The translations under genes were made by a program, and so were the position numbers. Shown here in pieces: positions 1-64,000 of a DNA stretch of 64,000 bases. Each line of letters begins with the position of its first letter. Positions within the stretch are counted from its first letter, which is position 1. Source of the stretch: Thalassotalea psychrophila (GTDB lineage: Bacteria; Pseudomonadota; Gammaproteobacteria; Enterobacterales; Alteromonadaceae); contig NZ_CP134145.1 of the NCBI RefSeq assembly GCF_031583595.1, positions 4,464,001 through 4,528,000 of the forward strand, read 5' to 3'. The notes beneath the pieces are model-generated. The model was not told where the DNA came from. It searched no databases and was given only the letters and a program-made list of their open reading frames with translations.

Positions 1-14
1 AGTTCAGCTATGGG

Positions 15-557
15 TTATGGTTGTTTTCTAATTTGATTAGCACAATGTGCTAAAACAATCGCGCCAGCGGTTGAAACATTTAGGGAGTTACCCATGCCAT
101 ACATAGGAATGTGTATTTGTTGATGACTTAATTGCAATGCAGATTCACTCACGCCTTTACGTTCATTTCCTAATACCAATACACACGGGGATGGATATGT
201 AACTTCGCTATAATCAACGGATTGATGGCACAGTTCAACACTATAAACAGCATATCCCTTTTCCAATAAGGTTTGTAAGCTTGCCGTGGTACTATCACTA
301 TATTCAATACAAACCCATTTAGCTTCATTTCTACAAGCTTTTTGAAATTTCTTATCTGAAATAGTTAGCTCGCCACAGATAATAATTTTTTCAATAGCAA
401 AAGCATCAGCCAAGCGAATAAAAGCACCAATATTGTAGCTATTAGTTACATGGTCTAATACTAGTATCAGGGGGGTTTTTGGCTTATTTAAGTATTCATC
501 TCGTGCTGGTTTGGTTTTTCTAATGTCTTCTTTGCTAAGTTGAATTTTTGAATCCAT
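15..557 (-). CDS. TrmH/SpoU-family RNA 2'-O-methyltransferase
   Basis: A 180-residue SPOUT-class RNA methyltransferase that uses SAM to methylate a ribose 2'-OH in tRNA or rRNA; the exact target cannot be told from sequence. The SpoU motifs are visible: a motif-1 segment DHVTNSYNIGAFIRLADAF, motif 2 around LVLGNERKG, and motif 3 NSLNVSTAGAIVLAH, which form the trefoil-knot SAM site. The frame is open to 716, but the first 53 residues of that longer reading look non-coding in composition. The ATG at 557 has AGGG about 8 nt upstream, so I choose it. Length fits single-domain TrmL/TrmH-like enzymes. It is separate from the downstream SEC-C gene's function as far as can be seen. Confidence 0.85.
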   Translation of the reverse strand: MDSKIQLSKEDIRKTKPARDEYLNKPKTPLILVLDHVTNSYNIGAFIRLADAFAIEKIIICGELTISDKKFQKACRNEAKWVCIEYSDSTTASLQTLLEKGYAVYSVELCHQSVDYSEVTYPSPCVLVLGNERKGVSESALQLSHQQIHIPMYGMGNSLNVSTAGAIVLAHCANQIRKQP

Positions 558-731
558 GTTACGCCCTACTATTGATTTCTTGATTTTTACGCATCTTTTT
601 ACTGCGCTTATAGCACGTTGCAGATCTGCTGAGAATTGTGCAATTTTGTCGCCACCGTTAGTCGATATGATGAAATAACTGGATCTATTGACAATAATGC
701 ATGGAGATACGGACAAATGGACTTGGTATTA

Positions 732-1064
732 TTAGCCGCAACACTTTTTATACTTATTCCCGCTGCCACATGAACAAGGATCATTACGATTCGGGGTTTT
801 ATCGAACGTTGTTGTAGTTGGCTTGTTTAGTATGGCGTTAAGTTCAGTGATATCTTCATCAATGCTGCTATCAACGGTAATATCAGCATAAAGTCCATTA
901 GCGGCAACTTGTGTCTCTACTTCTAACTTTCTTTCATCGTTACAAACCACTAGCGTTAATGGTTTTTTCTCTGTGCCAAGCTTAACCGTACGCTTCGTAT
1001 TATACCCAGTTTTTATGTGATTAACTCTGGTGTGGATACGCCCTTTATAATACAGATCGTGCAT
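732..1064 (-). CDS. SEC-C/SWIM metal-binding motif protein (PBPRA1643 type)
   Basis: A 110-residue protein ending in a classic SEC-C zinc-binding motif (DPCSCGSGNKYKKCCG at about residues 94-109), the same motif that ends SecA. The N-terminal half starts HDLYYKGRIHTRVNHIKTGY and matches my memory of a small gammaproteobacterial family named PBPRA1643. The ATG has GGAG about 9 nt upstream. No catalytic residues are visible; the role is unknown, probably a metal-dependent protein- or ribosome-interaction module. It is transcribed in the same direction as the neighbouring methyltransferase. Confidence 0.8.
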   Translation of the reverse strand: MHDLYYKGRIHTRVNHIKTGYNTKRTVKLGTEKKPLTLVVCNDERKLEVETQVAANGLYADITVDSSIDEDITELNAILNKPTTTTFDKTPNRNDPCSCGSGNKYKKCCG

Positions 1065-1166
1065 GATGTTCTCCGCTAATTAAATACTTGGTTTAAGCGC
1101 GGCAGTATAACGTAAAGTGGCAAATAGTCGACTGTTGAATTAATTGTCTGCCTTTTATTTTGCCTT

Positions 1167-2468
1167 TTACTCAGAATCAGAATATCCCGCCCAAATATCT
1201 GCATTCACTGGCGCTTTATTTTTGCGTTTTTTCTTACCGCTACCTTCAGGTTTTGCCATCGGTTTATCTACGCTTGAAAGGTTAACTTCATCGGCTTCAA
1301 AACCCTCTACTTGCTCACGTTCAAGACGAATCTTGTTCTTCTTTTCGATGACTTTAAAATGGTGATAATCTTCATGATCGATAAGCGATAACGCTAAACC
1401 CACTTCACCGGCACGGCCACTTCGACCAATACGGTGCATGTAGTCTGATGGACTTCTTGGTAAGTCAAAATTGATCACCACCGGCAGCTTTTCGATGTCT
1501 AGGCCGCGAGCAGCAATGTCAGTTGCAATTAACACTTCAATCTCACCCGCTTTAAAAGAGTCAAGTACACGACTACGTGCGCCTTGGCCCTTATCGCCAT
1601 GAAACACTTCGGCAGCAATACCACGTTTAGAGAGTTTTTCAGCTAAGTGATTACAGCTGTTTTTGGCATTGACGAAAATAAGTGCTTGTCGCCATTGCTG
1701 TTGTATGATCAAATGCGCTAATACAGCTGTTTTTTCGCCTTTGTTAACGGTGAAAACGCGCTGCACCAGGGTACTGGCGTCGCTACTCTGCACTTGTATT
1801 TCAACTGGGTTGTTGAGCAATTCTTGAGTTAACGCCTGTACTTGCTCAGGAAAGGTCGCGGAAAATAATAAGGTTTGTTTGCTCGACGGCGTTAATGCTA
1901 ATAGCTCAGATAACTCGGCAGTAAAACCTAAACTTAACATCCGATCGGCTTCATCAAGCACTAAGGTTTTAACCCTATCTAGCTTAATGGCATTACTTGA
2001 AATTAAATCGAGTAATCGACCAGGCGTAGCAACCAAAATATCAGTGCCGCCTCGTAATGCGAGCATCTGAGTATTCGCTGAGACACCACCAAAAACAGCA
2101 ACCGTTTTAATCACGCCGTTAAAATGCACCGCATAAGATTTAATGCTGTCAGCAACTTGCTTAGCTAGTTCACGGGTAGGCACCAAAATCAATCCGGCAA
2201 CATAGTTACCTTTACTGCTTTTGCTACTCAGTGGTTTTTCAGCCTGCTGTTGTACAAAGATCTGCTGCAAAATAGGTAGCGCAAAGGTAGCTGTTTTACC
2301 CGAGCCAGTATTTGCCCCTGCAATTAAATCACGGCCTGCTAATACACTTGGAATAGCTTGTGCTTGAATGGGCGTTGGCTGCTGATATCCCAACTCAGCT
2401 AATCGAGCTAACAAAGGTGAAATAAGGCCAAGTTCAGTAAAGTTTGCTGGCGTTGTGACAGTAGTCAT
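1167..2468 (-). CDS. DEAD-box ATP-dependent RNA helicase (SrmB/RhlE-like)
   Basis: A 433-residue RNA helicase. The ordered motifs are all present: Q-motif (GYQQPTPIQAQAIP, about 28-41), Walker A GANTGSGKT (about 52-60), PTRELA, TPGR, DEAD, SAT, ARGLDIE and HRIGRSGR, followed by a basic tail (GKKKRKNKAP). Such proteins unwind short RNA duplexes during ribosome assembly or mRNA decay in the cytosol. Length and the short basic C-terminus fit RhlE or SrmB-like members; sequence alone does not decide which. It is monocistronic with its own upstream gap. Confidence 0.93.
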   Translation of the reverse strand: MTTVTTPANFTELGLISPLLARLAELGYQQPTPIQAQAIPSVLAGRDLIAGANTGSGKTATFALPILQQIFVQQQAEKPLSSKSSKGNYVAGLILVPTRELAKQVADSIKSYAVHFNGVIKTVAVFGGVSANTQMLALRGGTDILVATPGRLLDLISSNAIKLDRVKTLVLDEADRMLSLGFTAELSELLALTPSSKQTLLFSATFPEQVQALTQELLNNPVEIQVQSSDASTLVQRVFTVNKGEKTAVLAHLIIQQQWRQALIFVNAKNSCNHLAEKLSKRGIAAEVFHGDKGQGARSRVLDSFKAGEIEVLIATDIAARGLDIEKLPVVINFDLPRSPSDYMHRIGRSGRAGEVGLALSLIDHEDYHHFKVIEKKNKIRLEREQVEGFEADEVNLSSVDKPMAKPEGSGKKKRKNKAPVNADIWAGYSDSE

Positions 2469-2729
2469 TAATATAAAGGCTCAAAGCTAAGATTATAACC
2501 CATTATTTTAGCGTATTTATGCTCTGCAAGTTAGCGAAATTGAACAAACTTTCGCTTTTTAGATCTTCGCTTGGCAAGAACTGATCAGATAATGTTGCAA
2601 AATTTAATTACTCAAGAGGATGACGTGTAGCTTTTCTTCTTTCATCTCAGTCGATATAATGAATTCGATCGAAACAAAAAATTAACAAAAGTTAATCATA
2701 AAAATAATAATAATTTTGAGGTATTTGGG

Positions 2730-4949
2730 ATGATCTTTAAACCTGCACAGCACTCCACCGCTATTCGTACTGCGTTATCATTATTACTACTGACATTAAC
2801 CGCCTGTGGCGGTAGCAGTAGTGGCAGTAAAGATACCCAAGCCCCCACTATCAGCCTAGTTGGAGATAATCCGATGACGGTGGCCCATGGCGTGACTTTT
2901 ACTGACCCGGGCAGCAGCATAAGCGACAATGTCGACACTGGTTTAAGCGCAAGCGTTAGCGGTAGTGTTGATACCAACGCGCTAGGCAGTTACAGCTTGA
3001 ATTACAGCGTAACTGACAAAGCGGGTAATAGTGCCACTGTTGAACGTATCGTGAATGTTACTGATCAAACTGTGCCATTACTTACCTTAATTGGCGAACA
3101 AACTATCATGGTGGAGCAAAATAGCAGCTTTACTGATCCTGGTAGCAATACCAGTGATAATATAGACAGCGAGCTTGTTGTAACGGTAACCGGGGAGGTA
3201 GATCTGACAAAGGTAGGCAGTTACACCCTCAGCTATAATGTAACCGATAGTGCTGGTAATACTGCAGTTACGGTGACAAGAACCGTCGAAGTCACCGCAA
3301 TAACTGGTCAGTTAGTTGGTAGCATTATTTCAGGTTTGCCTTATCAAACAGAAACACAATCTGGGCTTACCAACGCTGAGGGGCAATATAAATACCTAAC
3401 AAATGAAAGCATTAGCTTTGCCTTAGGCGATACCCCTATTGGAGATACTGTTGGTGTTCAAAAAGAGTTATCCCTTACCGATATAATCTCAGATGCAGTG
3501 TTGTACACCACTTATGGACAGTTGCATAACCTCGATAAATTACCTGATTACCACAGTGATAAAGAAGCATTTTTTCGTTTCAATAATACCCTTAGCTTGC
3601 TGGAAAGTATTGATGATGACTCCAATCCAGATAATGGTATTAATATTCCAGCTGGCGTGGTGACTCTGTTTAATGGCAAAACAATAAACCTTAAACAACA
3701 TATGTTTTATTTAGCCGGAAAAGGAAGACGATATGGCGATGGAGATAAAACGTTAAAGCATGTTTTACAACCTGCTGCTGCCCAAGGATTTATTGATAGT
3801 GGTAATATTGTTGATTATGGCATTGCCCTAGATAATTACTACCGACTTAATGGCATTGCTCACCAGTTTGAAGTTATGGTAAAAAGCAGTACTGATAACG
3901 GTGAAGATGGCAGCATCGATGCCACCGAAGTTTTTACCTATGACAGCCTTGGTAATGTTACCTCCTATGTTGAAGATGATAATAATGATGGCAATCCGAG
4001 CTACATTAGATTAGTTACATTTAACGAGAATGGGCGCGAACTTAGTTACACTTATGATGAGGATGGTGACGGAATAGCCAATCAAATCAGCTATCGCCAT
4101 TACGATCTTAATGGTAACCAAATAAAGTATGAAAGAGATCAAGGTGCGGATGGTAATTTTGACGGAATATCTTACGATGAGTTTGATAACTATGGCAATG
4201 AAATCAGTTATAGCTACGATAATAACGGTGACGGCACCATTAATGAATCTGGCAGTTCAACTTTTGATGCGAACGGTAACAGGTTAACGAATAGCTACGA
4301 TGTAGATAACGATGGGCTAGCAGAACAGAACTCTGAATATACTTATGATGAGCGAGGTAATAGGCTCAGCAGCATTAGCTATAATAGTGACAAAAGTGTA
4401 CGCACAGGACTAAGCCAATACAGCTATGATGAGCGAGATAATAGAATATCAGCGAACTATGACTGGGATGGCGATGGTAACTTTGAACAAACAGAAACAA
4501 CTAGCTACGATATTAACAACAATAGATTAATTGAACAGCGCGATGATGACAACGACGGCAATATAGACTGGATTTCCATCTATAGTTACGACGACTTAGG
4601 TAACCAAGTTTTTTCCAGCTATGACGAAGTTGGGGTAAACAAAGACAGTTATTACTATACCTTTGACAGTTTTGGCAACAGGCTAACCTATCAGGGAGAT
4701 GATAATAGCGACGGCACTATAAATGACATCTTTACCCACATCTATGACAGTGATGGGTATATGTTGTCACAAGAGTATGACTGGGGTAATGACGGAAGTT
4801 TAACCTATGCTTATTATTACACTCACAACAGTGCCGGAAATATGTTGTCTCGCAGAGAAGATACTGATGGCGACGGTAACATCGACAAACTAGTCACATA
4901 CACTTTAGCACCTGCAACCTTCAGAGCTGTGTTCTACAACATTTTCTAG
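2730..4949 (+). CDS. Secreted lipoprotein with two DUF5011-type Ig domains and YD-like repeats
   Basis: A 739-residue predicted lipoprotein. The N-terminus has a signal peptide ending in a lipobox (LTLTACGG, about residues 21-28). Two bacterial Ig-like domains of the DUF5011 kind follow (about 36-112 and 114-188), each with a TDPG-S-ISDN type core and a D-[KS]-AGN segment. After a middle region, about residues 370-730 contain around a dozen units of roughly 28 residues built on a pattern like YD-x-x-GN...SY-x-x-D-x-DGDG. These units resemble YD/RHS repeats combined with calcium-binding DxDGDG loops. It is probably a surface or extracellular adhesin-like protein; no enzyme domain is seen. A strong hairpin follows the stop. 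Confidence 0.8.
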   Translation: MIFKPAQHSTAIRTALSLLLLTLTACGGSSSGSKDTQAPTISLVGDNPMTVAHGVTFTDPGSSISDNVDTGLSASVSGSVDTNALGSYSLNYSVTDKAGNSATVERIVNVTDQTVPLLTLIGEQTIMVEQNSSFTDPGSNTSDNIDSELVVTVTGEVDLTKVGSYTLSYNVTDSAGNTAVTVTRTVEVTAITGQLVGSIISGLPYQTETQSGLTNAEGQYKYLTNESISFALGDTPIGDTVGVQKELSLTDIISDAVLYTTYGQLHNLDKLPDYHSDKEAFFRFNNTLSLLESIDDDSNPDNGINIPAGVVTLFNGKTINLKQHMFYLAGKGRRYGDGDKTLKHVLQPAAAQGFIDSGNIVDYGIALDNYYRLNGIAHQFEVMVKSSTDNGEDGSIDATEVFTYDSLGNVTSYVEDDNNDGNPSYIRLVTFNENGRELSYTYDEDGDGIANQISYRHYDLNGNQIKYERDQGADGNFDGISYDEFDNYGNEISYSYDNNGDGTINESGSSTFDANGNRLTNSYDVDNDGLAEQNSEYTYDERGNRLSSISYNSDKSVRTGLSQYSYDERDNRISANYDWDGDGNFEQTETTSYDINNNRLIEQRDDDNDGNIDWISIYSYDDLGNQVFSSYDEVGVNKDSYYYTFDSFGNRLTYQGDDNSDGTINDIFTHIYDSDGYMLSQEYDWGNDGSLTYAYYYTHNSAGNMLSRREDTDGDGNIDKLVTYTLAPATFRAVFYNIF

Positions 4950-4958
4950 AAAATAAAG

Positions 4959-4979
4959 CCCCTCTTCAATGAAGAGGGG
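4959..4979 (+). terminator. Hairpin after the repeat lipoprotein
   Basis: Perfect 8-bp stem cccctctt / aagagggg with a 5-nt loop, 10 nt after the stop codon at 4949. The run of T after it is short, so termination efficiency is uncertain. Confidence 0.7.
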
Positions 4980-4991
4980 TACCTTTAAACT

Positions 4992-5027
4992 GGAGGAGAT
5001 TCCATCCAAAAACATGATGGAATGACG
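4992..5027. repeat. REP-like palindrome, copy 1
   Basis: The segment begins GGAGGAG, has stem arms ATTCCATC (4999-5006) and GATGGAAT (5016-5023), and ends AATGACG. The same architecture (GGAG end, stem-loop, AATGACG end) recurs at 19528-19555, 19968-19995 and, less exactly, 57344-57375. It lies between a rightward and a leftward gene, typical for REP elements. Confidence 0.55.
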
Positions 5028-5148
5028 CTGTTCTATTCTAGTTTTGAGTTTTCTCAAGTTGGTGCTTTGATTTTGCCAAAAAAAACCTCATTAGGTTTTC
5101 CAAAATGACGTTTTTCAATTTTCGTTTCTAGTTTCTAGTTTCTCAAAA

Positions 5149-8479
<3,331 letters not shown>

Positions 8480-8480
<1 letters not shown>

Positions 8481-9646
8481 TAGTTACCCACCGCTTGCGA
8501 TGCTGTTAGTGCATGGCTTAAATCTTCAATAATATCGCTAATATCTTCAAGGCCAACCGAAACACGAATAAGTGTTTGGCTGATACCTGCAGTTTTTTGT
8601 GCTGCTAAATCCATGCCCGCATGGGTCATAGTAGATGGATGAGAAATTAGGCTTTCAACACCACCTAAAGATTGTGCCAAAGTAAATAACTTAACATTGG
8701 CAAATAAAGTTTTAACCTGCTCTACACCACCATTAAGTTCAAATGAAAACATGCTACCAAATCCGGCTTGTTGTGCTTTGGCTATTTCGTGCCCTGGATG
8801 ATCAACTAAACCTGGATAATGGATAGTGCTTATAGCCGGGTGGCTTTGTAAAAAATGCACTAGTTGCTTGGTATTTTCATCATGTTGTTTTAAGCGAATA
8901 GGTAAGGTTTTAATACCGCGTAAGGTTAAATAGCTATCAAATGGGGAACCGGTAATACCAATACAGTTCGCCCACCAAGTTAACGTTTCACCAAGTTCAG
9001 CATCTTTAGTAACTATCGCGCCACCAACAACATCGGAGTGACCATTAATAAATTTGGTGGTTGAATGAATAACAATATCTGCGCCTAAATCTAATGGTCG
9101 CTGTAATAATGGCGATAAAAAAGTATTGTCTACGGCAACTAAAGCACCAACTTGTTTAGCTTGCTGACAAATTTTAGCGATATCAACAAGGCGTAATAAT
9201 GGGTTACTAGGGGTTTCTAATAAAACTAATTTAGGCTTTTGCGCTAGTGCATCACTAAGTTGCTGCTCATTAGTTTGATCAACAACCTGTAATTTGAATA
9301 CGCCGCGAGCAGCCAAGTGAGTGAATAAACGGTAGCTACCACCATAACAATCATGTGGGATAAGTAGGGTATCTTCGCTAGTAAGTAACTGGCAAACCAA
9401 ATGAATAGCTGACATACCTGTACTAGTAATTACACCTGTACTGCCACCTTCTAAGTCAGCAATAACCTCTGCTAAGGTAGTTCGCGTTGGATTACCACTA
9501 CGTGAGTAATCATACTGACGCTTTTCATTAAAGCCTTTTAAGCTATAAGTACTCGATAAATGCATAGCAGGTACTACAGCGCCATGATGTTCATCACTAT
9601 TTATGCCTGCTTGTACAGCTATTGTATTCAATTTATCGTGTTTCAT
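8480..9646 (-). CDS. metB: Cystathionine gamma-synthase
   Basis: A 388-residue PLP enzyme of the Cys/Met metabolism family, joining O-succinylhomoserine and cysteine to cystathionine. The PLP-lysine motif is present as HSTTKFINGHSDVVGG (about 195-210), as is the YSRSGNPTR motif near residue 47. It is the first gene of the metBLF operon, divergent from metJ, with tandem met boxes in between. Confidence 0.93.
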
Positions 9647-9687
9647 AATGAGCTCTTTGTCAGTTATTTTGGTTTAAATTTAAAACT

Positions 9688-9783
9688 AGATGTTTAGACG
9701 TCTATAAATCTAAACGTATTCGTCTTCGAGGTCAAGAAGTTTTAGCCATCTAAACATCTTTGCTTTTAGATGTTGACTAGATT
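9688..9783. promoter_or_regulatory. Two clusters of MetJ operators (met boxes) between metB and metJ
   Basis: Tandem 8-bp units near the AGACGTCT consensus: agatgttt (9688-9695), agacgtct (9696-9703, perfect), ataaatct and aaacgtat (9704-9719) form the metB-proximal cluster. A second cluster agccatct, aaacatct, ..., agatgttg (9744-9775) lies nearer metJ. The placement predicts MetJ-SAM repression of metBLF and autoregulation of metJ. Confidence 0.85.
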
Positions 9784-9886
9784 TATATAACCAGTACAAT
9801 TTAGTTATTAGTTATACTCGTAATCATTCAATGTACGGGTACATAAAAACAAAGAACTAGAAAACTTATTTAAATGGGGAATATCG

Positions 9887-10213
9887 ATGGCTGAATGGAA
9901 TGGGGAATACATCAATCCTTATGCACAACACGGTAAAAAAAGTGAGCAAGTTAAAAAGATCACTGTATCTATACCGTTGCGAGTTTTAAAAGTTCTTACC
10001 GACGAAAGAACACGCAGACAGGTGCAAAACTTACGTCATGCAACTAATAGTGAATTACTTTGCGAGGCATTTTTACATGCGTTTACTGGCCAACCATTAC
10101 CAGACGATGCTGATTTAGCTAAAGGTAATGAACAAGTTTTACCGGAAAGTGTACGTAAAATTTTAGAAGAGCAAGGCGTTACCGACTTTTCTGAGTATGA
10201 AGAACAAGAATAA
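9887..10213 (+). CDS. metJ: Methionine regulon repressor
   Basis: A 108-residue MetJ. The ribbon-helix-helix region ([19 protein letters not shown], about 23-41) and the [20 protein letters not shown] helix segment are nearly identical to E. coli MetJ, which binds met boxes when loaded with SAM. It is divergent from metB across the boxes at 9688-9783. Confidence 0.96.
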
Positions 10214-10270
10214 ATAAATTCGTTTCTCACCTTCCTTTGCCATATCTATGGTCCTAGAGGGTATACACAA

Positions 10271-10300
10271 AAAAACAGCACCTATTATGGTGCTGTTTTT
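10271..10300. terminator. Bidirectional intrinsic terminator after metJ
   Basis: A 12-bp stem aaaaacagcacc / ggtgctgttttt with a 6-nt loop. The A-run on the left and T-run on the right give a U-tract for both strands. It lies between metJ and the convergent dehydrogenase. Confidence 0.88.
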
Positions 10301-10314
10301 ATTTAAATATATTG

Positions 10315-11355
10315 TTATGCATTTGGCGTTAAAATCACCTTTCCATCGCTCTTATGTACGGCATAATGTTCAAGTGCGGTGGCAAAACCATCAAAATCAA
10401 ACTGACCATAAATATCCGTTTGAAAAATACCTTCGGCAAATAGTTTTTGTACTTTTTTGCTTAAGCCAAGTACTTGCCATGGTTTAGCATTACCAATGTA
10501 AGTTGCTAACCAAAAGCCTTCAATTTTTTGATTTTTAAATATCACATCAGCAACAGCAAATTGGCCACCAATGGGATCTTGAGTTTCAGTTAATCGACCA
10601 TAAACAATACCTGTAGAGCCAATAGGCATACAGCTCATTGTTTTTGGTGTATCAACATCGGCTACAGCATCTAATAGCACAGTTGCCTTTAACTCTTTAC
10701 TCGCCAGCTTTAACTCATCTCGAAACGATTCAGTATCAGTTAAAATTACTCTATCCGCACCTAACTGCTCTAATACTGCAACATTGGACTTTGAACGCAC
10801 AATAGCAATAGTTTTTATGCCTTGCATTTTGGCATAGCGAATCACCCCTTTGCCTACTTGGCTTGCTGCTGCATTAATGACTACAGCTTTTGCGCCTAGC
10901 TCTTTAGCTCGCTCTATTAAGCACACCGAAGTACAAGGATTAACGATAATTGTTGAAGCCTGATCGTCACTTATTTCTTTGCGTACAGGTAAACAGTAAC
11001 TTGCCTTGGTGATTGCATATTGTGCCCAAACGCCATCTTTACCCGGCGTTGCCGAAACAGCTACGCGTTTGCCATTTAGCCACTTACCATATAAACCGGC
11101 ATTAGCTGCAATGATCTCACCGCAACCTTCAAACCCGGCATAAGCTCCATCTACTGGAGGTAAGCCATATTTTCCCATTAAGTAAACTAAATCGGATGGA
11201 TTAATAGGCGCAGCAGACATTTTTACTAATACTTCTCCGCGCTTTAGTTTTGGCAAAGGCTTTTCAATAAGGGTTATACGATCACTTAATGGTGCGTCTA
11301 AATTGTCAATAAAATTTAAGGCAAAGCCTTTATTGGTGGTTGGGTATGTGCTCAA
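10315..11355 (-). CDS. Zinc-free MDR-family dehydrogenase (quinone/enoyl reductase type)
   Basis: A 346-residue medium-chain dehydrogenase/reductase. An N-terminal GroES-like part with APINPSDLVYLMGKYG and a Rossmann part with VINAAASQVGKGVIRYAKMQG (about 158-178) place it with quinone oxidoreductases and mitochondrial 2-enoyl reductase-like proteins; no catalytic zinc ligands are evident. It would reduce an activated C=C bond with NADPH. The frame starts with TTG at 11355, and no ATG occurs until residue 46, so a TTG start is likely. A strong terminator separates it from the CitE-like gene upstream. Confidence 0.82.
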   Translation of the reverse strand: MSTYPTTNKGFALNFIDNLDAPLSDRITLIEKPLPKLKRGEVLVKMSAAPINPSDLVYLMGKYGLPPVDGAYAGFEGCGEIIAANAGLYGKWLNGKRVAVSATPGKDGVWAQYAITKASYCLPVRKEISDDQASTIIVNPCTSVCLIERAKELGAKAVVINAAASQVGKGVIRYAKMQGIKTIAIVRSKSNVAVLEQLGADRVILTDTESFRDELKLASKELKATVLLDAVADVDTPKTMSCMPIGSTGIVYGRLTETQDPIGGQFAVADVIFKNQKIEGFWLATYIGNAKPWQVLGLSKKVQKLFAEGIFQTDIYGQFDFDGFATALEHYAVHKSDGKVILTPNA

Positions 11356-11375
11356 TGTTTGTCTCTAAAGTAAAA

Positions 11376-11406
11376 AACGGTCAATATTAGAATAATATTG
11401 ACCGTT
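11376..11406 (-). terminator. Strong intrinsic terminator of the leftward CitE-like gene
   Basis: A perfect 14-bp inverted repeat (11376-11389 and 11393-11406) with a 3-nt loop, followed on the minus strand by a run of six T. It ends transcripts from the gene at 11585-12574 just before the TTG start of the dehydrogenase. Confidence 0.85.
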
Positions 11407-11584
11407 GATAATTGATAGCTTTTTAATTCAAGGATGAATTAACTTAGAATTGCCATGGATGGCTTAAATTCTGTAATTTTTAAAGTTCAGTAACTGGCTA
11501 TCGCCATAACGCGCGAATAAATTCACGCCAACCAGGTTGGTCCGAATTCATTCGGACGTTATCCTCGAAAAGCACACGGTACTA

Positions 11585-12574
11585 TTAAAAAAATGCCGCT
11601 TTAGCTGCTTCGCTTATTTCAATGTCACTCATTTGCGCACGCTGTAATAACTCCCAAAAGTAACGATACGTTGCTCTATCGTGTAATTCACCTTTATGTT
11701 GAATTGGTCCCCAGCTATTTGCTTGAGCCGCAAGTAAAATAGCTTCAGCATCTTCTACTTCTTCAAAATTAGGCTTCATAGCATCAACAATTGCGGTAAT
11801 TTGAGTTGGATAAATACTCCACATACGCATAAAACCAAACTCGTTGCGCGCACGACTAGCATCGTCAGTAGTTTGTTGAGTATTTTTTAAATCCAATGTC
11901 ACGTTATGTGCCGGTACTACACCATTTGCAAGTGCGGCCGCGACTAATTCAGTTTTTGCACGTTTTAATAATGCATGGTCAAATTGACCAGGACTACGCA
12001 TACAAGATGCAGGGATCGCACCATAGTGACCAGATACAAAATCCATCATGCCAAAATCTAACAACTGTACCCATGGAGTTGCTGCTATTTGCCAAACGTC
12101 ACGTAATGCGCCATGTGTTTCAATCAGAACATGTACAGGGATTTCTCGGTCGATTGAGTGGAATTTAGCAAGACCTTGAATGTAAGTCACCATTTCCAGA
12201 ATTTGTGCACCTTCAGTACATTTTGGCAGAGTTATGTATGCAAGTTTGTGCCCACAACCTGGGATTAAAATGTCTAAATCTTTTTTCCAATGCGGATGCG
12301 ATGGATCATGGATACGTACACCCATCATATTAAATTCATTGTCATCACTACCTATGATACGTGCGACCATTTCAGCATGTTCTTTTTCAGAACCTGCCGC
12401 AGCGCCATCTTCACAATCACAGGTAATATCAAATACTTGACCTATATCTTTTTGCATTTGCATTGCTTTGAGGATCAGCTTTTCTGAACCGGCAAAATGT
12501 TCACAGCTTGGGATCACTGGAAATGGTTTCTCCGCATCAAAAAGTGCGTCATTTGGATGTACAGTTGCAGACAT
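11585..12574 (-). CDS. CitE/HpcH-HpaI-type CoA lyase, malyl-CoA lyase-like
   Basis: A 329-residue TIM-barrel lyase of the HpcH/HpaI-CitE superfamily, whose members cleave or form malyl-, methylmalyl- or citramalyl-CoA. Visible marks are CDCEDGAAAG (about 53-62), the metal-ligand segment VLIETHGA, and LLDFGMMDFVSG with the second acidic ligand. It is the only gene in its transcription unit and is divergent from a second CitE-like gene at 12966. Substrate unknown; the neighbouring mesaconyl-CoA hydratase suggests a branched 3-hydroxydicarboxyl-CoA. Confidence 0.78.
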   Translation of the reverse strand: MSATVHPNDALFDAEKPFPVIPSCEHFAGSEKLILKAMQMQKDIGQVFDITCDCEDGAAAGSEKEHAEMVARIIGSDDNEFNMMGVRIHDPSHPHWKKDLDILIPGCGHKLAYITLPKCTEGAQILEMVTYIQGLAKFHSIDREIPVHVLIETHGALRDVWQIAATPWVQLLDFGMMDFVSGHYGAIPASCMRSPGQFDHALLKRAKTELVAAALANGVVPAHNVTLDLKNTQQTTDDASRARNEFGFMRMWSIYPTQITAIVDAMKPNFEEVEDAEAILLAAQANSWGPIQHKGELHDRATYRYFWELLQRAQMSDIEISEAAKAAFF

Positions 12575-12965
12575 TTAAAATTCCTCAAGTTTATTTCAGT
12601 GGTGTAAATTAATTACAGATGCTCTGTAATAAGTCAATGCTTGGTCAACAAAATTAGACTAAATGATTAGGGTAGTTAAACTTAATTATGCAAACTACCA
12701 CTAATGGATTAGATACATTAACACTAAAATTGTTTATACATTAATAATATAAAATTAATAAAAAGCATGTTGTTGCCTAGGTGCCACATCGACTCCTAGT
12801 TAATTGTTATAACTTACACTACAACATAAGATTCAAAATTCAAACACTTTTTTAAAACAATTGTTTGAAATGTTTACTCTAATTGTGTAAGTATAGATAA
12901 AAGTTTTCATGGAAATGACAATGTTTTTCAAAAATTGGCTATTAAACAACCTAGGGGAGAAGTAA
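12575..12965. promoter_or_regulatory. Divergent promoter region between two CitE-like genes
   Basis: 391 bp without a gene, very AT-rich. It contains an inverted repeat ttcaaac (12839-12845) / gtttgaa (12863-12869), and a half-site-like TGTTATAA at about 12806 that resembles the palindromes near 27.1-27.4 kb. The rightward gene has a good ribosome site (GGGGAGAA just before 12966). No reliable -35/-10 pair could be assigned by eye. Confidence 0.4.
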
Positions 12966-14087
12966 ATGAACTACCATAATGAGTTCTTAGAGCAGGTAGA
13001 CGAAGAAGACGTACTCGGAGGCACATGGCCAGGTATTCAGTTGTACTATCCGCCAGTCAAATACTCTCCAAAAGATGAAGAATATGAAAATATGGAGCAA
13101 GCCGCTGAGCGTATGCGTAAACATGCCCATAATTGCCAAGCCCATACTTTACTATTCGATTTAGAAGATGGTTGTCGCCAAAAAGAAATGAGTCGCGAGC
13201 TGTTACTAAATGAACTTCCTAAATTTCCAGAACGCGATTTTCAAATAGCCCTTCGTATAAACCCATTTCGTACCGATGAGTATGAAAAAGATTTAGAAAT
13301 GATCATGAAAGTGGCTGAACATATTGATGTAATTGTGCTAGCTAAAGCTGGTGAAATGTATGGTGCTGCCGAAATTCGAGATCTTTCGGCTTGGTTGTTA
13401 GGGGTTAATCCTAAAATTGAAATTCAACCAATTATTGAGCATCCTCGAAGCTTAAAAATTGCAGCTGAATTAATGGCATTTCCAGCGGTTAAGCACGTTG
13501 TATTTGGTATTCACGATTTCTCGAAAGCAATGGCGATTCACTTAACACCAGAAGGCTGGATCGAAGAATTGCTTACCTACCTAAGAATGCTATTACTTGA
13601 GGCAAGAATTGCCGGTAAAGGTGTTATCGGTGGAGTTGAAGTATTAATTAATGATACGCCAATGCCAGAAAAATTTATCGAGCCTGACGATGTTCGTCGT
13701 TGGTTAGATTTACACGGCGATCACGAATCGCATGTAGTACATGGTCATGCTGTAGTTGAAACGCAAATGGGTTTAACCGGTAAACAGCTTATTCACCCGT
13801 ACCATATTCATTTATGTAAGGTAGCATTTACGCCATCGCCAAAAGTTATAAAGCGTAATGTGCAAATATTACAAATGGCCATAGATGCCGACGCCCTGTT
13901 AGGCGGAGCTATTAAATATGAAGGAGAAATGCTTGATCCACCAATGTTTGGTAAAGCGTTGCAAACACTATTAAGAGCCTATGCATTGAAGTCTTTAGAT
14001 GAAAAAGATAAACAATTTGCCATAGATGTATTGAAGAAACTGCCTATCACGGTTATTCGTGAAAACTGGCCATACGGCCGCATTTAA
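12966..14087 (+). CDS. Long CitE/HpcH-HpaI-type lyase
   Basis: A 373-residue aldolase/lyase-fold protein. TLLFDLEDGCRQKE (about 60-73) corresponds to the family's DLED segment, PIIEHPRSL to the metal-binding Glu region, and HVVFGIHDFSKAM to the second ligand; KQLIHPYHI near the C-terminal third is the family's IHP motif. It is about 80 residues longer than ordinary CitE and carries an acidic N-terminal extension. It leads the operon 12966-17789 with an acyl-CoA ligase, another CitE and mesaconyl-CoA hydratase. Substrate not identifiable. Confidence 0.75.
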   Translation: MNYHNEFLEQVDEEDVLGGTWPGIQLYYPPVKYSPKDEEYENMEQAAERMRKHAHNCQAHTLLFDLEDGCRQKEMSRELLLNELPKFPERDFQIALRINPFRTDEYEKDLEMIMKVAEHIDVIVLAKAGEMYGAAEIRDLSAWLLGVNPKIEIQPIIEHPRSLKIAAELMAFPAVKHVVFGIHDFSKAMAIHLTPEGWIEELLTYLRMLLLEARIAGKGVIGGVEVLINDTPMPEKFIEPDDVRRWLDLHGDHESHVVHGHAVVETQMGLTGKQLIHPYHIHLCKVAFTPSPKVIKRNVQILQMAIDADALLGGAIKYEGEMLDPPMFGKALQTLLRAYALKSLDEKDKQFAIDVLKKLPITVIRENWPYGRI

Positions 14088-14110
14088 CCGGCGTTTATGA
14101 GGATAGAATT

Positions 14111-15772
14111 ATGATTAAGTTTGATGATTTATTAACACAGAACGCTAATGGTTGGCAGTGGCACATACCTGAACATTTCAATATTGCCTATGCCTGTGTG
14201 CGACAGCATGTTGAACAAAACAATGGCAACAAAACTGCACTAGTTATTGAAGATGACAAGTTAGGTACATGCGAGCTGAGCTATGCTGAACTAGATAGCT
14301 TAAGTGGTCGTTTTGTTTATACCTTGAAGGAATTAGGATTAAATGCTGACGATAGAGTATTGATTCGTTTACCAAACTCTAGCGATTACCCAGTAAGCTT
14401 TTTTGGTTGTTTAAAACAAGGCGCTATTGCCGTGCCTACATCAACATTGTTGTCAGCACCAGAAGTTGCTTACTTAGCCAAAGACTCTGGCGCGAAAGTA
14501 TTAGTTACCGCTAAATCTATGTGGCCAGAGCTAAAGTCTATATTAGAAGAAGATACCCAGCTTAGTGCCGTATTATTAGCTGGCCCGGGTGAAATGCCTA
14601 GTGATTGCACAGGTTTAAATGTGCAAGTTTTAGATTTAGAAGAGTTGCTAAATACGAGCCCAGTTGATGATACAATTGTAGCAAGTACGCCAGATGATCC
14701 TGCGTATTTAGTCTATACCTCAGGTACTACCGGATATCCAAAAGGCGTGTTGCATGCACACCGCTCTTTAATTGGTCGTTTACCAGCCAGTCGCTTTTGG
14801 TTCGATTTTAAAGAAGGCGATCGAATCATGCACTCGGGTAAATTTAACTGGACCTACGTTTTAGGCTCAGCATTAATGGATCCTTTATTTCATGGTCATA
14901 CGGTAATTGTGCATGAAGGAGCAAATGATGCTTCTACTTGGCCAAAACTTATTGCTAAGCATAACTGTACAATATTTATCGGTGTACCAACGATTTATCG
15001 TCAAATTATTCAAAAAACTGAATTTAAAGGCGAAAATGTACCTTCTCTTCGCCATTGTATGAGTGCCGGTGAACATTTAAGTGATGAAATGCTGTTAGCT
15101 TGGCGCGAACGTTTTGGTATGGATGTTTATGAAGCGATTGGTATGTCAGAATTTTCTTATTATATTTCACAAAATAAACAACAACCTATTCGCCCAGGTG
15201 CGGCTGGTTTTACTCAGCCAGGTCATGATGTTGTGTTACTAAATGAAGAAAATAAACCTGCTCAAGCTGGTGAAGAAGGCATGATCGCCATACCTGAAAG
15301 CGATCCAGGCTTGTTTTTAAATTATTGGCAACTCCCTGAAGAAACCGAAAAAGCCAGGCACAGCGGTTATTTCTTCACTGGCGATTATGCAAGGGTCGAT
15401 GAAGATGGCTATATTTGGTTTGTAGGGCGCAAAGACGACATCATTAATACTTTTGGTTACCGCGTATCGCCACACGAAATTGAGCGAGTAATAAAAACTC
15501 ATCCAGACGTTGCCGATTGTGTGGCTCTTGGTGAAGAGCTGGGTAAAGATAAAATATTAGTCAGTGCCTGTATTATTTTAGCGCCTGGTGCTACAACCAC
15601 TAAAGAAGATATTTTAAACTTTGGTAATAGTCATTTAGCTAAATATAAAGCACCCAAAATTGTCCATTTTTATGATGACTTTCCACGCACTAAAAATGGC
15701 AAAGTATTACGTAAACAGATGCTAGCTGAGCTTGCTGAACAAAACAAACAACCGGCCACCCAAGGAGCCTAA
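14111..15772 (+). CDS. Acyl-CoA ligase, benzoate-CoA ligase-like
   Basis: A 553-residue AMP-forming acid-CoA ligase (ANL superfamily). The P-loop-like YTSGTTGYPKG (about 203-213), the SGEH/EAIGMSEF adenine-site region, GDYARVDEDGYIWFVGRKDD hinge and the C-terminal lysine motif KNGKVLRKQ (about 528-536) are all present, so it should be active. Overall architecture, starting HIPEHFNIAYACV, resembles benzoate- and short-chain acyl-CoA ligases. In this operon it probably loads CoA on an acid that is then handled by the hydratase and lyases. Substrate unknown. Confidence 0.85.
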   Translation: MIKFDDLLTQNANGWQWHIPEHFNIAYACVRQHVEQNNGNKTALVIEDDKLGTCELSYAELDSLSGRFVYTLKELGLNADDRVLIRLPNSSDYPVSFFGCLKQGAIAVPTSTLLSAPEVAYLAKDSGAKVLVTAKSMWPELKSILEEDTQLSAVLLAGPGEMPSDCTGLNVQVLDLEELLNTSPVDDTIVASTPDDPAYLVYTSGTTGYPKGVLHAHRSLIGRLPASRFWFDFKEGDRIMHSGKFNWTYVLGSALMDPLFHGHTVIVHEGANDASTWPKLIAKHNCTIFIGVPTIYRQIIQKTEFKGENVPSLRHCMSAGEHLSDEMLLAWRERFGMDVYEAIGMSEFSYYISQNKQQPIRPGAAGFTQPGHDVVLLNEENKPAQAGEEGMIAIPESDPGLFLNYWQLPEETEKARHSGYFFTGDYARVDEDGYIWFVGRKDDIINTFGYRVSPHEIERVIKTHPDVADCVALGEELGKDKILVSACIILAPGATTTKEDILNFGNSHLAKYKAPKIVHFYDDFPRTKNGKVLRKQMLAELAEQNKQPATQGA

Positions 15773-15774
15773 GT

Positions 15775-16677
15775 ATGAACTGCAAAACACAAGAAAATTT
15801 TCGACCAAGACGCAGTGCATTATATGTTCCAGCACACCGTGAGCAATACATAACTAAAGCACGTGGATTATCTGCTGATGTAATCATTTTTGATTTACAA
15901 GAATCGGTACCGCCTTCTCGTAAAGAAGAAGCAAGAGCATTATTAGTTGAGCAATTACAAAATAGTGACTTTGGTTATTCAGAAAGAATCGTACGCGTTA
16001 ACAAGCTTGACTCTCCTTGGGGGAAGGCCGATATAGCCGCTATAGCTGAACTTGATATTGACGGCGTATTATTTCCTGATATTGAAAGTGGCGAGGAACT
16101 AAACCTAGCCGTTGCCGCGTTAGATAATGCCAATGGTGAAAATAAATTGGTTATGGCAAATATTGAATCTCCTCTAGGTGTATTACGCGCCGAAGAGATT
16201 TGTGCTGCCAGTCCAAGGCTAACAACTGTTGTTATGGGTACCACCGATCTCGCTAACTCATTACGGGTAAATGTAACACTTGATAGACAAGGATTATTAA
16301 CCTATTTGTCGATGTGTATATTAGCCGCCAGAGCACACAACAAAAGCATTATAGATGGCCCACATTTTAATTTAAAAGATGTGGTTGCTTGTGAGTATAG
16401 TTGTCGACAGGCTCGCGATCTAGGCTTTGATGGTAAAGCAGTTATTCACCCAGTACAGTTAACTTATACCAACGACGCGTTAACACCTAAAGGTGAAGAT
16501 ATTCGTAAAGCTAAAGGCATTATTTCAGCGATGGAACAAGCTAAAGCTGATGGCCAAAGTGTTGCGGTAATCGATGATAGATTAATTGAGCCGTGTTTAG
16601 AGCAATGGGCTAATCGTGTTATTTGTTTATACACCAAGGTGAATGAAATTGGCCAAGGTGAATTAACACTTGGTTAA
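15775..16677 (+). CDS. CitE-family lyase, probable beta-methylmalyl/citramalyl-CoA lyase
   Basis: A 300-residue CitE-like lyase: RRSALYVPAHREQY at the N-terminus, NIESPLGV with the metal-binding Glu, MGTTDLANS with the Asp, and AVIHPVQL near the end. The usual DLEDAV segment reads DLQESV, a mild deviation. It lies immediately upstream of mesaconyl-CoA hydratase, the arrangement expected if the hydratase product (a beta-methylmalyl-CoA-like compound) is cleaved to an acyl-CoA and glyoxylate or another 2-oxoacid. Three nucleotides separate it from the ligase gene. Confidence 0.78.
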   Translation: MNCKTQENFRPRRSALYVPAHREQYITKARGLSADVIIFDLQESVPPSRKEEARALLVEQLQNSDFGYSERIVRVNKLDSPWGKADIAAIAELDIDGVLFPDIESGEELNLAVAALDNANGENKLVMANIESPLGVLRAEEICAASPRLTTVVMGTTDLANSLRVNVTLDRQGLLTYLSMCILAARAHNKSIIDGPHFNLKDVVACEYSCRQARDLGFDGKAVIHPVQLTYTNDALTPKGEDIRKAKGIISAMEQAKADGQSVAVIDDRLIEPCLEQWANRVICLYTKVNEIGQGELTLG

Positions 16678-16709
16678 TTACAGCTGAATAATCGAAAGAG
16701 TAACGTTAC

Positions 16710-17789
16710 ATGACAATAACAACAAATTATCTGCCAACGCCAGAAGGTCTTTATTTTGAAGATTTTTTTGTCGGTCAACCTTTGGTTCATGGTGTACCTC
16801 GCACCATAACCGAAGCTGATTGCACCCTTTATACGGCGCTAACCGGTTCTCGTTTTGCCTTGCATTGTGCAAAAACGGTGGCTAACGCAGTTGGTTTTGC
16901 CGAAATGCCAGTAGACAATTTCCTATTGTTTCATATCGCCTTTGGTAAAACTGTAAACGATGTATCATTAAATGCTGTGGCTAACCTTGGTTACGCCGAA
17001 GTTACTTTTAAACGCCCTGCTTTTGCTGGCGACACCATCAAAGTGGTTAGCGAAGTAATTGGCTTGAAAGAAAACTCAAATGGTAAAACCGGGGTGGTTT
17101 ACGTTCATTCCACTGCGGTGAACCAAGATGATCATATAGTTTTAAGTTTTAAACGTTGGGTTATGGTCCATAAAAAAGATATGCAAACTAAGTGCGCTGC
17201 GCCGCAATTACCAGAGTTAGCAAGCGAAGTTAGTTCAACACAGCAAGTAATTCCTGCTCAAATGAATTTAGCTGACTGGCCAGATTATGCTAGTGACTCA
17301 CAACTAAAAGCATCAGAGTTTACTGTTGGCGATACTTATTTTCATCGAGATGGCATTACCATAAATGATTCGGATCACTCATTAGCAACACGGCTTTATC
17401 AAAATAACGCTCGCGTGCATTTTGATCAGCACATGATGAATGACTCAAAGCATGGCATGCGTTTGGTCTACGGCGGACATATCATTTCACTTTGTCGAGC
17501 GCTAAGCTATAACGGTTTAGGTAACGGTATATGGTTAAGTGCAATTCATAGTGGTAGTCATTGTAACCCGTCTTTTGCCGGTGACACCATTTATGCACAA
17601 AGTACGATTTTAGAAATAACAAACGTTGCAGATAGAGATGATCTCGCCTTGGTGAAAATAAACATGCTCGGTATTAAAAACAATAGCCCAGAACAAATGG
17701 AGTTTTTAACTCGAACAGTTGATGGTAGAAAGAAATACCACAACGACGTTGTTCTCGATCTAGAGTTAACCGTAATCATGGTTAAGTAA
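16710..17789 (+). CDS. mch: Mesaconyl-CoA hydratase (double hot-dog MaoC family)
   Basis: A 359-residue protein with two MaoC-like hot-dog halves (about 8-160 and 205-330). Segments such as FGKTVNDVSLNAVANLGYAE, EVIGLKENSNGKTGVVYV and MATRLYQN-like ATRLYQNNARVHFDQH closely match the mesaconyl-CoA hydratase of Rhodobacter as I remember it, and length fits. That enzyme interconverts mesaconyl-C1-CoA and beta-methylmalyl-CoA in the ethylmalonyl-CoA and methylaspartate pathways. Here the rest of those pathways is absent, so it may hydrate a related alkyl-mesaconyl-CoA in catabolism. It ends the operon and is followed by a terminator. Confidence 0.85.
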   Translation: MTITTNYLPTPEGLYFEDFFVGQPLVHGVPRTITEADCTLYTALTGSRFALHCAKTVANAVGFAEMPVDNFLLFHIAFGKTVNDVSLNAVANLGYAEVTFKRPAFAGDTIKVVSEVIGLKENSNGKTGVVYVHSTAVNQDDHIVLSFKRWVMVHKKDMQTKCAAPQLPELASEVSSTQQVIPAQMNLADWPDYASDSQLKASEFTVGDTYFHRDGITINDSDHSLATRLYQNNARVHFDQHMMNDSKHGMRLVYGGHIISLCRALSYNGLGNGIWLSAIHSGSHCNPSFAGDTIYAQSTILEITNVADRDDLALVKINMLGIKNNSPEQMEFLTRTVDGRKKYHNDVVLDLELTVIMVK

Positions 17790-17819
17790 CATTCTTTTGC
17801 AGTGCTAAACAACTTACAA

Positions 17820-17853
17820 GGTGGCGTATAACCCCCAACCGTTATGCGCCACC
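17820..17853 (+). terminator. Terminator after mesaconyl-CoA hydratase operon
   Basis: A 13-bp stem ggtggcgtataac / gttatgcgccacc (one G-T wobble) with an 8-nt loop, followed by a short gccttttaag segment. Confidence 0.7.
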
Positions 17854-17928
17854 GCCTTTTAAGGCTTACTATAATATCCCTATTTCATCATTGAGCATGT
17901 TCAAATTTACGCCTCAACTTAAACAAGA

Positions 17929-18285
17929 TTATTCGGCAGTTTCTGTTATTGAGTTTTGCTGAGAATTTGCTAGCGCGACCACATCTACTTTACGGTTTTT
18001 ATGTAAAAATTTATTTAAGTAAGCAATGCTGTCATAGGCATGATATTTAGTCGCGAACTCAGTAATTGTAAGTTCGTTACAATGTAAGTTTTCAACTACA
18101 TTTTTTTCGCCATATTGCTCTAATCCCATTAAACTTTTCAATTTATCTAGGTCATTAGTCGCAGCAGCAATGCAAGTGTGCGTATTTCTATCGGCATTAG
18201 ATGTATCAAATTGAATCGAATCAGCTTGAGTATTGAATGCGATAGTTGAAGTTAAGATGGTTACTAAAAGTGTTACTGTTTTCAT
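17929..18285 (-). CDS. Small exported DUF3718-type protein
   Basis: A 118-residue protein with a cleavable signal peptide (hydrophobic residues 3-17, cleavage likely after TQA near residue 21). Three cysteines (C38, C69 region) in a CIAAATNDLDKL...LHCNELTI context suggest an intramolecular disulfide in the periplasm. It resembles the DUF3718 proteins of Shewanella and Colwellia, of unknown function. It stands alone and has no evident link to the catabolic genes. Confidence 0.6.
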   Translation of the reverse strand: MKTVTLLVTILTSTIAFNTQADSIQFDTSNADRNTHTCIAAATNDLDKLKSLMGLEQYGEKNVVENLHCNELTITEFATKYHAYDSIAYLNKFLHKNRKVDVVALANSQQNSITETAE

Positions 18286-18792
18286 GTTATTTCCTTAATT
18301 ACCTACAACGAGTAGTAATTATGTTGATTAATTTTAAATGTTTGGTGATTCAATTTTGAAAATTTTGTATTTGCATACAGATAAATTTGATGGCTTGATC
18401 ACTTTATTATTATTCGACAGGAAATCTTTAGGCTGCTAAACGCTTTTGTTGCTTGAGATACTTCTTTATTTTCTTGGTTAACTCAGCAAATTTATCGGCG
18501 ATGATTATAGGTCTATAATATTTATTTACTAGTTCATTCTAGAACTAAAATGACATTTGTCATTTGTTAATTAGAACCTGTAAAGTCAATGTTAACAAGG
18601 CCTGACGAGGGCGTTAACAAACTAAACTTACATCATTATTTGACTTGCAGAGTGCCATCAGATTTACCATTTAAAAGTACTCTAAAGCGCATAATTGATA
18701 AAAAGCTTTCTTTTTTGCTTTTTTGAGTTGTAATTGTTGTTAGTTAATCGTCTTAATAGTACATTGATACAAACAATAAAAGAGTTATTCTC
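18286..18792. promoter_or_regulatory. Divergent intergenic region upstream of the Crp/Fnr-type gene
   Basis: 507 bp without a convincing gene. It contains a perfect palindrome AAATGACA-TT-TGTCATTT at 18548-18565. The core TGACATTTGTCA is the exact reverse complement of TGACAAATGTCA at 53642-53653. The region just before the rightward gene is AT-rich; a TTGATAC-like stretch lies at about 18766. Nothing else is evident. Confidence 0.45.
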
Positions 18793-19500
18793 ATGTCTTT
18801 AGATATTAATAAAATTTCCGTAAAAAACTCGCTGACAAGTTGTTTTGGTACTGCTTTAGAGAGTATTAATGGCGGTGATGAATTTCTTGCATTATTAGCA
18901 AATAATGCCGATGAGGTTCACATTGACAGTCACGATTACCTGTTAAATGAAGGAGAGTCCGCCGACTACGTGTTTATTCCAATTTCTGGCTCGGTGATGC
19001 TTGAACGAACAGCATCAAACGGAGCTAGACAAGTTTATGCTTTCTTATTTACCGGTAATATTTTAGGTCTATCAACATCAAGTATTGCCAAATATAACTA
19101 CAGTGCCAAGGCATTATCAGATCTGACTGCGATCAGAATTAATCGTCAGGTACTTGAAGAGTTCTTCAAACGTGCGCTCGATATTGGCAAAAAGTATCAT
19201 ACTCGTACCGAAGTAGTACTTTCAGCAATGCTTGATCATTTATTTGTGATGGGCCAACGTACTGCTCATCAACGATTAGCACATTTTCTACTTGATATGG
19301 AAAACCGTTTATTTTGCCATAAAGGCCAATACAATTTACCAATGAGTCGCCAAGACATTGCCGATTACTTAGGCATGACTGTTTCTACGGCCTGTCGCGG
19401 CTTTACCGCGTTAAAGAAAAAAGGCTGGATCAGTATCAGCAGTAATTCATTAATTATCATTAATGACCGTGATGCAATGACGCATTATATTACTGATTAA
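18793..19500 (+). CDS. Crp/Fnr-family transcription regulator
   Basis: A 235-residue regulator: a cyclic-nucleotide-binding-like beta barrel (about 40-125), dimer helix, and C-terminal winged helix with MSRQDIADYLGMTVSTACRGF (about 178-198). The Fnr 4Fe-4S cysteine cluster is absent (only one cysteine in the N-terminal 100 residues), so it is not a simple oxygen sensor. The recognition helix reads TVSTACRG where Fnr has TVETVSR. It could respond to a small ligand or redox state. A palindrome occurring both upstream of this gene and at 53642-53653 is a candidate binding site. Confidence 0.85.
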   Translation: MSLDINKISVKNSLTSCFGTALESINGGDEFLALLANNADEVHIDSHDYLLNEGESADYVFIPISGSVMLERTASNGARQVYAFLFTGNILGLSTSSIAKYNYSAKALSDLTAIRINRQVLEEFFKRALDIGKKYHTRTEVVLSAMLDHLFVMGQRTAHQRLAHFLLDMENRLFCHKGQYNLPMSRQDIADYLGMTVSTACRGFTALKKKGWISISSNSLIIINDRDAMTHYITD

Positions 19501-19527
19501 AAGCGCATACTCAGAAACAATTAACCA

Positions 19528-19555
19528 CGTCATTGCGGCGAAGGCCGCAACCTCC
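19528..19555 (-). repeat. REP-like palindrome, copy 2 (left flank of GIY-YIG gene)
   Basis: A 28-bp arm that contains its own hairpin (ttgcggc / gccgcaa, 4-nt loop gaag) and is, in reverse complement, identical at 27 of 28 positions to 19968-19995. The GGAGG and AATGACG ends match the copy at 4992-5027. Confidence 0.8.
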
Positions 19556-19648
19556 TTTCGGATATAGCGTGCCAATAAACAATCGCTTCCTCAAACTACT
19601 TTCAACTAAGCTACACTTAAGTTTCATTTATTGAAAAGGAATTCAATC

Positions 19649-19936
19649 ATGAAACAACCCGCAACCTATATTATTTCTAATGATCACAATACCGTTTTGT
19701 ACATTGGCGTAACAAGTAATTTAATTCAGAGAATATACCAACATAAAGAAAAAATTATTGGTGGCTTTAGTGCTAAATACAACTTAACAAAACTTGTTTA
19801 TTTTGAATTATTCAACGACATGGAAAACGCAATTGTAAGAGAAAAGAGATTAAAGCAGTGGCATCGAAAGTGGAAAAATAGATTAATAGGAGAGGTTAAT
19901 CCAAACTGGCGAGATTTATACCCTGATATTATTTGA
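19649..19936 (+). CDS. GIY-YIG domain endonuclease
   Basis: A 95-residue single-domain GIY-YIG nuclease of the YhbQ/UvrC-N type. The motif is TYIIS...LYIGV (about 4-20), with conserved R at NLIQRIYQHK, EKIIGGFSAKYN and the glutamate in AIVREKRLKQW. Such proteins cut DNA; small stand-alone members have unclear roles. I start at ATG 19649, with AAAGGA 9-14 nt upstream, rather than the TTG at 19631. The gene is framed by inverted REP-like repeats 28 bp long, which suggests a mobile or repeat-linked unit. Confidence 0.85.
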   Translation: MKQPATYIISNDHNTVLYIGVTSNLIQRIYQHKEKIIGGFSAKYNLTKLVYFELFNDMENAIVREKRLKQWHRKWKNRLIGEVNPNWRDLYPDII

Positions 19937-19967
19937 GCTTATTTTTGCTAGCCACAGCATGCGTCTG

Positions 19968-19995
19968 GAGGTTGCGGCCTGCGCCGCAATGACGG
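19968..19995 (+). repeat. REP-like palindrome, copy 3 (right flank of GIY-YIG gene)
   Basis: Arm with internal hairpin ttgcggc / gccgcaa (loop cctgc-like), 27/28 identical to the reverse complement of 19528-19555. The two arms bracket 412 bp that hold only the GIY-YIG gene. Confidence 0.8.
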
Positions 19996-20045
19996 TGTAC
20001 TTTCTATAAACTCGTGGAGGTCTCTTGTTCGCTCTTAGCAACCGA

Positions 20046-21206
20046 TTAAAACACTGCTTTATCTATTTTGAAGCGTTCTATATCGCTTGCACTATACCCC
20101 AACGATCGCAAAATCTGTGCTGTATCCGCACTAAACTCTGGTGTTTTAAGGTTTGGTTGAGCGGGTTCTTCACTGAATTTAATTGGAACCCCCAACGACT
20201 TATTACCATGCTCATCGGTTAAAATCATGTCGCGCTGCTGTAAATGCGGCTCTTGCATGGCACTATGTAAATCACGTACTGGTGCCCAACACACGTCAAT
20301 TTCAGCAAGATATTCTTCCCACTCAGCTAACGTCTTACTGGCAAATTGCTCGCGCAAAAATACTCTCATAGGTTGTTGATGATCACCCGGACCTTGTTTG
20401 GCCAACTCGGTCATTTCGGGCTTTCCTAAGGCGCTTAATAAGTTATGAACAAACTTAATTTCACTGCCACCTAAAGTTAAGTATTTGCCATCTTGAGTTT
20501 GGTAAATATTATAAAAACCATTACCACCCCATGAACGTTCTTGTTTCGTCTCTGCGGCCTTATTCTCAGCAAAAATTGGTCCCATTACATTTGGTGTCCA
20601 AGCAATTAATGAATCTTGCATAGATACATCAAGGTAATCACCAAGGCCTGTAGTTTGCTTGCGTAACAGCGCCATCAATATGCCAGAAAAAGCCATTAAA
20701 CTACCGGCCATATCTGCCGTAGGCATAGCGGGCATAGCCGGCACACCATCAGCACCTAAATTCACGCTAACCAAACCAGAATCTGCCTGAATACTTAAAT
20801 CATGAGCTGGGCTTAAACGCTTATCACCGGTTTGTCCGTAAGCAGAAACAGAACAATAAACGATACCCGGATTAATCGCTTTTATCGAGTCATAATCAAT
20901 ACCTAAACGACTAACCACGCCAGGACGAAACGCCTCAACAATCACATCAACCTCAGCGGCAAGCTTCATGAATGCAGTTTTACCTTCTGGGTGTTTTAAA
21001 TTCAAACTAATGCTTTTCTTGCCGCGGTGAGTATTTCGAAACCAAACACTTTCATCACCTTGTTTCAAGCCAACTTCACGTACAGGCTCGCCTGTTGGTG
21101 GTTCAAGTTTAATAACCTCAGCACCATGATCTGCCATCATCATGGTAAAATGCGGCCCTGGTAAAAACAGCGATAAATCCAGTACTTTAATGCCTTCTAA
21201 TTTCAT
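20046..21206 (-). CDS. Family III (CaiB/BaiF) CoA-transferase
   Basis: A 386-residue CoA-transferase that moves CoA between carboxylic acids via an aspartyl-CoA intermediate. VLDLSLFLPGPHFTMMMADHGAEVIKLEPP is the N-terminal signature region, and the catalytic Asp is in PTADMAGSL (about 165-175). The start at 21206 has AGGAAAG 6 nt upstream; an earlier start at 21221 is less likely. It is the last gene of the leftward operon 20046-27092, directly after a second CaiB paralogue. Donor and acceptor unknown. Confidence 0.85.
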   Translation of the reverse strand: MKLEGIKVLDLSLFLPGPHFTMMMADHGAEVIKLEPPTGEPVREVGLKQGDESVWFRNTHRGKKSISLNLKHPEGKTAFMKLAAEVDVIVEAFRPGVVSRLGIDYDSIKAINPGIVYCSVSAYGQTGDKRLSPAHDLSIQADSGLVSVNLGADGVPAMPAMPTADMAGSLMAFSGILMALLRKQTTGLGDYLDVSMQDSLIAWTPNVMGPIFAENKAAETKQERSWGGNGFYNIYQTQDGKYLTLGGSEIKFVHNLLSALGKPEMTELAKQGPGDHQQPMRVFLREQFASKTLAEWEEYLAEIDVCWAPVRDLHSAMQEPHLQQRDMILTDEHGNKSLGVPIKFSEEPAQPNLKTPEFSADTAQILRSLGYSASDIERFKIDKAVF

Positions 21207-21240
21207 ATTCTTTCCTAGCACTTAACTGACAACAGTTAGC

Positions 21241-22431
21241 CTAAACCACGCCTTGAATTTTCAGTTGTTTAATATCGTCATCAGCAAAGCCAAGCTCGGC
21301 TAATAACTCTTGTGTATTCTCACCTAACTTGGCACACGCTTTACCCGTTAAGCGCTGACCATTAAGCTGGATAGGGTTGGCTAATAGTTCCATTTCGTCG
21401 TTACTATCATGTGGCACTTTTTGTAATGCACCCGTTTCTTTTAGATATGGATTATTCAATGCTTGCGCCATGTTATTTACCGGCGCTATCGGCATTCTAC
21501 CTTGTAATCGGTTTAACCAATTATCAGTAGTATCTGTTTGCAAACATTGCTCAATCAATTGATTAAGTTCATCTCTAACTTCACGGCGCTTAGCGACGGT
21601 TGAAAACTTATCAGCGCGTAAATTGTCACTGTTAATTTCATTAATCAATACTTGCCAAAATTTTTCTGTCATTGCCATAATAAATACCCAGCCATCGCTG
21701 GTTTTATATAATTGACAAGGTACGGTTGATGGATGAGCTGAACGGGCATAACGCTCTGTAACGTGCCCTTCATTTAAGTACCAACTCGCCGGGTATGTTA
21801 ACTGATGTAAAGCAACATCAAACAAGTTAACGTCTACATCGCGACCAGTTCCTGTTTTATAGGCACTAAATAGCGCAGCGGTTAATCCTAAGCTTGTCGT
21901 AACCCCAGTCATAAAATCAACCATAGACAAACCAAATCTTGCCGGCGGCGCATCGGGCTCACCAGTTAAATGCATATAACCGGCTTCGGCCTGCATTAAA
22001 TAGTCATATCCAGGCCAATTGCTGCGTTCATTGTCACGGCCATAGGCAGATAAATGCGCACAACAAATTTTTGGATTAATATGCTTTAACACATCATAGG
22101 TTAAGCCTAATTTATCAGGAAGATCGCCGCGTAAGTTGTTCATTACAGCATCAGCACTGGCTACCAATTTGGCAAAAATAACTTTGCCCTCGGTTGATTT
22201 TAAATCCAAGGTTAGGCTTTTTTTGTTCAAATTAAACGTTTGAAAAAAGTAGCTGTCATTTTCACCTAAAAAGTAAGGACCAGTATGGCGTGAAATATCA
22301 CCACCAATTTTAGGATTTTCAATTTTTATAACTTCGGCACCCATATCAGCAAGATACATAGATGCAAAGGGGCCTGCGCCGTATTGCTCAACAGCAATAA
22401 TACGCACGCCTTTTAACGGTAAGTCTTGCAT
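21241..22431 (-). CDS. Family III (CaiB/BaiF) CoA-transferase
   Basis: A 396-residue CaiB-type enzyme: VRIIAVEQYGAGPFASMYLADMGAEVIKIE at the N-terminus and catalytic Asp in SMVDFMTGV (about 169-177). Downstream SAHPSTVPCQLYKTSDG is typical of formyl-CoA and succinyl-CoA:(acid) transferases. It lies between the acyl-CoA dehydrogenase and the other CaiB gene. One of the pair may act as a dicarboxylate CoA-transferase and the other as an intramolecular C1-C4 transferase, as for mesaconyl-CoA; this is inference. Confidence 0.85.
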   Translation of the reverse strand: MQDLPLKGVRIIAVEQYGAGPFASMYLADMGAEVIKIENPKIGGDISRHTGPYFLGENDSYFFQTFNLNKKSLTLDLKSTEGKVIFAKLVASADAVMNNLRGDLPDKLGLTYDVLKHINPKICCAHLSAYGRDNERSNWPGYDYLMQAEAGYMHLTGEPDAPPARFGLSMVDFMTGVTTSLGLTAALFSAYKTGTGRDVDVNLFDVALHQLTYPASWYLNEGHVTERYARSAHPSTVPCQLYKTSDGWVFIMAMTEKFWQVLINEINSDNLRADKFSTVAKRREVRDELNQLIEQCLQTDTTDNWLNRLQGRMPIAPVNNMAQALNNPYLKETGALQKVPHDSNDEMELLANPIQLNGQRLTGKACAKLGENTQELLAELGFADDDIKQLKIQGVV

Positions 22432-22446
22432 GTAATTAAACCTTAC

Positions 22447-23622
22447 TTAAATCTTATTGCGTTCAATTAATTGCTTAGCAATAATAATTCGTTGCATTTC
22501 ATTAGTACCTTCACCAATACACATCAACATGGCATCTCGATAAAAACGCTCAATATCATATTCAACACTGTAGCTGTAACCGCCAAAAATTCGCATACCT
22601 TCTTGCGCACAATAAACACCGGTTTCAGAAGCAAAATACTTCGCCATACCCGCTTCCATATCGCAACGTTCTTCGGCATCATATTTTTGGGCTGCTTGCT
22701 CAATCAATAAGCGTGAAGCTTCTACTTTCGCCGCCATTTCACCAAGCTTTAATTGAATTGCCTGATGATTGGAAATTGATTTGCCAAAAGCTTCACGCTC
22801 TTGTGCATAGCGAACCGATAAATCTAATGCACCTTGTGCAATACCCGCGCCGCGAGCCGCTACATTAATACGTCCTAGCTCTAAACCACCAATAGCTTGT
22901 AAGAAACCACTGCCTTCTTTGCCACCAATTAAATTTTCAGCAGAAACTCTAAAGTTGTTGAAAACCACTTCACAGGTATCAATGGCTTTGTAACCCATTT
23001 TTTTCATCTTAGTGATTTCAATACCTAGCAATACATTGCCTTCGCTATCTTTAGTTTCAACAAAAAATAAGCTGGTGCCTTTATGGCGCGGTTGCATTTC
23101 AGTGTCGGTTTTTACCAATACGGCTAATGAGTTACCGTTCATGGAGTTGGTGATCCAAGTTTTGGCTCCATTTAAAATGTAGTCATCACCATCGCGTTTT
23201 GCTGTAGTTAAAATTGCTTGTAAGTCAGAACCGGCATTAGGCTCAGTTAAGGCAATACCGCCACGTAATTCACCGGTAGCCATGCGAGGAAGAATGCGCT
23301 GCTTTTGCTCTTCTGTACCACAACGCTCTATCGCAGAAGCCTGAATAAGATGTGAATTAAAGATACCACCCGGCGCCATCCACGCTGATGCAACTTTAAT
23401 TACGATTTTGGCGTATATAGACGCGGGTAAGCCCATGCCACCGTAATCTGCACCAATAGTTGCACCGAATAAACCTAACTCTTTCATTTGCGTAACTAAA
23501 TCATGTGGGTATTTATCAGCTTGGTCATATTCTTTGGCAATTGGCGCAACTTCGTTGTCTACCCATTTACCAATCATATCTAAAATGGCTAACTCATCTT
23601 CTTTAGAATAAATCTCTGACAT
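22447..23622 (-). CDS. Acyl-CoA dehydrogenase
   Basis: A 391-residue FAD enzyme oxidising an acyl-CoA at C2-C3. ALTEPNAGSDLQAI and WITNSMNG flavin-binding segments, the long helical C-terminus with IFGGYSYSVEYDIERFYRDA and the catalytic glutamate in IGEGTNEMQR (about 373-382) are all there. With a MaoC hydratase and CitE lyase in the same operon, a plausible substrate is an alkylsuccinyl-CoA (compare methylsuccinyl-CoA dehydrogenase), although methylsuccinyl-CoA dehydrogenases are usually longer. Substrate remains open. Confidence 0.87.
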   Translation of the reverse strand: MSEIYSKEDELAILDMIGKWVDNEVAPIAKEYDQADKYPHDLVTQMKELGLFGATIGADYGGMGLPASIYAKIVIKVASAWMAPGGIFNSHLIQASAIERCGTEEQKQRILPRMATGELRGGIALTEPNAGSDLQAILTTAKRDGDDYILNGAKTWITNSMNGNSLAVLVKTDTEMQPRHKGTSLFFVETKDSEGNVLLGIEITKMKKMGYKAIDTCEVVFNNFRVSAENLIGGKEGSGFLQAIGGLELGRINVAARGAGIAQGALDLSVRYAQEREAFGKSISNHQAIQLKLGEMAAKVEASRLLIEQAAQKYDAEERCDMEAGMAKYFASETGVYCAQEGMRIFGGYSYSVEYDIERFYRDAMLMCIGEGTNEMQRIIIAKQLIERNKI

Positions 23623-23633
23623 TACAATACTTC

Positions 23634-24152
23634 CTAGTAATTCACTTTGTCTTCAACGCTGTAGCCTTCTTTGGCGATCAACATAGTTCGGGTAAAAGTA
23701 CAAACTTGTTTGCCATCTTGGTTAAATCCGGTCGTTCGTATTGTTACAATTCCTGCCCCTGGGCGAGATGATGACTCTCGTTTTTCAATAACTTCAGACT
23801 CTGCAGTCAAAGTATCATCTTCAAACAAAGGGTAAGTCATCTTAATGCCGTCCCAACCAAGATTTGCAATAGCTTTTTGGCTACAGTCGGTCACGCTCAT
23901 ACCAACCATAATGGCAACAGTTAGCGGTGAACAGACAATACATTTGCCAAACTCACTAGCCTTAGCGTATTCATCATCAAAATGCATTGGATGAGTGTTC
24001 ATCGTTAATAGAGTAAACCAAGTATTATCAGTTTTAGTAATAGTACGACCTGGACGGTGCTCGTAAATATGACCGACAGTAAATTCTTCGTATGAGCGAC
24101 CAAATGTTTCGCGAAAACGATTTTCTGAGATTTGTTTTACTTTCTGAACCAT
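23634..24152 (-). CDS. MaoC-type enoyl-CoA hydratase (itaconyl/mesaconyl-CoA hydratase-like)
   Basis: A 172-residue single hot-dog hydratase. The GRSYEEFTVGHIYEHRPGRT start, the NTHPMHFDDEYA segment carrying the catalytic His/Asp region, and PLFEDDTLTAESEVIEKRES are typical of MaoC hydratases beside CitE lyases, such as itaconyl-CoA or mesaconyl-C4-CoA hydratase. It sits between acyl-CoA dehydrogenase and CitE genes, predicting hydration of an alkyl-mesaconyl-type CoA thioester before cleavage. Confidence 0.82.
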   Translation of the reverse strand: MVQKVKQISENRFRETFGRSYEEFTVGHIYEHRPGRTITKTDNTWFTLLTMNTHPMHFDDEYAKASEFGKCIVCSPLTVAIMVGMSVTDCSQKAIANLGWDGIKMTYPLFEDDTLTAESEVIEKRESSSRPGAGIVTIRTTGFNQDGKQVCTFTRTMLIAKEGYSVEDKVNY

Positions 24153-24172
24153 GGGGACTTCCTTAAATGTTC

Positions 24173-25003
24173 TTATAAATTTTTGCTTGCAGCTTGCGCT
24201 AAAGCTATTGTTCTTTTTGCTGCCAATATAATCGGTCTGTCGATCATTCGGCCGTTAATAACTAACACCCCAGCATCTTCATTATCAATCTGAGACACAA
24301 TTTCTTCAGCATTGTGTACTTCAAGTTCGCTCGGGGTAAACTCTTGATGAATAGCGTCAAGTTGGCAAGGGTGTATTGCTGCTTTTGCAGTAAAACCAAG
24401 CGCTTTAACTTTTGCTGTTTCGTGCTGTAAATCGTCCAGTTGTTTAATATCAATATGAGGTACATCAATTAACTGAATTGCTTTAACGGCTTTTGCTTGC
24501 ACCAATTGGCTACGTGCCAACAATAACGGTTCGTAACTAAATTCAGCGCCTATTTCAGCACTATAATCTGCACCACCAAACATTAAAGCAGAAACCTGAT
24601 CGCAGGCGGCAATTAATTGGGAGTTGTTAACGCCTGCGACCGATTCCAATAACGCAATAATTTCAATGTTTTTAGTGCCAATAATGGCAACGGCTTGGTC
24701 TATTTCTGTCGGGCAACTGGTTTTTGGCAACATAATTGCCATTGGCGAATTTTCCGCATTTATCAGTGCGGTCAAATCATCGATGCCCGTTGCTGTCAAA
24801 ATATGATTTATGCGCACAACAACATTGTTATTTGTGGCTAAATACTTAACCACACTTGCACGAGCTTGCGCTTTATCTGCAGGCATTACTGCATCTTCTA
24901 AATCGATGCAAATAATATCACTGCCAGCATTTGCCGCTTTTTCAAAGCGATCAGGGCGTGACCCTGGCACAAAGAGCAATGAACGCAGCATCGGTAATGG
25001 CAT
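24173..25003 (-). CDS. CitE-family CoA lyase
   Basis: A 276-residue CitE-like lyase with a canonical set of motifs: RSLLFVPGSRPDRFEKA, CIDLEDAVMPADK (about 31-43), metal ligands in LLESVAGV and MFGGADYSAE, and AAIHPCQLDAI. It resembles citramalyl-CoA lyase-type proteins most. Two nucleotides separate it from the imidase-like gene upstream and 20 from the MaoC gene downstream, so the products probably act in consecutive steps. Confidence 0.82.
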   Translation of the reverse strand: MPLPMLRSLLFVPGSRPDRFEKAANAGSDIICIDLEDAVMPADKAQARASVVKYLATNNNVVVRINHILTATGIDDLTALINAENSPMAIMLPKTSCPTEIDQAVAIIGTKNIEIIALLESVAGVNNSQLIAACDQVSALMFGGADYSAEIGAEFSYEPLLLARSQLVQAKAVKAIQLIDVPHIDIKQLDDLQHETAKVKALGFTAKAAIHPCQLDAIHQEFTPSELEVHNAEEIVSQIDNEDAGVLVINGRMIDRPIILAAKRTIALAQAASKNL

Positions 25004-25005
25004 GA

Positions 25006-25878
25006 TTATTCCTCTTGTGCAGCAATAAATTGCTCGGCTATTTCTTCACGGCTAGCAAACCAAACACCCGGTTTAGAGCTTACATAACGTAAAAATTCTT
25101 CTAATGCCCAAACACGGCCTGGTCGCCCAATAATGCGCAAGTGCAAACCAAGTGACATCATTCGTGTTTGTTCACCACCTTCTTCGTACAAGGTATCAAA
25201 CGTGTCTTTGGCATATTTCAACCACATATCAGGGGTAAAACTAGCCGATACCCACATTTTCATATCGTTTGAATCCATGGCGTACGGTAAAATACACATT
25301 GGTTTGTCTGAGCCATCAACGTCGGCATAAAATGGCTGGTCGCCACTGTAATCATCCATGTGATACAAGTAGCCTTCTTCTTGCAATATACGTCGAGTAT
25401 TGTCAGTAAGTAAGTAACGTGACAACCAGCCTTTCGGTCTTTGACCTGTTGTTTGTTCAATACTATCTGCGGCATCACGAATGAATTGTCGCTCTTGCGT
25501 TTCGTCCATTTTAAATTGATGGATCCAACGATAGCCATGTGAGCAAGCTTCATCGCCACGGTCTTTAATTGTTTGTGCGATATGTGGATATTTTTCCAGA
25601 CTTTTAGCACAAACAGTCCATGTTGCTTTAACATTAAATTTATCGAGCAATCGAATAATTCTCGGTGCACCTTCTTTAATGCCATACAAATAATTTGATT
25701 CATTACCGTAATTACGCATCGGTTTTTTTAGCGTTACTTGTAACTCATCCACTGGCTCAGGGCCTTTATCACCATCGGCGATATTGTATTCACTGCCTTC
25801 TTCAACGTTTACTACCATTGATAATGCAATACGGGCATCGTTAGGCCATGGATAAGATTTTGTGCTTTGCTCTGTCAT
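25006..25878 (-). CDS. Polysaccharide-deacetylase-fold hydrolase, PuuE/cyclic-imidase-like
   Basis: A 290-residue NodB-fold hydrolase of the PuuE (allantoinase) branch. ALSMVVNVEEGSEYNIADGD near residue 17, the NYGNESNYLYGIKEGAPR segment, SHGYRWIHQ (about 112-120) and the GWLSRYLLTDNTRRIL segment fit this branch rather than chitin or peptidoglycan deacetylases. No signal peptide is seen, so it is cytosolic and not acting on a wall polymer. I recall that the cyclic imide hydrolase of Pseudomonas putida belongs to this family. In this context, opening of a cyclic imide (maleimide or succinimide) is the most appealing role; other cyclic amides are possible. Confidence 0.75.
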   Translation of the reverse strand: MTEQSTKSYPWPNDARIALSMVVNVEEGSEYNIADGDKGPEPVDELQVTLKKPMRNYGNESNYLYGIKEGAPRIIRLLDKFNVKATWTVCAKSLEKYPHIAQTIKDRGDEACSHGYRWIHQFKMDETQERQFIRDAADSIEQTTGQRPKGWLSRYLLTDNTRRILQEEGYLYHMDDYSGDQPFYADVDGSDKPMCILPYAMDSNDMKMWVSASFTPDMWLKYAKDTFDTLYEEGGEQTRMMSLGLHLRIIGRPGRVWALEEFLRYVSSKPGVWFASREEIAEQFIAAQEE

Positions 25879-25912
25879 AATGAATTCTTCTTATTTATTA
25901 ACCGCTTGAACT

Positions 25913-26755
25913 TTAATGGTATTCTTCGCCACCAGATACATTCATGCATTCACCGGTAATGTAAGATGCTTGTTCTGAGCATAAAAAGGCGCAAGCCTTG
26001 GCTATATCGTCTTGCAAACCAGGTCGCCCTAAAGGAATACGATCGCGCATGTCTTGCATGTATTTATCATGTCCTTTGCCAGTCACTTCTGAAAAATGCG
26101 AATTCTGCCAAGCACCTAAACCAGTCGTTACATGATTAGGACAAATTTGATTTACGTTAATCTTATGTTCACCAAGTTCTTGAGCAGCTACTCGTGTGAT
26201 GCCGTTCATGCCATGCTTTGATGTGGTATATGCCGAAGCATGAGCAAAAGCTGATTTAGAAGCCTGCGAGCCAATATTAATAATTTTTCCGCCATTGCCT
26301 TGCTTTACCATTTGCTCAGCTGCAAATTTAATGCCCAAGAAAGTGCCGCGAAGGTTCACGTTTAATACCGTATCCCATTCACTTACGTCCATATCTAAGA
26401 TTGGTTTCATTAAATAACCAACACCTGCGTTATTCACCCAAATATCAAGGCTACCATAGGTGTCTACGGCAAACTGTGCTGCAGCTTTCACTTCATCTGC
26501 ATTTAATACATTGCAGGCAAATGACGTTGCTTCGCCACCATCGGCTTTAATTTCAGCGACGATTTGTTGCATTTCATCACTGCTGCCAATAGCCGACTCG
26601 GGCATATGTTCTCCAGCGGCATGACCAATATCGGTGATCACTACCTTACAGCCTTCACTTGCCAAGCGCTTTGCCATGGCTTCGCCTAAACCTTTGTGGC
26701 GACCAGCTCCGGTAATAACTGCAACTTTACCTTTTAGTTCAGTGTAATTTGCCAT
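25913..26755 (-). CDS. Short-chain dehydrogenase/reductase
   Basis: A 280-residue classical SDR. The cofactor motif is TGAGRHKGLGEAMAK (about 15-29; one residue longer than the usual TGxxxGxG spacing), NNAG is near residue 108, and the catalytic set is S (NIGSQAS), Y and K in YTTSKHG. An EH-rich insertion around residues 46-60 (GHAAGEHMPE) is unusual. It oxidises or reduces an alcohol/ketone. It lies between the HapK-like and imidase-like genes in the leftward operon. Confidence 0.85.
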   Translation of the reverse strand: MANYTELKGKVAVITGAGRHKGLGEAMAKRLASEGCKVVITDIGHAAGEHMPESAIGSSDEMQQIVAEIKADGGEATSFACNVLNADEVKAAAQFAVDTYGSLDIWVNNAGVGYLMKPILDMDVSEWDTVLNVNLRGTFLGIKFAAEQMVKQGNGGKIINIGSQASKSAFAHASAYTTSKHGMNGITRVAAQELGEHKINVNQICPNHVTTGLGAWQNSHFSEVTGKGHDKYMQDMRDRIPLGRPGLQDDIAKACAFLCSEQASYITGECMNVSGGEEYH

Positions 26756-26783
26756 CTAAAAAATCCTTTCAATCGACTTTGGT

Positions 26784-27092
26784 TTAAATGTTTTCAGTTA
26801 AGATGAACATTGGATTATCGGCAAATGCTTGAAATTGAGCAGCTACTTTCTGCATCTCGTCACTGCTTACATCATTACCCAGTTGGTCAAGGTCATTGAT
26901 GCTTAAAATTTCGATATATTGATAAGGAGGAGTGGCGTCACTACCGAATAAGCTTAAGCTTTTTACTACTTCAAAATTGTCTATAGAAGGCAAGCCACCA
27001 GCTGTTGGGATATCGACAGTTTTTGCCCAGTTTTCATACTCTTGCATATCAGTTTCGGCTTTTAAATTGAATAGTACCACTAGCTTTTTCAT
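26784..27092 (-). CDS. HapK/REDY-like small dimeric alpha-beta barrel protein
   Basis: A 102-residue protein that I recognise as REDY/HapK-like: MKKLVVLFNLKA start, GLPSIDNFEVVKSLSLFG in the middle, PYQYIEILSINDLDQL, and an AQFQAFADNPMFIL end. HapK was described from a prodigiosin (tripyrrole) gene cluster, which is suggestive beside putative tetrapyrrole genes. The ATG at 27092 has AAAGGTAAG upstream; the frame is open further up but starts in the promoter. First gene of the eight-gene operon, 27 bp after a perfect palindrome. Catalytic role unknown. Confidence 0.65.
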   Translation of the reverse strand: MKKLVVLFNLKAETDMQEYENWAKTVDIPTAGGLPSIDNFEVVKSLSLFGSDATPPYQYIEILSINDLDQLGNDVSSDEMQKVAAQFQAFADNPMFILTENI

Positions 27093-27118
27093 CGGGTTCT
27101 TACCTTTAATTATTATAT

Positions 27119-27136
27119 TGTTATATATATATAACA
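27119..27136. promoter_or_regulatory. Candidate operator, TGTTATA-N4-TATAACA type
   Basis: Perfect 18-bp palindrome with arms TGTTATA and TATAACA, 27 bp upstream of the HapK-like start. The same arms recur at 27334-27351 before the divergent PrpD gene. Confidence 0.6.
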
Positions 27137-27175
27137 TTTAAAACTTGTTCCGACAAATTAAGCCCTGTGGAAAAA

Positions 27176-27193
27176 ATTGTCAACCATGACAAT
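27176..27193. promoter_or_regulatory. Second palindrome in the divergent region
   Basis: Perfect arms ATTGTCA and TGACAAT with a 4-nt spacer (acca), midway between the two operons. Related in half-site (TGACA) to the palindromes at 18548-18565 and 53642-53653, but with the half-sites in the opposite order. Confidence 0.4.
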
Positions 27194-27330
27194 ATACTTA
27201 ACTGCTAAAAGGCAATTCCCATTGCTTTAGGCTACTGCCCTTATTAGTAATGAATTTTATATCGCCAAAGAAATTGACTTATATCAGTTAGAGCTGGACA
27301 AAACGGCGACTATTATTGAGCTTATTGTTT

Positions 27331-27354
27331 AATTGTTATATGTTTATAACAATT
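27331..27354. promoter_or_regulatory. Candidate operator upstream of the rightward operon
   Basis: 24-bp palindrome with 10-bp arms aattgttata (27331-27340) and tataacaatt (27345-27354). Its inner 18 bp have the same TGTTATA-N4-TATAACA form as 27119-27136. It lies 44 bp before the first PrpD start. Confidence 0.65.
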
Positions 27355-27397
27355 GTATAAAAAAACCTTAATAATCAAATGACAAAATAGCTGATTT

Positions 27398-28762
27398 ATG
27401 ACTCAACAAAGTGCCTCTCATCAATTATTAAAAATGTTACAACGACCGGTAACATCTATAGACAGAGCTCGAGCAAAATTACACTTGTTCGATTGGTTTG
27501 GCTGTGCCATTTATGCTACTAAAACGGCAGCTGGTGCTGTATTTAATGAGTACCTAAAGCTTAACGCTACAGGCAATGTTACTTGTTTAAATGGTCAATC
27601 CCGCGATCTGGCTACTGCAGCTTTTTATAATGGTGCGCTGGGCAATATTATGGAGATGGACGATGTACATCGCACCTCAATATTGCACCCTGGGCCTGTA
27701 GTTATTCCAGCAGCATTAGCCGTTGCTGAAAGTGTTAACGCCACTATGGACGATTTGCTCGACGCTATAATTAATGGCTACGAGGCGGTTATTCGTCTTG
27801 GTCAAAGTGTAGGGCTAAGTCATTATCAGTATTATCACAATACCTCGACCTGTGGAGTGTTAGGCGCGGCAGTTGCCAGTTGCCATTTATTAAAATTAAA
27901 TCAACAACAAACACTGTCAGCAATAGGTAATGCGTTATCTACAACCGGCGGATTATGGCAAATGCGCCATGAAGAAGTATTTACCAAGCAATGGCATAAC
28001 GCTCAAGCTTGCCGCTCAGGAGTAATGGCCGCGCAATTAGCGAGTTGTGGATTAACCGGACCGGTTTCAATTATTGATGGTGAGCAAGGATTACTCAATG
28101 CTACCTCATTTGATGCCAACCCAGCAGCCATTAGTGCCCCTCATAAAACGTGGTTAATTCATGATTGTAGTTTTAAGCCATGGCCAGCTTGTCGTCATGC
28201 ACATCCGGCAATGGACGCATTAAAAGAATTACTCAAACAACACCCAGTTGACTTTACACAGATTGAAAAAATTCAGGTGTTTACCTATAGCGATGCAATT
28301 AAATTTTGTGACCGCCCAACTCCTGCCACAGATTTACAAGCAAAATTTAGCATTCAACATGCACTCGCAGCATGGTTAGTTTTGGGAGAGCCAAAGTTAG
28401 AGCATTATCAAAAACACAATTATGCTGAAAACGAGGGTGCTAACCATGATCTTATTTGCTTAAGAAATAATATCCAAGTACAAGAAAATCCCCAGATAAG
28501 TAAAAGTTACCCTGATGAATTTGGTGCAAAAATTACCATTACCTTATCTACCGGTCAGCAATTATCCACACAAATAAAAGACACCTTAGGCGATCCCAAT
28601 AAACCCATGTCTGATTTACAAATCAGTAATAAAGCTAACTATTTAATGCAACAAGCGGGTATTCAACCCAGTCGACAACAGCAACTTAATAAGTTGTTAA
28701 CCGAGCCAAACATGACGCTAACAGCATTTATCACGGCCATTAATGAGGCTTTTCATGACTAA
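27398..28762 (+). CDS. MmgE/PrpD family protein, first of a tandem pair
   Basis: A 454-residue MmgE/PrpD protein (family of 2-methylcitrate dehydratase, cis-aconitate decarboxylase and iminodisuccinate epimerase). DWFGCAIYA, NGALGNIMEMDDVHRTSILHPGPVVIPAALA (about 83-115), and KPWPACRHAHPAMDA are characteristic. The family eliminates, epimerises or decarboxylates tri- and dicarboxylates without a metal cofactor. The reaction here is not deducible, but alkyl-substituted maleate/malate-type acids are plausible. It is the first gene of the rightward operon; no strong ribosome site is seen before the ATG. Confidence 0.82.
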   Translation: MTQQSASHQLLKMLQRPVTSIDRARAKLHLFDWFGCAIYATKTAAGAVFNEYLKLNATGNVTCLNGQSRDLATAAFYNGALGNIMEMDDVHRTSILHPGPVVIPAALAVAESVNATMDDLLDAIINGYEAVIRLGQSVGLSHYQYYHNTSTCGVLGAAVASCHLLKLNQQQTLSAIGNALSTTGGLWQMRHEEVFTKQWHNAQACRSGVMAAQLASCGLTGPVSIIDGEQGLLNATSFDANPAAISAPHKTWLIHDCSFKPWPACRHAHPAMDALKELLKQHPVDFTQIEKIQVFTYSDAIKFCDRPTPATDLQAKFSIQHALAAWLVLGEPKLEHYQKHNYAENEGANHDLICLRNNIQVQENPQISKSYPDEFGAKITITLSTGQQLSTQIKDTLGDPNKPMSDLQISNKANYLMQQAGIQPSRQQQLNKLLTEPNMTLTAFITAINEAFHD

Positions 28763-30176
28763 GCAAAGTACATCTAACAAAAAATCGTCAGCAACCGAAC
28801 AATTAGTCAAGCAAGCACTCATTACTCGTTTCAATGACCTACCTAGTGAAGTTATCGAGCGAGCAAAAGTATTTATTAGCGATAGTGTTAGCGTTGGAAT
28901 TAGCGGCTCACGTATGCCATTAGTAGCGGCGGTTAAAAACCTAGCTATGAGCCATGGTCAAGTTGCTAGCCCCAATAGTGGCGCAACAATTTGGCATTCT
29001 GGTGAATTAATGGCTCCAGCTTGCGCCGCTATGGTAAACGGTTTTCAAATACACAATCAGGAATGGGATTGTGTACATGAAAAAGCCGTAGTTCATCCAA
29101 TGGCGGTAATATTATCAGCGCTTGTAGCGGTTGCTGAACATAACAATTTATCCGGTAAACAACTCATTCAAGGAGTGGTAGCTGCGGTCGAAGTGGCGAC
29201 TCGTATTGGTGCCTGTGCTACATCGCCAATTAAGTTTTTCCGTCCTGCAATATGTGGTGCTATTGGCGCTACTGCTGGTATTGCTAACATGCTGGGGTTA
29301 AGTTTCACTCAAACTTTAGATGCTATGGGTATTGCCTACAGCCATAGTAGCGGCACTATGCAAGCTCACGTTGAAGGTTCTCCAATGCTGCCTATGCAAG
29401 TGGCGTTTAATGCCCGTAATGCAATTAATGCTATCGAACTTGCTCAATCGGGCTTTAGCGGACCGCACAATTTTCTTGAAGGTCCGTTTGGTTATTTTCA
29501 ATTGATGGAAGATTCGGTTGATATCAGCAGACTTACCCAAGGTTTAGGAACAGACTGGCAAATTTGCCAAGTTGCTCATAAGCCATTTCCTACGGGTCGT
29601 GCAGCACATGGTACTGTTGACGCATTGAGTGAACTCACGGCCAAACATAAATTTAGAGCTGACGTTATTTCATCTATTAACGTTTCTGCTCCTGAGCTTA
29701 TTTGCCGCTTAGTTGCTCGCCGACCTACAACAACTATGGATGCCAATTACGCCAAATTATGTAATGCCTACATCGCTGCAACATACTTATTAACAGGTAA
29801 AGTGTCGGTAGAAGACTTTGAAACTAAGGCCCTGCGTGATCCTGAGCGTTTAGCTTTGGCTGAAAAAGTCACCACCTCACAAAGCAACTGTACCGATCCA
29901 AATGCCTTAGCACCGCAAACCATTACGGTAAAATTAATCAATGGAGATGAACATACCCTGCACCTAGAAAATATCCTTGGGCACCCTTTAAGACCACTAT
30001 CAATAGAACAACAACTGCAAAAGTTTACGCTCTGCTGTAAATCAGCAAGCACACCTTTTAGTGACCAACAAATTACCACACTTCATCGCGCACTTTCTCA
30101 ATTAGAAAACTTAAACAGCGTACAAAATTTAATACCTCTCATGGTTCAAAATACAAAAATAAAGGAAGTTTCATGA
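28755..30176 (+). CDS. MmgE/PrpD family protein, second of a tandem pair
   Basis: A 473-residue MmgE/PrpD protein only distantly similar to its neighbour. Family marks: NGFQIHNQEWDCVHEKAVVHPMAVILSAL (about 95-123), FRPAICGAIGATAGIANMLG and KPFPTGRAAHGTVDAL. I choose the ATG at 28755 (GAGG 6 nt before), which overlaps the end of the first PrpD gene by 8 bp (ATGACTAA type coupling), over the in-frame ATG at 28743. Two different PrpD proteins in tandem may form a hetero-oligomer or do successive steps. Confidence 0.82.
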   Translation: MTKQSTSNKKSSATEQLVKQALITRFNDLPSEVIERAKVFISDSVSVGISGSRMPLVAAVKNLAMSHGQVASPNSGATIWHSGELMAPACAAMVNGFQIHNQEWDCVHEKAVVHPMAVILSALVAVAEHNNLSGKQLIQGVVAAVEVATRIGACATSPIKFFRPAICGAIGATAGIANMLGLSFTQTLDAMGIAYSHSSGTMQAHVEGSPMLPMQVAFNARNAINAIELAQSGFSGPHNFLEGPFGYFQLMEDSVDISRLTQGLGTDWQICQVAHKPFPTGRAAHGTVDALSELTAKHKFRADVISSINVSAPELICRLVARRPTTTMDANYAKLCNAYIAATYLLTGKVSVEDFETKALRDPERLALAEKVTTSQSNCTDPNALAPQTITVKLINGDEHTLHLENILGHPLRPLSIEQQLQKFTLCCKSASTPFSDQQITTLHRALSQLENLNSVQNLIPLMVQNTKIKEVS

Positions 30177-31564
30177 GTTACCCAACTTATTTTCAGTCAT
30201 TCGACGTTGACGCAATGCTTAACGATTACCCTATTGGTGACGCATTCATCGAGCAATACACTTGCGATTCTCGTGAGCAATTAGAATCATTTCAAAACCA
30301 ACAATTTATGAAGTGTGTTAAACGGGCATGGGAAATTCCATTTTATCAGCGCTTATGGGGTAATGCAGGTGTTAAACCTATTGATATTCAAAGCATTAAA
30401 GACATTGAAAAGCTGCCGGTTTATTCAAAAACAGAAATTATGGAAAGCGTTGCCCAGTTTCCGCCATTTGGCGATATGCACGGCATGGATTTCTCTAAAG
30501 GTGACACTAACCATACTATGGTATTGCACACTACCAGTGGTACCACTGGGCGACCACAGCCGCTATTTTTCTCGCCAAAATCCCGTGAAGTGCAAGGCTT
30601 ATTATTAGGCAGAATTTACCGAATGCAGGGTTTAAAACCTCATGAAATAGTTCATTCTGTTTATGGCCATGGCTTAATTAACGGTGGTCATTATGTGCGT
30701 GAAGGTGTTACCCATTACACCAACGCAATTTTCATGTCTGCTGGTACTGGTGTGGAAACCCGCTCAAAACAGCAAGTAAATTTAATGAAAGATTTCGGCA
30801 CTAATGTAATTGTTGGTTTTGCCGATTACATTAAAAAACTGGCCGACACTGCCGCCGAAGAAGGCATTGTACCGGGTAAAGATATTCCGGTAAGAATGAT
30901 CTCTGGCCATATGGGTCGAGAGTCGCGCGAGGCTATTTCAAAAGCTTGGGGTGGCGCAGAAATATTTGACTGGTATGGCGTTGGTGACACTGGTGCTATC
31001 GCCGGTGAAGGACCAGACCATGACGGTTTATACGTAATGGAAGATGCTCATTATGTGGAAGTGTGTGACCCAGATACCAACATACCATTAGCAAAAGGTG
31101 ATATTGGTAATTTAGTGGTAACTTGCTTGTACAAAGATGATATTTTCCCAGTGATCCGATTTAACACGTGCGATGTAACCCGCATAAAAACATCTCCTTC
31201 TAAGCTTGGTCTTAACCTTAATCGTATTGAAGGTTTCTTAGGTCGTAGTGACAATATGGTAAAACTGCGTGGCATTAATATTTACCCACAAGGCTTTGCT
31301 CCGGTATTAGAGAAACGTGCTGACTTTGCTGGTGACTATATTTGTATTGCCAGTCGCGATGCCTCTGGTCGTGATGAACTGCTGGTTCATGTAGAAGTTA
31401 AAGATGTTGAAAATACTGATCAAAATGCCTTTGAAACATTACTAAAACAAAGTTTTGGTGTTGAAATGCCGGTAGTAATTAAAGCTCAAGGAGAGTTAGC
31501 TAATTTAACTCAAACTGAAGTTAGACAAAAACCGATCAGACTGATTGATAACAGGTTTAAATAA
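30173..31564 (+). CDS. PaaK-like acyl-CoA ligase
   Basis: A 463-residue AMP-forming ligase of the phenylacetate-CoA ligase branch. The P-loop TTSGTTGRPQPLFF (about 120-133), SGHMGRE, DWYGVGDTGAIAGEG, and LGRSDNMVKLRGINIYPQGF (about 362-381) are typical, and the C-terminus ends with the QKPIRLIDNR type segment. Its ATG overlaps the TGA of the second PrpD gene. It would activate an acid in the pathway with ATP and CoA; the aromatic nature of the substrate is not implied by fold. Confidence 0.83.
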   Translation: MSYPTYFQSFDVDAMLNDYPIGDAFIEQYTCDSREQLESFQNQQFMKCVKRAWEIPFYQRLWGNAGVKPIDIQSIKDIEKLPVYSKTEIMESVAQFPPFGDMHGMDFSKGDTNHTMVLHTTSGTTGRPQPLFFSPKSREVQGLLLGRIYRMQGLKPHEIVHSVYGHGLINGGHYVREGVTHYTNAIFMSAGTGVETRSKQQVNLMKDFGTNVIVGFADYIKKLADTAAEEGIVPGKDIPVRMISGHMGRESREAISKAWGGAEIFDWYGVGDTGAIAGEGPDHDGLYVMEDAHYVEVCDPDTNIPLAKGDIGNLVVTCLYKDDIFPVIRFNTCDVTRIKTSPSKLGLNLNRIEGFLGRSDNMVKLRGINIYPQGFAPVLEKRADFAGDYICIASRDASGRDELLVHVEVKDVENTDQNAFETLLKQSFGVEMPVVIKAQGELANLTQTEVRQKPIRLIDNRFK

Positions 31565-31566
31565 AC

Positions 31567-32928
31567 ATGACCGTCTTAGACATTTTAAGTTTAGATTTTA
31601 CAGGGCAACTACAACTCATTGAACGTGGTGAATTATTGCCTGATGAGCTAATTCAAATGCAGCTCAAATATAATCAACAACTTAATCCGGTTATCAATGC
31701 TTTTATCGCTATTGACGAGCAACCACCGCTTATTAAAGATGCTTTACCCTTATCAGGAGTCAGTATTGCGGTAAAAGACAATATTGATGTGTTGGGGTTT
31801 AATACAACTGCCGGTATGTTAACTCGTAAAAATAGCCAAGCGAAAGATGATGCTTTTGTCATTAAAAAGCTAAAAGCGGCGGGTGCTAATATTAATGGCA
31901 AACTTAATATGCACGAAGGCGCGCTTGGCGCGACTAACGATAATCCTCATTATGGTAAATGTTTAAATCCACATCTGCTGTCTCATACCCCTGGGGGGTC
32001 TTCTGGTGGAAGTGGAGCTAGTGTTGCTGCTGCAATGACACCAATGGCGCTTGGTTCAGATACCATGGGATCGGTACGAATTCCCGCGGCCTATTGTGGC
32101 GTATTTGGTTTAAAAGCCAGTACTGGTGCCATTAGCATAGGTGGGAGTGTGGTGTGTTCACATCAGCTTGATCATATTGGTCCTATTACTCGTTCGGCTC
32201 GTGATTTACGCTTAGCGCTTGATTATATGAACGGTTATGATGCCGATTGTAAACAATCAAAGATCATTAAATTTAAAGCTGAGCAAGCAGTCTATAATAT
32301 AGCCGCACCCAGTAATTTAGCTGAACTTGGTGTAGATACCGATATTATTACCACGTTTGAACAACAACTTACCTTACTTGTCCAAGCCGGTCATCAAATT
32401 ACTCGCTTTATTCTAGAGTTTGATTTTGCCGCGGCAAGACGCGCTGGTTTACTCATTTGTGAAGCAGACATGTTGGTTGAACATAAAAACGATTTTAACC
32501 ATCGCCCTGAGCTATTTTCTAAACAATTGTATGCTATGTTGACGTTTGTAAAAGGAAAAGACCAAGCGGCCATAGATAAAGCAAAAGCTGTTATTAGCCG
32601 AGCAGGGGTATTAGCTAATCAACTATTTGAACAAGCCGATATATTAGTGATGCCAACAGCACCACAAACTGCGTTCAACTTTACAGATAAGGTACCGGCA
32701 AACCAAGCCGATTTAACCAGCTTTGCCAATTTGGCCGAGCTTGCCGCATTAACTGCACCAATGCCTACTAAGGGTTTACCCATTGGTATTCAGTTTGTTG
32801 GCGAGGAAGGTAGCGACTATCAGTTAATTGGTTTAGCTGAGCAATATCAAATATTATCAAACTGGCAATTTTCTCTGCCACAGCCGATAGTAGATTTACT
32901 CTCGATTAACGCAAAGGAAGCATCTTAA
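31567..32928 (+). CDS. Amidase-signature hydrolase
   Basis: A 453-residue amidase-signature enzyme with a complete Ser-Ser-Lys triad: Lys70 (VSIAVKDNID), cis-Ser145 in TPGGSSGGSGAS and Ser169 in LGSDTMGSVRIPAAYCG. It hydrolyses an amide to acid plus ammonia. Next to an imidase-like gene, a half-amidase acting on a maleamate or succinamate is a natural hypothesis. GatA is unlikely because gatB/gatC are absent and the context is catabolic. It overlaps the following CaiB gene by one base. Confidence 0.85.
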   Translation: MTVLDILSLDFTGQLQLIERGELLPDELIQMQLKYNQQLNPVINAFIAIDEQPPLIKDALPLSGVSIAVKDNIDVLGFNTTAGMLTRKNSQAKDDAFVIKKLKAAGANINGKLNMHEGALGATNDNPHYGKCLNPHLLSHTPGGSSGGSGASVAAAMTPMALGSDTMGSVRIPAAYCGVFGLKASTGAISIGGSVVCSHQLDHIGPITRSARDLRLALDYMNGYDADCKQSKIIKFKAEQAVYNIAAPSNLAELGVDTDIITTFEQQLTLLVQAGHQITRFILEFDFAAARRAGLLICEADMLVEHKNDFNHRPELFSKQLYAMLTFVKGKDQAAIDKAKAVISRAGVLANQLFEQADILVMPTAPQTAFNFTDKVPANQADLTSFANLAELAALTAPMPTKGLPIGIQFVGEEGSDYQLIGLAEQYQILSNWQFSLPQPIVDLLSINAKEAS

Positions 32929-34148
32929 TGACGCCATTAAACGGCATTAAAGTATTAGATTTAAGTCGTATTTTAGCAGGGCCTTGGGCAACACAAACCT
33001 TGGCTGATTACGGCGCCGATGTTTGGAAAATTGAACGTCCAAATGCTGGTGATGACACCCGAAAATGGGGGCCTCCATTTCTGCAAGATGAACAGGGCAA
33101 TGATACCGAAGAGGCGGCTTATTACTTAGCCGCTAATCGCGGTAAACATTCGATCACTGTCGACATTACTAAAACAGAAGGTCAGCAACTGCTGTACAAA
33201 CTCGCCGAAAAAGCAGATATTGTCGTCGAAAATTACAAAGTTGGCGGCTTACAAAAATATGGTCTTGATTATAAAAGCCTAAACAAAATAAACCCAAAAT
33301 TGATTTATTGCTCAATCACTGGTTTTGGTCAAACTGGACCAGATTCTCATCGCGCCGGTTATGATGCAATGATCCAAGCCATGGGCGGATTGATGAGTTT
33401 AACCGGAGTACCTGAAAGTGAACCCGGTGCAGGACCACAAAAAGTGGGGGTTGCTGTCGTAGACATTATGACAGGTATGTATGCGGTTAGCGGTATTTTA
33501 GCCGCCCTGCACCATCGAAATAATACCGGTGAAGGTCAACATATCGACTTAGCATTACTAGACACGCAAGTATCTTGGCTAGCAAACCAAGGGATGAATT
33601 ACCTAGTTGGTGGGCAAGTACCACAGGCACAAGGCACAGCTCACCCAAATATTGTTCCGTATCAAGCGTTTGCTACTAAAGATGGCCATATTATGCTTGC
33701 CGTTGGTAACGACAGCCAATTTCAGCGCTGTGCGCAATTACTAAACTTAGCTGAGCTTGCAAAAGACCCACGCTTCGCCACTAATCAAAGCCGAGTACAA
33801 AACCGTGAGTTGTTAATACCATTAGTTAGCCAGGCATTGTTAAGTGAAAATTTAGATTATTGGCTTAACACGTTTAATCAAGCAGGCGTTCCTTGTGGAC
33901 CAATTAATACCCTTGACCGAGTGTATAACGAACCACAGGTGAAGCATCGCAATATGGTGTTTGAACTTCAGCACAGCCAAGCCGGTACGATTAAACAAGT
34001 GGCAAATCCGGTTAAGTTTTCCAAAACACCACAGCAATACAGTAAAGCGCCACCAACATTAGGTGAAGACACCATCAAAATACTGGCTGAGCAATTAGAA
34101 CTAACGCCTGAACAATTAGAAAAATTACGCGCCAGTCAGGTTATTTAA
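32928..34148 (+). CDS. Family III (CaiB/BaiF) CoA-transferase
   Basis: A 406-residue CaiB-type transferase, the third in the window. VLDLSRILAGPWATQTLADYGADVWKIERP starts the domain and the catalytic Asp is in VAVVDIMTGMYA (about 179-190). TAHPNIVPYQAFATKDG fits the succinyl-CoA:dicarboxylate (glutarate-type, C7orf10-like) branch, so a dicarboxylate acceptor is likely. Directly after the amidase, it could activate the acid the amidase releases. Confidence 0.86.
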   Translation: MTPLNGIKVLDLSRILAGPWATQTLADYGADVWKIERPNAGDDTRKWGPPFLQDEQGNDTEEAAYYLAANRGKHSITVDITKTEGQQLLYKLAEKADIVVENYKVGGLQKYGLDYKSLNKINPKLIYCSITGFGQTGPDSHRAGYDAMIQAMGGLMSLTGVPESEPGAGPQKVGVAVVDIMTGMYAVSGILAALHHRNNTGEGQHIDLALLDTQVSWLANQGMNYLVGGQVPQAQGTAHPNIVPYQAFATKDGHIMLAVGNDSQFQRCAQLLNLAELAKDPRFATNQSRVQNRELLIPLVSQALLSENLDYWLNTFNQAGVPCGPINTLDRVYNEPQVKHRNMVFELQHSQAGTIKQVANPVKFSKTPQQYSKAPPTLGEDTIKILAEQLELTPEQLEKLRASQVI

Positions 34149-34249
34149 CCAAGGCGATGATTGTTGACAAATAGCAGTGCAATGCCGCTGTATTTGTTCA
34201 AAGATAAAAATATAAGAAATGCCACAGGCAAAGCGGAATAGTAAGAATT

Positions 34250-34999
34250 ATGAAAACATCAAATATGCCTCACAAAACCATACGAGGGAAAATAAAATAT
34301 ACCAGCAATAAACCTGAGCGTTTAGGTCAAGAACGTGGCCGTGAATATTTCAGCCAAACCGTACATGCTAATGGTGCTCGAACCCTACGCGCACAAACTG
34401 AAATTGAAGACGCACCAGCCGTACTTCGTGATGTAACCTACTCGGTTGATGAAAACTGGAAACCACTTGATGGATTTTCTCGTATCAGCGTTGATGATAA
34501 ATTTGTGGGCAGTGGTTGGTATCGCTTTACCGATGAGTTTGCTGAATGTGAATCGTTTACTGTCGAACATGGCCGCCAAAGCCAAAAATTACCTCTTGAT
34601 ACACCAATTCAAGCGGTAGGTACCCACCCAACCTGTGGCGATGCCTGGTTCTGCCAAATTTTTAATATTGCCAATGGTCCCGGACAGCAATTTTTTGAAA
34701 ACCTAGTATTAACTTCCCCTGATCATCGTGGTGCCACTGGTCCAGAATTATTCCCATTCTCTTACGGTTTGCAATATGTTGGCAAAGAACAAGTTACGGT
34801 AATGGCCGGCACATTCTCTGCCCTACATTTTCAGTTTGTTGAAACCCCAGGGGCATTACCTGAAGATCATCCTATTTATGACGTTTGGTTTACCGATGAT
34901 GGCGACTATATCTTTTTAAAAGGTGGTGTTGGTGGCTATATGCAAACTGTATACGAACTTGAAGAGCTAGAAGTAATTTACGGACAAGCGGGAGCGTAA
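34250..34999 (+). CDS. Conserved protein of unknown function, DUF3108-like
   Basis: A 249-residue protein without signal peptide or membrane segment. It is rich in beta-strand-like segments (VLRDVTYSVDENWKPLDGFS, SGWYRFTDEFAECESFTVEH, VTVMAGTFSALHFQF) and resembles the beta-sheet DUF3108-like superfamily, in which a long curved sheet forms a ligand-binding cavity. A protein of similar size and style occurs at 57423-58109. It may bind or isomerise a hydrophobic pathway intermediate; no catalytic residues are recognisable. 100 bp after the CaiB gene, in the same direction. Confidence 0.55.
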   Translation: MKTSNMPHKTIRGKIKYTSNKPERLGQERGREYFSQTVHANGARTLRAQTEIEDAPAVLRDVTYSVDENWKPLDGFSRISVDDKFVGSGWYRFTDEFAECESFTVEHGRQSQKLPLDTPIQAVGTHPTCGDAWFCQIFNIANGPGQQFFENLVLTSPDHRGATGPELFPFSYGLQYVGKEQVTVMAGTFSALHFQFVETPGALPEDHPIYDVWFTDDGDYIFLKGGVGGYMQTVYELEELEVIYGQAGA

Positions 35000-35000
35000 C

Positions 35001-36182
35001 ATGGCTAAAGCATTACCAAGTTGGAGTGCCTTAGAAAAGCACGAGCTTTTTCCTCAGGTTAAGAGTGACGATGTATCACGCTTAAACTTTTTAACGCATT
35101 TAAATATGCACCTTGCCGGCAATGTTTTACCTGGTGTAAAAATCGCCTATGAAAATAAAGTACTGCCTGAATTTATTAATGAGCATGGACGTGAGCCTAG
35201 CGATAGGCATGAAGTTCGAGTGGCTATGGATGATAATTCATACTTGCAAATGTGGAGTGCAATGCGCCGTAACACCATGGAAATGCGTCATCAATTAGGT
35301 CGTTCAATTGTATTGAATGACAGCAAAAACATTACCCAAAAAGTAAAAGGTTTGATTGGTGATGGCCGCAATATTAAGCTTGATGACGATATCGCCGTGC
35401 CATATAACGTTAGTGCGGTAGATGTGCATTGCCAACCTGGCTGTTATTACACTGAATACTTCAATGATGATGTGACCGTTGCTAGCAGTTACGACATTGG
35501 TATTTTTGTAACTACTGCTGGCTTACTTGGCGGTTTAAGTGATGGCGGTGGCCAAGGCCTTGGTACTTGGTTAGCGAAAGAACATCCAACATTTAAGCCT
35601 AAACGCATTTTAGATATAGGATGTACAATTGGTCATAATGCAGTGCCATTGGCGCAAGCATTTCCTGACGCAGAGGTTATCGCAATTGATGTGGCCAAAC
35701 CTTCATTACGGTATGCCGCAGCAAGAGCAAAAGCTTTAGGCGTACACAATATTACCTTTATGCAAGTGGACGCCGAGAATATGGCAGGTTTTGCTGACGA
35801 GTCATTTGATCTCGTTACCACGGCAATGTTCTGGCATGAAGCCTGTGATCGTTCAATGATGTCTATTTTAACCGGCATTAATCGGGTGTTAAAAACAGGC
35901 GGCTTAACCATTTCACTTGAACAACCACAATATACTGATAAGCCAGTTTATGAGCAGTTTATTCGTGACTGGGACACCTTAAATAACAACGAACCTTACT
36001 GGGGCCGTATGCATGAACGTGACCTAGTGCAATGGCATACAGACTGTGGCTTTGACGGCAGCAAAATGTTTGAAACTGGCGTAGTGTCAAAAGTTGATGA
36101 AAACATTTTCGGAAAAGCAGATAGCAACAGTGAAGATTTTGGTCGTGCACCAGTATGGAATGCCTTTGGCATTTGGAAATAG
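35001..36182 (+). CDS. Class I SAM-dependent methyltransferase-like protein
   Basis: A 393-residue protein. The C-terminal half (about 185-370) is a Rossmann methyltransferase domain with motif I ILDIGCTIGHNAV, an acidic residue after VIAIDVAKPSLRYAA, and VDAENM plus SFDLVTTAMFWHEA. The N-terminal 185 residues are a helical domain I do not recognise. A methyltransferase in a degradative operon is unexpected; it might transfer a methyl to a propionate side chain or act on an ester. Adjacent to the unknown protein upstream with one base between. Confidence 0.72.
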   Translation: MAKALPSWSALEKHELFPQVKSDDVSRLNFLTHLNMHLAGNVLPGVKIAYENKVLPEFINEHGREPSDRHEVRVAMDDNSYLQMWSAMRRNTMEMRHQLGRSIVLNDSKNITQKVKGLIGDGRNIKLDDDIAVPYNVSAVDVHCQPGCYYTEYFNDDVTVASSYDIGIFVTTAGLLGGLSDGGGQGLGTWLAKEHPTFKPKRILDIGCTIGHNAVPLAQAFPDAEVIAIDVAKPSLRYAAARAKALGVHNITFMQVDAENMAGFADESFDLVTTAMFWHEACDRSMMSILTGINRVLKTGGLTISLEQPQYTDKPVYEQFIRDWDTLNNNEPYWGRMHERDLVQWHTDCGFDGSKMFETGVVSKVDENIFGKADSNSEDFGRAPVWNAFGIWK

Positions 36183-36203
36183 GCCAAATAAGAGGAATAT
36201 ATT

Positions 36204-36557
36204 ATGGAATTTGCAGAGAAATTAGCTCTTGCCAACACAAAGGCAAAGGGGAAACGTCCGGAGTATTTGCTAGATAAGCAAACCGAACAAACCTTATCGA
36301 TTACCATGGCGTTAGCAATGGAATTACATGCCGCCAATGAGCGTGTTGCCAGCCTAGAATGTTTATTAGAACAAAAGGGCATTATTACTCGTGACGAGCT
36401 CAATAATTTTCAACCTGACAGTGAAGAAACAGCAAAGCGTTCATTAGATACGCAAGTATATTTAAATCGAATTCTGCGAGTGCTTGACCAAGAAAAACAA
36501 GCAATGGCGACAAATGATGAAAGCGTAAGTGAAGTACTGGAAAAGCTTAAAGACTAA
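36204..36557 (+). CDS. Small helical protein of unknown function
   Basis: A 117-residue, mostly helical, soluble protein. A segment SLECLLEQKGIITRDELNNF (about 50-69) has the LxxLLxxKGIITxxEL pattern seen in several small helical proteins. The N-terminal part is basic and the C-terminal part acidic. No cysteine cluster or signal is present. It has a good ribosome site (AGAGGAAT) and sits between the methyltransferase and the hydrolase genes, so it is probably an accessory subunit; function unknown. Confidence 0.55.
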   Translation: MEFAEKLALANTKAKGKRPEYLLDKQTEQTLSITMALAMELHAANERVASLECLLEQKGIITRDELNNFQPDSEETAKRSLDTQVYLNRILRVLDQEKQAMATNDESVSEVLEKLKD

Positions 36558-36578
36558 AATATAAATGAGTGCGAAACC

Positions 36579-37550
36579 ATGCTAAGTTGGCGATTAATCA
36601 CCATACCGTTAAAGTTGCTATTAACCATTATAGTGCTTTACCTGTTGTGGGTTTTAATCGCTTTTCGCGATATACCAGTTGCAGAATTAGAACAAAAGTA
36701 TGGTGGTAACAATCTGCAAACCACTAGCATTGATGGCGTCAACATTCGCTATAAAGTCGAAGGCAATGGCCCGCCAATAGTTTTAATCCATTCACACTTT
36801 TTTACCATGCGCCAATGGCAAGCTTGGGTCGATATTCTCAAAGATGACTTTACCGTTATCCGTTTTGATTTAACCAGTCATGGTTTAACCGGCCCAGATC
36901 CAACAGGCGATTATTCTCGCAAACGTTCTACCGTATTACTTAATGGTTTAATGCAACATATCGGTATAAACCATTTTAACTTAGTTGGTTCTTCTACCGG
37001 CGGTGGTATTGCTTATACTTATGCGGCAACACACCCCGAACAGATCAATAAATTAGTATTAATCAACACGCCCGGCATGCCAAAAGTCACCAATAAATAC
37101 ATGAAAAAAGAACTACCAACTTGGGGTGGTTTTATATTCTATTTATTACCTGAGTCGCTGTTTTCAGACTTTCTTAAAGCACCGATCATCGATGATGCAC
37201 TGGTCACCGATGCTATGGTGAAAGAATTTCACCAAATGTATCGCCGCAGTGGTAACCGCATGGCTGAATATCAACGTATGCGCGGTTATGAAAAAGGCGA
37301 TGTGACATCTATTTTAGAAAAGATTACTGCGCCAACCTTAATTATGTGGGGTGAAAAAAATCCCCAACTGCCCGTTGAGCATGTTGAACAGTTCCAACAA
37401 AAATTGAGAAGTAGCCCTAATGTGCAAACCATTATCTATCCAGATATTGGTCATGTAATTCCCATTGAGAATCCACAACAATCGGCGTTAGATGTACGCA
37501 AATTTTTCAAACAAATAACAATCAGAATGAATGACAAAACTAATGAATAA
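36579..37550 (+). CDS. Membrane-anchored alpha/beta hydrolase
   Basis: A 323-residue alpha/beta hydrolase with an N-terminal transmembrane anchor (about 5-25). The nucleophile elbow is LVGSSTGGGIA (about 136-146), the acid is probably in LIMWGEKNPQLPVEH, and the histidine is in PDIGHVIPIENP. An SSTGG elbow fits MhpC/carboxylesterase-type members. The anchor would place it at the cytoplasmic membrane, suitable for a lipophilic ester. In a chlorophyll-type pathway it could remove a phytyl or methyl ester, but sequence does not show which. Confidence 0.78.
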   Translation: MLSWRLITIPLKLLLTIIVLYLLWVLIAFRDIPVAELEQKYGGNNLQTTSIDGVNIRYKVEGNGPPIVLIHSHFFTMRQWQAWVDILKDDFTVIRFDLTSHGLTGPDPTGDYSRKRSTVLLNGLMQHIGINHFNLVGSSTGGGIAYTYAATHPEQINKLVLINTPGMPKVTNKYMKKELPTWGGFIFYLLPESLFSDFLKAPIIDDALVTDAMVKEFHQMYRRSGNRMAEYQRMRGYEKGDVTSILEKITAPTLIMWGEKNPQLPVEHVEQFQQKLRSSPNVQTIIYPDIGHVIPIENPQQSALDVRKFFKQITIRMNDKTNE

Positions 37551-38568
37551 ACTGAACCAGTTATTTATCACCCTTATGCTAACCATAGCGCTAACCGCGT
37601 GTGGTGAACCGCCAATATTGCCGCCAGCCAAACCATTATCAGCAAGCCAAGAGCAACTACAACAAATTCCCAATATCGATAAAGGCCAGCATCAGGTTGT
37701 TACTATCCGCGACATCATTTTATTTAATGCCGATACTGAGAGAGAACTTGAACTCAGTGCGTTCTACCCCAGAATTGGCGAAAACTTCCCGTTAATATTA
37801 TTTTCCCATGGTAACTTTTCTAGCAAAGATAAATACGACAAAATCATAGAACATTGGGTAAGCCATGGCTATGTGGTCGTTGCCCCTAATCATCAAGATT
37901 GTTGTGGCATGGTTAGCGGTATTTTTAATAGTCTTTGGTATGGCAATTTTGGCTTGGTTGAACAGAGAATGATTGATTTTAAGTTTTTGTTGGGTAACTT
38001 AACGCAAATTGAACAAAAACATCCTGCCTTCAAAAATAAGGCAAACTTTAACAATATCGCCGCAACTGGCCACTCGTTCGGCGCATTTTCAGCACAACAG
38101 TATGGTGGAGCCGGATTATATGAGCCAGATACCGATAAGTATCACTACATTAATGATGACCGTATCAAAGCCATTGTTGCACTGTCACCTCCTGGGCCAA
38201 TGTTTGATGTGATCACTAAAGACAGTTGGAACAATTTAGCCAAGCCGATGATGCTGACCACAGGAACTTGGGATGTGGATAGTCAGTTTTTTACAGAATG
38301 GCAGATGCATAAAATGTCGTTTGATAAAGCCAAGCACAACGATAAATATGCATTAATAACCCAAGGCGCTGATCATTACTTGGGCAATTTAATTTGTCGA
38401 CCTGAAAAAGAACAGCCACCGCAAACCGATGCACTAAATATGGTAAATGCAGCAACAACTTCATTTTTAAATGCTTACATGAAACGCACAAAACGCGATT
38501 CTATGTTTTTAGACTTTAATGATTTAGCTGAACTTACTAATGGCTTTTCAATAATAGAAAAACGCTAA
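37531..38568 (+). CDS. Lipoprotein alpha/beta hydrolase, chlorophyllase/PAF-acetylhydrolase-like
   Basis: A 345-residue predicted lipoprotein: a signal peptide ends in LTACGEPP (cysteine near residue 25). The hydrolase core has FPLILFSHGNFSSKDKY, HWVSHGYVVVAPNH, nucleophile elbow ATGHSFGAF (about 178-186), TTGTWDVDSQF with a likely acid, and GADHYLGNL with the histidine. The order SHG...SHGYVVVAP...GHSxG resembles chlorophyllase and PAF-acetylhydrolase proteins as I remember them. It overlaps the previous gene by 20 bp; an alternative start at 37543 is equally good. Expected in the periplasm or outer membrane, where it could de-esterify imported pigment. Confidence 0.7.
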   Translation: MTKLMNKLNQLFITLMLTIALTACGEPPILPPAKPLSASQEQLQQIPNIDKGQHQVVTIRDIILFNADTERELELSAFYPRIGENFPLILFSHGNFSSKDKYDKIIEHWVSHGYVVVAPNHQDCCGMVSGIFNSLWYGNFGLVEQRMIDFKFLLGNLTQIEQKHPAFKNKANFNNIAATGHSFGAFSAQQYGGAGLYEPDTDKYHYINDDRIKAIVALSPPGPMFDVITKDSWNNLAKPMMLTTGTWDVDSQFFTEWQMHKMSFDKAKHNDKYALITQGADHYLGNLICRPEKEQPPQTDALNMVNAATTSFLNAYMKRTKRDSMFLDFNDLAELTNGFSIIEKR

Positions 38569-38582
38569 GAGATCACAGCATT

Positions 38583-39545
38583 ATGACCTTTACACCGACG
38601 GCAATAAAACACTGTTTACATCCAAACTCAGACTTTGGCAGTGGCTCGCATAGTGGCACTAACCCTTTAGATTTCAACAATGCTAAAGATAACCTGCAGG
38701 CGTTTGCCAAGTTGTGGTTTTCATTTGATGACAAGCCAGCAGTTGCTGCTTTTCATGGTTTAATGTTTGGTGCAGTTGGCGATAACCGTTTAAAGCCTCT
38801 ATTTGGTTATACCGGTTTTGGTTTGTTTCAAGCCAAGCTGCTTAGTAATGGTAATGTGCGCATTCGTGGCAAAGAAGTAGGTTACTTTTGTGACCCCATC
38901 ACTGGTGATATCCTCGAATATTGGGACAACCCTTATACGGGTGAACGCGTCAAAGTATTTAACTTTTTTAACGACCGCATTAGGGGTGAGTTAACTCCTG
39001 AGATGCCAAAGTTTCATTTTGGTGATGACAATGATGCACCAACATTAATGAATGAAGGCAGCATTAAAACCCGCATCGACGGTAGTGCTCCATTTATTCT
39101 GCCGTGGCAACGATTTGGCGATAATATGACCCTTGCCTGGGATTATACTCACAGATATCGCAACCCAGTAACCAAAGACAAATGGCCAAAAGCCCACACC
39201 GGTGAATTTATAAATCCGTCAGAGCACTTTACCTTTCAAACGAATTATAACCACCTTGCTGATCGGGCAACGCCCACTGCAGATTTTGCTTGCGGGTTTT
39301 CACGTATTTCGCCTTGGTGGCCGTGGATGCAAATGGGACAAAGTGGCATTAAAGGTCACTTATTCGGTCGGATGAATTCTCATAAAAGCAATAATGGCTT
39401 TGTCGATATCCCTGAAAAAGTATTGGCCTATACCGAACAACATCACCCTGAATACTTAATAGCGCCGAATGATTGGGATGATGGTTTCCCTATTGGCACT
39501 TGGGAGTCTTACGCGCAAAAAGTAGCGCCAGAAATTGCATTGTAA
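38583..39545 (+). CDS. DUF1838 family protein
   Basis: A 320-residue soluble protein I assign to DUF1838. Marks are FSFDDKPAVAAFHGLMFG, LFGYTGFGLFQAKLL, a GDILEYWDNPYTGERVKVFNFF segment (about 113-134) and a tryptophan-rich ISPWWPWMQMGQSG segment. The family lacks a known function. Extended beta segments and many aromatic residues suggest a pocket for a large planar or hydrophobic ligand, which is my inference. It is the last catabolic gene of the rightward operon. Confidence 0.6.
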   Translation: MTFTPTAIKHCLHPNSDFGSGSHSGTNPLDFNNAKDNLQAFAKLWFSFDDKPAVAAFHGLMFGAVGDNRLKPLFGYTGFGLFQAKLLSNGNVRIRGKEVGYFCDPITGDILEYWDNPYTGERVKVFNFFNDRIRGELTPEMPKFHFGDDNDAPTLMNEGSIKTRIDGSAPFILPWQRFGDNMTLAWDYTHRYRNPVTKDKWPKAHTGEFINPSEHFTFQTNYNHLADRATPTADFACGFSRISPWWPWMQMGQSGIKGHLFGRMNSHKSNNGFVDIPEKVLAYTEQHHPEYLIAPNDWDDGFPIGTWESYAQKVAPEIAL

Positions 39546-39597
39546 ATATTGTTATTAATCGCTAAGGTCTTAATAGATAAACTACAATTATAAAAAT

Positions 39598-40320
39598 ATG
39601 ACAGAAAACCAACACATCTTAATTGTTGACGACGACCCAGAAATTCGCGAATTACTGGGCCAGTTTCTACGCAAGCACGAATTTAAAGTGGCCTTAGCCG
39701 CAGACGGTGAGCAAATGCAGCAGCAATTGCAACATCATAAGTTTGACTTACTGGTACTTGACCTGATGTTACCCGGTGAAGATGGACTATCTTTGTGTCG
39801 AAACCTGCGTACAAAAACCAATATGCCTATTATTATGCTGACTGCCTTAGGTGAAGAAGTGGACCGCATATTAGGGCTAGAAATGGGGGCAGACGACTAT
39901 TTAGCAAAACCATTTAGCCCAAGAGAATTATTAGCAAGAATTAAAGCAGTATTGCGACGTTCACAGTTGGGAAGAGGCGGTCTAACCGAACAACAAAGCG
40001 GTACCTTGCTAATCTTTGATAACTGGCAACTCGATATAGGTAAGCGTGAATTGAAACAAGCTGATGGCACACTTATTCCGTTAAGCTCAGGAGAGTTTAC
40101 CTTATTGCAAGTATTTGCCGAACATCCACAACGAGTTCTTAGTCGCGATTTTTTACTAGACCATACAAAAGGCCGTGAGAGTGGTCCATATGATCGTAGT
40201 ATCGACATTCAATTATCAAGACTTAGACGCAAAATTGAAGTGAACAAGAAAGAGCCAGAAATAATTAAAACGATTCGCAGCGGTGGCTATCAATTTAGCC
40301 TGCCGGTTTTGAGAAAATAA
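39598..40320 (+). CDS. OmpR-family response regulator
   Basis: A 240-residue response regulator. The receiver domain (about 5-118) has the acidic cluster DDD at 11-13, phospho-acceptor Asp55 in LVLDLMLPGEDG and Lys104 in YLAKPFSP. A winged-helix domain follows (about 140-235) with RSIDIQLSRLRRKIE as recognition helix. It pairs with the kinase gene 2 bp downstream. Whether it controls the adjacent catabolic operon is not shown by sequence. Confidence 0.94.
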   Translation: MTENQHILIVDDDPEIRELLGQFLRKHEFKVALAADGEQMQQQLQHHKFDLLVLDLMLPGEDGLSLCRNLRTKTNMPIIMLTALGEEVDRILGLEMGADDYLAKPFSPRELLARIKAVLRRSQLGRGGLTEQQSGTLLIFDNWQLDIGKRELKQADGTLIPLSSGEFTLLQVFAEHPQRVLSRDFLLDHTKGRESGPYDRSIDIQLSRLRRKIEVNKKEPEIIKTIRSGGYQFSLPVLRK

Positions 40321-40322
40321 CT

Positions 40323-41651
40323 ATGCGTTGGTTCTGGCCATCAGGGCTAACCGGACGAGTCGCATTAGTGCTGATCTTGGCATTAATTACGGTGCAACTG
40401 TTAAGCTTGCCGTTTTACCTGCGTCAGCAAACCAGTGAAGCAACTGAACTTTATCAACACTCAACATTGCAACGCATTAATCACATAGTTAAATTATTTG
40501 AACAATTAAATGCTACCCAACGTCGTGATTTATTACCCGCGCTAAACAGCCCATCTCTGTCTATGGATGCCTATTACCAGTTAACCCAAGCAGAAAGTAA
40601 GGCAACCGATGAACCAAGCTTGGCGGCAACACTATCAACACAGTTAGACCGCAACGTTATTGTAAAACACGCCAAACAAGACGGTTCTATGTTACTCGAC
40701 ATGTTTCCATCACAGCAGCGAATTGCTATTTGGGTGCCCTTAAAAGATAACTCTTGGCTACGCTTTTCTACCAGTTCATCACTGCCATCATCAGGTTGGA
40801 TAATGCATATTTCTGCGCAAATAATCATGCTATGTATTGCAGTAATCATTCTTGCCATTGTTGCGGCTAGGCAATTGACTCGGCCGATTCGCACCTTTGC
40901 CGCCGCCGCTGAGCGCTTAGGTACCGATGTAAATGCAGAACCGATTGAAGAAAAAGGCAGTACCGAATTAAGAAAAGCTACCCGCGCATTTAATACCATG
41001 CAACAACGCTTGCAAAGTTATGTGGAAGACAGAACCAAAATGCTCGCGGCAATATCACATGACTTAAGAACATCCCTCACCCGATTAAGGCTAAGAACCG
41101 AATTTATAGAAGACGAACAACAACAACGTAAAGCCGAACATGACTTAGAAGACATGGAAGCCATGCTTGCCTCAACCTTAACGTTTGCCCGAGATGATGC
41201 AGGGCAAGAGAAACTAGTAAACCTAGATTTAGCAAAACTGATCCACACTCTTTGCGACGATATGGAAGACTTAGAAAAAGATGTCATATACCAAGGCCCT
41301 GAAGCACTCACCTGTTTAGGGAGACCAACTGCACTTAAACGAGCCATATCAAACGTAATAATAAATGCGGTGAATTATGGTAAAAAAGCAAAAGTGACCC
41401 TAAGCCAAGATGAAGAAAACATTAACATACAAGTTGAAGATGATGGTCCTGGTATACCAGCAGAGCAAATAGAAAAGGTATTCGAACCATTCGTAAGACT
41501 CGACCAAGCAAGAAACCGTAGCACTGGTGGTACCGGTTTAGGCTTATCTATTACAAGATCAGTTATACGTTCACATGGAGGTGATGTCACATTAAAAAAC
41601 CATCATAAAAGTGGTTTAGTTGTTACTTTGGCTTTACCGAAAGTTAGTTAA
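40323..41651 (+). CDS. EnvZ-like sensor histidine kinase
   Basis: A 442-residue membrane kinase. Two transmembrane segments (about 9-28 and 160-182) enclose a periplasmic sensor domain; HAMP follows; the H-box is AAISHDLRTSLTRLRLR (about 243-259, with Ser where most have Pro after the RT), then N-box AISNVIINAVNYGKKA, DDGPGIPAEQIEKVFEPF, and GGTGLGLSI. The pairing with an OmpR-type regulator is standard. The periplasmic domain gives no ligand clue. Confidence 0.93.
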   Translation: MRWFWPSGLTGRVALVLILALITVQLLSLPFYLRQQTSEATELYQHSTLQRINHIVKLFEQLNATQRRDLLPALNSPSLSMDAYYQLTQAESKATDEPSLAATLSTQLDRNVIVKHAKQDGSMLLDMFPSQQRIAIWVPLKDNSWLRFSTSSSLPSSGWIMHISAQIIMLCIAVIILAIVAARQLTRPIRTFAAAAERLGTDVNAEPIEEKGSTELRKATRAFNTMQQRLQSYVEDRTKMLAAISHDLRTSLTRLRLRTEFIEDEQQQRKAEHDLEDMEAMLASTLTFARDDAGQEKLVNLDLAKLIHTLCDDMEDLEKDVIYQGPEALTCLGRPTALKRAISNVIINAVNYGKKAKVTLSQDEENINIQVEDDGPGIPAEQIEKVFEPFVRLDQARNRSTGGTGLGLSITRSVIRSHGGDVTLKNHHKSGLVVTLALPKVS

Positions 41652-41743
41652 TAAAACCCTCTATCTCCCACCCATGAAAAATGCAGCTCGCCATTCCCCC
41701 ATCTATGGTACAGGAGGATAAGCACGTCCTTGTGCAAAAAAAA

Positions 41744-41764
41744 AGCAAGGCTAATAGCCTTGCT
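41744..41764 (-). terminator. Intrinsic terminator of the cold-shock gene
   Basis: Stem agcaaggct / agccttgct with a 3-nt loop. On the minus strand it is followed by a run of about nine T (41735-41743 read in reverse). It also serves the convergent kinase gene, whose T-tract is weaker. Confidence 0.85.
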
Positions 41765-41816
41765 CTTTATTCTAAATTCTTAATGCTTTGGGTTAGTGAT
41801 CTAACCTAGCGATTAA

Positions 41817-42026
41817 TTATAAAGGTTTGATGTTCTCTGCTTGAGGGCCTTTTTGACCTTCAGTTACAGTGAATTCAACTTTTTGACCTTCAGAAAGAGT
41901 CTTAAAACCGTCAGCAACGATTGCACGGAAGTGAGCAAAAACGTCAGGACCATTTTCTTGTTCGATAAAACCAAAACCTTTAGCTTCGTTGAACCATTTA
42001 ACTGTACCAGTAGTAGTGTTAGACAT
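41817..42026 (-). CDS. CspA-family cold-shock protein
   Basis: A 69-residue OB-fold nucleic-acid chaperone. RNP1-like KGFGFIEQ (about 16-23) and RNP2-like DVFAHF (about 30-35) are present, with length standard for CspA/CspE. The long AT-rich leader upstream (to about 42180) is typical of cold-shock mRNAs. No link to catabolism. Confidence 0.95.
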
Positions 42027-42337
42027 AATAATATCCTATTTAATATAAATTTAATTTAAGCCTTTCTAGTGAAAGACCAAGTCGTTGGAAGCAAACTATC
42101 AAATATCAAACAGGATGAAGTCTTAAAAAAAACATCAACTTGGTGTACATAAATATAGGTCGAACTTTCAAGCTGCGAGGATTATATCCTAGTGAGTTTT
42201 TTAATCTAGAGGTTTAGTGTTAAATATTTGTTAAATATTGTTGTTACACAACGATACAAAACTCTAACTCCTTGAAATACTTGCGATACAAACAATCCAT
42301 ATACTTAATTTATTAATGTGTAAATTAGGAAAAAGTA
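42027..42337. promoter_or_regulatory. Divergent region between cspA-like gene and the chelatase operon
   Basis: 311 bp. The left 150 bp probably encode the csp leader (ribosome site AGGA just before its ATG). The right part is very AT-rich, with a good ribosome site (TTAGGAAAAA) before 42338. No palindrome of the TGTTATA type was found here. Confidence 0.45.
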
Positions 42338-45300
42338 ATGGCTGTAGGTAAACGTGGGTTCTTTAAACGTCATTTACGGAAAATTTTAACTTTAATGGTC
42401 ATTGCCGCTTTGATCGGTGGTTATTTTAAACTAGCCTCGCCTACGCTAGTTGCCATGGTTAACTATGAAGATTTTCAGGTAGCACGCGTATTTAAATCTA
42501 ATACCAACTCAATGATTACTATTAATATGGTGTCGTTAGAAAACATTGAGCAAGTTGCTAATTACGATTTGGTGTTGTTTTTTGGTCGTGGTTTAAACCT
42601 TGAGCCCGAGCAGTTTGATTTTTTACAATCGCAAGGTATTAAAGGCTTGAAAATGTTTATGGAAGGTGCAACCAACCCTAACATTGATGTTACCAATCTA
42701 CGTGGACAAGACTTAGACTTTATTGGCGATTACATTAAATACGGCGGCTCTGCTAATTACCGCTCCTTGTTAAATTATGTTCGATCTGTATTTGATCAGA
42801 AAAAGCTGTTTGTGGACGAGCTTAAAAAACCTATCCCATTATCACAAGATTTAGTGTTTCATCTTAAGGAAGATGAGATGTTTGAAACCGTAAGCGAATT
42901 TGAACAATACGCAGCATTAAATGGCATACACAAACCGGGGCAGCCAAAAGTTGCCATGGTTACTTCGGTTCCAGGGCCGTTTAACTCAAACCGTGATCAC
43001 GTAGACGGTTTAATAAATTCATTAGCCAATCGTGGCCTGAATGTTTATCCAATGGCAGCGTTAAACAAACGGCTTGAATTTTTACAAGCAGTAAACCCTG
43101 ATGCAGTGGTATTTATGCCGCACGGCCGTATTACCTTAAATGATACCGATGCCGCATTAAAGTGGTTAAAAGACGGCAACGTACCAATGTTTGGCCCTAT
43201 TTCAGTATTTCAAAATCATGACGAATGGATAGATGACCAGCAAGGCATGATGGGCGCATTAATTACCATGTCGATTGTATTACCTGAATTCGATGGCGCC
43301 ATCACCCCTTATGCCATTGCCGCGAAATATTCAGATGAAAACGGTTATCAAATCTTTAAAGCAATTCCCGAGCGCATGGAAAAGTTCACTGCCATGGTAC
43401 GCAACTGGATTGATTTAAAAGTATTACACAACAAAGATAAAAAGCTGGCGATTTACTACTACAAAGGTCCGGGTAAAAATGCGATGACCGCCGGCGGTAT
43501 GGAAGTGGCAGAATCATTGTATAACACTTTAGATGAGCTTAAAGGTTCTGGCTTCAATGTTGACGGATTGCCAGAAAACTTAGCGAGTTTTAAACAATTA
43601 ATACAACGACAAGGTCCTGTACTTGGCCCATATGCCGCAGGTGATATGGCCGAGTTTTTCAAGCATGGAAAACCTGCTCGTGTTAGCGCCGAACAATTTG
43701 ATTTATGGTGTAAAGAAGAGTTAAAAGCAGCAATGTGTGCAGCGGTTGAAGCGCGTTATGGCCGTAGCCCTGGCAATTATATGGTAGATGTGAAAGATGG
43801 TATTGAACATATTGGGGTTGCTCGAATTCAGCTAGGTAATGTAGTTATTTTACCGCAACCACTACCTGGTATAGGAGATAATACCTTTGCTTTGGTTCAT
43901 GGAACCCGCGAAGCACCGCCACATCCGTATGTTGCCTCATATTTATGGACCCGCAAAGTGTTTCAACCCGATGCAATTATGCATTTTGGTACTCATGGCT
44001 CATTAGAGTTTACTCCATGGAAACAGGTAGCATTATCTGATTACGATTGGTCAGATGCGTTAGTAGGAGGTCTGCCACATTTTTATATTTACACCATCAA
44101 TAATGTTGGTGAAGCAATTATTGCCAAGCGGCGCTCTTACGCCACTATTTTGTCGCATTTAACCGCACCATTTATGGAAAGTGGCGTGCACAATCAAATG
44201 AAATCATTAGCAGATAAACTGCAGAGCTATCATCAATTAGAAAATGGGTCTGTTAAAGCCAGTTATGCCCGCAGCATTACTGAGATGGCTAAGGACATGG
44301 GCATTGTTGAGCAACTTAACATTGGCGGAGAAAAATGGAGCGAAGCCGACTTTTTTGCCTTATCTAATCATGTTGAAACTGTATCGTCTGAAAAGATCAC
44401 CGAAGGTTTATACACTCTGAACAAACCTTATACGGCTGAGCAGATTGATTCTACAACGCGCTTAATTGCTACAGATCCTCTAGCCTATTCAATGGCAAGC
44501 TTAGATGTATTAAAAGGCAAAATTGACAGCCAACAATTAGATAACAAACCCTGGTTTAATGCCAACTATCAAGCACCTGCCAAAGCTTGGGTAAATCGGG
44601 TATTAACCGGTGAACAAGCAAGCCAGGTTTTGCCTGAGTTGATTTCAACTAAAGAACTTGTGCAAACCGAGCAATGGTTTATTGATAACCGCCGCTTAAC
44701 CGATGGCGAAATTATTGGTGGCTTTGTCGCTATGGGTAGTATGGAAGCCGATTTGGGCAATGTCGGTGGTAATTTAGCCGAAAACTTAGAATCGGTAAAA
44801 AGCCTATTGATAAAAATTATTCCTCATCCAGAACGCCTTGAATTTTTACAATCTCTAAAATCTGAAAAGCAATTTGTGATGGTGTCAAAATCGCTCGACC
44901 CCGAATTACTTAAACAAGCACAAACCATTGCCAAGGCAATTCCTGCTATGGCGGCTGGTTTAAAAATATCGCAACAGGGAGATGTTAATCAGCTACTGCG
45001 TTTGATGCAAAAACCGGCGATATACGAACAGGTATTTGTGTTACTTAACGATCCACAATTAGCAGACTCGGTTGCAAAAGAGCGCGCAGCAGTTGCTACA
45101 GAAAATAAACAACTTGCCCTGCAATCAGACAACTTAAAAGCCTTAAGCTTAGCGTTAAACGACATGCAGCGCCCGCAAACTTTGCCAAATATGGATAAAG
45201 CTGAGCTGCAAAATTTTATTGACGTATTGCAGTTTTATTTGGCTAAGAAAGAGGGATTAGAACTTAGCTCTGACGACAGTGATGAAGGCATCAATAAACA

Positions 45301-47110
45301 AGTAGAAATTTTAGCAGCTCTGCTTGCTGTTAATGATTTTGATGATCGGATTGAAGTTGCAAAGCAGCAAGCCTCAGAAAAAATTAGAATTATCGATCAA
45401 CGCGCCAAAAGCATGGCCCATGCGGTACGCACCATAGAGCAAAACTTAATATCGGTTAACCAATACCGTGAAGACTTAGCGAATAGTCCAAGTATTGAAA
45501 TGCAAAGTTTACTCAATGCGCTGAGTGGTGGTTATATTCTACCCTCTTCCGGTGGTGATTTAGTGCGCAACCCTCGGACCCTGCCTACTGGTAGAAATAT
45601 GTTCTCGGTAGATGCAGAGCAAACTCCTACCGTTGAAGCATGGGATGTAGGTGTGAAGTTAGCCGATTCTTTACTGGAAAATCATCTTGCCAGCAACGAC
45701 GGCGAATATCCGAAGAAAATCACTTTTACCTTATGGCCAGGCGACTTTATCCAAACCGAAGGGGCGCAACTTGCACAAATATTTTATCTATTAGGTGTTG
45801 AACCGGTGCGAGACCCATTTAACCGAGTAGTATCAATCAAACCTATCCCTCTGGCAGAGCTTGGCCGCCCACGTATAGATATTGTTGCTCAAACTGCTGG
45901 CCAGTTTCGCGATTTAGCGGCCAGTAGAATATTACTTATTAACAAAGCCATTGAAATGGTCAGCCAACTTGATGAAACAGCCAGCGACAACTTTGTTCGC
46001 AGTGGTGTAAGTAAATCAGAGCGGATGATGGTTGCTAAAGGCATATCTCCGGTAGAGGCACGGGAGCTTGCTAGTACCCGAGTATTTGGTGGTGCTAACG
46101 GTGCGTATGGTACCGGTATTATGGGTATGGTTGAACGAGGAGATTCTTGGGAAAAAGACTCAGAAGTGGCCCAGCAATACCTTAACAATATGGGCGCGGT
46201 TTACGGCAAAGGTGATAAATGGAGTTACTACCGTGAAGGCGTATTTGAAGCCGCATTGCAAGATGCCGAAGTAGTGGTACAACCTAGAGAGTCTAATACT
46301 TGGGGCGCGTTATCACTCGATCATGTTTATGAATTTATGGGCGGCTTAAATTTAGCAGTAAGAGAAGTGACTGGTGAAGATCCAAAAGCTTATTTTAATG
46401 ATTTTCGCCAAGCTAATAATCCAGAAGTACAAACAATGGAAGATGCTGTATGGACAGAAGCGCAAGCAACACTATTTAATCCTCAATACATTAAAGCCAT
46501 TCAACAGGGCAGCGCTTCATCGGCCGAGAAAATGGCAGAAACCTTCCGTAATACTTATGGTTGGAATGTAATGAAGCCCGACGCCATCAAAGATGAGCTT
46601 TGGGATGAAGTATATGAAACTTACGTAGATGATAAGTACGATCTCGGTGTTCAAGACTTCTTTGAAAATGAAAACCCTTACGCACTACAAGAGATGACCG
46701 CTGTAATGATGGAGACTGCCCGTAAAGGTTTATGGGAAGCCAGTGATGAACAACTTAATGCACTAGCAACACTGCATGCTGAATTGATCGAGAAGTACGA
46801 TGCTGGTTGTACTATCTTCGTATGTGATAACAGTAAGTTGCGTGACTTTATCAGTCAGCGATTACCCGAACAGCAACGTCAAAATTACCAACAACAAATT
46901 AAAAAATCGTTAGAAGCACCAAGTGATGCCAATGAAGACTCTATGGTACTAGAAAAAGAAGTGGTTAAAAAAACTGATGAAAGTGAATTGCCACTTATCC
47001 AACGGTTAAACTGGGGCTTGATCCTTGGCTTGTTATTAATATTAGCAACCATTGCATTTTTAGCGTCACGTCGTCGTCAAGTTTCGCACCTTGATACTAA
47101 CGAGCTGTAA
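42338..47110 (+). CDS. Membrane-anchored CobN/ChlH-type tetrapyrrole chelatase, HmuS-like
   Basis: A 1590-residue CobN/magnesium-chelatase-H superfamily protein. Unlike cytosolic CobN it has an N-terminal transmembrane helix (about 14-35) and a C-terminal one (about 1557-1578), as I recall for HmuS of Bacteroidetes haem-uptake operons, reported to remove metal from haem. The family core is clear: HFGTHGSLEFTPWKQ at about 548-562, HGTREAPPHPYVASYLW before it, and ASTRVFGGANGAYGTGIMG near 1246. No CobS/CobT or ChlI/ChlD ATPase partners are nearby, and no cobalamin genes, which argues against cobalt insertion. The downstream ExbB-like and DUF2149 genes match the HmuSTUV arrangement. The metal could be Fe or Mg. 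Confidence 0.78.
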   Translation: MAVGKRGFFKRHLRKILTLMVIAALIGGYFKLASPTLVAMVNYEDFQVARVFKSNTNSMITINMVSLENIEQVANYDLVLFFGRGLNLEPEQFDFLQSQGIKGLKMFMEGATNPNIDVTNLRGQDLDFIGDYIKYGGSANYRSLLNYVRSVFDQKKLFVDELKKPIPLSQDLVFHLKEDEMFETVSEFEQYAALNGIHKPGQPKVAMVTSVPGPFNSNRDHVDGLINSLANRGLNVYPMAALNKRLEFLQAVNPDAVVFMPHGRITLNDTDAALKWLKDGNVPMFGPISVFQNHDEWIDDQQGMMGALITMSIVLPEFDGAITPYAIAAKYSDENGYQIFKAIPERMEKFTAMVRNWIDLKVLHNKDKKLAIYYYKGPGKNAMTAGGMEVAESLYNTLDELKGSGFNVDGLPENLASFKQLIQRQGPVLGPYAAGDMAEFFKHGKPARVSAEQFDLWCKEELKAAMCAAVEARYGRSPGNYMVDVKDGIEHIGVARIQLGNVVILPQPLPGIGDNTFALVHGTREAPPHPYVASYLWTRKVFQPDAIMHFGTHGSLEFTPWKQVALSDYDWSDALVGGLPHFYIYTINNVGEAIIAKRRSYATILSHLTAPFMESGVHNQMKSLADKLQSYHQLENGSVKASYARSITEMAKDMGIVEQLNIGGEKWSEADFFALSNHVETVSSEKITEGLYTLNKPYTAEQIDSTTRLIATDPLAYSMASLDVLKGKIDSQQLDNKPWFNANYQAPAKAWVNRVLTGEQASQVLPELISTKELVQTEQWFIDNRRLTDGEIIGGFVAMGSMEADLGNVGGNLAENLESVKSLLIKIIPHPERLEFLQSLKSEKQFVMVSKSLDPELLKQAQTIAKAIPAMAAGLKISQQGDVNQLLRLMQKPAIYEQVFVLLNDPQLADSVAKERAAVATENKQLALQSDNLKALSLALNDMQRPQTLPNMDKAELQNFIDVLQFYLAKKEGLELSSDDSDEGINKQVEILAALLAVNDFDDRIEVAKQQASEKIRIIDQRAKSMAHAVRTIEQNLISVNQYREDLANSPSIEMQSLLNALSGGYILPSSGGDLVRNPRTLPTGRNMFSVDAEQTPTVEAWDVGVKLADSLLENHLASNDGEYPKKITFTLWPGDFIQTEGAQLAQIFYLLGVEPVRDPFNRVVSIKPIPLAELGRPRIDIVAQTAGQFRDLAASRILLINKAIEMVSQLDETASDNFVRSGVSKSERMMVAKGISPVEARELASTRVFGGANGAYGTGIMGMVERGDSWEKDSEVAQQYLNNMGAVYGKGDKWSYYREGVFEAALQDAEVVVQPRESNTWGALSLDHVYEFMGGLNLAVREVTGEDPKAYFNDFRQANNPEVQTMEDAVWTEAQATLFNPQYIKAIQQGSASSAEKMAETFRNTYGWNVMKPDAIKDELWDEVYETYVDDKYDLGVQDFFENENPYALQEMTAVMMETARKGLWEASDEQLNALATLHAELIEKYDAGCTIFVCDNSKLRDFISQRLPEQQRQNYQQQIKKSLEAPSDANEDSMVLEKEVVKKTDESELPLIQRLNWGLILGLLLILATIAFLASRRRQVSHLDTNEL

Positions 47111-47113
47111 ATT

Positions 47114-47812
47114 ATGGACAATATAATCCTATTTTTAGCGTTATTTAGCCTAACGGCAACGGCAGTCCAAGTGTCATTGTTTCGCCATTGGTGGCAACAA
47201 CTGGCACTGGCATTAGTAATTGCAGCAATTACTTATTGTTTTTACCCAACGGCAATTGCGTATAGTACTACTGATATAGAACAACTACTGGCCAATACCA
47301 ACTCAATGTTAGATATGTCGGTGGTGTTGGTACTTGAAGCTGTGGTAATGCTAATACTCGCGTTGTTTATGTTACGTGATATGTATACTCGCTTAGTTAT
47401 GCCCTACAAACTTATACCCCATATGCAGTTTATCCCAATGGTAAGTGCCGTTGGCGTGTTGTGCTTTTATCAAGTGCACCTTTATCAACAAGCGCTTGAA
47501 TGGGAGTTTGCCACTACCGCATTTATTTACGGCGGCTCGGTAGCATTAACTGTTGTGTTATTTGCCTGGGTTATTAAATTTTTAGTGCCAGCAAGAGTAT
47601 TGCGGCTAGAACTGAAACTAGCAATGCACGCGGCGCAAATTGTTTTAGCGGTTGCGGTATCTATTTTAACGGCAAGGCATCCATATCTCCAAAGTGACAT
47701 TAACCCTAATATAAACGAATTTATCGTGGTAACTATCATCATCAGCTTAGGTGCGGTTGTCGGTTACGTACGCTATCAATATCAATCAAAAAAATTATTA
47801 AAAAAGAGGTAA
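47114..47812 (+). CDS. Multi-spanning membrane protein, HmuT-like position
   Basis: A 232-residue integral membrane protein with about six predicted helices (around 3-20, 26-45, 67-90, 102-124, 136-160, 175-222). Two histidines lie in the second half of the protein (AMHAAQIVLAVA and ILTARHPYLQ). I cannot name a family by eye. Three bases separate it from the chelatase gene and four from the ExbB-like gene, so it is very probably part of the complex. In hmuSTUV-type operons a membrane protein occupies the same place. Confidence 0.65.
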   Translation: MDNIILFLALFSLTATAVQVSLFRHWWQQLALALVIAAITYCFYPTAIAYSTTDIEQLLANTNSMLDMSVVLVLEAVVMLILALFMLRDMYTRLVMPYKLIPHMQFIPMVSAVGVLCFYQVHLYQQALEWEFATTAFIYGGSVALTVVLFAWVIKFLVPARVLRLELKLAMHAAQIVLAVAVSILTARHPYLQSDINPNINEFIVVTIIISLGAVVGYVRYQYQSKKLLKKR

Positions 47813-47816
47813 TACC

Positions 47817-48404
47817 ATGGAATTCATCATTCAAACACTGTACTGGATTTCTTCCGGTTTGCTGATCCCAACAATCGTATTGTTATTACTGTTTTTAGCA
47901 CAAGGGCTAATGGTTATTGGTGGCTTTTATGGCGCTTATGCTAACCGTATGGCCTTTGAAAAAAGCGTAAAGCCAGCACTGCATGAGTTATCAAAAGACA
48001 ACGCTAATGATGTACTAAACCAAGAAAAAATTCGTCGTACAGGTTTGGTGAATGTTTACTTAGAGAAGCTTTTGGCTAATCGCGACAATACCATTAAAGC
48101 TGAAAAAGTGTTGGCTGATTTTGAAATGGCTTGTGAACAGGATTTAGGCAAAGTAAAAACATTAGCCAAAATCGGTCCAATGTTAGGTTTAATGGGTACG
48201 TTAATTCCAATGGGCCCGGCGCTGGTTGGTTTAGCTTCTGGCGATATGGCTTCACTTGCACAAAACATGCAAGTGGCATTTGCAACCACCGTTGTTGGCT
48301 TATTAATTGGTGCCATTGGTTTTTTCTGTAACCAAATTAAAACTCGTTGGTATGCATCAGATCTTACCGACCTTGAATACGTTTATGCCGTAGTTAAAAA
48401 TTAG
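47817..48404 (+). CDS. MotA/TolQ/ExbB-type proton channel, HmuU-like
   Basis: A 195-residue ExbB-family protein with three transmembrane segments (about 12-38, 108-135, 145-170). The family's LAKIGPMLGLMGTLIPMGPAL stretch (about 118-138) and QVAFATTVVGLLIGAIGFF (about 152-170) line the channel. Such channels couple the proton-motive force to a partner. Its place beside a CobN-like chelatase suggests powering of metal removal or substrate delivery rather than a TonB receptor. Good ribosome site GAGGTAA. Confidence 0.85.
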   Translation: MEFIIQTLYWISSGLLIPTIVLLLLFLAQGLMVIGGFYGAYANRMAFEKSVKPALHELSKDNANDVLNQEKIRRTGLVNVYLEKLLANRDNTIKAEKVLADFEMACEQDLGKVKTLAKIGPMLGLMGTLIPMGPALVGLASGDMASLAQNMQVAFATTVVGLLIGAIGFFCNQIKTRWYASDLTDLEYVYAVVKN

Positions 48405-48427
48405 TTAAGAACTAATAAGGATTAGTT

Positions 48428-48772
48428 ATGCGCTCAACGAACACCAGACATAAATTTTTAAAACAAGATGATGATCTTGACCCGTTATCATCCCTTACCA
48501 ATCTATTTGACGTTGCCATGGTATTTGCAGTAGCGTTAATGGTGGCCTTGGTACAACATTTAAATATCGCTGAAATGTTACTCGATGAAGACTTCACTAT
48601 GGTGAAAAATCCAGGTAAAGAGAATATGGAAATTATTCAGAAAAAAGGCAAAGAGATTAGTAAATACAAACAAAACCAAAATAGTGAAGCTGATCCAAAT
48701 AAAAAGCGTGGCAAGCGAGTTGGCGTGGCTTATCAGCTTGAGAATGGCGAAATCATTTATATTCCGGAGTAA
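48428..48772 (+). CDS. DUF2149 protein, HmuV-like (ExbD-like partner)
   Basis: A 114-residue protein with one transmembrane helix (about 31-48) just after DDDLDPLSSLTNLFDVAMVFAV, the hallmark of DUF2149. An Asp at the start of the helix (LFDVAM) is in the position of the proton-carrying Asp of ExbD. The C-terminal part is charged and soluble, and ends in a beta-like VGVAYQLENGEIIYIPE segment. It partners the ExbB-like channel. Confidence 0.78.
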   Translation: MRSTNTRHKFLKQDDDLDPLSSLTNLFDVAMVFAVALMVALVQHLNIAEMLLDEDFTMVKNPGKENMEIIQKKGKEISKYKQNQNSEADPNKKRGKRVGVAYQLENGEIIYIPE

Positions 48773-48777
48773 AGTTA

Positions 48778-49431
48778 ATGTTCAATTATATGTTACTTGG
48801 CTATGCCGTGTTGCACCTAACTATTTTGGCTTGGACATTTAGTTGGGCCGATAATAAGGACGCAAAAATTTGGATTTTGCGAGGCATGTTATTTGGCATG
48901 TTTTACGACAACCTTTTGCAAGGTTTAGGTGTTTGGTTTATAAATGCCAGTTGGTATGAATCGGCCAGTATTCTGCGCTTTGTATTGCACGTTACAGTAT
49001 TGCCATTTTTAACCGTCTTTACTCTAAAAATATTACAACTTGGGCACGTTGAAATTGCCAGTAAACCGTTGTTTATTTCTTTTTGTTGGGCTTTTACATC
49101 CGCAGCACTTACCTACGGTATTTATCAAGAAGTGTACTTACTTGAGCTTGGTCCAAAATCAGCATTAGGCGTGGAAAAGTTATCAAACTTATCAAAAATA
49201 CCCCCCATTGCCACGATATTAACCAATATTTTGGTGATGATAATGGCGGCAGTATTATTACGAGTTAATGGTTGGAAATGGTTATTTTTAGGCGCGTTAT
49301 TTATTTTTATAGTTAATGGTGCAACCGCAACATTAACCTGGGGATTTATCGCCGGAAATTTTGCTGAAGTGGTATTTATACTATGTTTACTCGCCACTAC
49401 TCGCAAGTTTCAACCAATCCAAACATCATGA
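48778..49431 (+). CDS. Six-helix membrane protein of unknown function
   Basis: A 217-residue integral membrane protein with about seven hydrophobic segments. Histidines occur at VLHLTILAW, RFVLHVTVLP and ILQLGHVEIA, so haem or metal binding is conceivable. It starts 6 bp after the DUF2149 stop and is the last gene of the chelatase operon. I know no family for it; in the Bacteroidetes hmu operons I recall no exact counterpart. Confidence 0.55.
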   Translation: MFNYMLLGYAVLHLTILAWTFSWADNKDAKIWILRGMLFGMFYDNLLQGLGVWFINASWYESASILRFVLHVTVLPFLTVFTLKILQLGHVEIASKPLFISFCWAFTSAALTYGIYQEVYLLELGPKSALGVEKLSNLSKIPPIATILTNILVMIMAAVLLRVNGWKWLFLGALFIFIVNGATATLTWGFIAGNFAEVVFILCLLATTRKFQPIQTS

Positions 49432-49488
49432 TACAAAAAGCCCAATGGCACGATATCGATCATGCCTTTGGTACAGCTCTCGGTTGTA

Positions 49489-49980
49489 TTACATCATAAA
49501 ACCATAGTAATACAATGGAAACGAAGTAAGGCCGGTAGCAAACATGCTAATCATCCCGCAATACCCTAAAGGCCGATGAAACTTACGAAATGGGTTAGTT
49601 TTGGTATTTGGCGGGAGTTTAAATTTCTTTATCGATAAAATAACCAATACAGCCCATAACAAGGTGGTAATAATAGCGATTAATGTATGGCCCCACATCC
49701 AGTAATTTAGTGTATTTGTGCCAAAGTATGTGCTGTCTTTAGTAAGTACCGCCATACCACCAGAAAGCTTTAAATCTAGCTCAAAAATTACTACTGCAAC
49801 TGCCAAAATAACACTTAAGGAAATTTGCATTTTCGCATGGCCAAGATGATTGCCACTACGCGCTGTACGCCATGAGATGACCAACAATGGCATGATAATA
49901 ATGAACGCGACAATAACCAAATCCATCATCAAATCAGCTCGAGTACCAAAAAAACCTTGCGGAAACATGCCATTCTCCAA
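49489..49980 (-). CDS. DUF420-like four-helix membrane protein
   Basis: A 163-residue protein with four transmembrane helices and a His pattern like DUF420/YozB: GHAKMQISL, WMWGHTLIAI and KFHRPLGYCGMIS. DUF420 proteins often accompany cytochrome oxidase assembly genes, but none are here. Conserved histidines suggest haem or copper binding. It is the last gene in a leftward run starting at 53549. Confidence 0.65.
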   Translation of the reverse strand: MENGMFPQGFFGTRADLMMDLVIVAFIIIMPLLVISWRTARSGNHLGHAKMQISLSVILAVAVVIFELDLKLSGGMAVLTKDSTYFGTNTLNYWMWGHTLIAIITTLLWAVLVILSIKKFKLPPNTKTNPFRKFHRPLGYCGMISMFATGLTSFPLYYYGFMM

Positions 49981-49997
49981 ATTATTATTGTTTTATA

Positions 49998-50900
49998 TTA
50001 ACTAGTTAGCATAATCTCCAACAACTCACCTGCCTTACCTTTATACAATCGAACTTCACCATTACCATAATAAGGATCATTTTCGACCGTCATCGCGGCT
50101 AATGGTTGGTAATCAGCAGGAATGTTTTTTGCCTGCATAGTTACCAAAGCAATACCTGCAGGTAAGCATTTATCTTTATGGTGCTCTCCCGTTGTAACTT
50201 CATCGATTTCAATTAACGATTCACCGTTAAATTGAATAGTCGCCACCGGGTATTGATGGTTGATATCGATATTGAAAAAACGATTTAACACGGTAATTTT
50301 GGTATTAAAGCTTATGCCATTGTGTTGGTTTATGCCTTCATAAAAAGCCAAGCTGTTTGCGCGGTTAGGCGCTTTTAATACTGGGATAAATAATCTATCT
50401 AATTCAGCATCGGTAAATGGTAATTCAAACGGAGGCACAGCCGCTTTGATTTCAGTTAAGTACAACACTTCACCAACGGGCCCTGCTACTTGCATTGCTT
50501 TAATAGCATCACTCAACTCTAGATTGGCAGGTTTGCCGAGCACGCTAAAATTGTCGGTTATTTTTGTCGCTGTTTGCTCAACATCAGCAACATTTACCTC
50601 AAGAGACATCCAGCCGTAACGTGATAATGGGGTAGGTGATGTAGCGTCTTTATCTTCAATAATTCTTAACCACTTACTCGAACTGGGCGATTGCAATATC
50701 ACTTGCGTATTACCTGCTAACTTTGACGATTGCCAAAATGCAGCTTGTTGCTCGCTAATAGTAGTGCGGCTATATTCAGTCATGGCAAAGCTTTGCCTGT
50801 AAGCAGTAATAACCACATCAATATCAGCACAAACTAACGTTGCTCCTATCATAGGGCCAAGTTTTGGCGACGTTGCTTTACCCTTCATATTTTTGCCCAT
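49998..50900 (-). CDS. Two-domain VOC (glyoxalase/bleomycin-resistance) superfamily protein
   Basis: A 300-residue protein with two weakly conserved VOC-type halves (about 16-140 and 155-295). The first reads MIGATLVCADIDVVITAYRQSF and SRYGWMSLEVNVADVEQT, typical of the beta-alpha-beta-beta-beta units. Metal ligands are not clearly complete, so it may be an isomerase, dioxygenase-like or binding protein. Its start overlaps the end of the lyase gene by 23 bp; an internal ATG at 50888 is possible. Confidence 0.65.
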   Translation of the reverse strand: MGKNMKGKATSPKLGPMIGATLVCADIDVVITAYRQSFAMTEYSRTTISEQQAAFWQSSKLAGNTQVILQSPSSSKWLRIIEDKDATSPTPLSRYGWMSLEVNVADVEQTATKITDNFSVLGKPANLELSDAIKAMQVAGPVGEVLYLTEIKAAVPPFELPFTDAELDRLFIPVLKAPNRANSLAFYEGINQHNGISFNTKITVLNRFFNIDINHQYPVATIQFNGESLIEIDEVTTGEHHKDKCLPAGIALVTMQAKNIPADYQPLAAMTVENDPYYGNGEVRLYKGKAGELLEIMLTS

Positions 50901-51744
50901 TTGCTAAAATTTCATCAGTACCTAGTAACTGATTCAAACCACCAAGATCTAGCATCCTATCTTGGTATTGTTTGGTATTTTGATTCGCTTTTAAACTTCC
51001 TAAAAACTCTTGTGCCATAAACGTATATGCACGCACCATGGCACCAGGGAATATTACTAATGAATATCCCATCTGTTGTAAGTCATCCGCATCTTTTATT
51101 GGTGTAGAACCACCTTCAACCATATTGGCTAATAATGGTACTTTACCTTCGAATATTTCATTAATGGTTTGCATTTGTTCAAGGCTTTCAGGCGCTTCGA
51201 TAAATAACAGATCAGCACCCGCTTGATAATAGGCCATAGCTCTATCAACTGCAGCATCAAAGCCTTCAACGGCAATGGCATCTGTACGAGCAATAATCAT
51301 AGTGTCTGGGTTACTGCGAGCATCAACAGCGGCTTTTACTTTACCTACCATTTCTTCTTTACTGACTAACGCCTTACCTTTTAAATGACCACAACGTTTT
51401 GGCATTTGCTGATCTTCCAGCTGAATTGCTGAAGCACCCATGCGTTCAAATAACTTCACTGTGCGCTGAGTATTAATGGCATTGCCAAAACCTGTATCGC
51501 CATCAACAATGATCGGAAAATCAACTCGTTCACGAATAACCGCTAAAGTTTCAGCTACTTCATTCATACTAACTAAGCCAATATCTGGACGACCAAAACG
51601 GGTGTAAGCAATGCTGGCACCAGATAAATACATGGCGTTAAAGCCACCTTGTTGAATAAGCGATGCTGACAAACCATCGTAACCGCCTGGAGCGATTAGG
51701 ATTTCTTTGTCATTTACTAACTGGCGTAGCGTTTTTGCGTGCAT
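50878..51744 (-). CDS. Isocitrate lyase/PEP mutase-family lyase, dimethylmalate lyase-like
   Basis: A 288-residue ICL/PEPM-family TIM barrel. The catalytic-loop motif KRCGH (about 111-115) marks a carbon-carbon lyase rather than a mutase. APGGYDGLSASLIQQGGF, the metal-binding VDGDTGFGNA and IARTDA are conserved. Members with this layout include methylisocitrate lyase and 2,3-dimethylmalate lyase. No prpC or prpD-type methylcitrate cycle genes adjoin it, while a LeuCD-like hydratase does. The hydratase/lyase pairing is that of dimethylmaleate hydratase and dimethylmalate lyase from nicotinate fermentation. Confidence 0.82.
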   Translation of the reverse strand: MHAKTLRQLVNDKEILIAPGGYDGLSASLIQQGGFNAMYLSGASIAYTRFGRPDIGLVSMNEVAETLAVIRERVDFPIIVDGDTGFGNAINTQRTVKLFERMGASAIQLEDQQMPKRCGHLKGKALVSKEEMVGKVKAAVDARSNPDTMIIARTDAIAVEGFDAAVDRAMAYYQAGADLLFIEAPESLEQMQTINEIFEGKVPLLANMVEGGSTPIKDADDLQQMGYSLVIFPGAMVRAYTFMAQEFLGSLKANQNTKQYQDRMLDLGGLNQLLGTDEILANGQKYEG

Positions 51745-51761
51745 TCTATGTCCTAAAATTT

Positions 51762-52262
51762 TTATTTATTGTTTTTATTCTGTAAAAACGGCATTAAACC
51801 ACCGGCGCGAACAATTTCCATTAACTGCGGTGGAATGGCTTCGCATTTATATTGTTCGTTTTTACTATGATTAATAATCACGCCTTGTTCAGGCTGCACA
51901 CTAATTTGGTCGCCTTTACTAATTTTATCAGCGTCATTACAAACCAGAGCGGGAAGGCCAAGGTTCAAAGCATTGCGATAGAAAATACGAGCAAAGGATT
52001 TAGCGATCACAGTACTTACACCTAATTCCACCAGTGCTTGTGCGGCTTGCTCACGTGAAGATCCGATACCAAATGCTTCTCCGCCAACCACAACATCCCC
52101 TGTTTTTACCTGAACAGCAAAATCAGTATCTATGGCCTCAAAGCAATGTTTGGCAAGCTCTGCCATTGGTTTTTTCATATAAGGGCCAGGCGCTAAAATA
52201 TCGGTATCTATGTTATTACCATAAACCCATGCACTGCCTTTTTGTTCACTATTAAAAGTCAT
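51762..52262 (-). CDS. LeuD-like small subunit of a hydro-lyase (dimethylmaleate hydratase-like)
   Basis: A 166-residue small (swivel-domain) subunit of an aconitase-superfamily dehydratase. WVYGNNIDTDILAPGPYM (about 12-29), GGEAFGIGSSREQAAQAL (about 60-77) with the substrate-binding GSSRE, and KSFARIFYRNALNLGLP are family signatures. The short size fits LeuD2/HacB/DmdB rather than the ~200-residue enterobacterial LeuD. 10 bp separates it from the large-subunit gene. No leuA or leuB nearby, so leucine synthesis is unlikely. Confidence 0.85.
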   Translation of the reverse strand: MTFNSEQKGSAWVYGNNIDTDILAPGPYMKKPMAELAKHCFEAIDTDFAVQVKTGDVVVGGEAFGIGSSREQAAQALVELGVSTVIAKSFARIFYRNALNLGLPALVCNDADKISKGDQISVQPEQGVIINHSKNEQYKCEAIPPQLMEIVRAGGLMPFLQNKNNK

Positions 52263-52271
52263 TTTTAGCTC

Positions 52272-53549
52272 CTACAAATACTCACGTGGATCGGCAATCT
52301 TGCCTGCAATAGCTGCAGCGGCAACAGAATAAGGAGAGCCTAAATATACTTCTGAGTTAGGTGAGCCCATACGCCCTTTAAAGTTTCGAGACGTTGATGA
52401 GATGCAGACTTCACCATTGGCAATCGCACCAGCGCCCATACCGGCACAAGCACCACAGCCGGTTGGTAAAATAATTGCGCCCGCTTCCGTAAGTATTTCT
52501 AAAGTGCCATCACTGGCCGCTTGGTTGGTGGTTTTTGCCGAAGCCGGTGCGACTAATAAGCGTGTGCCATCAGCAACCTTGTTACCCTTTAAAACTTTTG
52601 CCGCCATATGTAAGTCAGTTAATTTCGCTCCGGTACATGCGCCAATATAAGCTTGATCCACATGAACATTTTCAAAACTATCAACATCATTGGTATTTTC
52701 TGGGCTATGCGGTGCGGCTATTTGTGGCTTTAACTCACTGGCATCAAAGTTGTACTCGGCAAAGTAAATTGCATCACTATCGCTTTGCCAATCTTCAATG
52801 TTACCTTCAAAAACCTTTCCTGCGGTTTCAATTGCTGCAATTGTGCTGCTATCTGGCGCGATAACACCGGTTTTAGCACCAAGTTCTGCGGTCATGTTAC
52901 AAAGCACCATCCGTTCTAACATGTTCATTTGGTCAATGGCAGTCCCTGTAAATTCAATCACTTTATAATTATTATTTACACCAAGCTTTTTGCATAAAAA
53001 CAGCATGATGTCTTTTGATGATACGCCAACGGATAATGTACCGTGCCAATTTACTCTAATGGTTTCAGGTACCTTGATCCAAATTTCACCTGTGGCTAAT
53101 ACACCGGTCATTTCTGTAGCACCGATGCCCACCATAAAACAACCAAAAGCACCGCCAGTTGGAGAATGCGAATCACCGCCTACTAGAAAATTGCCAGGTA
53201 ATAAATGCCCCTTCTCTGCCATCATTACATGACAAATACCCTGCATATCGTAGAAGTTACTGATGTTATTATCTTTAGCCCAACGACGGGTCAGAGCTAA
53301 AATTTCAGCACTTTCTGCATCTGTTGCAGGTACGAAGTGATCACTTACTAATATGATTTTGTTAGGATCAAACACTTTCGCGTTTAGGCTTTCTAAACGT
53401 TCTTTTACCCGGCGTGGACCTGAAGAGTCATGCATTAACACGTTATCCACTTTACAGGTAATTAATTCACCTGGTGAAACACTGACAACATTGGCTGCAC
53501 GGGAAATAATTTTTTCAGCTAGCGTCTGCGCTTTGCTTTGTTCAGTCAT
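52272..53549 (-). CDS. LeuC-like large subunit of a 4Fe-4S hydro-lyase (dimethylmaleate hydratase-like)
   Basis: A 425-residue catalytic subunit. The three Fe-S cysteine ligands are in YIGACTGAKLTD (about 301-312) and PTGCGACAGMG (CxxC, about 362-372). GDSHSPTGGAFGCFMVGIG and the start LAEKIISRAA are typical. The ~420-residue length fits the archaeal/anaerobe LeuC2 branch that includes homoaconitase and DmdA. A TTG at 53561 extends the frame, but the ATG at 53549 has GAGG upstream. With the small subunit and the lyase, it would hydrate a substituted maleate to a malate. Confidence 0.85.
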   Translation of the reverse strand: MTEQSKAQTLAEKIISRAANVVSVSPGELITCKVDNVLMHDSSGPRRVKERLESLNAKVFDPNKIILVSDHFVPATDAESAEILALTRRWAKDNNISNFYDMQGICHVMMAEKGHLLPGNFLVGGDSHSPTGGAFGCFMVGIGATEMTGVLATGEIWIKVPETIRVNWHGTLSVGVSSKDIMLFLCKKLGVNNNYKVIEFTGTAIDQMNMLERMVLCNMTAELGAKTGVIAPDSSTIAAIETAGKVFEGNIEDWQSDSDAIYFAEYNFDASELKPQIAAPHSPENTNDVDSFENVHVDQAYIGACTGAKLTDLHMAAKVLKGNKVADGTRLLVAPASAKTTNQAASDGTLEILTEAGAIILPTGCGACAGMGAGAIANGEVCISSTSRNFKGRMGSPNSEVYLGSPYSVAAAAIAGKIADPREYL

Positions 53550-53607
53550 CAACAACCTCAATGATCATTGTTAGTTTGAAAATAATAAAACTACTATACT
53601 ATTAAAA

Positions 53608-53625
53608 TGATATATTAGTATATCA
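53608..53625. promoter_or_regulatory. Candidate operator, TGATATA-N4-TATATCA
   Basis: Perfect 7-bp arms with a 4-nt spacer (ttag), between the leftward hydratase operon and the rightward enoyl-CoA-hydratase-like gene. It differs from the 27.1/27.3 kb sites only at one symmetric position per arm (A/T). Confidence 0.55.
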
Positions 53626-53641
53626 ATATAGTTTTTACCTT

Positions 53642-53653
53642 TGACAAATGTCA
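53642..53653. promoter_or_regulatory. Palindrome TGACAAATGTCA
   Basis: 12-bp palindrome TGACA-AA-TGTCA. Its reverse complement is found exactly at 18551-18562, upstream of the Crp/Fnr-type gene. Also overlaps a TTGACA that could act as -35. Confidence 0.45.
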
Positions 53654-53718
53654 GCTAAATAGTTGATGATGAGATAAAGCTAAATAGAAATAACAAATAT
53701 AAAGAACAATAAATCACT

Positions 53719-54489
53719 ATGGATTATTTAAGTTTAGAGATCAGCGGCAGTATTGCTTATCTCACCATCAATAGACCCGAGAAGCGTAATGCCTTTAATC
53801 AACAGATGTGGCGCAACCTACCAAAACTGTTAGCCAAAGCTGTGCAAGCAAATACGCGCTGCTTAATTTTGCAAGCGAGTGGCGATAAAGCATTTTGTGC
53901 TGGTGCCGATATTGATGAACTAACGGTGATGATCAAAGATAAAACCGAACTTAAGGTCAATAATCAATACATTCAAGAAGCTCAGCAAGCCTTAGCAGTA
54001 CTACCAATAGTAACAATTGCCCTAATTAACGGAGCATGTATGGGCGGCGGTTTAGGTTTAGCCATGGCCTGTGATTTTAGAATTGCTGCCAATCATGCCA
54101 AATTTGCGATTACTCCCGCCAAGCTAGGTCTGTTGTATAGTATTGCTGATACTAAACGAGTTTATGAATTAGTTGGTTTGAGTCGAGCTAAAGAATTATT
54201 AATGTTAAGTAAAGTACTCGATGCTGCAACTGCTGTTGATTACGGCTTGATCAATCAACAATGTGAACTTGACCAATTAACTGACCGTGGAGAAGAACTT
54301 TGCCAGCAAGTATTGCTTAACAGTGGATACAGTCAACGAGGAATAAAGCTCACTTTAAATCAGATAAGTGGCGAGCAACAAGTAACCGTCCAACAATTAG
54401 ATGATTTGTTTATTGACGCTTTTGATGGTGATGATTTTAACGAAGGTGCTGCTGCTTTTCTTGAAAAACGTAAGCCGAAATTCTGCTAA
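53719..54489 (+). CDS. Enoyl-CoA hydratase/isomerase-family protein lacking both usual glutamates
   Basis: A 256-residue crotonase-fold protein: ITINRPEKRNAFN-like start, GDKAFCAGADIDELT (about 55-69) and NGACMGGGLGLAMACDFRIA (about 100-119) form the oxyanion hole. Where hydratases have Glu in GG-C-E-LA and PE-x-x-LG, this protein has Gly and Ala (GGGLGLA, TPAKLGLLYS). It therefore is unlikely to be a water-adding hydratase and could be a hydrolase, decarboxylase or isomerase. It overlaps the thioesterase gene by one base. Confidence 0.8.
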   Translation: MDYLSLEISGSIAYLTINRPEKRNAFNQQMWRNLPKLLAKAVQANTRCLILQASGDKAFCAGADIDELTVMIKDKTELKVNNQYIQEAQQALAVLPIVTIALINGACMGGGLGLAMACDFRIAANHAKFAITPAKLGLLYSIADTKRVYELVGLSRAKELLMLSKVLDAATAVDYGLINQQCELDQLTDRGEELCQQVLLNSGYSQRGIKLTLNQISGEQQVTVQQLDDLFIDAFDGDDFNEGAAAFLEKRKPKFC

Positions 54490-54932
54490 TGACTAATGCA
54501 AATATAGCCCATGAAAAGATAATTAATGAGGCCTGGCAATTATGCGCTGCCATGCAAGGTTTCTCTGCCCATATGGGCCCATTCTATGAGAAACAAGAAA
54601 ACGATAGCAACGTTTTTACTCGATTATTACCATTACAAGAACATCACCAAAATCCAGAAGGTGTAATACACGGAGGGGTGCTAACAGCCGTTGCTGATTA
54701 TGGCATTTATCGAGCAATTGGCGATGTACTTGGCCATCAACAAAAGTTTGCGACAATTAACTTAAATTGTGATTTTCTCGCCGCGGCAACCAGTGCTGAT
54801 GATTCATTAAAGGTAAAAGGTAAAATAACCCGATTAACTAAATCTTTAGTCTTCGCCGAAGGTATGGTTTATACCGAGCGTAGAGAAGTACTGCGAGCTA
54901 CTGGAATTTGGAAGTTAATAAGCTCTAAGTAA
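54489..54932 (+). CDS. PaaI-type hot-dog thioesterase
   Basis: A 147-residue acyl-CoA thioesterase. The PaaI signature PEGVIHGGVLTAVADYGIY (about 57-75) carries the HGG motif and catalytic Asp. It probably releases CoA from dead-end or product thioesters of the pathway. Translationally coupled to the crotonase-like gene. Confidence 0.85.
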   Translation: MTNANIAHEKIINEAWQLCAAMQGFSAHMGPFYEKQENDSNVFTRLLPLQEHHQNPEGVIHGGVLTAVADYGIYRAIGDVLGHQQKFATINLNCDFLAAATSADDSLKVKGKITRLTKSLVFAEGMVYTERREVLRATGIWKLISSK

Positions 54933-55568
54933 TTATCCAGCTAACGCCTTAAATGCGTTTTCCATCTCAATAATACCCTGTTTTACCGCGCTGTCTTGTT
55001 GTACCCACTGCCACCATGCAGTAATTGCAGGGTAATCAGCAAGGATATTTTCGTAGCCAAAAAGACGAGGGGTTGCTTCAGTAAAATACATTGTTGTCGC
55101 TAAAGCAATATCTCCAATATTTAATGACCTTGTTGAATACTGAGGCATCGACTGCAGCAGGTTCTCGCCCTTTTGTAGCTCAGCTTTTATTAACTTTATT
55201 TCTTGTTCAACATCAATTTTAGTTTTCATCAATAAAGATTTAAACATTGGAAATAACGATGGTCCAAGGTGTAAATCTGCATAGCGTCCAACCATGGCCA
55301 TATGAGCATTTTCAATTGCAGCATTTGGTTTTAAAGAAGTATCGGTAAAGCACTGCTCAAGGTATTCCATAATTACCCAAGACTCAGTAATCGCCGTATG
55401 CTCATCCAATTCCAGAACAGGGATTTTACCAAGGGGAAATTTACTCAAAAACTCCGCGGTTCTAAGTTCAGGCTGTGGAGCACAAATCTCAATCGGCAAA
55501 TTCTTTTTTCTGATCTGGATGCGTACTCGGGTTGAGTAAGGTGAAATATCAGAGCTTAATAAGCGCAT
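54933..55568 (-). CDS. Glutathione S-transferase-like protein
   Basis: A 211-residue GST. The N-terminal thioredoxin-like domain contains SPYSTRVRI (catalytic-type Ser at about 10-13), GKIPVLELDEHTAITES (cis-Pro and the ES glutathione site, about 47-63), and the C-terminal helical domain contains NIGDIALATTMYF with the N-capping Asp. Could be a maleyl-type isomerase, dehalogenase or detoxifying enzyme. Convergent with the thioesterase gene; its stop is adjacent. Confidence 0.82.
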   Translation of the reverse strand: MRLLSSDISPYSTRVRIQIRKKNLPIEICAPQPELRTAEFLSKFPLGKIPVLELDEHTAITESWVIMEYLEQCFTDTSLKPNAAIENAHMAMVGRYADLHLGPSLFPMFKSLLMKTKIDVEQEIKLIKAELQKGENLLQSMPQYSTRSLNIGDIALATTMYFTEATPRLFGYENILADYPAITAWWQWVQQDSAVKQGIIEMENAFKALAG

Positions 55569-55589
55569 TTTCTATCCTTATTATTTTTA

Positions 55590-56264
55590 TTATGGATTTA
55601 TTAGGTGCATACCAAGGGCAGCATTAACTATTAGGCCAAACCAAATGAAATACACAAATGGTCGCACTCGATTGATAGAGCCCTGCATAACTGCATCTAT
55701 TTCGTCATTAGGGCCGTCTTTCATCATCTGCATAAATGCTGGTACAAATGGTTTAAGCATTACCCTAATACCCAAACCACAACAAACAAGAATGGCAAAC
55801 ATGATCAATTTCCAAGCTAAGTACTCTGCCTGAATAAAACTAGGTGTTGTCGAGAACATAGATTCAAGGGCTACATAGAAACAGATCAAGACTACGACAA
55901 TGCGAAAATTAAAATCAAACTTGGTAAGGGGGGCTACAAATTTTTTGCCATGACCAAAATGAATCGCTAATACCATAGCTAACCAAACTGCACACACTAG
56001 CCATACCAACACCATTGCCCAAGCAGGAATGGTGATAGCACCAGAGTTAAATGCCATTTGCACACCAGGGCCTAAAATTAAAGCCATACAAATACGTGGA
56101 CCTTGATCAACACCCATCATAATGGTTAATGCGGTACTGCGCTGTTCTTTGCTTAAGCCTTTTTTCGCAACAAATTTAGACGCATAAAATGTGCCCAAAT
56201 CGCCACCTAACCAATAGACAAATAAAACGATATGCAGCAATTTAAAAATTAAGTATTCAGTCAT
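55590..56264 (-). CDS. CopD/HemJ/DUF2269-like integral membrane protein
   Basis: A 224-residue protein with about six transmembrane helices. The first has KLLHIVLFVYWLGGDLGTFYAS, a His followed by a W-x-G-G pattern like the first helix of HemJ, CopD and DUF2269 proteins, where the His binds haem or metal. Further His and Met are in AIHFGHGKKF. It is in the same direction as the GST and 21 bp upstream. Family assignment is tentative; an electron-transfer or tetrapyrrole-linked role is possible. Confidence 0.5.
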   Translation of the reverse strand: MTEYLIFKLLHIVLFVYWLGGDLGTFYASKFVAKKGLSKEQRSTALTIMMGVDQGPRICMALILGPGVQMAFNSGAITIPAWAMVLVWLVCAVWLAMVLAIHFGHGKKFVAPLTKFDFNFRIVVVLICFYVALESMFSTTPSFIQAEYLAWKLIMFAILVCCGLGIRVMLKPFVPAFMQMMKDGPNDEIDAVMQGSINRVRPFVYFIWFGLIVNAALGMHLINP

Positions 56265-56515
56265 GTAATTTACGTACTCTAGTAACTAACACTATATTCG
56301 TTAGCAGATATTTTTATATATTGGCTTTATTAAAGCAGTTAATGCAAAAAAGCGAAATGACATAAATCATCTTGATATTTGTTGCATTTGTATTGTATCT
56401 ATATCATTATTGCTTTTCGCACTCATATTTCAATAAAACTCGCGGCACACAAGGCTTACAGTTAATATACATATGTGCAAATAAGTAGTACTGACCAAAA
56501 AGAAGATATAACAAT

Positions 56516-57283
56516 ATGACATTTGAAGAGTTACTTAATGACCCTCGTTTAGGTCAGGCATTAAAAAGTGATGTCCCAACACCTTTGTACCATCAGGTTT
56601 ATTTATTTCTTAAAGAAAAAATTCATTTAGGTGATATTCCCTTCGGTGAAAAGATGCCGACTGAACATCAATTGTCAGAAGCATTTCAAGTATCACGTAT
56701 TACCGCAAAACGTGCCATGGATGAACTTGCTGAAGAAGGTTACATCTCTCGCCGCAGAGGTAAAGGCTCGCATGTTATCTACAAACATAGAGCTGAACAA
56801 CTAGCCGCGCCACTATCGGGCTTATTAGAAAACTTAAAAGTATTAGGCGAAGAAACGCAAGTACGCTCTATTGATTTCAAACGTGCCATTCCACCACTCG
56901 ATATACAAGAGCGGTTTGGTTTAGCTCCAAACGAAGAATTAATTCAATCGGTAAGAGTTCGATTAACTGACGGTATACCATTTGGTTATTACGTAAGTTG
57001 GACGCGTGATATTGGAGAAGGTTATAACGAAATGTCATTGCAGCAGTCCACACGTTTAGATCTATTTAAAAGTGCAGGTATTGCATTAGATAATGTTGAA
57101 CAATCGATTACCGCAACTCTGTCGAATATGGATACCGCGTTAGTATTAGAAATTCCAACAGGCCGACCATTATTATTATTAGATCGTTCTATGTATGATG
57201 CTGAAGGTAAGTTAATTGACCACCTTTATGCTATATACCGCCCAGATAAATATCAATTTGATATGAAATTTTCAATGAAGTAA
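56516..57283 (+). CDS. GntR/HutC-family regulator with UTRA domain
   Basis: A 255-residue regulator: a GntR winged helix (about 20-85) with KIHLGDIPFGEKMPTEHQLSE and VSRITAKRAMDELAEEGYISRRRGKGS, then a UTRA ligand-binding domain (about 105-245) of the HutC/FarR kind. UTRA proteins sense small metabolites, commonly a pathway intermediate. It is the best local candidate for binding the TGWTATA-N4-TATAWCA palindromes, but known HutC-type sites are usually different. Ends in a hairpin terminator. Confidence 0.9.
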   Translation: MTFEELLNDPRLGQALKSDVPTPLYHQVYLFLKEKIHLGDIPFGEKMPTEHQLSEAFQVSRITAKRAMDELAEEGYISRRRGKGSHVIYKHRAEQLAAPLSGLLENLKVLGEETQVRSIDFKRAIPPLDIQERFGLAPNEELIQSVRVRLTDGIPFGYYVSWTRDIGEGYNEMSLQQSTRLDLFKSAGIALDNVEQSITATLSNMDTALVLEIPTGRPLLLLDRSMYDAEGKLIDHLYAIYRPDKYQFDMKFSMK

Positions 57284-57289
57284 CAGCGG

Positions 57290-57314
57290 TTATCCTGCAC
57301 TTGATGCAGGATAA
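57290..57314 (+). terminator. Hairpin after the GntR-family gene
   Basis: 10-bp perfect stem ttatcctgca / tgcaggataa with a 5-nt loop, 7 bp after the stop. Only a short following T content. Confidence 0.7.
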
Positions 57315-57343
57315 AATTCACCGCATAACTAGATTATAAACAA

Positions 57344-57375
57344 CGTCTTCCCACCGTGTTTTTGGGTGGGATCTC
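57344..57375 (-). repeat. REP-like palindrome, copy 4 (divergent)
   Basis: CGTC, then arms tcccacc (57349-57355) and ggtggga (57365-57371), then TCTC; this is the same CGTC...stem-loop...TCTCC layout as copies 1-3 read in reverse. Lies between two convergent genes and could double as a terminator. Confidence 0.45.
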
Positions 57376-57422
57376 ATTCCGCGTATTGTGCATCGTTGAA
57401 TAATGTTTTTGTAATTAAACTT

Positions 57423-58109
57423 CTATTTCACTAAATAAACTTGCCAATGCACATCAGGCTTTTGTTGCCAGCAATATTGGCTTAGCTGCCCTAATTTATT
57501 TAGATAAAACTCAGCCTGATCTTCTTGATAATGTTCACTGGTAAAACTAAGCTTTTTGCCCTTGCCGTTTGTCCCTAAAGATTTAGTTTTCCGTAAGTCA
57601 AAGCTAGGCTTGAGTTTATCGTTATAACGCGTTGCAAGTCGGATATCAGGTACTAATACTTGCTTTTGTTGACCATTATCAATTTTGCAATCTTGTAGCA
57701 TCGTACCGCTGAATATACGTAATAGAGGAAAAATGACTAACCCCTCTACACAGCCATGTTGTTGGAATATATCGCCGGGATGGCTTTGAGTAACCTTCCA
57801 ATTACCTTGTCCATCAATTCTATACTCAGCATTTATATCTGGGCTATCACCTTCACTGTAACTTATATCAACAACTTGATTACCATCAGAAATATGAGCA
57901 ACTACCGAAAGCTTAACTCGATACTTTTCGCTATATCGTACGCTGCGAACTATTTGCAAGTTGCCATTTTCTAAGATTTGCCAAGGCTCTTGTATGTCAG
58001 TGCTTTCACCATTTAAGTGATATTGATATTGTCCTTGGTCCATTATTTTAAAATGTTGTTTTTGGATCGCTGTTAATGGCACAATTTTATCAAGCAATGC
58101 TTTATCCAT
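57423..58109 (-). CDS. Unknown soluble protein, similar in style to 34250-34999
   Basis: A 228-residue soluble protein of alternating beta-like segments (GNLQIVRSVRYSEKYRVKLSV, NGQQKQVLVPDIRL) and no signal peptide. An IFQQHGCVEGLVIFPLLRIFSG segment in the middle resembles the HPTCGDAWFCQIF segment of the protein at 34250-34999, suggesting a shared DUF3108-like fold. No catalytic residues can be recognised. It is the last gene of the leftward run nitrilase-VOC-this gene, so a role on the same substrate is likely. Confidence 0.5.
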   Translation of the reverse strand: MDKALLDKIVPLTAIQKQHFKIMDQGQYQYHLNGESTDIQEPWQILENGNLQIVRSVRYSEKYRVKLSVVAHISDGNQVVDISYSEGDSPDINAEYRIDGQGNWKVTQSHPGDIFQQHGCVEGLVIFPLLRIFSGTMLQDCKIDNGQQKQVLVPDIRLATRYNDKLKPSFDLRKTKSLGTNGKGKKLSFTSEHYQEDQAEFYLNKLGQLSQYCWQQKPDVHWQVYLVK

Positions 58110-58150
58110 AGTTACTTCCTTGGAGATTTTTTATTATTATTTCGATTTGA

Positions 58151-58612
58151 TTATTTAATTTGAATGAGTTCAATATACAAATTGCCGGTTGTTTCTGGGT
58201 CTAAATAAACCATTTTTTTACTACCGGTATCCATGACTCCGTTCGGTGTTACATAACCGGGAATGATGCCCTGCTTCGCCAAAACATCCACGCTTTCTTC
58301 AATATCAGTTACCAACCAAGCTATATGATTTATGCCACCACCACCTGCAGGGGCGGAATGTAATAAGTGTTTAAAGTCAGTTGAAATTGGTTCGATTAAT
58401 TCGATTTCACTGTCATTTATTTTGATAAAAGCAAAACGCGTTAATACTTCATCACCGGTTTGTGAAAAGGGTGGAAACACTAAAATATCACTATCTTCAA
58501 CACCGTATACTTTCTTATAATCAGCAATAGATGCCGTTAAATCGGTAACGATAAAGCCAACATGAGCCAAACCGACAATTTGCTGCTTTAGGGTGTTTGC
58601 AATGTTAGTCAT
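58151..58612 (-). CDS. VOC-family protein, methylmalonyl-CoA epimerase-like
   Basis: A 153-residue VOC protein: VGLAHVGFIVTDLTASIADYKKVYG (about 13-37) with the first metal-binding His, a central SEIELIEPIS with the Glu, GGGINHIAWLVTDIEES (second His) and LYIELIQI (last Glu). The four-ligand HEHE pattern is complete. It resembles methylmalonyl-CoA epimerase but related lactoylglutathione-lyase-like proteins are equally possible. Its start lies one base after the stop of the nitrilase-like gene. Confidence 0.78.
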   Translation of the reverse strand: MTNIANTLKQQIVGLAHVGFIVTDLTASIADYKKVYGVEDSDILVFPPFSQTGDEVLTRFAFIKINDSEIELIEPISTDFKHLLHSAPAGGGGINHIAWLVTDIEESVDVLAKQGIIPGYVTPNGVMDTGSKKMVYLDPETTGNLYIELIQIK

Positions 58613-58613
58613 G

Positions 58614-60347
58614 TTATTTGTTTTCCATTGTGTTGCTATTATTAGTTGTAAGTTGGGTGCTTGTTTTCGTGGTTAGTACATCACTTAATTGCCACGGCCT
58701 GTCGCTGAGCAAATCAGTATTTGCCGACATTAATTTATTGCTAGCAGCAATAGGCGAAATACTCGTTTGAGTAAATCCAGACTGTTGCCTAGTGAGTAAA
58801 GGATGATTGATATAGCCATCAAATTTACGGTGCTGCCATGGCGTCATTATGGTGAAATCTGTTTCTAAATTGGCCACTAAACCCGAAAGCTGTTTATGCT
58901 CTAACAATTTGTTTCTACTGCTGGCAATCACACAAATACGATTTTCTGCAGCTCGAGAAAGTAAACCAAAATCGACTTCCCACGGCTCTTGAATATCAAC
59001 AGGACAAATTAGCGCATGGACACCTTGCAACGCAGCAACTTTTGCAAGTTCTGGATAACAGGCATCATCACCAGTAAGCAGCGCAACTTTGCCCCATGGC
59101 AGTGAATACACTTTTAGTTTATCGGCCAAATCAGACCACTGATGCCGTTTACACTGGTGTAATTGGCCTTGAGAAAATTCTAGCCCGTGCTCATTAATCA
59201 ACACGGCTTTATGGCTATCCCCAATAACTAATGAAGTAGCCACAAATTGGTTCGGTGCTAATATTGAGGCAATATCCCTTATCGCCATTTCGCTGTATTG
59301 ACGGGCCAGTTCAATATCATTCACAACAGAGTCGGCTAGAAAAAATAACTCTGGCAAAACAATCAACGCTTCGCTGCGCGCTGCCAGCTGTTGCTTTACA
59401 TTTATCAATCGTTGCAAAGGTTCTGATAAGTTAATTGGCAATTGATACAAAGCAATATCGACTTGTTCGGCACCACCTCGGCAATACTGCTGCTTTGCCG
59501 GTTTTACAATAGTTTGATAAAGCTCGGGGCGACGGTTATTAAATAAATCACTGCCATCTGGTCGGCACTTATTATTGCTGTCGGCTAAGTTGATGTCGGC
59601 ATATATAAAACCTTCTTGGTTATATGCTGCTTTTGCCAATATTTCACCATTTGGAGCAACAATTTGGCTCTCGCCCGCTCCCATTAAAAACTGCTCAGGA
59701 ATACTAGTGGCTTTAGCGACATCACTTAATACTTCAATTGGAATTAACGGCCCGACTTTATTTGCCGAAGCTAAGAACACTTTATTTTCTGGTGCGCGTG
59801 CAGGCACATGCAAACTGGCTTCATCTAGGGCGAATGAATTAAGAGAATCGCAAAATAATTGTGCGCCGCGTAATGCTAAAGAGCGAGGTGTTTCACACGT
59901 TACGCCATCTCTACATGGAAAAATACCTAATTGACCAAACTCGGTCTCGATCACATCAGAATGCTTATTTGCACGAACAAAAAAATCATTTTCGTGGCCC
60001 ATTAAAGTCTGTTTATCTGCTTCTAAAATTAAACTACCTTGCGGTGAAAACAACAGTGAAGTCACCGTTATATCAGGAAATTTTCGGCGCAAACTAACAT
60101 TTATGACAATGTAACAATGGTGTTTTTTTGCCTGCTGAGAAATTTTTTGTAAGAACTCACCATCAATATCTAGGGCTAATTGCCAAGCATGATCTTGGTC
60201 TTCATACCAAGATAAAGCATTACAGAACTCGGGCAACACCATAAGTTCAGGCGCACAGCTCGATGCTTCCTCAATCATTCTTAAACAAGTATTTAGGTTA
60301 TCACTTACGCTTAACGTAGTTGCAAATTGTAAAACCGAGACCCGCAT
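58614..60347 (-). CDS. Tandem two-domain carbon-nitrogen hydrolase (nitrilase superfamily), second domain degenerate
   Basis: A 577-residue fusion of two nitrilase-superfamily domains (about 1-280 and 290-555); ordinary members have one. Domain 1 keeps the triad: Glu in LPEF, Lys in ADKQTLMGHEND and Cys in GIFPCRDGV. Domain 2 keeps Glu in LPELF and a possible Lys in HQCKRHQW, but where the catalytic Cys belongs it reads LLTGDDACYPEL, aligning a Gly. Domain 2 is likely inactive and structural or regulatory. It would hydrolyse an amide or nitrile. First gene of a three-gene leftward unit, divergent from the RCCR operon. Ribosome site AGGATAA. Confidence 0.78.
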   Translation of the reverse strand: MRVSVLQFATTLSVSDNLNTCLRMIEEASSCAPELMVLPEFCNALSWYEDQDHAWQLALDIDGEFLQKISQQAKKHHCYIVINVSLRRKFPDITVTSLLFSPQGSLILEADKQTLMGHENDFFVRANKHSDVIETEFGQLGIFPCRDGVTCETPRSLALRGAQLFCDSLNSFALDEASLHVPARAPENKVFLASANKVGPLIPIEVLSDVAKATSIPEQFLMGAGESQIVAPNGEILAKAAYNQEGFIYADINLADSNNKCRPDGSDLFNNRRPELYQTIVKPAKQQYCRGGAEQVDIALYQLPINLSEPLQRLINVKQQLAARSEALIVLPELFFLADSVVNDIELARQYSEMAIRDIASILAPNQFVATSLVIGDSHKAVLINEHGLEFSQGQLHQCKRHQWSDLADKLKVYSLPWGKVALLTGDDACYPELAKVAALQGVHALICPVDIQEPWEVDFGLLSRAAENRICVIASSRNKLLEHKQLSGLVANLETDFTIMTPWQHRKFDGYINHPLLTRQQSGFTQTSISPIAASNKLMSANTDLLSDRPWQLSDVLTTKTSTQLTTNNSNTMENK

Positions 60348-60403
60348 TATTTATCCTGAATTTTTCTAAAACTGCGTTAAAGCAATTCAAAGTTTGACAC
60401 ATT

Positions 60404-60427
60404 GTTATAATGTTAATACATTATAAC
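60404..60427. promoter_or_regulatory. 24-bp palindrome in the nitrilase/epimerase divergent promoter
   Basis: Perfect 10-bp arms gttataatgt (60404-60413) and acattataac (60418-60427), spacer taat. It overlaps a possible promoter (TTGACA at 60394). It shares the TTATA/TATAA half-sites with the 27.1, 27.3 and 53.6 kb palindromes, although the internal spacing is longer. Confidence 0.55.
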
Positions 60428-60461
60428 TTATTGACTCACTATAAAACACTTTAGGTAAAAA

Positions 60462-61340
60462 ATGAAAGTACTTATTTTAGGACTCGGACATGTAGGCAAA
60501 GCAGTCGCTACAAAATTAAAAGCAGACGGCCATAGTGTTGTTGGTACAACGACAACCGAAGCAAAAGTTGCAGAGCTATCAACTTTAGTTGAGCAAGTAT
60601 TTGTGCTTAAAGGCGAAGAAACTGACAAAGTTATTGCCGCCGCAGAAGGTTGTGACGCAATTATTGCCACGGTTGCGCCAAACGTTAGAAATACTCGTAC
60701 CAAAGAAGAGCGTGAAACTCATTACCATCAAGCTCTAGAACTTAGCTGTCAAAGCGCTGCTAAAGCTTGTCCGCGAGTAATCTTCTTATCGTCGTTTTCA
60801 GTATATGGCGATGGCGGCGTTGATAGCGCACCAATTAGTGAACTAACACCAACGTCTAATCATGAAGAGCCATCTTCAAAATATTACCAAAAAGCTGAGC
60901 AAGAAGTTTTAAGTAATGCACAAGGTTGCGTACTTCGTTTTCCTGATATGTACGGTGCTCCTGGCGATATTGATTTTCCACAACGAGTAAAAATGGCCAT
61001 TGAATATTTTGGTGGCAAAGCAATTTTTGGTGCTGATGCGCCACTTTATGCCATTCACTTCAATGACGTTGTCAGCTCGGTATACCACGCCTTAAATAAT
61101 GAATTAACCGGCATTTATAATGTTTGTGATAACGAAAATATTCCATCAACTAACAAAGTTGTATTTGATGCTATTTGCGATGATAACGATTGGTTGCGCC
61201 TTGAATTTTTAAACCAAATTAAAGCGCCTAACCGCAAAATTTCAGCCGATAAAATTTATGCGACTGGATACGCCGTAGAACATGGCGATCCAAATGCAGA
61301 CGTAGTTGCTAGAGCACAATCAACAGGACAAGGCGCTTAA
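60462..61340 (+). CDS. NAD(P)-binding epimerase/dehydratase-like protein (atypical extended SDR)
   Basis: A 292-residue Rossmann-fold protein. It starts MKVLILGLGHVGKAVA, a GxGxxG motif. FLSSFSVYGDGG carries the extended-SDR Ser/Tyr region, and the Lys would be in KYYQKAEQE. LRFPDMYGAPG and YAIHFNDVVSS are typical of YeeZ/UDP-sugar-epimerase-like proteins. In this operon a redox step on the pigment-derived substrate is likely; sugar substrates are less so. It is the first gene, with a 2-bp gap to the SDR. Confidence 0.72.
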   Translation: MKVLILGLGHVGKAVATKLKADGHSVVGTTTTEAKVAELSTLVEQVFVLKGEETDKVIAAAEGCDAIIATVAPNVRNTRTKEERETHYHQALELSCQSAAKACPRVIFLSSFSVYGDGGVDSAPISELTPTSNHEEPSSKYYQKAEQEVLSNAQGCVLRFPDMYGAPGDIDFPQRVKMAIEYFGGKAIFGADAPLYAIHFNDVVSSVYHALNNELTGIYNVCDNENIPSTNKVVFDAICDDNDWLRLEFLNQIKAPNRKISADKIYATGYAVEHGDPNADVVARAQSTGQGA

Positions 61341-61342
61341 TC

Positions 61343-62140
61343 ATGGCAAATGTAGTTATCACCGGTAGCACCAAAGGCATTGGTCGCGGCTTAGCCGCAG
61401 AGTTTGCTAAGCAAGGCCATAAAGTAATGATATCCGGCCGTAAACAAAACGACATTGATAGCACCATTGCTGAACTTGGTTTTGAATCAGGGCAAGTTGT
61501 CGGTTTAGCCTGTGACACTACTGATAAAGCACAAGTTCAAGCACTTTGGGATGAAGCTAAAAGCACATTTTCAACGGTTGATATCTGGGTTAATAACGCC
61601 GGCCTTGCACGTACTGTTTGGTCAATTTTAGATACGCCAGACAGTGAAATTAGCACCATGGTTAATACTAACCTGCTCGGTAATATTAACTGCTGCAAAG
61701 TGGTAGCAAACGGCATGAAGCAACAAGGTGGAGGTAAAATCTTTAACATGCTTGGCGGTGGCAGTGACGGTGAATACTTTAAGGGTATGGGCGTTTATGG
61801 CACCACCAAACGTGGCTTAGATTACTTTACTAATGCGCTGAGCAAAGAGCTTAAAGATGACAATATCATCGTCGGTAAAATACGCCCAGGGATGATCATA
61901 ACCGAAGGCGTTATTCGTGAAGCTAAAGAAGATTTAGATAATTTTCAAAAACGCCGAAAATTTGCCAATGCCTTATGCGATACCGTAGAAACAGTTGCGC
62001 CATTTTTAGTCGAGAACATTCTTAAATTTAATAAAACTGGTAAAAAAATCGCCTGGCTAAACACCACAAAAATTACATTGCGCATGCTAGCGACATTTAT
62101 CAGCAAGCCAAAAGACAAATTTGAAGACTTCGGTTTATAG
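61343..62140 (+). CDS. SDR resembling chlorophyll b reductase (NYC1/NOL)
   Basis: A 265-residue classical SDR with TGSTKGIGR (7-15), NNAG (84-87), Ser141 in GGGSDG, Tyr152 and Lys156 in YGTTK. Beyond the SDR core, several stretches match plant NOL/NYC1 as I remember it: VDIWVNNAG, a GxIFN-x-x-GxGSDG catalytic region, YGxTKR, and RPGM-x-x-T followed by a VAPFLVENI-like segment. Plant enzymes reduce the 7-formyl of chlorophyll b to hydroxymethyl. Direct adjacency to the RCCR-like gene supports a tetrapyrrole substrate. Alternative: a general SDR with convergent resemblance. Confidence 0.65.
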   Translation: MANVVITGSTKGIGRGLAAEFAKQGHKVMISGRKQNDIDSTIAELGFESGQVVGLACDTTDKAQVQALWDEAKSTFSTVDIWVNNAGLARTVWSILDTPDSEISTMVNTNLLGNINCCKVVANGMKQQGGGKIFNMLGGGSDGEYFKGMGVYGTTKRGLDYFTNALSKELKDDNIIVGKIRPGMIITEGVIREAKEDLDNFQKRRKFANALCDTVETVAPFLVENILKFNKTGKKIAWLNTTKITLRMLATFISKPKDKFEDFGL

Positions 62141-62151
62141 GAATAGAAACA

Positions 62152-62976
62152 ATGACAACCGCAAATAAAGAAACAAAAACACTTGATGAATTTTTAGCAG
62201 AAAACCCAAACGTTGACGTTACTCAATATTGGGAACGCTGTTGGGGAATTTTAAGTGAATTAAAAGAAAAAATTAGTAAGCGTTTTCCTAACCTTGAACA
62301 ACACCCATCAACATTTGATCGTGAATATTACACCTCACCAAATGGCGAGTTTGAAGGCTCTTACAAAGCGTGGACTGGCGAAGGTGCAGAATGGGTAGTT
62401 AACTCTTGGATTGGTAACCGTAAAGCTAGCATCCTAGATATGAATACTACAGCATTCTTAGGCCAAGAAACTGATGTTCCGCATTTAGTTATCGTATTTG
62501 GCACTGTGCCACATTTGTTTTGTTATGCCGATTACACTCCGCGTAAAAACCTTCTTACTAACGTTGACTATCTAGACAAATACTACGGCGACGAGGTGAA
62601 TGACTGGTACATGAAATTACGCAGTGACGAAAATTTTCATTGGTCAGTAAGCCACGGTAATTACATGCGTGCGTTAATTAACCCTGCAACTCAAAGCTTA
62701 ATGGGTGAATTAAACCACGACAATATCGACATCCTAGAAAAGTACTTACATGAAATGGTTGATCGTTGGTTAGGTTGGTTAGAAAACGCTGAAGCTGTAC
62801 CCATGGAAGATCGCGCTGAACTACAACGTAACGACCATATTATTCGTGAAATGGGCTATGCCCGTGACCCAATGAATAAATTAGCGGCTAATGTTTTCGG
62901 TGCAGATGAAGTCGAAAATATGATCAAGCTACGAATGGGTAGCGAGCAAATGCAAGCCAACAAAACGTATAAATAG
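62152..62976 (+). CDS. Red chlorophyll catabolite reductase-like (RCCR) protein
   Basis: A 274-residue soluble protein whose features match plant RCCR by eye: SPNGEFEGS (62-70) followed by VNSWIG (83-88); FLGQETDVPHLVIVF (102-116); YADYTPRKNLL-x-NVDYLDKYY (125-145); RAELQRND (221-228); and a C-terminal VFGADEVENMIKLRMG (248-263). RCCR is related to ferredoxin-dependent bilin reductases and reduces the C15/C1 region of red chlorophyll catabolite. One acidic residue I recall as substrate-contacting in Arabidopsis appears as Val here (VIVF), which would imply a changed substrate, but this needs an alignment. No ferredoxin gene is nearby. 11 bp follow the SDR stop. Confidence 0.7.
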   Translation: MTTANKETKTLDEFLAENPNVDVTQYWERCWGILSELKEKISKRFPNLEQHPSTFDREYYTSPNGEFEGSYKAWTGEGAEWVVNSWIGNRKASILDMNTTAFLGQETDVPHLVIVFGTVPHLFCYADYTPRKNLLTNVDYLDKYYGDEVNDWYMKLRSDENFHWSVSHGNYMRALINPATQSLMGELNHDNIDILEKYLHEMVDRWLGWLENAEAVPMEDRAELQRNDHIIREMGYARDPMNKLAANVFGADEVENMIKLRMGSEQMQANKTYK

Positions 62977-63000
62977 CTGGTTATAGTAGGAGCAGGATAA

Positions 63001-64000
63001 TGAGTTCAGTTCGATTTTTAGGTATCGACTTAGTCAACGGCGTAAAGCGCCGTCACTTGCTTGCCTACTTTTTCGCGGTATTAATTTCGTCGGGCTATGC
63101 CGGGGCGATGTCGATACTGCAACCAGGCCTGTTACACGTTATTGGTATTGATTATAAATCCCAAGCACAAATCACCGGTATGTTAGGTGCTTTGCAAGAA
63201 GTTATTTTCATTATCATGCTTGGTATATATGGCGTGTTCGCTGATCGAATTGGCCGCCGCTATATTTATACATTTGGGTTGCTTACTACAGCTATTGGTT
63301 TTGCTCTTTATGGCACCTCAACCTCGGTTAATGAATTAATACTATATCGCGTTATCGTTGCATTAGGCTCTGGCGCTATGGTTGGCATGATGGTTACCGT
63401 AATTGCTGATTATGCCGAAAATAAAAGTCGCGGCAAAGCAAACGGCTTGCAAGGATTGATAGCTACATTTGGTGCTTTTATACCACCAATTTTAGCCACC
63501 CTGCCGAATACTTTTGTGCAATCGGGTATGACCGAAGTTGATGCCCAACAAGTCACCTTTGCCATTGCTGGCTCTATGGGTGTTGTTGGTGCCATTGTTG
63601 CCTACTTAGGTTTGTCAAAAGTCGCCGGCACCATTGTTAACGCTCACAATGAATCCATTTTGCAGCAACTACGGCTCGGTTTCAAAGAAGCAAAAGCACC
63701 TAAAATTGCACTAAGTTATGGCGCAGCGTTTATTTCTCGTGGCGATTTAGCCGTGACAGGGGCATTTATGGGTCTCTGGCTAGTGCAATTTGGCACTAAA
63801 AACATGTCGCTTTCTGTAAGTGAAGCAATGAATCAGCTCGCAGTTCCTGCCATTTTGATGGTTGTAGTTGGTGCATTTATTGGCTCATTACTGATGGGTT
63901 ATGTCAGCGACAAAATTTCTAGAGTGCGAGCGGTAACTATAGCTTCTGGACTTGCTGCTTTAATTTATACCGCAATGTTGTTCGTTGAAGACCCCACCCA
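63001..64000 (+). CDS. MFS transporter, 3' end beyond the window
   Basis: An open frame of 333 codons that runs off the right edge, so the product is partial. It starts MSSVRFLGIDLVNGVKRRHL at 63001, with AGGAG 7 nt upstream. Transmembrane helices are evident (about 22-44, 65-85, 95-115, 120-140 onward), with a motif-A-type GVFADRIGRR (about 80-89) after helix 2, and a second such loop near residue 300 (YVSDKISRVR). It is coupled to the RCCR-like gene by 24 bp and probably imports the substrate or exports a product. Confidence 0.85.

What the first reader, a model, noticed from the sequence alone, without database searches (positions are those of the whole stretch)
60462..64000. Bacterial operon with RCCR-like and NYC1/NOL-like enzymes: candidate chlorophyll-catabolite pathway
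The 274-aa protein at 62152-62976 carries a series of segments in the order and spacing of plant red chlorophyll catabolite reductase, and the SDR just before it has the GxGSDG / YGxTKR region of chlorophyll b reductase. Two neighbours that each resemble a different enzyme of plant chlorophyll breakdown are hard to explain by chance. With an epimerase-like Rossmann protein and an MFS transporter, this looks like a tetrapyrrole-modifying operon in a bacterium. The similarity is from memory, not from a search.
Basis: partly seen in the sequence, partly recalled or inferred. Interest (0 to 1): 0.93.

Follow-up and report, generated by a model that had tools for sequence, protein, structure and literature searches.

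The report
Bacterial tetrapyrrole (chlorophyll?) breakdown gene island
A marine bacterium carries relatives of a plant chlorophyll-breakdown enzyme inside a large, conserved island of breakdown genes, which would suggest, if tests confirm it, how some bacteria could eat chlorophyll-type pigments.

Summary
The core observation holds. The 274-aa protein at 62152-62976 is a true RCC-reductase homolog (PF06405, 46.5 bits, cut-off 24.9; Arabidopsis RCCR 9.4e-10). A second copy lies just past the window, and a third, divergent bilin-reductase-type protein (FDBR3) about 45 kb past it. The SDR motifs are present, but kinship to NOL/NYC1 could not be tested.

The operon belongs to a supercluster of about 118 kb, foreign blocks included. 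For 35 island genes in the window, 120 of 140 gene-by-genome cells are filled near RCCR in four related genomes, in rearranged order; for 12 upstream flanking genes, 1 of 48. A Rieske oxygenase occurs in exactly the RCCR-bearing 5 of 147 family genomes, FDBR3 in exactly the RCCR-bearing 4 of 369 class genomes. Other genes resemble imide and amide hydrolases, maleate isomerase, an aconitase-type hydratase and an isocitrate-lyase-type lyase, which would suit dialkyl-maleimides, one-ring remains of tetrapyrroles.

Best reading: aerobic tetrapyrrole catabolism, chlorophyll the likeliest substrate. Against it: the RCCR catalytic glutamate is replaced, the plant PaO domain was not found, the chlorophyllase match is weak, RCCR also occurs without this island, and no structure or assay was obtained.

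The parts
60462..61340 (+). epimerase-like Rossmann protein, first gene of the RCCR operon
   Evidence: PF01370 47.1 bits; present near RCCR in 4 of 4 compared genomes
61343..62140 (+). short-chain dehydrogenase (SDR1) with GGGSDG and YGTTKR
   Evidence: PF00106 143.6 bits; motifs; generic SDR by NCBIfam and PDB; 3 of 4 genomes
62152..62976 (+). RCC reductase homolog RCCR1
   Evidence: PF06405 46.5 bits, cut-off 24.9; Arabidopsis RCCR 3agb 9.4e-10; 4 of 4 genomes
63000..64000 (+). MFS transporter; continues to 64325, followed by second RCCR (L004:1328-2170) and an alpha/beta-hydrolase-like gene (L004:2127-2894, named from sequence)
   Evidence: PF07690 93.6 bits for the part in the window; full ORF
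58614..60347 (-). two-domain nitrilase-superfamily (C-N) hydrolase, divergent from the RCCR operon
   Evidence: PF00795 152.6 bits, 2 stretches; this copy's counterpart in 1 of 4 genomes, a relative (nitril2) in 3 of 4
58151..58612 (-). VOC-family (methylmalonyl-CoA-epimerase-like) protein
   Evidence: PF13669 55.2 bits; 4 of 4 genomes
57423..58109 (-). uncharacterised protein of the island
   Evidence: no Pfam match over cut-off; 2 of 4 genomes at 35% identity and 70% coverage, weaker relatives in the other two
56516..57283 (+). GntR/UTRA regulator, likely island regulator (inferred)
   Evidence: PF00392, PF07702; 68-86% identical in 4 of 4 genomes; in G015 it lies on the contig with the Rieske gene
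54933..56264 (-). GST-like protein (54933-55568, named from sequence) and membrane protein (55590-56264)
   Evidence: both in 4 of 4 genomes; 55590-56264 has no Pfam match
53719..54932 (+). enoyl-CoA hydratase family protein and thioesterase-like protein
   Evidence: PF00378 169.9 bits for the first; the second named from sequence only; 4 and 2 of 4 genomes
51762..53561 (-). aconitase-type hydratase, large (52272-53561) and small (51762-52262) subunits; proposed dialkylmaleate hydratase
   Evidence: PF00330 and PF00694; TIGR01343 472.8 bits over cut-off 385.7, TIGR02087 LeuD/DmdB 177.6 over 108.95
50878..51744 (-). isocitrate-lyase/PEP-mutase family lyase with KRCGH; proposed dialkylmalate lyase
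   Evidence: PF13714 150.4 bits; PDB relatives include 2,3-dimethylmalate lyase 3fa3 1.2e-49, after 11 better rows; motif
49998..50900 (-). uncharacterised 300-aa protein, near the hydratase or lyase genes
   Evidence: no Pfam match; 4 of 4 genomes and G074
48778..49431 (+). membrane-protein-like gene (from sequence), kept also beside RCCR in the distant family f133
   Evidence: 3 of 4 genomes; G389, G485
36579..38568 (+). two alpha/beta hydrolases, the second with a weak Chlorophyllase match
   Evidence: PF00561 87.4; PF07224 40.9 bits but only 59 of 301 model positions; PDB matches weak and generic; 2 of 4 genomes
34250..36182 (+). protein with a sub-threshold DUF3108 match, and a methyltransferase
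   Evidence: 4 of 4 genomes
27398..34148 (+). operon: two MmgE/PrpD-type proteins, PaaK-like CoA ligase, amidase, CaiB-type CoA transferase (MmgE/PrpD and CaiB named from sequence, no call)
   Evidence: PaaK-like and amidase; all five in 4 of 4 genomes and in G074
20046..26755 (-). operon: two CaiB-type CoA transferases, acyl-CoA dehydrogenase, MaoC hydratase (these four named from sequence, no call), CitE/RipC-type lyase, PuuE-like polysaccharide-deacetylase-fold hydrolase (proposed cyclic imidase), SDR
   Evidence: hydrolase and SDR, hydrolase, lyase and hydrolase (both under their cut-offs); all seven in 4 of 4 genomes
18793..19500 (+). Crp/Fnr-type regulator
   Evidence: PF13545, PF00027; 3 of 4 genomes

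Best explanation
The operon is part of a bacterial supercluster for aerobic breakdown of tetrapyrroles, most likely chlorophyll-derived ones. Proposed mechanism (inferred unless marked): a Rieske oxygenase, fed by a fused rubredoxin-rubredoxin reductase, opens or hydroxylates the macrocycle as PaO does in plants. RCCR1, RCCR2 and FDBR3, three bilin-reductase-superfamily proteins (homology shown), reduce the open-chain product at different positions. SDRs, FAD and flavin enzymes and hydrolases trim it to one-ring dialkyl-maleimides. PuuE-like imidases, isochorismatase- and nitrilase-type amidases then give dialkylmaleates. An aconitase-type hydratase plus an isocitrate-lyase-type lyase, and in parallel CoA transferases, a MaoC hydratase and a CitE-type lyase, cleave these to 2-oxoacids and short acids. 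Several enzyme types occur two or three times (polysaccharide-deacetylase-type hydrolase, lyase, hydratase, amidase), as expected if each differently substituted pyrrole ring has its own branch.
For: RCCR1 over the PF06405 cut-off and nearest to plant RCCR in the PDB. A second PF06405 gene in the same operon. FDBR3 in the same supercluster: its G115 ortholog scores weakly for both PF05996 and PF06405, FDBR3 against RCCR1 in hhalign 97.1% and E 5e-11, and its profile's best four PDB rows are three RCCR rows and phytochromobilin synthase, all weak (E 0.046-0.18). Co-occurrence: Rieske in the same 5 of 147 family genomes as RCCR; FDBR3 in the same 4 of 369 class genomes. Rieske and RCCR genes adjacent in G110 and G015 and one ORF apart in G485. 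Intact Rieske cluster and mononuclear iron site motifs. 120 of 140 cells filled for the 35 window island genes, 104 of 140 for the 35 genes of the second stretch, against 1 of 48 for flanking genes. Maleate-type enzymes: TIGR02087 LeuD/DmdB over cut-off, 3fa3, maleate isomerase 2xed 6.6e-12, isochorismatase-family amidases, PuuE-like hydrolase. Methyl-ethyl- and methyl-vinyl-maleimide and hematinic acid are drawn among chlorophyll/heme degradation products (PMC7318184, passages).
Against: The catalytic glutamate of plant RCCR (E154, recalled number) is V, I or A in 36 of 36 rows of A1. Plant PaO domain PF08417 in 0 of 17 genomes. Staygreen PF12638 in 0 of 17, but its control rang nowhere. Chlorophyllase match covers 59 of 301 positions and PDB relatives are generic. 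No PuuE, PrpB or RipC curated cut-off is reached, and the Rieske protein's only NCBIfam match (4beta-methylsterol monooxygenase, 111.8) is far under its cut-off of 600. The LeuCD/ICL/PaaK/MmgE part exists without RCCR in G074, and f182 genomes have RCCR without the island beside it. PMC7318184 itself did not detect maleimides in its leaves. No structure was obtained. No enzyme for splitting the chain into rings is identified.
Confidence: 0.55

Rival explanations
1. The island breaks down open-chain bilins taken up from outside (phycobilins, biliverdin or bilirubin types), not chlorophyll. The Rieske enzyme then modifies a bilin or a side chain and does not open a macrocycle.
For: RCCR and FDBR enzymes act on linear tetrapyrroles (established knowledge). 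The G115 ortholog of FDBR3 touches both PF05996 and PF06405 and the FDBR3 profile touches phytochromobilin synthase. Plant PaO domain not found. A TonB-receptor-like gene (named from sequence) and MFS-type transporters lie in the supercluster.
Against: The Rieske gene goes with RCCR genome by genome, as in the plant PaO/RCCR pair. No heme oxygenase PF01126 in the own genome; 2 of 17 genomes have one, G009 (no RCCR) and G015 (with RCCR). Other heme-oxygenase families were not searched.
Confidence: 0.22
2. The island degrades some other compound (for example a pyridine, hydantoin or other N-heterocycle, or a branched dicarboxylate), and the RCCR-like proteins have been re-used for a different reaction.
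For: Loss of the E154 equivalent. Maleamate/maleate-type enzymes are known from nicotine and nicotinate breakdown (recalled). The lower module occurs without RCCR in G074. Rieske relatives in the PDB are demethylases such as NdmA.
Against: Three separate bilin-reductase-superfamily members in one supercluster, with FDBR3 and RCCR found in the same 4 of 369 genomes.
Confidence: 0.15
3. The RCCR operon makes a reduced bilin for the cell's own use (a photoreceptor or pigment) and only happens to lie by a catabolic island.
For: Bacterial pre-PcyA enzymes are active bilin reductases in clusters with bilin-binding globins (PMC10151467, passages).
Against: No heme oxygenase PF01126 in the own genome. 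RCCR keeps company with the same catabolic genes in three genera of the family and with a core of them in f133. Globins and phytochromes were not searched for.
Confidence: 0.05

Closest known systems
Plant red chlorophyll catabolite reductase (RCCR, PF06405)
   Same: Sequence family over Pfam cut-off, similar length, conserved D/PR motif and C-terminal Asp
   Different: At E154 position is V/I/A; two diverged copies in one operon; bacterial host; substrate untested
Plant PaO/RCCR chlorophyll breakdown pathway
   Same: A Rieske oxygenase gene that goes with RCCR genes
   Different: Rieske is of VanA_C type, not PF08417; the plant route described in PMC4950323 (passages) runs to phyllobilins, while this island carries enzymes for further breakdown
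Ferredoxin-dependent bilin reductases and bacterial pre-PcyA (PF05996)
   Same: FDBR3 is related by sequence and keeps acid residues D96 and D218 in 39 of 39 rows
   Different: Under both Pfam cut-offs; lies in a catabolic island. Pre-PcyA clusters (PMC10151467 passages) have heme oxygenase, V4R and globin genes; of these only heme oxygenase PF01126 was searched here (none in the own genome)
2,3-dimethylmaleate hydratase / 2,3-dimethylmalate lyase (nicotinate fermentation, recalled)
   Same: Same protein families as the adjacent LeuC/LeuD/ICL genes; TIGR02087 LeuD/DmdB over cut-off, 3fa3 among PDB relatives
   Different: No equivalog reached; presumably larger dialkylmaleates (inference)
HmuS heme de-chelatase
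   Same: The 42338-47110 protein is HmuS-like (1246.5 bits to 9d26)
   Different: Not part of the conserved island: 0 of 4 genomes have it in the stretches compared

Membership tests
RCC reductase (PF06405) | profile score over curated cut-off | tested here: met
   RCCR1 46.5 bits against 24.9; RCCR2 45.7 bits
RCC reductase (PF06405) | active-site Glu at the At E154 position (recalled) | tested here: not met
   V 30, I 4, A 2 of 36 rows of A1, which holds 34 RCCR1-type rows, RCCR2 and one G110 paralog; FDBR3 has Asp there in 39 of 39
RCC reductase (PF06405) | C-terminal active-site Asp (At D290/D291, recalled) | tested here: met
   D239 in 36 of 36 rows, within one residue of At D291 in the alignment
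RCC reductase (PF06405) | alpha/beta/alpha FDBR fold | not tested
   structure job failed; sequence homology implies it
RCC reductase (PF06405) | ferredoxin-dependent reduction of RCC | not testable with these tools
   needs an assay
Ferredoxin-dependent bilin reductase (PF05996), for FDBR3 | profile score over curated cut-off | tested here: not met
   G115 ortholog 22.6 against 31; own copy shows only PF06405 14.5; 2 of 120 listed homologs carry PF05996
   positions 138 and 152, but 116 and 120 of 120 listed proteins share them, so they do not single out NOL/NYC1
NYC1/NOL chlorophyll b reductase | groups with plant NOL/NYC1 in a tree | not testable with these tools
   no plant NOL/NYC1 sequence was returned by the searches made; PDB and NCBIfam give generic SDRs
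Pheophorbide a oxygenase | PF08417 C-terminal domain | tested here: not met
   0 of 17 genomes; control rang in 2 of 14, one over cut-off
Pheophorbide a oxygenase | Rieske 2Fe-2S and mononuclear iron ligands | tested here: met
   CxH-x16-CxxH at 46 and DIAHASFVH at 158
Chlorophyllase (PF07224), 37531-38568 | full-length profile match | tested here: not met
   40.9 bits over cut-off 26 but only positions 20-78 of 301
LeuD/DmdB small subunit | TIGR02087 cut-off | tested here: met
   177.6 against 108.95
2,3-dimethylmalate lyase | best or equivalog match | tested here: inconclusive
   3fa3 1.2e-49 is the 12th PDB row (4iqd, methylisocitrate lyases and others score better); prpB 295.5 under cut-off 354.4

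The most novel reading that the evidence does not exclude
This is a complete bacterial chlorophyll mineralisation route: macrocycle opening by a VanA_C-type Rieske oxygenase that replaces plant PaO, stepwise reduction by three bilin-reductase-superfamily enzymes, cleavage to ring-specific maleimides, and parallel dialkylmaleate branches into central metabolism, carried as a transferable supercluster by rare marine Gammaproteobacteria.
Probability: 0.35. Interest if true: 0.95.

Novelty: new variant of a known kind. Interest (0 to 1): 0.85.

Why it matters
Chlorophyll is made and degraded on a 10^12 kg scale each year (PMC7318184, passage), and the known plant route runs to bilins. In eight literature searches (open-licence PMC papers, only the listed titles and abstract starts seen) I found no described bacterial gene set that takes tetrapyrroles further. 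If right, the island gives marker genes (RCCR, Rieske, FDBR3) for pigment turnover in the sea, new bilin reductases, a candidate non-PaO macrocycle-opening oxygenase, and a route for the maleimides. Each step can be tested with expressed enzymes or knock-outs in a culturable marine relative.

Tried and rejected
Rejected: that the two upstream alpha/beta hydrolases prove chlorophyll use (weak partial match). Rejected: that the CobN/BchH-like protein at 42338-47110 is a magnesium or cobalt chelatase of this pathway. It is HmuS-like and absent from the compared stretches of the other islands. Rejected: plant-type PaO. Inconclusive: Staygreen search, control rang nowhere. RCCR1 found no match in the plasmid collection. 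An imide and dimethylmaleate literature search gave nothing on point (9 papers). In family f182 I looked at 12 of the 33 genomes with a match, 13 stretches: RCCR lies beside a response regulator/kinase pair in 12 of 13 (not in G512 C3), not beside the island; one of them (G514) has an ACAD2 relative beside RCCR. The tree (29 rows) puts plant RCCR next to RCCR1-type proteins, but its branch is very long (5.4), so I draw no origin from it; two rows that I meant to include (G015 paralog, G512 C9) dropped out because the script's labels did not match. The abh255 query began 13 codons late. Catalytic residue numbers of Arabidopsis RCCR, the maleamate-amidase identity of 4l07 and 3uao, the imidase activity of PuuE-like proteins, and the nicotinate pathway are recalled, not from a call.

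The conservation counts were recomputed and stand.

Full report
Check of the observation. The 274-aa product of 62152-62976 (RCCR1) reaches Pfam RCC_reductase at 46.5 bits over a cut-off of 24.9, residues 52-241 to profile 23-232 of 253. In the PDB sequences only Arabidopsis RCCR stands out (9.4e-10 to 2.6e-9; the next row is 0.1). A search of the whole genome finds a second PF06405 gene right after the MFS gene, beyond the window end (ORF). A protein search gives 293 matches among 494 candidates; the 120 listed are PF06405 proteins, the named ones from bacteria such as Thalassotalea, Alkalimonas, Paraferrimonas, Halioglobus, Temperatibacter and Litorivivens. The SDR motifs are there, but nearly all of its 120 listed relatives have them (116 and 120, own copy included), and its best curated and solved matches are general SDRs. 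No plant NOL/NYC1 sequence was at hand, so that kinship stays open.

What surrounds it. I compared 90 proteins of the own genome (55 from the window and its immediate continuation, 35 from a second stretch at 4.5486-4.6005 Mb of the contig) with the surroundings of RCCR in four related genomes of three genera, own genus included. At 35% identity and 70% coverage, 68, 62, 60 and 41 of 90 are present in the fetched stretches of G087, G115, G110 and G015 (G015 on two contigs), in rearranged order. Of the 35 island genes that begin inside the window (18793-38568 and 48778-64000, the DUF420-like gene counted although it has no counterpart), 120 of 140 cells are filled, 29 genes in at least three genomes and 24 in all four; the 35 genes of the second stretch fill 104 of 140; the 12 genes upstream of 18793 fill 1 of 48; the six genes 38583-48404 (DUF1838, response regulator, kinase, HmuS-like, two membrane-type genes) fill 0 of 24. 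So there is a real island with an edge and a foreign insert. These stretches were chosen because they hold RCCR, so shared descent or transfer of an island explains the joint presence; the rearranged order with the set kept is what argues for a joint function. A named relative, Thalassomonas sp. M1454, has the same operon (87% identity in RCCR1).

Who else has it. PF06405 occurs in 5 of 147 genomes of the family and 4 of 369 of the class, own genome included in both. The Rieske protein (406 aa) at E 1e-60 or better occurs in 5 of 147, the same five. The hydratase large subunit occurs in 6 of 147, the same five plus G074. FDBR3 occurs in 4 of 369, the same four as RCCR. The paired draws report the same totals; the lists of non-matching genomes were cut, so I infer that the draws are the same. 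Three of the five family genomes share one genus and two of the four class genomes share another, so these are fewer independent events than the counts suggest. In an earlier look at 17 genomes, full-length Rieske relatives of at least 62% identity were in 7 of the 8 with RCCR; the eighth, G512, has 40% at best, and the nine without RCCR have only partial matches of 37% or less, or none. In G110 and G015 the Rieske gene is next to an RCCR gene, in G485 one ORF away. The distant family f133 keeps a small core near RCCR: Rieske (G485; in G389 on another contig), RCCR2 type, a membrane-type protein, aldehyde dehydrogenase, maleate-isomerase-like, acyl-CoA-dehydrogenase-like, FDBR3 and nitrilase. 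Results against tight coupling: G074 has only 13 of 90, a lower module with no RCCR in the 160 kb fetched; family f182 has PF06405 in 33 of 40 genomes (30 over cut-off), beside other genes in the 12 genomes looked at.

The enzymes. FDBR3 (own genome 4573422-4574156) has a G115 ortholog with weak matches to both Fe_bilin_red (22.6, cut-off 31) and RCC_reductase (21.8, cut-off 24.9); the own copy alone gives only 14.5 to RCC_reductase. Profile against profile it joins RCCR1 with 97.1%, E 5e-11, and its best four PDB rows are three RCCR rows and phytochromobilin synthase at E 0.046 to 0.18. A tree separates FDBR3 from the PF06405 group with full support. In alignment A3 the At E154 column is V in RCCR1, A in RCCR2 and D in FDBR3; over the 36 rows of A1 it is V, I or A and never an acid, while FDBR3 has D in 39 of 39. 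The C-terminal Asp is kept in 36 of 36 and 39 of 39. So the two PF06405 proteins may reduce a different position, or bind only. The Rieske protein has both metal-site motifs, a VanA_C domain (G110 ortholog) and PDB relatives such as NdmA; its only NCBIfam match is far under cut-off; the plant PaO domain was not found. Near it are a rubredoxin-rubredoxin reductase fusion and a flavin reductase (Pfam on the G110 and G115 orthologs; own copies).

The lower enzymes point to maleates. The small subunit at 51762-52262 passes the LeuD/DmdB model and the large one the homoaconitase-family model. The lyase at 50878-51744 has the KRCGH motif and counts 2,3-dimethylmalate lyase among its PDB relatives, after closer ones. 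Elsewhere in the supercluster are maleate-isomerase-like proteins (one tested), isochorismatase-type amidases (one tested), three polysaccharide-deacetylase-type hydrolases (the window one is PuuE-like; the others are its relatives at 26-30%), two nitrilases and a second hydratase and lyase. No cut-off is reached for PuuE, PrpB or RipC, so the exact substrates are not named by homology. Methyl-ethyl-maleimide, methyl-vinyl-maleimide and hematinic acid are drawn as chlorophyll or heme degradation products (PMC7318184, passages only; that study found hematinic acid but no maleimides in its leaves), which is why I put the parts together as tetrapyrrole breakdown. That join is an inference.

Substrate. 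For chlorophyll: the Rieske/RCCR pairing as in plants, and no heme oxygenase PF01126 in the own genome; 2 of 17 genomes have one, G009 without RCCR and G015 with RCCR. Against or undecided: no plant PaO domain found, weak chlorophyllase, Staygreen not found with a silent control. Bilins from algae and cyanobacteria are the main rival.

Literature. Listings only, with the numbers shown out of those found: searches (25 of 164; 7 of 7; 15 of 24; 17 of 17; 20 of 2,746; 12 of 518; 10 of 15; 12 of 120), open-licence PMC only. None of the listed titles or abstract starts describes a bacterial RCCR or chlorophyll catabolic gene cluster; one search does list a bacterial Mg-dechelatase homolog study (PMC8531759, listing only). 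[quoted passage not shown] PMC12583661 (passages) describes HmuS, which explains the 42338-47110 protein. PMC4950323 (passages) covers plant RCCR; PMC6775998 (passages) concerns eukaryotes.

Limits. No structure was obtained. Nothing here shows a reaction.

Noticed in passing
42338-47110: HmuS-like heme de-chelatase (1590 aa; 1246.5 bits to PDB 9d26, about 390 to ChlH and 338 to CobN) with a membrane-type gene and a MotA/ExbB-type gene (47817-48404) and a two-component pair upstream (39598-41651, read from sequence), inserted inside the island of this genome; not in the compared stretches of the other four.
   Followed up: partly
11585-17789: CitE-like, AMP-ligase and MaoC-like genes (named from sequence) upstream of the island that look catabolic but have no counterpart in the compared stretches.
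   Followed up: partly
G074:C1:192964-223800 (L127-L129): A genome with only the hydratase/lyase/PaaK/amidase/MmgE module and no RCCR or Rieske in the 160 kb fetched: the lower module can occur alone.
   Followed up: partly
L075-L103 (family of G512): An unnamed gammaproteobacterial family where 33 of 40 genomes match PF06405, next to a response regulator/kinase pair and, in some, near a 2Fe-2S ferredoxin-like ORF (read from sequence). G512 has 19 Rieske matches.
   Followed up: partly
L069:16482-17420: Protein in the second half of the supercluster with a sub-threshold match to DUF3623 (PF12291, 21.2 bits, cut-off 27), recalled as a photosynthetic-complex assembly family.
   Followed up: no
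L071:6825-7799 and L070:13762-14358: Two strongly conserved proteins of the island (324 aa, 73-86% in 4 genomes; 198 aa, 70-84% in 3 genomes) without any Pfam match.
   Followed up: partly
L004:3113-15898: A sugar-utilisation-like block (xylose isomerase-like and xylulokinase-like genes by sequence) splits the supercluster in the own genome.
   Followed up: no
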